From a virus: DNA of 28,377 bases. Position 1 is the first letter of the stretch, and every line of letters starts with the position of its first letter. Under the pieces are notes generated by a model, which saw nothing but the letters and a program-made list of their open reading frames with translations, did not search any database and was not told the DNA's origin. Positions 1-28,377 of this stretch are shown here, in pieces. Where the stretch lies: positions 1-28,377 of IMG/VR virus record IMGVR_UViG_3300033153_001529; one strand, given 5' to 3'. The translations under genes and the position numbers were made by a program.

Positions 1-2316
1 ATCGAAAGAGATAAGGTATGATTGTGGGGCACCTGCGTCATAAACGACTTGCTCGGCAGAGGAATATACTACGTTTATTCCACTCGCCGGGATAACTAAT
101 CGGCCAGAATCTATATATGACTGGGTTTCGCTATTATGCGCATCCATCCAGCCTCTTTTTAGATCATCATTAAAGCAACTATTATACACTATATTATTTG
201 AATTAACATCTGGAGACACTAGTCTAATTGAAAAATTATCAAATGTTACTGCATCTTCTGCATAAATATCGAAATTATATCCGTAATCCCCATCGAATAT
301 CACAAATCCACTATATGTTCCAGTCCCAGTTATTTCTATATCTGGCTCTAATTCGGTTGCTCTTACTATTCTAACAATAGTGTCATATGTAGAGGTATGT
401 GCAAATGCTACAACATCGAATGAATATTCATAAGTTGCACCTTCTACAATTGCCGGCATACTAACGTAGGTATTAGAAGCATCCCCTAAAGTCTCTGGCT
501 TAGTAAGCTGCTCGTTAATTATTACCCATTCAGGGTCTGGATCCCAATTATCATGCCCACTTGTGAAATCTCCATTTACAACTAAATTTTCTCCGTATTC
601 GTATACTGGGTCACATAAATTGCAATCTATAGGTGGCACCTCATCACAAATATATCCCCAAAGTTCCTGATCTGTACAGGCAGCTCCACTATCACACTCT
701 GGATATTTCTTTAATGAGACATTCCTTATCTTTCCGGTGAAGATATTTCCCTCATTGCGAAAACAGCAATCAGACCCACTAACTGCAGTGACAATTCCTG
801 TATATACTCCATTCGCAGAATATGGCCCAGTTTCTTCACCAGCGAATTCAGCTATTATATCCCCTTTTTCATAATCGAATATCTCGAAGGAATATCTAAA
901 CTGGTCTCCTATAAGATATTGTGTGACATAGGTTTTATTAAGCGCCCAGTCCCAATCCACATCAACACCTACAATAACGCCACTGCCAACCGCCATAGAC
1001 CAAGCAGCGTCAAAACCCCAAGGATTATTAGAATTATACTGTGTTATGTTCCCCCACATCAACTCAGCATCTGCTAAAATTTCATCGCATGCTGGATTAA
1101 ACTTGCGAACATGCACATTATCAAATGAGCCAGTAAACCCATTTCCATTATCGGCAAAAAGCTCGAACATTTGACTAGATTGAGTTTCTGCGTCCGCAAT
1201 ACAAGTTCCTGAAAACGTTCCAGTTCTACCTGGCAAATCAAATGATCGAGCATCTGCTATATGCATTCCCCATTCTTCATCGTCGAGCCCTTTTATGCAA
1301 TCTACGGTATAAATGAGCATTTCCCCTTCCGTCCACTCTTGACACCTGCTATAGACATAAGGATATGGGTTTAAGAATTTTAATACTCCATCGGATATTT
1401 CCGCATCAGATTCATCATAATCTACGAACCATCCATATTTTGAATAATATGGATCGTTGAAACAACCATTTACGACCATATCGTTTGTAGGAAGCGTTGC
1501 CCTTCTAACAGATATACTATTTATTATAGCACCGTCTTCAGATTCAATCAAAACTACATTCGGAGGATTTTGATCGTAGCTATATGTTATATACTTAAAT
1601 TCTCCTATTACATCTATAAAAATAATTCCATCTCTAATTGTTGAGGTATTGTCAAAATGCCTTATTCTAAGTCTTGTATTTTCTGCAATATCTATCGTTA
1701 CTTCATAAATTCCTTCATCTAAATTGGATAGTAGGGTATGCCCTTTCGCTTGTCCATCATAATTAGTCCCAGTTAAAATTAACTGTCCTCCAGCTATGGA
1801 TGCGTTAGCATTAAGCGTCCAATTCGTAGCGTCTGCAAAATCAGTGTTTGCTAGAATTTCCGTATCTGATATTATTGTTTTATCAGACCAAATTTCCGTA
1901 CACAAGTTACAATCTCCCGGAGGCTCTATTGGGTCTATAGGCTCACTAGGTGTACACTCGTATACAGCTTTCTTATAGGCGTATAGGGTTGAAGTGACTT
2001 TCCAATGTGCATTGTTTACGAATTGTACTTTTGGAGGGGATTCGTACCAGCACCAAAAGGTTAAAAGTGTACTACCTAACTGAGCTTCCCAATCAAATCC
2101 ATTTATAAGGTCGCCAGCTTCCGTATAATGAGCAAGTATTTCTTCTTTTTGAGTGTTATTAAGAAAATCATTCACACTAACAATTTTATATGCTTGTTGC
2201 TCCCCTGCAGAGTTTAGTCCCTTCCCTATTCCATTAGTAGAGAAATCAGATTTAGTGTGCTCTACAGGAGCAATCTTAGTTCCTCTCGACCTACACCGTA
2301 GAGGGTAATTGATCAT
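1..2316 (-). CDS. Large modular tail-tip adhesin with CBM-like jelly rolls (C-terminus outside window)
   Basis: The frame opens at an ATG overlapping the upstream stop (ATGA) and stays open for 772 codons to the left edge. Residues 1-125 form a tip domain (FDWEAQLGSTLLTFWCWYES), loosely like minor tail protein M. A short proline linker leads to CNLC at 136-139. Then come five related modules of about 120-150 residues, starting near 150, 279, 411, 573 and 706. The best start is ENLVVNGDFTSGHDNW (576-591), the classic opening of CBM4_9-type carbohydrate-binding jelly rolls; others read VVNGCFNDP and VYNSCFNDD. A second CNLC at 565-568 precedes module four. It probably binds host surface glycans. 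No hydrolase motif is visible in the part seen. Confidence 0.75.
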   Translation of the reverse strand, partial: MINYPLRCRSRGTKIAPVEHTKSDFSTNGIGKGLNSAGEQQAYKIVSVNDFLNNTQKEEILAHYTEAGDLINGFDWEAQLGSTLLTFWCWYESPPKVQFVNNAHWKVTSTLYAYKKAVYECTPSEPIDPIEPPGDCNLCTEIWSDKTIISDTEILANTDFADATNWTLNANASIAGGQLILTGTNYDGQAKGHTLLSNLDEGIYEVTIDIAENTRLRIRHFDNTSTIRDGIIFIDVIGEFKYITYSYDQNPPNVVLIESEDGAIINSISVRRATLPTNDMVVNGCFNDPYYSKYGWFVDYDESDAEISDGVLKFLNPYPYVYSRCQEWTEGEMLIYTVDCIKGLDDEEWGMHIADARSFDLPGRTGTFSGTCIADAETQSSQMFELFADNGNGFTGSFDNVHVRKFNPACDEILADAELMWGNITQYNSNNPWGFDAAWSMAVGSGVIVGVDVDWDWALNKTYVTQYLIGDQFRYSFEIFDYEKGDIIAEFAGEETGPYSANGVYTGIVTAVSGSDCCFRNEGNIFTGKIRNVSLKKYPECDSGAACTDQELWGYICDEVPPIDCNLCDPVYEYGENLVVNGDFTSGHDNWDPDPEWVIINEQLTKPETLGDASNTYVSMPAIVEGATYEYSFDVVAFAHTSTYDTIVRIVRATELEPDIEITGTGTYSGFVIFDGDYGYNFDIYAEDAVTFDNFSIRLVSPDVNSNNIVYNSCFNDDLKRGWMDAHNSETQSYIDSGRLVIPASGINVVYSSAEQVVYDAGAPQSYLISFD

Positions 2317-3635
2317 ACCGCACCAGCATCCGTAATAATCCATCCACCGCTGACTAATGCTTGTCTTGCTGTTTCCGCTGCTCCTCCTGCGGTATACTTT
2401 GTATCTGGCGCGCTAAATTGCAAATCGGCCTGAATTGGTAATTGACCAGCAAAACTAATTAGCGCCGCATCATAATTAGTTGTGCTAAAGCTTGAAGAAT
2501 CTCCATATTCGCCGAAAAACAGTAGTCCTTGTACATTCGCTGTAACTCCAGTTATATCTAAAACGCTAATATCTGGATCTGAGCCATTACCTAGAAACAT
2601 TCTTTTAAAGGTAGTAACCCCAGAGGTATCCCAAGATGACATATCCGGGAGCATATCTGTACTTTCAAACATCCCACTCATATCTGTAGCGTTCGTCGTT
2701 ACCCAGGAAGAAGTATCGATTGTTGCCGAAACGGTAACATCTAAGAACATATCTTTAAATAATACAACATTAGATACATTCCAATCAGATACATCTGGTT
2801 GGCCATCCAAACTTTTAAACATCCCAGTCATATTTTGAACGGTATCGAATGCATCATCTCCATCAGACGCGGAAAGAGTTACCGGCATTCCAGTTTCCGC
2901 TATCGCATAACTTAATCTCTTAAATCCGACGTTTCCCCAGAAAGTGACTCCAACGAGATATGATTTTGGAAGAGAATACTCTATTATCGGTAATTTGCTA
3001 GCATCGAACCAATTTAATGTCCCCGTTATACTAATCGTATAATCGTCATCTATTCCTGCCGGATAAGTATGTTCCGGTGCTTCCCACCAAACATGCTCGA
3101 CAGCGGAACCATCTCCCCAATCTATCATTACGTTTATTTCCATTCCAGTATCTAAATACATTGGAAGGCGTGCTATAATCGCATCATTATTATGTCTCCA
3201 AATTATAACGAATGGATCTGTAGTCGGAGCTGGGCCTGGATCATCTGGCGGTGGATTGGGATTAATTGGGCCGGGAGATTCTCCATCACTAGCTCCACGA
3301 TAGCCAACAAACTTATTGCGAATAAGCCACATATCATTAGCTTTCTTAATCATTAGAAACGGATGAGTATAAATGCAGGTATATACCGATCCATCAGCAT
3401 GGTGCGTAAATTCAATTTCTTCGCTTTTATTCGTATCATAATGAGTCTCGAATAACGAATAATCGCTATCTGGGACATGATGATGCTCGACTATTATGTC
3501 ATAATAAAGCCTATTAAGCCTTATATTCTTATCAGATACTGCATAATTATTATTTGGCAACGAATGACTAGTATAATGGTTTATTGGCTTAATTCTAGTA
3601 TTAAGTGATTGCTTATAATCTAAGTAGCTGGCCAT
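2313..3635 (-). CDS. BspA-like (DUF285) tail tip protein with proline linker, 440 aa
   Basis: 440 residues. Residues 1-115 form a separate attachment domain (RLYYDIIVEHHHVPDSDYSL, then YTHPFLMIKKANDMWLIRNK). A proline-rich linker at 116-140 (PGPINPNPPPDDPGPAP) leads to a PKD-like domain with IDWGDGSA at 171-178 and a closing TISITGTLNWF strand. Residues 230-375 contain BspA/DUF285 repeats (MTGMFKSLDGQPDVSDWNVS and similar; four clear units). Residues 384-440 are the same cap as in the other two BspA proteins (STTNYDAALISFAGQ to GGWIITDAGAV). It is a probable host-binding protein at the tail tip. It overlaps its neighbours by one base upstream (TAATG) and by ATGA downstream. Confidence 0.75.
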   Translation of the reverse strand: MASYLDYKQSLNTRIKPINHYTSHSLPNNNYAVSDKNIRLNRLYYDIIVEHHHVPDSDYSLFETHYDTNKSEEIEFTHHADGSVYTCIYTHPFLMIKKANDMWLIRNKFVGYRGASDGESPGPINPNPPPDDPGPAPTTDPFVIIWRHNNDAIIARLPMYLDTGMEINVMIDWGDGSAVEHVWWEAPEHTYPAGIDDDYTISITGTLNWFDASKLPIIEYSLPKSYLVGVTFWGNVGFKRLSYAIAETGMPVTLSASDGDDAFDTVQNMTGMFKSLDGQPDVSDWNVSNVVLFKDMFLDVTVSATIDTSSWVTTNATDMSGMFESTDMLPDMSSWDTSGVTTFKRMFLGNGSDPDISVLDITGVTANVQGLLFFGEYGDSSSFSTTNYDAALISFAGQLPIQADLQFSAPDTKYTAGGAAETARQALVSGGWIITDAGAV

Positions 3636-4147
3636 TATCTTGCAGGCTCCAAAATGTACTTTCCAATGATCGTACCAGCCGGCGGCAAGTAATTAAATGC
3701 CGGAGGTTCTGCAAAAATTCTAGGTGATTCTAAAGTTGCAGCTGGAACAGCGAAACATTTAGCTTTAATCCAATCGTGCCCTATACTATGAGCGTAATCT
3801 AAATATCCCTTAAATATGATAGGTGCCTTTTCGGTTCCAGGAGCAATCTCGTAGGCCAACCTAACTTCAATTACAGAATCTATATATTTTGTATCGAGTG
3901 CTGGAGTATGTTCATGTCCGCAAACGTTCGTAAACCAAATAGCCATACTTTGCGGACTAATCTGATTTAACTTTATTTTCTTATCGTCAAAATCGACGGT
4001 TTCATAAGTTACATCTTGATTAGTAGTGCTGGTGTAAACCCCCTGCGAAGCACCTTCATGATCTTGCCAATTTATTGTTACTAAATAATTTGGCGTAGTT
4101 ACCTTTTTATATAGCAAATCTAAATATCCAGGCTCAAGATCTCTCAC
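3635..4147 (-). CDS. Tail tip / distal tail protein, 170 aa
   Basis: 170 residues from a GTG start that shares GTGA with the tape measure stop; a GGAGG site inside the last tape measure codons lies 6 bases upstream. The fold looks beta-rich: LVTINWQDHEGASQG, then IKLNQISPQSMAIWFTNVCG, then KAPIIFKGYLDYAHSIGHDW. The end reads FNYLPPAGTIIGKYILEP, a motif of phage proteins found just after tape measure genes (gpL or DUF2163-like). It contains Cys75 near a CGHEH stretch, which could bind a metal. It probably forms the ring that joins tail tube and tip. The exact family is uncertain. Confidence 0.6.
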   Translation of the reverse strand: MRDLEPGYLDLLYKKVTTPNYLVTINWQDHEGASQGVYTSTTNQDVTYETVDFDDKKIKLNQISPQSMAIWFTNVCGHEHTPALDTKYIDSVIEVRLAYEIAPGTEKAPIIFKGYLDYAHSIGHDWIKAKCFAVPAATLESPRIFAEPPAFNYLPPAGTIIGKYILEPAR

Positions 4148-7100
4148 ATGCCACCTCCAAATGCCGGATTGTATGTATTCATTTCATCGTTAGGGTTGCT
4201 ACTTACTTGGCCAAATCTCGTTACATGGCCGCCAAATTCTTTAACCGCATCAGTCATGTCCCCAGTTGCTTCCGAAGTATTTTCTGCAGCTTCAGTCATC
4301 GGAACTACGGCTTCTTCAACAGCTGTTCTAACGGCCGCTGCTAAGAGGGCGGCTTCGCTCACAGCCTCTTGCTTAGCTATATCCAGCCTATCTTGAGCTA
4401 ATTTATTAATTTTATCAAGATAATCCAAATAGTTTTGCTGATTTTTCTTAGCGGCTTCTGGATCTGCACTCATTTGAGCAGACCAAGATAATCCGATATG
4501 TTTATTTATTTCTCTAGTCGCCTCCAGAATATCAGCTGGATCAGTTAAAGTAGCCAACCTAGCAGTCCACATATCAGCCTGCCCTTTATGATAATTAAAT
4601 TTTTCCTCGTCAGTCATTGTATCTGTTAATATGCGCTCTCTAGTATCAGAGAACATAGCGTTTATTGCTTTACTAGCCTGATCTATCGCTAGCAATAACT
4701 GTATCGTCGCTTCTCTTTGTTCCGATAACCCTGCGGTTAGCAATTGAGTGGCCTCTATTGTACCATCATAATCTTCTATCAAATCATATACCGCGTCTCT
4801 ATGTATCGCTAGTACTTCGGTTTGTGTTAACGCCATATCCGAAATTATTTGCGCTGCAGTTTCCGCAACATTCGCTAATCCTTGTAAATTCGCTTCTAGC
4901 ATAACTATAGCATCTACAGCGGCCATTACGTTATCGTCATTTAATCCTTGAGCTTTAAAGTTATCCCACATATGCAAGGCCATGCCGCTCACTTCCTTAA
5001 ATATAACGTCATACCTCTTAATTACGAAGTCATGAAAATCAGGAGTCCCCATTTTTTCGGATGTTTTATGCAGCCCCTCCACTTCTGCCTTTACCTTGGC
5101 GACAGCTTCTGCAGATAAATCGAACACCTCTATAAGAGCGTCATCTAACTGCCCCATAGCTTGAAATGCCTGCTGCATTCCATCGAGCCACTTATCAAAA
5201 TCTTCTTGCGGTATCTGATCGTCGTTAGGATTTCCTATATGCTGCCCTTTAGCGTACATATCTCCTAGACTAGCACTTACAGCTATTCCAGTGCGCTCAC
5301 CTTGTTTTCCTATCCACTCTCTGCCCCAAGGGGTGTCTTGTGCATATCTACCGTGCCTGCCTTCCACAGTCCCAGAACCGATGCCCCCTTTCGTTCCGCC
5401 GTTTATATTTCCACCATACCCCATAGTTAATCTACTATTAGAATTTTCATCCTCAGTAAACCTAGATATGATAGCAATAACTAATGCTACAATCGCTCCC
5501 CAACCGGTTGCAGCTAACGCTCCATACCCTGCTGCTCCTGCTATTCCACCACCAACAGCACCACCAACTGCGCCAGCCATGCCACCATATTTCTCACCAC
5601 CTATTATTGATCCTATTCCGTAGCCGACTAATCCGCCTCCAACAGCTCCCATTGCAGCACCTCCTGCGCCACCCATTCCGTTAACGCCAGTCCAGCCACC
5701 TTGTATGCCATTCGGGCCAATAGCCTCGAATGGGGCGGTCATAAAAGCTCCAGCTTCTCCGACGGAGCCAGCGGCATATCCTCCCCATGCGTTATATATA
5801 TTCCCAATTCCACCCATCAAATAATTACTTAATCCTTGTTGGCCCATTTGTCCAAGTTGCCCTATAAATCCACCGTCAGCGCCGCCGACTACGCCGGTCG
5901 CACCACCGGCACCGACGGCCCCACTAGTTCCTCCGAACATTCCGGAAAAGAATCCGTATATTTTAATCGGGTTACTAATCGCCATTTTAATTAAATCACG
6001 CAACATATTTTTGAATATATCTTTTATGTCGTCAGCGAAATTGCTCCAGTCATCTTCGATTCCGGATAAATAATCGGCAAACACGTCAATAAGTGAATCT
6101 CCCATATTTTCAAATATCGCGGTAAACTCATCCGCGAAGTCTTGAAGAATCTGTGTATCGTAAGCCTCTATTTGCTTTTGTGCTAATAGATCTAGCTCTT
6201 CGTTAAACAGCTTTAGTGATTCTACATGATCTGCCGTAATTACTGTTCCATTTTCAGTTATATCATTCCAATACTCTTGCGATTTTCTTGACTTTTCAGA
6301 CTTTATATTATATCTGGCTAATTCTCTGCCTTTTAGCTTAATCATTTTCGTTGAATCGGAAATGGACTTAATTTCAGTTTTTAAACTTTTAATATTATCA
6401 ACGTGTAAAGTCTTTAGCCTCTTCATTGCTTTTTCTAACGCCCTGTCCTTGTCGACTTGTTCAAGAACTTTCATCAGCTTTTCGTATTCTTTTATAGTTG
6501 GATTTATTCCAGCCTTAATTAGCAAAATGAAAGCCTTCCCACGCTCGGTCGTGCTATCTATTCCGAGCTTCGCCATTTTAACGTATGCACCTTCTAATAG
6601 CAATAGCTCTTTTACTTTTTCTTGTAATTGTTTTTCCGCATTAATTCTTTTGGTTATCGCCGTCATATCAGCTTGCATCTTATCGATTGCCGCCCATGCA
6701 GCTAAAGATTTTTGATTAGCGGCCGTTGTAGGATCTATTCCTAAAACTCTAAGCTCAATGTACGCCTTTGCGTACCTTGTATTAATATCAACGCCCCTAT
6801 TCATTAATTCTAAAGTTGCTACTTGAGCCTTTTCCGCAGATCTTAGTTTCTCGATTAGCCTTTGCTGCTTATCAATAAATTTATCCGTGCCGGTCGTCGA
6901 TCCTATTTGCTCGTCTAGTGCTCTAGCCAATAGTCTAGCGGATAAAAATTCTGCCCCTAGTACGGCGACACCATCTGCTGATTCCTTCATCATTAGAGTC
7001 CATTCTACAGATCCCTTCTTCGTTCCGTCTGCAATTAGCGTAGTAGCTAGACTTATTTTGGCAAGTTCCTTCCCTAAATCTTTAGATGCCTCAGCTGAGG

Positions 7101-10100
7101 CTTTCGTATCCGCTATGGATTGCTTTATTAAAAACGCCGCATAATTAACACTAGAGTTAAAAGATAAAAAGCTTGGAAGGATATTTATATACTGCTGTTT
7201 TAGACGCTCTAGCATACTTAATTGTAGCTCAAGCGCTAGAGTATATCCTTTAACGTATTCAGGCTTCCCTTCACTTTCAAATCTTGATATCGCCTCTCTC
7301 GCTCTATCAACTTCTCCTTCTAATGAACTTATTTTATCCGTCAGATCTGCCACTACCATCTTAAACGATTCGGTATAGTCCGGCGAATTTCGCAGTAGTT
7401 TATTAAATTTTTCCTGATTATTGCTAGCATAAGCGGTAGCCTCGGAAACATCCATATATGCGGATTCGAGATCAGTTATTTCGATAGCTAATTGCCCCAT
7501 TTTGCTATTTTCCGTCTCTTTATTTGCTTCATGCAAAGAGTCGACGTATAAATAAACCGCGGTTGTTACTCCGACGAACGCAGCGATAACGAGTCCAAGC
7601 GGCGAAGCCAAAAACGCCAATATCGCTGATCCAAATGCTAAAATAGCCGATGCGGCCAATCTCATTTTTATAGCAAATATAGATGTATTCGTTATAATCC
7701 AGGTTAATGGAGAAAATAGCCACCTTAACGCTTTCCCGAATAACTGCAAAGCCTTCGATCCACCGACGAAGGCGGCTCCGAGCAGCCCTATCGTACCAGT
7801 TGGCCCAATAATAGACTTAAAATTTTCATTAAGGTCGGTTACTATGCTTTTCGTTTTATCTACGCCGGAATTAAAACGATCAATGCTATCTCCAACTTTA
7901 TCGGAAGTCTCCCCGACCGAATTCATCGCTAAATCGAAACTACTCAAGCTTTCAGTAGCTCCTTCTAAATTAACTTCAATGTCCCCCGCTCCAAATATCG
8001 TACTAAATACAGAGGCGAGTTCTGTTCCGGCGACCCACATTCTTCCGATACTTTTTGCAAATTCATCGAACCATTTAACAACTTTAACGAATGTGTCTGA
8101 TATTAACGCGCCAAATAGCGCTTGTAGACCAGTTAAGGTATTTTGTAAAGCTACCATAGCAGCTTGTGGCTTTTCGAGAGACTTAACCAATATACTTGTA
8201 TCGAATTTCTCGTTAATTACTTTTGCGAATTTTTCAAGGAAAGGCGTTGATTGAACCGCGCCCTTTTTAACCTCCTTATAAAACTCCGCCATATGTCCAG
8301 TCCCTTCCATCCAAGCTTCCGATGCTAATGCCATAGAACCCGGTATATATTGTCCGAGCTGTCGTCTTAATTCTTCCATCGATACCGTTCCTTTCGATAT
8401 CATTTGTTCGAGGGCAAGGAACATTCCACTCATCGCTTGAGTGCTCATATTAGTAATACGTGCAACTTTTGCGAAAGTTCTAAAATAGCCTTCGGCCTTC
8501 TTCATCGAAGTTCCAGATAAAGTTACAGCGTTGATAAATTTAGAATATTCCTTCGTAAGTGTTTGAACGTCAACCTTATATTCAATAGCTATCTTAGTGG
8601 CTCTTGTTAGATTCGCATTAGCTTCGATAGTCCTAGCGGATAGAGTTTTCGTTGAATCCGTAGCGAGGAGCAAAGCATTTCTGTAACCAAGAAAATTAGA
8701 TGTCATTTCTGCTAATTTTACTGGATTGAAAAACATTATCGTTTCTAACGTCCTCATCCTTATAAAATTCGCAACCGTAGCTTTTGCAGCGTTTCCTATT
8801 TTAGCGAAAAGCCCAACGCCTTTTTTTAAAGTAACCCAGAACCCATTCATCACTCCATTAAGTATTCTGATTCTGCCGGCTAAGGTCGTTACGGTCGCAT
8901 AGAAATGACTCATCGCCGTACCCATTCTTGTAAATATGCCACCTCCTTTTTTTAAGAATAGATTTAATTTAGCAACAGCATATCCATATACTGATGTAGC
9001 ACCAGCTAATTTGGAATATAACCCGAGCTGTTCTTTTATATATTTCGTATTCGTTGCAGAAGCCTGGCCTAATACCCTATTTGCTTTTGCCGCTCTAAAT
9101 AATCCATCAACGAGATCTTTTCCTACAACTAATCCATATTCAAGAGTTTCGGCCCTTACTGCATTAATAGTCCTTCCTAATCCGGTCAATGACGAATGAA
9201 AGGTTTTAGTAGCCGTAGCTGAAGCCATCGCTAATTTAGAATATTCCGCGATTGACATGGAATATGATTTAATCGCAGTTTTTGCGACCTCTGTTGCTTT
9301 TCTGCTATTTAGAAACGCATCGACCAAATTAGTCTTAACAACAAGCCCAAGCTCCATCGTTTCGGCGCGTGTCTGATTAACCGTTCTTCCAACGGAAGTA
9401 AGAGCGGAATGGAAAACTTCTATTCCTTGTTTAGAATTCTTAAATGCATCATTAAGCACATTAATATGGCTTACATTTGCACCGACGTTCGCTATCGCAC
9501 CAATTACGTTGCCTAATGAATCCTTTAATATTTTTACGTCAATATCTGCCTTCCTTAGAGACTCTGCGAATTTATTTACTTCTTGCGCTCCGCCGGACAT
9601 CTTGACCGTAGCGCCGGAAAATTCTCCGTAGGAGGAGCCTAGCCTTTTGACCTCGAAATTCGTTTTCTCAGTAGCCTTCGATAGTGCATTAAAGGCATCT
9701 CTAGCTGCAGATATTTTTGGTATTTGCTTCGTGTATGCATCTGTTCCGGTACCTAGCATACCTACATTAGCTCTAGCTTTGTCAATACTCTTCGATGTCT
9801 CGTCGAATGCATCGCTCATATTCATTATTCCGGCGACTTTTCTTGCTAATTGGTCGCCGGCATATCCGAATTTCTTTAGCTCTTCTGTCGCATATTTTAT
9901 TTTCGCAGAAGTTCCATCGACTCTTTGCAAAAGTTTAAGGAATGTTATGTCGACCTGCGAAAGTGGAGTCCCTGCTTTTGCTAAATCGCTAATGTAAATA
10001 GAAAGATTTTTAAGCGATGCCCCCATTTCTTTTGCTGTAATTGCGGCACGCTTCGTATTCTGTCCGAATTTATTAATCTCATTATTAATGAGTTGGACGG

Positions 10101-10425
10101 CTTTCGGAGTCATGACTAAAGCATCGTTAAGCGTCTTAATTTCTGACACTATCTTCGTAATTCCAGAATCAGATACGCCGAATTTAGATAGGCTTCTAGT
10201 TAAGGCAAGTAACTGATTGGTCGCCCCGCTCGAACTATTTGCTAATTTAAGTAGCATTTCGGTTACTTTAGATACACCTTGTCCAGCGTGCTGAAGCTCC
10301 CTAATATGTTTATTAAGTTCGACTATTTTCTTGTCGGCATTTGCGGTAGTTTTTTCATTCTGCCTCATCTTTTTATCGAAGTCGGTAGAATCAACTGTAA
10401 TTTTAATGCCAATATTGTCGGTCAT
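4144..10425 (-). CDS. Tail tape measure protein, 2093 aa
   Basis: By far the longest gene; at about 1.5 angstrom per residue it predicts a tail near 300 nm. Residues 1-550 are long helices, with a 71-residue tandem duplication at about 338-408 and 409-479. The conserved tape-measure core spans about 555-745, including KVARITNMSTQAMSGMFLAL and KGTVSMEELRRQLGQYIPGS. Residues 924-962 are apolar, as expected for the segment that enters the host membrane during DNA injection. About 1204-1330 contains a second, weaker repeat pair. DDWSNFADDIKDIFKNMLRD (1458-1477) is a common tape-measure motif. About 1498-1655 are glycine/alanine-rich with another apolar stretch. The C-terminal end is helical. No lysozyme or peptidase motif was seen. 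Confidence 0.95.
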   Translation of the reverse strand: MTDNIGIKITVDSTDFDKKMRQNEKTTANADKKIVELNKHIRELQHAGQGVSKVTEMLLKLANSSSGATNQLLALTRSLSKFGVSDSGITKIVSEIKTLNDALVMTPKAVQLINNEINKFGQNTKRAAITAKEMGASLKNLSIYISDLAKAGTPLSQVDITFLKLLQRVDGTSAKIKYATEELKKFGYAGDQLARKVAGIMNMSDAFDETSKSIDKARANVGMLGTGTDAYTKQIPKISAARDAFNALSKATEKTNFEVKRLGSSYGEFSGATVKMSGGAQEVNKFAESLRKADIDVKILKDSLGNVIGAIANVGANVSHINVLNDAFKNSKQGIEVFHSALTSVGRTVNQTRAETMELGLVVKTNLVDAFLNSRKATEVAKTAIKSYSMSIAEYSKLAMASATATKTFHSSLTGLGRTINAVRAETLEYGLVVGKDLVDGLFRAAKANRVLGQASATNTKYIKEQLGLYSKLAGATSVYGYAVAKLNLFLKKGGGIFTRMGTAMSHFYATVTTLAGRIRILNGVMNGFWVTLKKGVGLFAKIGNAAKATVANFIRMRTLETIMFFNPVKLAEMTSNFLGYRNALLLATDSTKTLSARTIEANANLTRATKIAIEYKVDVQTLTKEYSKFINAVTLSGTSMKKAEGYFRTFAKVARITNMSTQAMSGMFLALEQMISKGTVSMEELRRQLGQYIPGSMALASEAWMEGTGHMAEFYKEVKKGAVQSTPFLEKFAKVINEKFDTSILVKSLEKPQAAMVALQNTLTGLQALFGALISDTFVKVVKWFDEFAKSIGRMWVAGTELASVFSTIFGAGDIEVNLEGATESLSSFDLAMNSVGETSDKVGDSIDRFNSGVDKTKSIVTDLNENFKSIIGPTGTIGLLGAAFVGGSKALQLFGKALRWLFSPLTWIITNTSIFAIKMRLAASAILAFGSAILAFLASPLGLVIAAFVGVTTAVYLYVDSLHEANKETENSKMGQLAIEITDLESAYMDVSEATAYASNNQEKFNKLLRNSPDYTESFKMVVADLTDKISSLEGEVDRAREAISRFESEGKPEYVKGYTLALELQLSMLERLKQQYINILPSFLSFNSSVNYAAFLIKQSIADTKASAEASKDLGKELAKISLATTLIADGTKKGSVEWTLMMKESADGVAVLGAEFLSARLLARALDEQIGSTTGTDKFIDKQQRLIEKLRSAEKAQVATLELMNRGVDINTRYAKAYIELRVLGIDPTTAANQKSLAAWAAIDKMQADMTAITKRINAEKQLQEKVKELLLLEGAYVKMAKLGIDSTTERGKAFILLIKAGINPTIKEYEKLMKVLEQVDKDRALEKAMKRLKTLHVDNIKSLKTEIKSISDSTKMIKLKGRELARYNIKSEKSRKSQEYWNDITENGTVITADHVESLKLFNEELDLLAQKQIEAYDTQILQDFADEFTAIFENMGDSLIDVFADYLSGIEDDWSNFADDIKDIFKNMLRDLIKMAISNPIKIYGFFSGMFGGTSGAVGAGGATGVVGGADGGFIGQLGQMGQQGLSNYLMGGIGNIYNAWGGYAAGSVGEAGAFMTAPFEAIGPNGIQGGWTGVNGMGGAGGAAMGAVGGGLVGYGIGSIIGGEKYGGMAGAVGGAVGGGIAGAAGYGALAATGWGAIVALVIAIISRFTEDENSNSRLTMGYGGNINGGTKGGIGSGTVEGRHGRYAQDTPWGREWIGKQGERTGIAVSASLGDMYAKGQHIGNPNDDQIPQEDFDKWLDGMQQAFQAMGQLDDALIEVFDLSAEAVAKVKAEVEGLHKTSEKMGTPDFHDFVIKRYDVIFKEVSGMALHMWDNFKAQGLNDDNVMAAVDAIVMLEANLQGLANVAETAAQIISDMALTQTEVLAIHRDAVYDLIEDYDGTIEATQLLTAGLSEQREATIQLLLAIDQASKAINAMFSDTRERILTDTMTDEEKFNYHKGQADMWTARLATLTDPADILEATREINKHIGLSWSAQMSADPEAAKKNQQNYLDYLDKINKLAQDRLDIAKQEAVSEAALLAAAVRTAVEEAVVPMTEAAENTSEATGDMTDAVKEFGGHVTRFGQVSSNPNDEMNTYNPAFGGGM
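8989..9414 (-). repeat. Tandem 213-bp duplication inside the tape measure gene
   Basis: Two adjacent 71-residue units align without gaps. Unit one begins FHSALTSVGRTVNQTRAETM at residue 338; unit two begins FHSSLTGLGRTINAVRAETL at residue 409. The first half is well conserved and the second half has drifted. Adding one unit should lengthen the tail by about 10 nm. Confidence 0.75.
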
Positions 10426-10434
10426 AATAGCTCT

Positions 10435-10728
10435 CTATCTTCGTTTCGTTGTAGACTGGGCTTTAGCCTTTTCGTCGGATAAGTGCTTCATAGCGGCGTT
10501 ATCCATTTCAGATATAACGGAAATAAATTCTTCCTCAGATCCAATTAGCGTATATCTATCGATATATATAAACATCGATGTCATTGGTATTGGCCCTTGA
10601 GACATACCAATTTGTTTATCTTTGGCAAGTAACTGATATGCCCTCATGTACCAAATGCTAATATCAGTTATATGGACTTCATCATCTAACGGCGTTGCGC
10701 GTCCTTGCGCTTGTAGCCTCGTAAACAT
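10435..10728 (-). CDS. GT chaperone, T-like extension (reached by -1 frameshift)
   Basis: The frame from the ATG at 10728 encodes 97 residues, but it is open further upstream to 10791 and continues with sensible protein text (GVVGLLEWQLNYGDKIE) that has no start codon. The ATG at 10728 lacks a good ribosome binding site. It is therefore best read as the C-terminal part of a G-T fusion made by -1 frameshifting, as in lambda. The T part reads MFTRLQAQGRATPLDDEVHI, then a helix (WYMRAYQLLAKDKQIG), and ends in a basic tail (AQSTTKRR). In siphoviruses this domain binds the tail tube protein while G coats the tape measure. The tape measure gene follows 9 bases later. Confidence 0.7.
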   Translation of the reverse strand: MFTRLQAQGRATPLDDEVHITDISIWYMRAYQLLAKDKQIGMSQGPIPMTSMFIYIDRYTLIGSEEEFISVISEMDNAAMKHLSDEKAKAQSTTKRR

Positions 10729-10772
10729 TTCTATCTTATCGCCGTAATTAAGTTGCCACTCAAGAAGTCCAA

Positions 10773-10791
10773 CTACTCCTTTACAACTTCC
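10773..10791 (-). promoter_or_regulatory. Candidate -1 ribosomal frameshift site for the GT chaperone
   Basis: The T frame (-1 relative to G) is open only from 10791, and the G stop lies at 10773-10775, so any switch must occur within this window. The best slip point is the A-AAG tetramer at 10779-10782, in UGUAAAG at 10779-10785; the classical GGGAAAG is absent. A GAGG stretch about 8 bases upstream could act as a stimulatory Shine-Dalgarno-like element. Slippage there yields a product of 240 residues. Confidence 0.55.
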
Positions 10792-11156
10792 TCAATTTCT
10801 TCCTTGATATAATTATCGAGATCAGCCGAAAACTCTTGCACATAATCCATGCAATCTTGATCGTTATGCAATAAAGATATAGCATTTATTTCGCTATACT
10901 CTACCTTTTCAGGCATATAGTCTTTGTCCCAGCCATTCAAGATACCCGCTGCTACGGACTTAACCATAATATCTTTAGCGGTTACATCGTCAATAGTGCC
11001 TTTATCAATTTGGCGCTTATGCGGCTTCGACAGTCTACGGAACACCTTTTTAAACTTATCATTGTTAGCTCTTGCGATAAGAAGTGGAACGCCTAAATAG
11101 CTTCCCCATGCACCATCTTCCTCTTTGGCATGATCGATTGGTGTGATTTGCAACAT
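10773..11156 (-). CDS. Tail assembly chaperone, G-like
   Basis: 127 residues, start chosen by AGGAG 6 bases before the ATG. It lies between the major tail and tape measure genes, where G-type chaperones are found. The sequence is charged and helical: LLIARANNDKFKKVFRRLSK, then DVTAKDIMVKSVAAGILNGW, then a very acidic end (IKEEIEEVVKE). The VAAGILNGW block resembles the core of gpG/gp13-like chaperones. It would coat the tape measure protein and recruit tail tube subunits. The next frame (-1) continues as a T-like extension, so part of its translation is probably shifted to a longer product. It should not be present in the finished tail. Confidence 0.75.
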   Translation of the reverse strand: MLQITPIDHAKEEDGAWGSYLGVPLLIARANNDKFKKVFRRLSKPHKRQIDKGTIDDVTAKDIMVKSVAAGILNGWDKDYMPEKVEYSEINAISLLHNDQDCMDYVQEFSADLDNYIKEEIEEVVKE

Positions 11157-11238
11157 ACATTTCTCCTGTGAGAATTATTCCTGTGTATTTAAAATTGACG
11201 TTCTACAAAAGCCCCACAGGAAAGACGATTGCAGAACG

Positions 11239-11251
11239 GGTCTTATAGACC
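11239..11251. other. Hairpin right after the major tail gene
   Basis: GGTCT and AGACC form a 5-bp perfect stem with a 3-base loop, starting 4 bases after the stop codon. Nothing resembling a T-run follows on the minus strand. The 98-base gap up to the chaperone gene otherwise holds only the AGGAG ribosome binding site. Confidence 0.4.
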
Positions 11252-11254
11252 AAA

Positions 11255-12421
11255 TTATGCGTCTAGGAATTCAATCCCGAACATATAGTCGTCGGTAGCG
11301 TCACGCAACGCTCTTAGCGAACCGTTAAGAGTAAGGAAGTTATCCTTGCCATCAATAGGAAGTTCAAGAGTCTCAAACTTACACTTTGGCATCTTTAGCA
11401 CCATGCCGTTTCCATCACCGTCGCGTAATGCGAGAGCTACACTAAACGATTCCGCTGCAATGAACTTCTTATAAACCGATTGATCGCAGAAGTACATAGT
11501 AATATCTGCGGTTACGTTCAGTGTAAAGTCGGCAGTATCGACAGCACCTAGCGTACCAATACACTTAGCACCTTGAGTCCCGTTATCAACGGTGATATTC
11601 ATATTTTGGAAACATGAATCGGACGTCAAACCGGCAAGAGAAATGTTAGCGACACTAGTTACAGCATTCATGATGCTATATGCAGGAATCGCAAGCTCGG
11701 TTTGGTTCTCATAAGCGGTGCCGGATAGCTCAGTATCCTCAAGTGCAGTTTCGGTCGTTCCGAATACTCCGACTGTGCCGTTGAGAATACCACCAGTCTC
11801 GAAGTTAAAACTAGCAGAAGATATAGCGCACTCTGGATAAAAGAAGTTGCTATCGGTTGAATCGCAACTAACCCGTTTCCTAAACAAATAGGGGATAATC
11901 GACGCTGCACCGTTTATATAAGAAATCTTATTGGCTGTTCCTGTCGCCGCAGCGTCATCAATCAAAGTTTCCGCTACGGTTATCGTACCGTCAACCACGA
12001 CGGTTACTTCGTAAATGCCGTTCATACTAGTTACGGTCATATCATTAACGTTGAAATACGATCCGACTGGCCATTGAACCGCTAGAATACTAGCGGAGGC
12101 AAACGTCTTTGTAGCTGCATCTGAAACGATACTAGTGACCGCTACTGGGGTTGGCGTATTACTATCTCTTAACAAGTCAATTAGGATTGGCTTATATGGA
12201 GTATACGACAGCTCGTAATTCGTATCACCGTTCACTTCAGCGTCTGTGATAATCAAATCATCGATCATTCTATCAGACCGAATAACTTCGGAAACAGTAG
12301 TAGTCAGATTTAATATCGGGCCACCACCGGTTGTTGGTAAAAGTTGAAGTTCTGGAGTGGTTATGCCATCCCAATCTCTTTCGTAGCCGATGCTCGTATA
12401 ATTTGTGCTTGTTGTACCCAT
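11255..12421 (-). CDS. Major tail (tube) protein
   Basis: 388 residues, beta-rich. The start NYTSIGYERDWDGITTPELQ and the block SEVIRSDRMIDDLI (44-57), followed by GDTNYELSYTPYKPILIDLL (65-84), are the signature of phage tail tube proteins of the Phage_tube_2 type. The middle contains an additional immunoglobulin-like insertion, about residues 92-170 (FNVNDMTVTSMNGIYEVTVV), which probably projects from the tube. The C-terminal half repeats the tube fold, ending in LTLNGSLRALRDATDDYMFG. Hexamers stack to form the tail. A strong GAGGTGA ribosome binding site just before ATG suits a very abundant product. A small hairpin follows the stop. Confidence 0.85.
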   Translation of the reverse strand: MGTTSTNYTSIGYERDWDGITTPELQLLPTTGGGPILNLTTTVSEVIRSDRMIDDLIITDAEVNGDTNYELSYTPYKPILIDLLRDSNTPTPVAVTSIVSDAATKTFASASILAVQWPVGSYFNVNDMTVTSMNGIYEVTVVVDGTITVAETLIDDAAATGTANKISYINGAASIIPYLFRKRVSCDSTDSNFFYPECAISSASFNFETGGILNGTVGVFGTTETALEDTELSGTAYENQTELAIPAYSIMNAVTSVANISLAGLTSDSCFQNMNITVDNGTQGAKCIGTLGAVDTADFTLNVTADITMYFCDQSVYKKFIAAESFSVALALRDGDGNGMVLKMPKCKFETLELPIDGKDNFLTLNGSLRALRDATDDYMFGIEFLDA

Positions 12422-12444
12422 TATATCACCTCAATTGTATCTAT

Positions 12445-12834
12445 TTAACATGCCGTTTGTGCCCAGCATTGAGCACGAACGGTTACCATAAACCAGCCAT
12501 TCCCTTCGTCACCGACTCTCTGAGTTTCAGCTGTATAAAAAACAACACCATCTATTGATATGTTGCTAAATAATTCTTCTAATTCTGCGGCATATTGATA
12601 TGCCAATCCGGTTCCTTCATTAAGAGGAACGAAAATTTGCATAGTAAACGCCGCATAATCTCTTTTTGATAATCCACCCAATGATGCATTTACCGTAGTA
12701 ATAGGAGATAAAAAGCATCTAATCCAGGCACCGTCTGGAACTTCAAAATTAGAATTATCAAATGCAATGTCCGTATTCGTCCAATTCGTAGTTATCCTAT
12801 TTTCACAAACCGCCCTTATCTCGTCGAAGTTCAT
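12445..12834 (-). CDS. Tail terminator protein (DUF4128-like)
   Basis: 129 residues. The N-terminal helix FDEIRAVCENRITTNWTN, followed by FDNSNFEVPDGAWIRCFLSP, matches the DUF4128 / lambda gpU-like pattern. A glycine-containing strand (RDYAAFTMQIFVPLNEGTG) and the helix AYQYAAELEELFSNI complete the fold. The end has the usual GNGWFMVTVRAQCWA strand. The terminator ring caps the tail tube once the tape measure length is reached. It lies directly before the major tail gene. It is intact and of normal length. Confidence 0.8.
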   Translation of the reverse strand: MNFDEIRAVCENRITTNWTNTDIAFDNSNFEVPDGAWIRCFLSPITTVNASLGGLSKRDYAAFTMQIFVPLNEGTGLAYQYAAELEELFSNISIDGVVFYTAETQRVGDEGNGWFMVTVRAQCWAQTAC

Positions 12835-13340
12835 TATTTCCCATCTCCATATATTTGTCCTTGTTGCGCTTTTATAACGTGTTGCGCAACTATATTATTT
12901 ATCCATCCGGCGTGATTCGCAGACTTTTTCTTCGACGTTCCAGTATTAAGAATTTCCATATATGGAGCTAAATTAACGATATACCAAACAGACGCTTTTC
13001 TAGCTCCAGGCTTAGTGTATTTATATATTACTTCTGGATAATCGGGAAGATCATACGTCTCTTTACAATCCCATCCACCTTCTGCCTTTTTGCCAATCTT
13101 CGGTCTTGGAGTATTCGGATTTCTCGATTTTACTATTCCGGTTGTGACGAACCAACTAGCTCTCGCATACCCCGTACAAACAGGCGTTGCATCTACCAAA
13201 CTCCACCATAAAGAACCCATCATCCTTGCGTCCCTGACTCCTATTATATTCGCCAGCACCTTTCCCAATTCAATAAAAGTCCCAACTTCCGTATAGCCAG
13301 AAGAACTAGTTTGTGATCCTGGTCCACTTAAAGGTCTCAT
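12834..13340 (-). CDS. Tail completion / neck protein (HK97 gp10-like)
   Basis: 168 residues. The key pattern is DATPVCTGYARASWFVTTG at about residues 49-67, followed later by YIVNLAPYMEILNTGTSKKK and HAGWINNIVAQHV. The order of thiol/proline turn, ARASW strand, Y-E-x-L-x-G-x-S motif and final helix is that of HK97 gp10-like proteins. These help complete the tail and join it to the head. The first 20 residues are polar and poorly conserved. It overlaps the stopper gene by 4 bases and the tail terminator by one (TAATG), as expected for the neck gene set. Confidence 0.8.
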   Translation of the reverse strand: MRPLSGPGSQTSSSGYTEVGTFIELGKVLANIIGVRDARMMGSLWWSLVDATPVCTGYARASWFVTTGIVKSRNPNTPRPKIGKKAEGGWDCKETYDLPDYPEVIYKYTKPGARKASVWYIVNLAPYMEILNTGTSKKKSANHAGWINNIVAQHVIKAQQGQIYGDGK

Positions 13341-13699
13341 CGTCTACACTGTATCTCCCAATGGGCATCCGCTGGGTCTGCCATTACGTTAATTGCCTTA
13401 TATCGTATCCCTGAATACTCTATGTAATCGTCTATTTCCGGCGTAGCCGATAACTCGTTGACAAGGATTATAGCTTTTACGTCTGTAGGATGAACCGAGG
13501 AATCGAATAATTCCCTATCTTTATATCCATCTAGGACACCTCTAGTCGAATAAGTCGATTCTACAGGAGTGTTAATGCCTGTATCTTCCGAATAATCACC
13601 GGTAGATAGCTTAATTAGGAATAAAGTCTTGACTGCATCGGATAAATCAACATCAAATGCGATCCCAAGATCTTTTTGTATATCTTCTCTTAATCCCAC
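13337..13699 (-). CDS. Head closure (stopper) protein
   Basis: 120 residues, GTG start preceded by a GAGAGG ribosome binding site. The middle carries the beta-barrel pattern of stopper proteins: RGVLDGYKDRELFDSSVHPT, then KAIILVNELSATPEIDDYIE, then a YKAINVMADPADAHWEIQCR end. That last segment is typical of the family, which includes SPP1 gp16-like closure proteins. The stopper ring plugs the DNA channel after packaging and joins the tail. Its stop shares ATGA with the next gene. The length fits. Confidence 0.75.
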   Translation of the reverse strand: MGLREDIQKDLGIAFDVDLSDAVKTLFLIKLSTGDYSEDTGINTPVESTYSTRGVLDGYKDRELFDSSVHPTDVKAIILVNELSATPEIDDYIEYSGIRYKAINVMADPADAHWEIQCRR

Positions 13700-13744
13700 G
13701 ATATAACCTCTCTCCTACTCTAATTTAAACTAGATTTCCCGGTA

Positions 13745-13761
13745 ATCCCCTTCTAAGGGAT
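13745..13761. other. Small hairpin between connector and stopper genes
   Basis: On the minus strand ATCCCTT pairs with AGGGGAT (one G-T pair) around a 3-base loop, 9 bases after the connector stop. No T-run follows. It is another example of the hairpins found in the longer gaps. Confidence 0.35.
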
Positions 13762-13769
13762 AGAGAATC

Positions 13770-14180
13770 CTATACCCTTAAAACAAATTTAGTAGACCCT
13801 TTCTTCTTACATAAACTAGAAAGCAGTTGATCGACATTATCTTGAAAATTACCACCAGAAGACCCAGTTCTGTATTCTGTTTCAGATTCTACAGATCCAG
13901 CCTTAACTCGCTTCATTTTCACCGAGCCAGAAACTTTCGATCCATCATCTATTAGAGATCCATCTAGCCAATCTTCAGCTAATAAAGCATTAGCATACTT
14001 AATTTCATCTGGAGGATCGGCTTCGTCGAAAACTGCACAACTATATGTAGAGTCTAAATGAACTCTGCCCCAAAATAAAGCATTATTCTTTTGAGATGTA
14101 TTAGCACTACTCCAGATTTCTGATCCGGTAAGATAAGTGTTTGCTTCGGCTACTGTACAATATGGTGTTACGAGCGCCAC
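13770..14180 (-). CDS. Head-tail connector, DnaT-like family
   Basis: 136 residues from a GTG start with AGGAG 7 bases upstream. The helical first half (VAEANTYLTGSEIWSSANTS then NNALFWGRVHLDS) matches the pattern of the DnaT-like ssDNA-binding-domain family. In phages this family is a head-completion or adaptor protein and is not thought to bind DNA. The middle reads PDEIKYANALLAEDWLDGS, as in connector proteins of the gp6/gp15 type. The end (VDQLLSSLCKK) corresponds to the family's last helix. It is the first of the neck genes and is followed by the stopper gene after a 70-base gap with a small hairpin. It would sit below the portal ring. Confidence 0.7.
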   Translation of the reverse strand: MALVTPYCTVAEANTYLTGSEIWSSANTSQKNNALFWGRVHLDSTYSCAVFDEADPPDEIKYANALLAEDWLDGSLIDDGSKVSGSVKMKRVKAGSVESETEYRTGSSGGNFQDNVDQLLSSLCKKKGSTKFVLRV

Positions 14181-14192
14181 AGTAATCTCCTG

Positions 14193-14555
14193 TTAAATTG
14201 GGTCAATGCCCTGTGGGACAACTTTCAACGTATAATGCTCCTCGATATTAAATGGAGGGGCTAACGTAGTATTGATTACTTCAATTACTTGAGTATATGG
14301 ACGATAACTTTCGCTATCATCAACATCTAATAGATTTGTTTCCGTCGGAGTTAATGCAGCGATAAATCTTAAATTATCCGCTGTCTTGCCAGTCACTTCC
14401 CTCTTAGCAATTACAACTGCTCCATCTGCATCATTGACAGCGGTAAAGCAGCTCCAGTTTGAATCGAGAGTCGCTCCATCATCTAATACCGTTGGTCGTG
14501 GCCTAATAATTGGCCCAGTATCACCTTGGTAAATTGTATATTCTTCAACAGCCAT
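14193..14555 (-). CDS. Small Ig-like phage protein, 120 aa
   Basis: 120 residues, probably one beta sandwich. It starts MAVEEYTIYQGDTGPIIRPR, a start shared by many phage proteins of the BppU-like or immunoglobulin-like class. Further on come DGAVVIAKREVTG, the ALTPTETNLLD segment and a final EEHYTLKVVPQG strand. Such proteins occur near neck or baseplate genes and may link fibres to the virion. It begins 11 bases inside the end of the giant adhesin gene, with AGGAC about 8 bases upstream. The overlap suggests that the two products are made together, and this one could be the adaptor or cap for the adhesin. That role is inference. Confidence 0.6.
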   Translation of the reverse strand: MAVEEYTIYQGDTGPIIRPRPTVLDDGATLDSNWSCFTAVNDADGAVVIAKREVTGKTADNLRFIAALTPTETNLLDVDDSESYRPYTQVIEVINTTLAPPFNIEEHYTLKVVPQGIDPI

Positions 14556-17500
14556 CTTCTAGTCCTATAAGTTCAATAGTAGAGTCTAACATATAATTTT
14601 CAGGCAGCATAGATAGATCGAGTGTTTCTATTTCGATATCTAAATCATAAGATTCATTATCATAATTTATTCCATATGGAACGCATAATAACGGAGTTCC
14701 ACCAGTAAAGGATAAGGTTGCGTCAGAACCAGTTATATCAAATTCAACTGTTTCTGCTACTATACTATGGTGATATGCAAATTCTACATTTGTGCCGGAA
14801 ATTATAAAAGTGCCGGACTCTGTACCAATAGACTTATTATGTGCTAAGCCTATATCTTGGCCGGATATTAAGAAAGATCCATTTTCTGCAATAATAGAAT
14901 TTACAGTCTTTAATGTAACATCTTGCCCGAGTATTACATACTCGCCAACCTCAGAGGATATTGCATAACTTGTTTTAAACGATACATCCGTTCCAGATAT
15001 ATCATATTCGCCGTTAGAGACAGATATGGCATACCCTTTTCCTAAATCGACAGATTGACCCGTAATATTAAATGATACGCTATCTACAGATGCTACTTTA
15101 TCTGATAGGAAATTAACGTCCGTACCAGTAATATTGAATAGCCCAGTTTCAGTAAATAATACTAATTCACTATTAAATGTTACATCAGCGCCAGTTATTA
15201 AAAACTCGCCATTTAACGTAGATACTGTATAGTCTCTATTAAAGTCAATATCTATGCCAGTAATATTAAATACGGTAGTCGCTGTAGATAAAGTATAATC
15301 TATTAATAGTTCAGCAGGTTGGCTATTAATAGCAAAAGCGCCAGATATGACATTCGCCGTATAGTCTATGCTGAAGTTGACGTCCTGTCCTGATATATTA
15401 AACTGCCCATTCTCTATAGAAATTGCATATCCAACTGCTAAATCTACATCAAAGCCAGATAGCGTAAATTCTCCATTTTCTGCTATTAGCGAATTTTGAG
15501 CCGAAAGATTAACATCTTGTCCCGTTACGTTAAATGATCCAACTTCATTAATGAGAACGTACTCTTTAGATAATACTATATCAGTACCATCTAAAGAAAA
15601 CGCTCCATTATTTGAATTAAGGATATAATCAACTGAGAGATCAACAACAGTTCCGCTGATCGTATATCCTTCAGAAATATTAGACAAAGTATAGTCTACT
15701 GAAAGATTTACATCAAATTCAGTTATTATATATGAGCCAGACCCTGCTAATATTGATTTCTCACTATCAAAATTAACATCTGTTCCTGTTATTAAGTATG
15801 CCCCATAATCCGGTATTAGCGCATAATCACGATTAAACGTAACCTCTGTTCCAGTGAATAAATAAGAGCCAGAAAGTACATCTAGTATATATTTTATCGA
15901 GAGATTAACATCGGAGCCATCGATTAAGAAAGCGCCATTTTCTGTAGCTAGAGTATAATCTCTATCTAATTCTGCATCTATTCCAGTAATTAGAAATGAT
16001 TCAACGGTAGGGATTAATATATATCCTTGCTGGAGATCTACGCTTGCCCCAGTAATATTAAATAATGTAGATATTGAGCCTAATACATATCCCTGTTGCA
16101 GGTCTACGTCTGTCCCTGTAATATCGAATAATCCAGATCCAGCGGATAATGATTTTTCGCTATCGAAATTAACATCAAATCCAGTTATTGTATATTCGCC
16201 AACAATAGTTGATATTGCATAATTACGGCTAAATGCAACATCTATTCCCGTAATATTAAATGCAGTCGTCTCAGTAACTAATGAATATCCCTGCCGTAAA
16301 GTGGCATCCGTTCCATCAATATTAAACGCTGAGGTTATCGTGCTTAATGAATACCCTTGTTGAAGGTCTACATCAAAGCCAATTATATTAAATATGCCAG
16401 AGCCAGCGGATAGTGATTTAGTACTATCGAAGTTGATGTCATACCCTGTTATTACATATTCGCCAGCAATAGTAGTTATTGCATAATTAAGATCGAACGT
16501 AACATCGTTGCCGGATATATTAAAGGCTTTAGTTGATGTAGTTAGTGTATAGTCCTGAGAAAGAGTTACATTAGAGCCAGAGATAATAAATGATTCTGTA
16601 GAAGGAACTAATGAATATCCCTGAGTAAGATTAGCCGCCGTACCCGTAATATTAAATTCTTCTGTAATCGTTTGCAATACATACGATATTGCAAAATCTA
16701 CATCAGTACCAACTATATCAAATGATACAGTTAGATTGGGGAGACTATACCCTATTTGAAGATCTGTGTTTGACCCAGTAATACTAAATACTTCTGTAAG
16801 AGTATCTAATGTATAGTGTATCGCGCTAGATCCCTTAGTCAGTGTAACGTCTGTACCGATTATGTCGAATTGTACTGTTTCTATTGCTACCGGATGACCA
16901 TGGATTAAGCGAGTAGATCCAGTCTCACCAAGAATAATTGCCCCGAGTTTTGCGGATCCTAATGTAAAACCATAATCACCATATATATAAGTTCCAGATA
17001 AAGCATCAAGAATACTAGATGCATCTATGCCTAAATCGACAATCGTCCAAGTGTGATCTGCAATAAGTGCAGCGCGTGCAGCCACAGCACTCGAATTATA
17101 ATGGATTGTGCTCGCACCTAAAGATACATCGTTAAGAACTGCTTGCGCTTCCCACCCTATTAATATATTACTATAATTCTCTGTGGATAATCCGGATTGG
17201 TCAAATGTATTAGGAGCAGTGGTTAATCCAGTAACATTCCAGGATGCTAGATTTTGATTAAAGGAAGTAGCTAAACCAAAAGTAAAGGTTAAATTCGATA
17301 ATGATGAACTCGGTTCCCAGCTAGATATATCTTGATTAAATGCAGGTGAATTATAAAATGTCGCGTAGCATGTCGTTACTGCACTTACATCCCAAGACGT
17401 TATATTTCCATTAAATATAAGACAAGAAGAAAACGTGCCAGCTAAATTATTAACAAGACTTGTATTCCACGAATTTAAGTCTTGATTAAACGAATCACAA

Positions 17501-19164
17501 TCATAAAATGTATAGTACAGGCTATTACAGCCTGAAACGTCAAACCCATCAATATCGGCGTTAAATAAAGGACAACCCCAAAAGGTTCTTTGTATATTTG
17601 TTAATGCTGAAGTAATCCAACTAGATAATCCTGTTCCAGTGAAGGATGAGCACCCTCTAAAAGTTTGATATAGAGATTCAACTAAAGTTACATCCCAACT
17701 AGAAAGATCAGCATCAAAATCAAAACATTGATTAAAGGCTTCTTCTAGCGTCGTTATTGACGTTGTAGTCCAGTTGGATAATCCAACACCCGTAAAAGAA
17801 AAGCAATTACTAAAGGCTTTATATAAACTTATTCCAGAACTAATATCCCAGTCACTAAAATCATAAACACTTAGTGAAGAGCAGCCATTAAACATGTTTT
17901 CAAAAGCTGTTACACCAGATAAATCAGGATAATCGGTAGCCGATATATCTAAGTTAATACAATCATATGCAAAACTTGACATAGTATCAAAAGCAGCGTC
18001 GCCCCACTGCTTAATATCTATCCATTTTATATTATCCGGCGATTCGCCGAACTCAAAATTAAATGCCGAACATGTTCCTATAATCGAAACATCATACTCA
18101 CCGGCTAATTCATACTCGTGAGTTTTACCCGTCTGCCATCCAGCTGTTACGGTAGATGATTCCCCATCTCCCCAATAAACGGTAAAGTTATATGTGCTAC
18201 CAGAAAAATTAAGAGGGAGAGTAATAGACTCAGCATCAGCCGTAGTCTTCCAAGTAGTTATAAATGGATTGCCACTTATAATATTTACATTCACCCCTGT
18301 AATATTAAACGCTTCAGTAAGCGTATCTAACGTATAATGATTGGCGACACTTTCTTTTGTTAGAGTAACATCCGTGCCAGTTATAGCAAAAGATTCAGTT
18401 ATTGCCTCGGTAGCGTAACCTTGCTTTAATATTACATCTGTGCCCGTTATTGCGAAAGATTCTGGTATTGCCTCGGTAGTGTAACCTAGTTTTAATGTTA
18501 CATCTGCGCCAGTTATAGCAAAAGATTCCTCTAAAGCGTCGAGCGCGTGATGCTTAATATAAGTAAGCTCTACATCCGTTCCTGTTATTGCGAAAGATTC
18601 TGTTGTCGCATCTAATGTGTAATGAGTAACCTCTATTTCGTACGTTATCGTAAATTCAAGTTGATCTTGTAAGCAAACCGTGGAACCATAGGGGTCGTTG
18701 CCATTCTTCAAATAATTATTAATTGTAATAGTAACCGAATTGCTAGATGCAAGATCTAATCCGGTTGAATCAGTACCAGCTGAATTTTTCCAAGAAGTTG
18801 AGCCCGTTTCTAACGCCTCCGCTGATAGGGTAATGGTAGTGGCACCATCAACCAGGACAACAAGACCAGATTTTACTGAGACCCCAGTAACAAAATCAGT
18901 AACCCTGTAATCCATTGAGGCTGAAGTAACTCCTGTTACTGTTGTTCCAGCCGGAACACCCATATCCTCCCAAGTTAGCGTTCTATCCCAGTAGTTTGGA
19001 GAAGAAGTATTACCTTTATTTCGTCCGTAGCAATGCGAGCTAAGCGAGCGGAGTGGATTGCCTTGGAAAGCATTCAGCTCCATAGTAACGGAACTACTAT
19101 CTGGATGCGAAACGAAGCTCTCTACATCAGTATAAAAGGCGAAGGTTTTTACTACAGTAGCCAT
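14545..19164 (-). CDS. Giant repeat adhesin: 22-residue repeats split by a PKD/BspA module, 1539 aa
   Basis: 1539 residues, no signal peptide. Residues 1-180 are a beta-rich head domain of unknown family, probably the virion attachment part. Residues 181-297 hold five copies of a repeat of the type HYTLDATTESFAITGTDVEL. Residues 300-372 are a PKD-like domain (VYWGDGES at 329-336), and about 395-660 are BspA/DUF285 repeats such as FNQDISSWEPSSSL. Residues 660-712 are the same cap as in the 350-residue protein. After a glycine-rich linker, residues 757-1486 hold about 33 more 22-residue repeats, 32 of them in perfect register. The last 53 residues are unique. The protein is likely a long flexible beta fibre with the BspA unit as a binding domain. 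It overlaps the next gene by 11 bases. Confidence 0.75.
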   Translation of the reverse strand: MATVVKTFAFYTDVESFVSHPDSSSVTMELNAFQGNPLRSLSSHCYGRNKGNTSSPNYWDRTLTWEDMGVPAGTTVTGVTSASMDYRVTDFVTGVSVKSGLVVLVDGATTITLSAEALETGSTSWKNSAGTDSTGLDLASSNSVTITINNYLKNGNDPYGSTVCLQDQLEFTITYEIEVTHYTLDATTESFAITGTDVELTYIKHHALDALEESFAITGADVTLKLGYTTEAIPESFAITGTDVILKQGYATEAITESFAITGTDVTLTKESVANHYTLDTLTEAFNITGVNVNIISGNPFITTWKTTADAESITLPLNFSGSTYNFTVYWGDGESSTVTAGWQTGKTHEYELAGEYDVSIIGTCSAFNFEFGESPDNIKWIDIKQWGDAAFDTMSSFAYDCINLDISATDYPDLSGVTAFENMFNGCSSLSVYDFSDWDISSGISLYKAFSNCFSFTGVGLSNWTTTSITTLEEAFNQCFDFDADLSSWDVTLVESLYQTFRGCSSFTGTGLSSWITSALTNIQRTFWGCPLFNADIDGFDVSGCNSLYYTFYDCDSFNQDLNSWNTSLVNNLAGTFSSCLIFNGNITSWDVSAVTTCYATFYNSPAFNQDISSWEPSSSLSNLTFTFGLATSFNQNLASWNVTGLTTAPNTFDQSGLSTENYSNILIGWEAQAVLNDVSLGASTIHYNSSAVAARAALIADHTWTIVDLGIDASSILDALSGTYIYGDYGFTLGSAKLGAIILGETGSTRLIHGHPVAIETVQFDIIGTDVTLTKGSSAIHYTLDTLTEVFSITGSNTDLQIGYSLPNLTVSFDIVGTDVDFAISYVLQTITEEFNITGTAANLTQGYSLVPSTESFIISGSNVTLSQDYTLTTSTKAFNISGNDVTFDLNYAITTIAGEYVITGYDINFDSTKSLSAGSGIFNIIGFDVDLQQGYSLSTITSAFNIDGTDATLRQGYSLVTETTAFNITGIDVAFSRNYAISTIVGEYTITGFDVNFDSEKSLSAGSGLFDITGTDVDLQQGYVLGSISTLFNITGASVDLQQGYILIPTVESFLITGIDAELDRDYTLATENGAFLIDGSDVNLSIKYILDVLSGSYLFTGTEVTFNRDYALIPDYGAYLITGTDVNFDSEKSILAGSGSYIITEFDVNLSVDYTLSNISEGYTISGTVVDLSVDYILNSNNGAFSLDGTDIVLSKEYVLINEVGSFNVTGQDVNLSAQNSLIAENGEFTLSGFDVDLAVGYAISIENGQFNISGQDVNFSIDYTANVISGAFAINSQPAELLIDYTLSTATTVFNITGIDIDFNRDYTVSTLNGEFLITGADVTFNSELVLFTETGLFNITGTDVNFLSDKVASVDSVSFNITGQSVDLGKGYAISVSNGEYDISGTDVSFKTSYAISSEVGEYVILGQDVTLKTVNSIIAENGSFLISGQDIGLAHNKSIGTESGTFIISGTNVEFAYHHSIVAETVEFDITGSDATLSFTGGTPLLCVPYGINYDNESYDLDIEIETLDLSMLPENYMLDSTIELIGLEDGC
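14707..16896 (-). repeat. Second block of about 33 tandem 66-bp coding repeats
   Basis: From 16818 to 14707 the protein consists of 32 consecutive units of exactly 22 residues (66 bp), preceded by one 26-residue unit. The pattern is an aromatic or charged pair, a small apolar pair, five variable residues, then FxITGxDVxL. Multi-unit duplications are visible: nearly the same unit group recurs 264 and 396 bp away (near 16415, 16151 and 15755). The register is kept without any frameshift. Confidence 0.9.
18274..18624 (-). repeat. First block of 22-residue coding repeats (5 copies)
   Basis: Five units coding ESFAITGTDV-type repeats, two of them with a few extra residues. They precede the PKD/BspA module of the giant adhesin. 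At the protein level the units are very alike; at the DNA level they share stretches such as gcgaaagattc on the plus strand. Confidence 0.85.
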
Positions 19165-19165
19165 A

Positions 19166-19606
19166 TTACTGGTTCGCTATAATCCTATCTGCGATAGCTT
19201 TTATTTCAAGATATGAATCCTTAACGGCTGGATCAAAATCAGACGCTAAGATTACGCTATCATCCAATAACTTACTTACTAACTGAACAAGAACTAGAAC
19301 GGTATCTTTTCCATATAACCTAAGAGCCTCCGTGTCCTTTGCTACCCGTTCTTGATCCAACTCCATTTGAGTTTTAGTAACTACTGTATAAACTCTAGTA
19401 GCAACATTTGTTACATAATCATACGAATCTTCGGGAATAGAAAGACGTTCTATTTCTGTATCTACTGCCGGCTTAGTAATATCAACTTCTACTAGAAATA
19501 TTTTTCCGTTAACAATAGAAGAATCTTTAGTATTATATGTTTCAAATAATCCGGTTCTACTACCAATTATAATATGTACTACAGGGTCTATTTCAAAATA
19601 AAGCAT
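19166..19606 (-). CDS. Conserved-looking small virion-region protein, 146 aa, unknown function
   Basis: 146 residues from the ATG at 19606, chosen because of the GGAGG site and TAATG coupling. The first half is beta-like (MLYFEIDPVVHIIIGS and IFLVEVDITKP). The second half is helical and charged (QMELDQERVAKDTEALRLYG and LVQLVSKLLDDSV), ending YLEIKAIADRIIANQ. This layout, a small beta domain followed by helices, resembles fibre-associated chaperone or tail-fibre-assembly proteins. No family signature is clear. It lies between two adhesin genes, so a role in folding or attaching those long proteins is a reasonable guess only. Confidence 0.6.
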   Translation of the reverse strand: MLYFEIDPVVHIIIGSRTGLFETYNTKDSSIVNGKIFLVEVDITKPAVDTEIERLSIPEDSYDYVTNVATRVYTVVTKTQMELDQERVAKDTEALRLYGKDTVLVLVQLVSKLLDDSVILASDFDPAVKDSYLEIKAIADRIIANQ

Positions 19607-20658
19607 TACGCTGAACCTCCATCGGTTATAGCCCAATTATAAGTATCTGTAAGAACTAACTTAGCGGCAGTTTTGGTATATTTGGCTGTGCCAGCGTGGA
19701 ACGGAACATCGCTTTGTAACGACTGGTGCTCCCAAGCATCGAGAAGCAGATCGTAGTTTGTATCTGAAAACGCAGAAGAATAAAACATAAAGTCCATAGT
19801 GGCAACATCAGCAACGTCTAATCCACTAACATCTGGGTTAGCAAGTGTTGCCCCGTAAAACATGTAATCCATATTAGCGACGACGCCAGTGTTCCACCCA
19901 CTGATATCTGGATTCAGCGCTGTAGCATTACAGAACATATACTGCATATTCTCTACTAGTGTCGTCACCCAATCAGCTACATACGGATCAGCTGAAGTGG
20001 CCCCATAAAACATAAACTCCATACTTGTTACGCCACTAACATCCCAATCCGTTACATCTGGATCCGCTGATGTTGCACCATAAAATACAAATTCCATATT
20101 CGTAGCGGAACTTGTATCCCAAAAACTCGTATCTGGATCTGCTGCTATAGCGCCATAGAACATAGCATAGAAGCTCCAAGCTGTGCCTAAATCCCATGAA
20201 CTTGTATTCGGATTGACCAGTACCGCATCGCGGAACATACCGCCAACATCTGTTACAGAGCCAAAAGCTCCAGCGTCTGTCGCAGTAGTATATAAATTGG
20301 AACAACCGTAAAAAGCTCCATTAAGATAAGTGAAGCCTACATCTCCCCAATTAGATACATCTATGATCTTTAGCCTATCTCCAGCATTATTGAAAGACCA
20401 AGCCTCACAGGTTCCTGAAATAGTTACAATATAATCACCAGCATCATCATATTCATGAGTGGCATCAGCATCATCCCACGCTGTCACCGTTTTTAATCCA
20501 GAGTCATCCCCATAATCAACCATGAAGTCATATGTATATATGCCAGTTATTAATGGAAGAACAATACTCTCGCTTGCACCAGAAGTGTGCCATTCAGTAA
20601 TAAAATCAGATGACCCCCTGGATGCCTTACCAAATTGCATTCCATTCATACTAAACAT
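19606..20658 (-). CDS. BspA-like (DUF285) repeat protein with PKD-like domain, 350 aa
   Basis: 350 residues. After a short leader, residues 18-85 form a PKD-like beta domain with DYGDDSG in place of the usual WGDG and a late TISGTCEAWSF strand. Residues 96-295 hold BspA/DUF285 leucine-rich-like repeats of about 25 residues, with recurring MFYGATSADPDVTDWDVSGV-type units (about six clear copies). The last 55 residues are the standard cap of this architecture (SDTNYDLLLDAWEHQ to NWAITDGGSA). Such repeats are known from bacterial and mycoplasma surface proteins that bind host matrix. There is no signal peptide, as expected for a virion protein. It likely acts as an adhesin on fibre or tail. The first codons contain three methionines, so the exact start is uncertain. 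Confidence 0.75.
   Translation of the reverse strand: MFSMNGMQFGKASRGSSDFITEWHTSGASESIVLPLITGIYTYDFMVDYGDDSGLKTVTAWDDADATHEYDDAGDYIVTISGTCEAWSFNNAGDRLKIIDVSNWGDVGFTYLNGAFYGCSNLYTTATDAGAFGSVTDVGGMFRDAVLVNPNTSSWDLGTAWSFYAMFYGAIAADPDTSFWDTSSATNMEFVFYGATSADPDVTDWDVSGVTSMEFMFYGATSADPYVADWVTTLVENMQYMFCNATALNPDISGWNTGVVANMDYMFYGATLANPDVSGLDVADVATMDFMFYSSAFSDTNYDLLLDAWEHQSLQSDVPFHAGTAKYTKTAAKLVLTDTYNWAITDGGSA
19616..19620 (-). promoter_or_regulatory. Ribosome binding site fixing the next start at 19606
   Basis: GGAGG on the minus strand, inside the last codons of the BspA gene, lies 9 bases before the ATG at 19606. That ATG shares one base with the upstream stop (TAATG). An alternative ATG at 19636 would give 10 extra residues and a 31-base overlap without a ribosome binding site in the right place. 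Confidence 0.75.
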
Positions 20659-22344
20659 TTAGGTATCATCCTCAGCGTCAATTGTATAATATAAAGTTAC
20701 ACCATGTAATCTCGCATCAATAGCCATATCATCAGATGCATGTGCGACATCCCTATTAATCTTAAAGACAATAATATCTTCAGCTGCCGGAGTTCCAGCT
20801 ATCGTTACCGCAGATGATCTACTAGAAATGTATAAATCATCTGTTGTCCCTCCGGTATTTTCTATATCAATCTCCGTACCAAATGCACTATCTAACGCGT
20901 CTCCGTCAGAATTAGCGTTTCCCGATAAAGACCAAACTACACCAAAGTTAGTAGTAGTCGCAGCGTGACTCCATGAAGCAGCGAATAGAATAGTTTCTTC
21001 ATCCCATGACTTTGGCATCCTTACTTGAAATTGAATTGACTCAGATGTAGTAGCGTCAAAATCCATAGCTGCTATCATTACATCGTTTGTAGCCAATTCT
21101 AACTCTGCATATTCTGCTCCATTTGTCTCATTGGATATCATTGCAGATGCTGGGATCCAAATAGTATGAAGCCCTTGTGCTATTTTTGCATCAAGTTCGG
21201 TTTGCAAATCTGTTTGGTCGGCAATAGTCCCAGTAATGCCTCCCCATATCGAGCTTGTCGCGCCACTTACGGAAAGAGCAATTCCAGCGCTAGTAAATCT
21301 CCAATCTACATAATCTCCACCAGTATCCGTCGTCCTTATTACTGATTTTACGCTGTTCGCATAACTATCGTTTGTTTGTATTATAAAACTAGCGATTGAT
21401 TTATATTCCGTTATTGGCAGTCGTCCGTATTCTATTGTTGATATTTCATCTAAGGCTCCACTTCTAGCACTAGTAACATTTAGATATTCGTTTTCACCAA
21501 CTATAAAGAAGAAATTATCATCGATGTCGTTTGTTGCATATAAGTGCATTAGCATATAACGACCATTTGAAATCTCGGCTAATTGCCAAGTAGCACCAGT
21601 CCATTCATTATACGCAGCCCTACCGGTGCCAGTAGTAGTAATGATATAATCGGTGGCTGGAATTTTAACCCATAGGCCAGATGAGGATCCAGCTCTATAT
21701 AATATCGGAATACTAGTTGGCCTCGGATCGGAATCAATCTCTATTTTTATGTCTTCATCCCAAATCGCTCCTAACGTAATTCCAATCTGCGCATGGATCG
21801 CTAACGATCCATCACCATCGGGAGTTATATCAATTGGCTGTAATCCATCTGAATATGCTGTTCCACGAGTATTGTGTAAATACTGATGTGATATGGCATC
21901 CATAATTATACCATGCCTTTCATCCGCCACCGTTGTTGCAGACGATTCTACTCCATTCCAATATACAAAAGCAATAAGTGCAGTATTGAGAATATAAGAA
22001 TCATGCCAAATTACAGATTCTGTTAAATTACCTGATACATTATAAAAAATATAATGCATCCCCGAATCAGTTGATAAAACGAGATCGTCAGCCTCAGTTA
22101 TTACATGCTGATTTCCATTAGAAAAAAATGTAAAAGATGTAGATGAAGGCTGAATAGTAAACGTCCTTGTGCCATCTACAAAGGAAATTATACTATCCGC
22201 CCTATTAACAAAACCATTTTCTACGGGCTGATATTTAACAAACTCATCCTCAACAAGATCAAAGCCAGTCTCTATCTCTTCCACATCAGAAGCGCTATAA
22301 ACTTCGCCATCAACCAAATCATTATTAAAGAATGAGTTTGTCAT
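20659..22344 (-). CDS. Tail fibre or virion appendage protein, 561 aa
   Basis: 561 residues, beta-rich, without a signal peptide or membrane span. The N-terminal part (SFFNNDLVDGEVYSASDVEE onward) resembles the start of phage fibre proteins that begin with a short attachment domain. Residues 142-160 (ERHGIIMDAISHQYLHNTRG) match a conserved block of many predicted phage fibre proteins. The middle has aromatic-rich strands (RYMLMHLYATNDIDDNFFF). The C-terminal third changes to IADQTDLQTELDAKIAQGL, a typical trimeric fibre linker. It then ends in a sandwich-like domain rich in threonine and aspartate. It likely forms a trimeric appendage. The gene is followed without a gap by a BspA repeat gene (TAA directly before ATG), suggesting joint function in host contact. 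Confidence 0.65.
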   Translation of the reverse strand: MTNSFFNNDLVDGEVYSASDVEEIETGFDLVEDEFVKYQPVENGFVNRADSIISFVDGTRTFTIQPSSTSFTFFSNGNQHVITEADDLVLSTDSGMHYIFYNVSGNLTESVIWHDSYILNTALIAFVYWNGVESSATTVADERHGIIMDAISHQYLHNTRGTAYSDGLQPIDITPDGDGSLAIHAQIGITLGAIWDEDIKIEIDSDPRPTSIPILYRAGSSSGLWVKIPATDYIITTTGTGRAAYNEWTGATWQLAEISNGRYMLMHLYATNDIDDNFFFIVGENEYLNVTSARSGALDEISTIEYGRLPITEYKSIASFIIQTNDSYANSVKSVIRTTDTGGDYVDWRFTSAGIALSVSGATSSIWGGITGTIADQTDLQTELDAKIAQGLHTIWIPASAMISNETNGAEYAELELATNDVMIAAMDFDATTSESIQFQVRMPKSWDEETILFAASWSHAATTTNFGVVWSLSGNANSDGDALDSAFGTEIDIENTGGTTDDLYISSRSSAVTIAGTPAAEDIIVFKINRDVAHASDDMAIDARLHGVTLYYTIDAEDDT

Positions 22345-22355
22345 TATTCTATTCC

Positions 22356-22772
22356 TTATTCAACAGTAAGAACGCTAGCGCCGAAGTCCAATGTAAATGT
22401 CTCTGTATCCGCGAGGGTCACTTCAGAACCATAATCATACCAACCGACTAGATTCTTGCTGCCAGCAGTATCGTTATATAATGCGACATATTGGAATGGC
22501 CCCATCGAGGCGGTTGCAGTCCAGACGACGTCAGTCGCGGTCATAGTTCCAACACCACCAGATTCTGTATACAGGTTTTGGATATCTTCGCCACCAGTAG
22601 TATATCCAGCACCATTAGTCAACTCATTACCGGATATATCGGCGTATGTAGCATTAGATGCAATAGGAGCTGTATTTGTCAGCATCGCCATAACAGCATC
22701 AGTGTTAAGATCATGTACACCCAAGCCAATTTGCTCGGCAAAATCTTCAAATTTATTAAATGCAGAAGCCAT
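22356..22772 (-). CDS. Conserved phage structural protein (GPFxYxxLYNDT type), 138 aa
   Basis: 138 residues matching a family common in siphovirus and podovirus structural regions. Features are a start of the AFNKFEDFAEQIG type, the AMLTNTAPIASNATYADI segment at about residues 29-48, a GYTTGG turn, then GPFQYVALYNDT (about 91-102) and GWYDYGSEVTLADTETFTLDF. The fold is probably beta-rich. It is usually found next to tail-fibre or head-decoration genes, but no biochemical role is firmly assigned as far as I know. Here it follows the endolysin and precedes the fibre gene. An AGAGG-type ribosome binding site lies about 9 bases before ATG. Confidence 0.7.
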   Translation of the reverse strand: MASAFNKFEDFAEQIGLGVHDLNTDAVMAMLTNTAPIASNATYADISGNELTNGAGYTTGGEDIQNLYTESGGVGTMTATDVVWTATASMGPFQYVALYNDTAGSKNLVGWYDYGSEVTLADTETFTLDFGASVLTVE

Positions 22773-22792
22773 ATTTTAATCCTCTATCAATG

Positions 22793-23218
22793 TCAATAAC
22801 AACTTAGGTCGTGCCTAAGTTTACGAATGTCGTACTTCTTTTTCATGCCAGTTTTTTGAAAGTGAGGCATATCATATTTCCAAAGATCGTAACCCCAATC
22901 AATTCCTAATCCGTTGACTCGGTTAACCTCTTTCATAGCGTTAGCTACTATAATACATGCATCTTCTTCCCATTTTGCAGTACCATTGATCCACGGGACT
23001 AAATCAACTGCCAACCCATATAGATGATAACTATCTATAGTAGAACTTGCTCCAACCAAAATTAAATTTTCTTGCTTTTGGATCGAGCGTATTCCGTCAA
23101 AAGCGGTAAAATCTTGCTTGGTAATCTTAATTGCCTCTGTAACACAGTAGCTTACCTCTGGGTGAAGGCCAACTAATTGCGCCATAGATTTTTTCCCTAA
23201 TTTAAAATGAATAGACAT
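22793..23218 (-). CDS. Endolysin, M15 L-alanyl-D-glutamate peptidase
   Basis: 141 residues, the usual size of single-domain M15 phage endolysins. The SxHxxGxAxD motif is present as SYHLYGLAVD at residues 63-72, giving zinc ligands His65 and Asp72. The second motif DMPHF at 116-120 supplies Asp116, the expected catalytic acid, and His119, the third zinc ligand, with the DxxH spacing of Ply500-like enzymes. Other family marks are FDGIRS-like text near residue 40 and DWGYDLWKYD just before the second motif. It would cleave the L-Ala-D-Glu bond in peptidoglycan stem peptides. There is no signal peptide, so export would need a holin. It overlaps the preceding membrane gene by one base. The active site appears intact. 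Confidence 0.9.
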   Translation of the reverse strand: MSIHFKLGKKSMAQLVGLHPEVSYCVTEAIKITKQDFTAFDGIRSIQKQENLILVGASSTIDSYHLYGLAVDLVPWINGTAKWEEDACIIVANAMKEVNRVNGLGIDWGYDLWKYDMPHFQKTGMKKKYDIRKLRHDLSCY

Positions 23219-23691
23219 TAGTCAAAATTCGTATGCGTACGCAATTCAATCTTATACAAACGAGATTCTAAATCATCAACCCGCATCTTTAGTTCTTTAC
23301 CTTCTTCTTCAAATCTGCTTGGTTCATTAGATGCGGATTCGAGTGATCTAATTCTTTCTTCCGCTGCAAGTCCCATATCGAAAGTATATCTTTTTCCTTG
23401 AGTAGCTCTGTTGTATGACAAATCTATTTTAATGTCTCTTGCTGCTAATTCACTCATAAAATGATCAGTAATATTATTATGCGCCATTCGTCCATTATCG
23501 GATATTGTAGTCAGTTTATTTGACACAACTCCCATATAATACGCTCCTGTCGCTAAAGGAACTAGAAGAACAGCGACTAACGGCCAAATTTTTACCATGT
23601 CATCGCTTACTGCTGCGGCCATTCCAAGTGCACCTATAAATGTCTTTTTGCCAGCTATAGTAAAGCCAGCTATTGTTACTGGATCAACCAT
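23218..23691 (-). CDS. Membrane-anchored coiled-coil protein, possible inner spanin
   Basis: 157 residues. After an apolar start of about 30 residues there is one strong membrane span at about residues 35-56 (KIWPLVAVLLVPLATGAYYM). The rest is soluble, and about residues 105-150 look like coiled coil (LAAEERIRSL and LKMRVDDLESRLYKIEL). One N-terminal span plus a long coiled coil is the design of Rz-type inner spanins, which bridge to the outer membrane during lysis of Gram-negative hosts. The gene lies directly before the endolysin and overlaps it by one base (TAATG). No embedded Rz1-type lipoprotein is evident, which weakens the spanin idea. It may instead be a phage membrane protein of unknown role. 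Confidence 0.5.
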   Translation of the reverse strand: MVDPVTIAGFTIAGKKTFIGALGMAAAVSDDMVKIWPLVAVLLVPLATGAYYMGVVSNKLTTISDNGRMAHNNITDHFMSELAARDIKIDLSYNRATQGKRYTFDMGLAAEERIRSLESASNEPSRFEEEGKELKMRVDDLESRLYKIELRTHTNFD

Positions 23692-23953
23692 TGTCTATTT
23701 TATACTTTCCGACTAGCGCTTCAATCAAAAGATTGATTAGCCATGGCGCGGTAGAGGACAAAGCCTCGCCAAGTACGCCGCCAATATCAGCGAGTTCAGC
23801 TGATACAGCCGCCTTCTTTTCTTCACCAGTCATATCAAAATCGAACGCGGCAACAACAAACTGTTGAATTTGCTCTACTAGGCCATTATCCATCATTGAC
23901 TTGATCATTGTGATAATCATATTAATGGCGAATTGACTTAAAAACGTTTCCAT
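23684..23953 (-). CDS. Small helical protein in the lysis block, 89 aa
   Basis: 89 residues, largely helical. It starts METFLSQFAINMIITMIKSM, an amphipathic, methionine-rich stretch, and ends with a second apolar helix (PWLINLLIEALVGKYK). The middle holds MTGEEKKAAVSAELADI. The helices are probably membrane-associated rather than clean spans. Its last 8 bases overlap the start of the next gene. It sits between the holin candidate and the coiled-coil membrane protein, so a helper or second-holin role is possible. No family is recognised. Confidence 0.6.
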   Translation of the reverse strand: METFLSQFAINMIITMIKSMMDNGLVEQIQQFVVAAFDFDMTGEEKKAAVSAELADIGGVLGEALSSTAPWLINLLIEALVGKYKIDNG

Positions 23954-23962
23954 TGACTAGTC

Positions 23963-24271
23963 CTATAAAGTGGAATGCTCGTCATCATCAGAGCGTGCTG
24001 TGGATGGTGGTTTGAGGTCATCATGCAGTTTGATTCGTCCGCCGTCTGAGAAGACGCGGATAACGGCAATAACACTCGAATAAATACCTGTGCCAATAGC
24101 CATAATTTCAGCATCAGTGAACCCCGTGTCTACTATGCCAGTTAGCACTATGATGCTAGACAGAATCATAATAGTGCTAGTTGCCATTGTCTTAGATATG
24201 CGCCAGCCAGAATCTTTTAGATCATCGTAGACCATGAAGGCATCTTTGAATAAATTAATCCATTTAATCAT
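23963..24271 (-). CDS. Holin-like small membrane protein
   Basis: 102 residues with two predicted membrane spans, about residues 31-48 (around TIMILSSIIVLTGIV) and 54-73 (around IMAIGTGIYSSVIAVIRVF). The connecting loop is short, reading DTGFTD. The N-terminus is amphipathic and the C-terminal tail is charged (GGRIKLHDDLKPPS, then DDDEH). The pattern of a threonine/alanine-rich first span, an acidic turn and a second span ending in an arginine-containing stretch resembles two-span phage holins. Holins make lethal holes in the inner membrane and set lysis time. The endolysin gene lies three genes downstream. A membrane-bound structural helper cannot be excluded. Confidence 0.6.
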   Translation of the reverse strand: MIKWINLFKDAFMVYDDLKDSGWRISKTMATSTIMILSSIIVLTGIVDTGFTDAEIMAIGTGIYSSVIAVIRVFSDGGRIKLHDDLKPPSTARSDDDEHSTL

Positions 24272-24434
24272 TATTAGGCACCTGGTCTACTTCTAGCTCG
24301 AAACATGGGAATTTAATAGAGGAATAATGATCATCTTCGAGATCAAATGAATCTCTTTGATCGGGTAAACCTTGACGATCAGCCTGTTTATCTTCGGGAA
24401 TAAATCGTCTTTTTTTAACGTCAGTAGATTTCAT
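24264..24434 (-). CDS. Small charged cytoplasmic protein, 56 aa, unknown function
   Basis: 56 residues from an ATG that overlaps the stop of the 25-residue peptide (ATGA). A basic start (MKSTDVKKRRFIPEDK) is followed by an acidic stretch (DSFDLEDDHY) and a short apolar/acidic end (KFPCFELEVDQVPNND). No membrane span is visible. Its stop lies 8 bases inside the next gene, the holin candidate, so it is tightly coupled to lysis functions. The family is not recognised. By position it could be a regulator or an antiholin-like partner, but nothing in the sequence proves it. Confidence 0.6.
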   Translation of the reverse strand: MKSTDVKKRRFIPEDKQADRQGLPDQRDSFDLEDDHYSSIKFPCFELEVDQVPNND

Positions 24435-24508
24435 ACATCACCGCTAGTCATCCAAAAAATCCAAATAATCAATAATAACCAAACCATAAATATTGTTACT
24501 ACAGTCAT
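24431..24508 (-). CDS. Membrane micropeptide, 25 aa
   Basis: Only 25 codons: MTVVTIFMVWLLLIIWIFWM, then TSGDV. Residues 2-19 form one tryptophan-rich apolar span. It starts in a TGATG overlap with the upstream membrane gene and its own stop overlaps the next start as ATGA, so translation of all three is probably coupled. A frame this short could arise by chance. The double stop/start coupling and the clean membrane-span composition argue that it is real. Possible roles are a holin partner, a small pinholin-like lysis peptide or a regulator of the holin downstream; none is shown. Confidence 0.45.
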   Translation of the reverse strand: MTVVTIFMVWLLLIIWIFWMTSGDV

Positions 24509-24630
24509 CAGTACATTCCACCCTGATTATTATCGCTACAGCAAGATAATATTACAGCTATAATAACGAATATTATAGTAAACCAAGCTAATGGGCTAAC
24601 TAAAATTCTTATTATCAGGTCTAACAACAT
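24508..24630 (-). CDS. Membrane microprotein, 40 aa, possible short lipoprotein
   Basis: A 40-residue frame starting with ATG. Residues 2-29 are almost wholly apolar (around LAWFTIIFVIIAVILS), enough for one membrane span, with a single arginine at position 8. It ends CCSDNNQGGMY. The ILSC stretch loosely resembles a lipobox, so Cys30 could be lipid-modified, leaving an 11-residue tail. That is far shorter than known Rz1-type outer spanins, so this is only a possibility. The stop TGA shares its last base with the ATG of the next tiny gene (TGATG), and a GGGTGG stretch in its last codons could serve as that gene's ribosome binding site. Its own upstream signal is weak. Location next to the lysis block suggests a lysis-related role. 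Confidence 0.5.
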   Translation of the reverse strand: MLLDLIIRILVSPLAWFTIIFVIIAVILSCCSDNNQGGMY

Positions 24631-24650
24631 ATACTCGACAATCAAATACC

Positions 24651-24663
24651 GATAACAATTATC
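24651..24663. other. Small GATAA/TTATC hairpin before a membrane microgene
   Basis: A 5-bp AT-rich stem with a 3-base loop in the 48-base gap between the 56-residue basic gene and the 40-residue membrane gene. It is weak alone; it is listed because similar hairpins occur in the other gaps. Confidence 0.2.
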
Positions 24664-24678
24664 TGTGATTTAACTAAA

Positions 24679-24849
24679 TTACGTTACTGTAAGTTGCGCT
24701 TCTGAAGATGAGATTACGATAGAACCAGAATTAGCCCTTATTCTATTCGCATCGAACCTTTCCCTAGTTCTTTTTCGCGTGTAATATAAAACGGCGGCAA
24801 GCACCTTTTTATGCTTACCCCATTTTGGTTTTTTGAGTAGTTTGCCCAT
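24679..24849 (-). CDS. Small basic protein, 56 aa, unknown function
   Basis: This ATG-started frame encodes 56 residues. The first 38 residues hold 14 lysines or arginines (for example MGKLLKKPKWGKHKK and TRKRTRERF), with a short apolar stretch (VLAAVLYY) between the two basic clusters. The C-terminal 18 residues turn polar and beta-like (SGSIVISSSEAQLTVT). No Shine-Dalgarno sequence is visible, and a 9-bp hairpin lies just upstream, so translation may be low or conditional. The basic-apolar-basic design suggests nucleic acid or membrane contact. It could be a chance frame, but it fills the gap exactly between two supported genes. Confidence 0.45.
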   Translation of the reverse strand: MGKLLKKPKWGKHKKVLAAVLYYTRKRTRERFDANRIRANSGSIVISSSEAQLTVT

Positions 24850-24859
24850 AATTTTGATT

Positions 24860-24881
24860 GCTGGCTAGCATTCTAGCCAGC
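24860..24881. other. Perfect 9-bp hairpin after the decoration gene
   Basis: GCTGGCTAG pairs perfectly with CTAGCCAGC around a 4-base loop, starting 8 bases after the stop codon at 24890. This is the strongest stem in the window. The minus-strand sequence after it is AATCAAAATT, with no T-run, so it does not fit a classical intrinsic terminator. It ends 10 bases before the ATG of the next small gene and may hide that start or mark an mRNA processing point. Confidence 0.6.
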
Positions 24882-24889
24882 AAGCTCCA

Positions 24890-25414
24890 TTAGTCATCAC
24901 CGAGAACAATATATGCAATGTCCAGAGTTCCAGAAATAGCGAACGTGCCATCTTCAGTATCCGTAATTACATTATCATCAATCAAGATATTAAGATTTAA
25001 TTCCATGCTACCGTCTGCATTGTCAAGAATAACTTGTTCCGTCGCCGTAGACAATCCTCGTGTAGATTGTGCATCCTTATCGTCGGCAGCAGATGCTAGC
25101 GCGGTAGATGGAACAACATTATCGTCTTCCGCGTCGCTAAGGTCATAATCTCCATTCGGTGCCGTTCCAATACCATAATCGCCATCCCAATCGTCGATTA
25201 CATGTTCATCAGTGCCAGCCTTTACTGCGACATACGCAACAGCCCCTAGAAGTAAAATATTTCCTTCGGGAAGTTGGCCGATTACAGCGGTCGTAGCGTC
25301 CACCGTATCCGCTTCGCCAGTAATGTCTGCGCTAAAAGAAAACGCAATTCGTCTCTTTACGATTGACCGATCCGTTTCTGACGCTCGACCAAGTGATCTT
25401 AATAGACCTTTCAT
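24890..25414 (-). CDS. Probable capsid decoration or head structural protein
   Basis: 174 residues. The N-terminus is basic (MKGLLRSLGRASETDRSIVK), followed by beta-strand patterns (RRIAFSFSADITGEADT, then GQLPEGNILLLGAVAYVAVK). A long, very acidic loop occupies about residues 70-110 (HVIDDWDGDYGIGT and DLSDAEDDN). The C-terminal half returns to beta strands (SMELNLNILIDD, FAISGTLDIAYIVL). This layout resembles small beta-sandwich head proteins that follow capsid genes in many marine siphoviruses, but no named family is certain. It is translationally coupled to the 48-residue gene by ATGA. A strong hairpin follows its stop, as after the capsid gene, consistent with high expression. A head fibre or a capsid cement role are the main alternatives. 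Confidence 0.6.
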   Translation of the reverse strand: MKGLLRSLGRASETDRSIVKRRIAFSFSADITGEADTVDATTAVIGQLPEGNILLLGAVAYVAVKAGTDEHVIDDWDGDYGIGTAPNGDYDLSDAEDDNVVPSTALASAADDKDAQSTRGLSTATEQVILDNADGSMELNLNILIDDNVITDTEDGTFAISGTLDIAYIVLGDD

Positions 25415-25557
25415 TCTACACCTCGATTAATTTTTGCTTGATGATTTAAAAGATCCTTAATAGATGGCTCTTTCGCTGATTTTTCTTGGATAACTTCTTC
25501 CTTTGCTTCTTTAACTGCAACCCTTTTAATTGGACTGGTCGCTTTCGTAATTGGCAT
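25411..25557 (-). CDS. Small charged head-region protein, 48 aa, unknown function
   Basis: The reading frame starts at an ATG with AGGAG 7 bases upstream. It encodes 48 residues and ends in TGA, sharing ATGA with the start of the next gene. That 4-base overlap and the good ribosome binding site make it a real gene despite its size. It begins MPITKATSPIKRVAVKEAKE and is lysine/glutamate-rich throughout. A C-terminal helix includes PSIKDLLNHQAKINRG. There is no membrane segment or signal peptide. Position between the major capsid and the likely decoration gene suggests a small head protein or an assembly helper. No family is recognised. Confidence 0.7.
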   Translation of the reverse strand: MPITKATSPIKRVAVKEAKEEVIQEKSAKEPSIKDLLNHQAKINRGVE

Positions 25558-25579
25558 AATTTGCTCCTAAAATTTAGGT

Positions 25580-25593
25580 GGCCATCCTTGGCC
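25580..25593. other. Perfect GGCCA/TGGCC hairpin just after the capsid gene
   Basis: A 5-bp GC-rich stem with a 4-base loop begins 13 bases after the capsid stop codon. Just downstream a second small palindrome (CCTAAATTTTAGG) overlaps the AGGAG ribosome binding site of the next gene and could mask it. No T-run follows the first stem, so it is more likely an mRNA 3'-end stabiliser, a processing site or a weak attenuator than a terminator. Confidence 0.45.
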
Positions 25594-25606
25594 TAGGGAA
25601 AATAAC

Positions 25607-26662
25607 TTATCCGTTTGAGGTCAAGAATGCAACACCGATGTTTTTACGCTCGGCGTATACGCGATCCCACTGGGCTGCAGCGGCAAGCTCAGCGTAAGTG
25701 GCCGTATCATTACCGGTCATAGTCATGGTAGAGAAAGAGAATCCATATGGATGAACAATCTCGGTGGAGCGAGTCCACAGAATGTCTTGACCACCACCAT
25801 TTCCAGTTGCTGGAGAACGATCCATCTCAGATGGCACCATAGGAGTACCGGCGCCATATGCAACAGCGCCACCAGCGAACAATACAGTGGTATAAACATA
25901 ACCACTTGTAACTCCATCGCGAGGAGCCAAAGAATCATCTACGATAACGCGATAGCCAAGATAAGTCGGGATATTAACTTCACCACGAGCATCTGGGATA
26001 AAGTCGATCAAGTTCTGTTTCTGCAAATTAGCATATGGCACTGAGTGCATAGCAATCGCAGAAAGATTTTGAGCATGATCACCCATAGTAGCCGCAGCAT
26101 CAATTACAGCTTCTGCACCAATACGATTGCTAGCATCAACACCGACGGTAGTTTCCAGATGGATAGCATTAACCATATCGCTAGAATCGCCAGCGATGTT
26201 ATCAAGCAATACACCTTGCATGGAGTTAATTAGACGCTTCTCGGTATCCACAGCCCAGTACTTACCAGTACGAGCCATGATAGCACCGAGAGGATCTTCC
26301 AGACCAAGTTCACGAGCCATGTCCATAGTAGACCATGCCTTATTCTTGTACGCTACAGCGTAAGTCTGCTTCGCACCTTGAATGCGATCCGCTGTGGCTG
26401 AAGATGCTGGATCATCAGTAGAGTAATTAGGCTCGTCATTAGTGAGACCTTTAAAGAAAGGCAGATCACCGATTGAACCCGGGCCGGATGCCATAGCGTT
26501 AAGTCTTGGATCGATGACCATAATGCCAGACTGAACGAAGCGATTCTGTTCAATCGCTAGCTCTTGCATTCCAGCGTTAAAAATAGTTGGATCGTAAATA
26601 TCCAATAGAGTTGAACTAACACTGGAAGTTGTGCCCGTATATGTAGGAACTGTACCAAACAT
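25607..26662 (-). CDS. Major capsid protein (Gp13-like, HK97-type fold)
   Basis: 351 residues. The protein opens with a threonine/serine-rich arm, then YDPTIFNAGMQELAIEQNRF (about residues 28-47), the usual N-terminal helix region of the Gp13-like capsid family. Other family-like parts are the GSIGDLPFFKGL loop, the AVAYKNKAWSTMDMARELG spine-helix region and SAIAMHSVPYANLQKQNLID. Near the end is a domain around YRVIVDDSLAPRDG. The length is normal for the family. It forms the icosahedral shell. It is preceded by the scaffold gene and an AT-rich leader and followed by a small hairpin, then by a short gene and a probable decoration gene. Composition is balanced and codon use looks like that of its neighbours. 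The family call is by pattern; the capsid role is nearly certain from context. Confidence 0.9.
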   Translation of the reverse strand: MFGTVPTYTGTTSSVSSTLLDIYDPTIFNAGMQELAIEQNRFVQSGIMVIDPRLNAMASGPGSIGDLPFFKGLTNDEPNYSTDDPASSATADRIQGAKQTYAVAYKNKAWSTMDMARELGLEDPLGAIMARTGKYWAVDTEKRLINSMQGVLLDNIAGDSSDMVNAIHLETTVGVDASNRIGAEAVIDAAATMGDHAQNLSAIAMHSVPYANLQKQNLIDFIPDARGEVNIPTYLGYRVIVDDSLAPRDGVTSGYVYTTVLFAGGAVAYGAGTPMVPSEMDRSPATGNGGGQDILWTRSTEIVHPYGFSFSTMTMTGNDTATYAELAAAAQWDRVYAERKNIGVAFLTSNG

Positions 26663-26765
26663 AATTGTATCCTCAAATTAAAATAAATAAATTAACATGA
26701 GGCACAACCACATGTTGCCTTTCGTTATATTACATGATAATTAATATCTAGTAATATCATTAAAT
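26663..26765. promoter_or_regulatory. AT-rich leader of the capsid gene with a hairpin
   Basis: This is the longest non-coding gap of the window and is very AT-rich. AGGCA at 26700-26704 pairs with TGCCT at 26716-26720 around an 11-base loop. On the minus strand a T-rich stretch follows, so it could end or slow transcription weakly. The capsid ribosome binding site (GAGG, about 9 bases before ATG) lies at its downstream end. A separate capsid promoter here is plausible, but I see only weak -10-like hexamers and no convincing -35. Confidence 0.3.
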
Positions 26766-27497
26766 CTACGCAGCAGCAGCTTTGAGTCTTTCAGCCTTAG
26801 AAGGATCTGATCTCATGAGCTTAGCTTGATCGGTATAATTAAGGGTGTCCTTGGAAAACGGATTAACACCATCATTAGACCCACTAATAGAACCATTTGC
26901 ACCACTGCCTTTCGACTGTGGCCATAAATGCGCGGCGGAATCTTTAAGCGACTCTACGAAAACATCAGGTGAAGCAATCTTTTTACCAATTTTGCGAAGA
27001 TTTCCATCGGAATCTCTTGATTCAAGAGCACCTTCTTCGCTAATTGAGAATACACCAGTAGCACGGCTAATGACATCATCGATTGCGGTAGGCAATACTC
27101 CTGCCTTTTCCGCTGACTGTCGGAGCGCTCCATTAACACGCTCTGAGTCGTATTGTAATTTCAACTTACTATATCCACTTTGCGCATCAGTTAAACTTGT
27201 CTGCATCTCTAAAGTTTGCGCATCAAACTTAGTCTGAAGTTTTTCTACTCTTTGCGATACAAGTTCGTCTACTTTTTGCTTTGTATCAGCGTCTAGAGAT
27301 GAACTTGTTTTAAATTCCTCGAATTCACTTGTAAGATTCGAGAATTTTAATTCAAAATCACGTTTATCGTGTTTTGCTGTCTTCGTTTCAGTTAGCAATT
27401 GATCCATTTTGGCTCTCATGCTATCTTTTTCGCCACCTAGTGCTTCAAGGTTGACTTTCTGTTTATCAATTAATGCTAATGCTTCTTCTAATTCCAC
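26766..27497 (-). CDS. Capsid assembly scaffolding protein (putative)
   Basis: 243 residues beginning with GTG; AGGAG lies 6 bases upstream, which fixes the start. The first 125 or so residues are strongly charged, alanine/lysine/glutamate-rich and predicted coiled coil (LVSQRVEKLQTKFDAQ). A compact region follows around residues 125-190, reading NGALRQSAEKAGVLPTAIDD and then a GxFSISEEGALESRDSDGN stretch. That pattern is seen in phage scaffold or minor head proteins encoded just before the capsid gene. The C-terminus is glycine/serine-rich and then basic (SKAERLKAAAA). The position directly between portal and major capsid genes is the main support. It would act inside the procapsid and leave or be degraded before DNA packaging. 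It contains no obvious protease motif. Confidence 0.7.
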   Translation of the reverse strand: MELEEALALIDKQKVNLEALGGEKDSMRAKMDQLLTETKTAKHDKRDFELKFSNLTSEFEEFKTSSSLDADTKQKVDELVSQRVEKLQTKFDAQTLEMQTSLTDAQSGYSKLKLQYDSERVNGALRQSAEKAGVLPTAIDDVISRATGVFSISEEGALESRDSDGNLRKIGKKIASPDVFVESLKDSAAHLWPQSKGSGANGSISGSNDGVNPFSKDTLNYTDQAKLMRSDPSKAERLKAAAA

Positions 27498-27517
27498 TGG
27501 AATCTCCTAATTTTGGT

Positions 27518-27533
27518 CACAGACCTGCCTGTG
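27518..27533. other. Short hairpin between portal and scaffold genes
   Basis: CACAG and CTGTG form a 5-bp perfect stem around a 6-base loop. It sits in the 64-base gap between the portal stop and the scaffold GTG start and ends about 10 bases before the AGGAG ribosome binding site. No T-run follows on the minus strand, so it is not a standard terminator. Confidence 0.35.
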
Positions 27534-27561
27534 TTGAGCGAGAAATTTAATATTAAGTTGC

Positions 27562-28377
27562 TCATTTCTTAATAGTCTTATCCATAGTATTTGTCTTGAC
27601 TAAGCCTTCACCTACGTCTAATTCGTCGGTAATCATTCCATCATTAGCGCTCGAATCTAAATCTCCTGGCTCTACCGGTGCTTCGTATTTCTCTCCATCT
27701 TCATCTAGCCTATCTAATTCGTCCTGAACAGTTTCACCTGGGTGCAGCATTCCAGCCTTGCGGAAACTTTCAAGAAGCGTGCTATGGCTAATAGCGGTAG
27801 ACTGCCAGCTTTGGATCATAGCAATCTGCTCGTTAGCAGTAAGGCTAAATGTAGAGAACTCCTGATTCGGAGTAAATTCGATTTCGTTTTCGTCTCCGCC
27901 AGCCCAAATAGTAGCCCATCTACTTATTTGCTGTAGCCCTACTCCAACATTACCGACGACGGATTTAAGCGATGCAGTAGCCGAAGCCTGCCTAAGTCGA
28001 AGAGCCTCTCCAGATTCTGCCGCTCCTTTTCTCGATCCGAGCAATGATGCACCGAGTTCTTGCGCTTGAGAATATAAATCTACTATCCTAGCCAATAGGT
28101 GAGTCATAGCGGAAGTATCGGTAGTTGTATACCCTACCCTTGCCTGACTATCCGCTAGAGATATGAGTACGCCTAGTCCAGTAGCACCAGGTGTCTCGTC
28201 CTTATCAACTCCGGTCATATACATAGTCGGAACTGTAGACGTATTCTCTGCATGCTTTAGCATACAAGATAAATCATATATACTAATTTCGCAGTCTGCT
28301 ATTCCCTCTAAAGGAATAATATCTATATCTGGGGTATTATCGAGAGATCCACATGCAATTACTGGAATAAAGTCAAT
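27562..28377 (-). CDS. Portal protein, DUF4055 family (C-terminal part, start outside window)
   Basis: The frame is open from the right edge, so the ATG at 28263 is internal and the true start lies beyond the window; 271 residues are visible. The portal is the dodecameric ring through which DNA enters and leaves the capsid. The visible part begins with a stretch rich in aspartate and proline (DNTPDIDIIPLEGIAD) that matches the DUF4055 core pattern. A helical segment follows (LLARIVDLYSQAQELGASLL), then a patch resembling the family's ETAEALRIRRA signature (ESGEALRLRQASATASL), and then a beta segment around EIEFTPNQEF. The last 50 or so residues are acidic and probably disordered. It is followed by a scaffold-like gene and the capsid gene, the classic order. 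The family call is from remembered pattern, not a search. Confidence 0.85.
   Translation of the reverse strand: MDFIPVIACGSLDNTPDIDIIPLEGIADCEISIYDLSCMLKHAENTSTVPTMYMTGVDKDETPGATGLGVLISLADSQARVGYTTTDTSAMTHLLARIVDLYSQAQELGASLLGSRKGAAESGEALRLRQASATASLKSVVGNVGVGLQQISRWATIWAGGDENEIEFTPNQEFSTFSLTANEQIAMIQSWQSTAISHSTLLESFRKAGMLHPGETVQDELDRLDEDGEKYEAPVEPGDLDSSANDGMITDELDVGEGLVKTNTMDKTIKK

Follow-up and report, generated by a model that had tools for sequence, protein, structure and literature searches.

Gene order at the locus

The window analysed here, the whole stretch of 28,377 bases, corresponds to the complete IMG/VR record (G000), and its minus strand encodes the structural region of a siphophage. 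On this strand the genes run from the portal end through capsid, M15 endolysin, neck, terminator, tube, chaperones and tape measure to three frames of 170, 440 and 772 residues. The capsid protein belongs to phrog_247, with Serratia phage Eta as its best phage relative (56% identity). The tape measure protein (positions 4144–10425, minus strand; 2093 residues) was recognised by TMP_3 (E = 6.9e-14) and by PHROG tape measure families. Its counterparts in Serratia phage Eta and Shewanella phage 3/49 have ~744 and 682 residues by record coordinates, a difference suggesting a much longer tail here. Directly after the tape measure gene lie a 170-residue gene (3635–4147, minus strand) with no family match, a 440-residue gene (2313–3635, minus strand) and gene 1 (1–2316, minus strand), all on one strand with overlapping ends. 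Consistent with the tail-tip location proposed in the initial annotation, gene 1 is on the strand of the tape measure gene and downstream of it, a position that places it in the tail-tip region.

The 440-residue product combines an N-terminal domain related to that of gene 1 with a proline-rich linker and DUF285 repeats (E = 7.3e-15). DUF285/PARCEL-type repeats were detected in three minus-strand proteins of the window (2313–3635, E = 7e-15; 14545–19164, E = 1e-88; 19606–20658, E = 3e-39), two of them encoded between head and neck genes; for a single phage, this is a large complement of BspA-like surface repeats.

A sister contig (L002) is 99–99.9% identical to the window and extends the phage by ~6.7 kb past the right end (L002 positions 1–6685). 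It covers window positions 15467–28377, and the whole record is without gene 1; a 40-base pattern returned zero contigs reaching past the left end of the window. Relative to the window, the sister contig lacks 54 bases (18 codons, in frame; 18705–18758) of the gene for the 1539-residue repeat protein (14545–19164, minus strand). It also lacks ~78 bases at about 24044–24121 (minus strand), within a 102-residue frame (23963–24271), and its own frame ends early there.

Gene 1 encodes an acidic multi-module protein

The gene 1 frame is open over all 772 residues that can be read and exits the contig at base 1, with the C-terminus lying beyond. Its ATG at 2316 shares bases with the preceding gene's stop codon; an in-frame ATG at 2343 would add nine residues. 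The product has a pI of 4.15, with 118 Asp and Glu against 44 Lys and Arg. Residues 1–120 are neutral (12 acidic and 12 basic residues) and the remainder is strongly acidic. The layout that we assign to the protein is a separate N-terminal domain (about residues 1–120) followed by five modules of ~125 residues, the fifth of which is cut.

Gene 1 gave no match below E = 0.01 in Pfam, PHROG or NCBIfam and none up to E = 10 in a PDB sequence search, and no gp27-like hub or trimerisation family matched the 772 residues, the C-terminus lying off the contig. A search of 50,697 phage records yielded no close relative of the entire protein, and a scan of viral and genome contigs with six short peptides yielded none either; its gene order has therefore been seen only once. 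Searches for relatives of the 170-residue protein, the tail tube and the N-terminal domains also returned none.

Five related modules

Module boundaries were set by eye, and some neighbours overlap by 4–5 residues. Module 1 (M1) spans residues 152–274 (positions 1495–1863), M2 residues 275–407 (1096–1494), M3 residues 413–539 (700–1080), M4 residues 575–701 (214–594) and M5, cut by the contig end, residues 702–772 (1–213), all on the minus strand. Four of the ten module pairs scored above shuffled sequences: M2–M5 (Z = 6.5), M2–M4 and M1–M3, whose scores were reached by none of 300 shuffles, and M2–M3 (2/300). The remaining six pairs did not exceed their 300 shuffles. The four significant pairs together connect all five modules, and the at least 772 residues and about five related modules originally proposed for this protein are borne out.

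Independent support came from other phages. A tblastn search with M4 weakly matched (E = 0.1) ZHS_9, a 141-residue protein of an Edwardsiella phage and one of 63 records at E ≤ 10. A match in a Synechococcus phage (E = 0.06) was dropped, as its protein is unlike an M4-type module. Starting from ZHS_9, we collected seven modules from other phages into a profile holding no window sequence, and searched it against ten window proteins including gene 1, against reversed gene 1 and against 200 shuffles. Gene 1 matched with E = 1.2e-17, the best of the shuffles reached 0.41, and no other protein among the ten passed. By domain, M4 (E = 3.3e-8) and M1 (E = 3.5e-6) were strong, M3 was marginal (E = 0.064) and M2 was matched only in part (E = 1.3). 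The M4 score is partly circular because ZHS_9 had been picked for matching M4, and M1 is for this reason the fairer test. A profile extended by M1, M3 and M4 matched the final third of M2 at E = 0.016 (best other row, 0.12). With M1–M4 added, M5 reached only E = 0.62, which is not better than shuffles (best, 0.029); M5 joins the set through its alignment to M2. Some of the modules in the external profile sit in proteins that PHROG assigns to tails or tailspikes (L013, L014).

Module 4 is predicted to be a jelly roll

M4 was modelled with AlphaFold2 from ten sequences, comprising the five window modules and five from outside. The model (pLDDT 81.2, pTM 0.77) is a jelly roll of nine strands, and its nearest solved fold is a CBM16 (Z = 15.2, root mean square deviation 2.0, 123 aligned residues). 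Further near folds include a porphyran-binding CBM, a hyaluronan-binding module, CBM61, CBM4 and CBM22. The list also holds tailspike domains of phage CBA120 and the K2-2 spike, as well as Vip3 and Cry proteins, the latter two presumably owing to CBM-like domains of their own. At the sequence level, the best PDB matches of the module profile were to CBM4 of CenC (1gu3/1ulo, E = 0.011). The Pfam model CBM_4_9 (PF02018) matched no module at E ≤ 10, and matched in 7 of 14 control genomes. The jelly-roll modules expected from the initial annotation thus stand as a prediction for M4, the only module folded, whose model lies near CBM4 and CBM22; recognition by the CBM_4_9 model did not follow. The prediction supports the fold of a carbohydrate-binding module for M4 alone. 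A shared jelly-roll fold is not proof of sugar binding; the same fold often serves other work.

Cysteine-rich joints interrupt the module array

The protein has two such joints. Joint 1 (residues 121–151; 1864–1956, minus strand) is proline-rich and contains C121, C136 and C139; joint 2 (residues 540–574; 595–699, minus strand) contains C541, C547, C557, C565 and C568. The motif CNLC, reported in the initial annotation to occur twice, each time before a new module, was found exactly two times, at residues 136–139 and 565–568. None of 2000 shuffles contained a repeated 4-mer of the CxxC type. With joints delimited from the profile envelopes, the two CNLC joints, 67 residues in all, hold 8 of the 18 cysteines (P = 4.6e-5), which supports the placing of CNLC at joints enriched in cysteine. 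Both joints share the longer motif PPxDCNLC, and five of its seven shared residues use different synonymous codons, so the motif appears to be old and kept rather than recently copied. Judging from the sequence, a disulphide or a bound metal is the likely reason for the retention of these cysteines. A pattern coding for PPxDCNLC (with Leu as TTR only) identified no such joint elsewhere in viral contigs; the two contigs that it matched were both antisense to a portal-like gene and were rejected as chance.

The N-terminal domain resembles that of the neighbouring gene

The N-terminal domain of gene 1 (residues 1–120; 1957–2316, minus strand) is probably an attachment domain, and the N-terminus of the 440-residue product appears to be its paralogue. 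A global alignment of the two gave Z = 6.1, a score reached by none of 1000 shuffles, and a BLOSUM45 local alignment was equalled by 1 of 1000. The BLOSUM62 local alignment was not significant (168/1000), and hhalign returned E = 0.06 with a probability under 1%. Given the related N-terminal domain and the proline-rich linker in both, followed by DUF285 repeats in one and jelly-roll modules in the other, this pair of neighbouring tail genes resembles a single adapter fitted with two types of adhesin.

A putative distal-tail adhesin

We consider it probable that gene 1 encodes an adhesin of the virion's distal tail, in which an N-terminal domain serves for docking and at least five jelly-roll modules bind host glycans weakly and multiply, next to a neighbour displaying DUF285 repeats on a related docking domain. 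Virion location, docking and glycan binding are what we infer from gene order, domain layout and predicted fold. In this model the N-terminal domain would dock the protein to the tail tip, and the string of at least five modules, broken by the two cysteine-rich joints, would extend outwards. Binding of the modules to host-surface glycans would be weak but repeated along the array, and the resulting multivalent grip could hold the phage, or let it slide, until contact with a specific receptor. The 440-residue neighbour would present another kind of binding module, the DUF285 repeats, on its related docking domain. After the particle has left the cell, the joint cysteines may form disulphides or hold a metal.

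The modules might instead be structural spacers, or decorations that stabilise the trimer of a long fibre, with the receptor-binding or enzymatic part in the unseen C-terminus. Jelly rolls can serve as connectors in known fibres, the modules are very divergent from one another, as spacers may be, and the C-terminus is indeed missing from the contig. However, the nearest folds of M4 are mostly sugar-binding modules and no coiled-coil or fibre-repeat family model matched the 772 residues, and we regard a spacer role as unlikely. Far less probable still is that the product of gene 1 is a host-bacterial protein, secreted or surface-exposed, that the phage acquired and that forms no part of the virion. 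CBM-like modules occur in bacterial surface proteins too, and so, by NCBIfam names, does DUF285; against such an origin, visual inspection of the first 30 residues reveals no evident signal peptide, the gene sits within the tail operon behind the tape measure gene, and no bacterial relative was found in genome contigs scanned with six short peptides.

A possibility that can be compatible with the distal-tail adhesin, though we think it somewhat doubtful, is that the N-terminal domain is a divergent Dit or lambda gpM ring, making gene 1 and its 440-residue neighbour Dit paralogues with C-terminal adhesin extensions. The domain is small (~120 residues, compared with 109 for lambda gpM) and is encoded shortly after the tape measure, and none of the genes from the tape measure to the contig end could be recognised as a distinct gpM-like gene. 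A low-confidence model of the domain has the order strand-helix-strand-strand-strand, which we take to fit gpM; with a pLDDT of 39.6, this AlphaFold2 model was rejected as evidence. In the capsid-related phages, the gene right after the tape measure (phrog_384, virion structural) is extended in Escherichia phage BUCT789 and its kin: the protein has 164–166 residues in five of the six examined and 463 in BUCT789, and coverage of the extended form reaches 80% or more in 62 of 595 matching records, a partial precedent for an extended gene at this place. Profile comparison nevertheless gave a probability under 1% to lambda gpM as well as to the relatives' family, PF05939 did not match, and no PDB match was obtained for the domain. 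Moreover, two other genes separate gene 1, third in line, from the tape measure gene, so it does not adjoin that gene as an evolved Dit does. In evolved Dit proteins, as described in PMC7291167, loops of a peripheral galectin domain harbour the CBM as an insertion; in gene 1 the modules stand in series after the N-terminal domain. The most specific form of the paired arrangement is a tentative proposal that we would not expect to hold. In it, the adjacent genes would be paralogous tail-tip adapters that put the same docking domain and proline-rich linker beneath either a DUF285 array or five or more jelly-roll modules whose cysteine joints are conserved, with a divergent Dit-like ring bearing the two as interchangeable binding arms. 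If true, it would mean that one docking domain has been re-used to show unrelated adhesins side by side.

The BUCT789 group also holds an observation of its own: its minor tail protein (L016 positions 1501–2892), often annotated as hypothetical, has a C-terminal extension of 300 residues. We rejected this extension as a member of the module family described here, as the module profiles did not match it, although it does resemble tail-protein PHROGs.

The distal-tail adhesin would place a multi-module array of glycan-binding type in the tail region of a siphophage that is uncultured and has a capsid resembling those of phages of Gram-negative hosts, and its modules form a family missed by Pfam and PHROG profiles.

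Comparison with known tail-borne carbohydrate-binding modules

The initial annotation had regarded such tips as rare in siphoviruses, a view that our comparison does not sustain. Foldseek retrieved the M4 fold in 56 predicted viral proteins at E ≤ 0.001. Among the 50 matches listed, 39 have at least 600 residues, and those with names are called minor tail protein, tail fibre, tip attachment protein J and similar. PMC6669499 and PMC7291167 describe CBM decorations of siphophage tails as widespread, on Dit, Tal, major tail and neck proteins, and in the former, tail-borne CBMs of lactococcal phages bind host cells. CBM_4_9 appears among the domains of phage receptor-binding proteins in a Pfam-based study (PMC9230537). 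For phages of Gram-negative hosts, a CBM11-like domain is reported in the distal tail or baseplate of roseophage R4C (PMC10276861), and phage LSH1 is described as having a distal tail protein of the gpM type that bears a galectin-like decoration (PMC13243795). Gene 1 thus adds a new case to a familiar class, the CBM-like adhesins of phages, and is ordinary in kind; its putative docking domain, conserved cysteine joints and twin gene are the points worth following. Literature searches covering tandem CBMs in the tails of phages and domains of this type in Guernseyvirinae found nothing on this arrangement.

Among carbohydrate-binding modules proper, those of CBM16, CBM61, CBM4 and CBM22 are alike to M4 in predicted fold (2zey, Z = 15.2; 2xom, Z = 12.9; 1gui, Z = 12.2; 4xup, Z = 12.2), with sequence identities of 9–16% in those rows; unlike them, the gene 1 modules have no enzyme joined to them within the 772 residues read. 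ZHS_9 of Edwardsiella phage vB_EpM_ZHS belongs to the same module family as M4 (pairwise E = 9e-9), but it is one module only, encoded among head genes. Its gene (L005 positions 2956–3381) lies between minor capsid and head fibre genes, and the protein is perhaps a head decoration.

A further group comprises long minor tail and tail fibre proteins of phages that carry CBM-cenC or galactose-binding-like domains; these are multi-domain, mostly of 600–1500 residues, and share the M4 fold by Foldseek, and six Acinetobacter myophages are among their carriers in PMC11058221. No N-terminal domain common to them and gene 1 was found, and the pattern used detected the CNLC joint motif nowhere else in viral contigs. 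BppA and the evolved Dit, Tal and major tail proteins of lactococcal siphophages bear tail-borne CBM modules, as is proposed for gene 1, and domain 1 of BppA is reported in PMC7291167 to be similar to 1GUI and 1GU3, CBM4 entries that were matched here as well. The two systems differ in arrangement, the lactococcal proteins carrying one or two CBMs in loops of a recognisable Dit, whereas gene 1 has at least five in a row, C-terminal to a separate domain.
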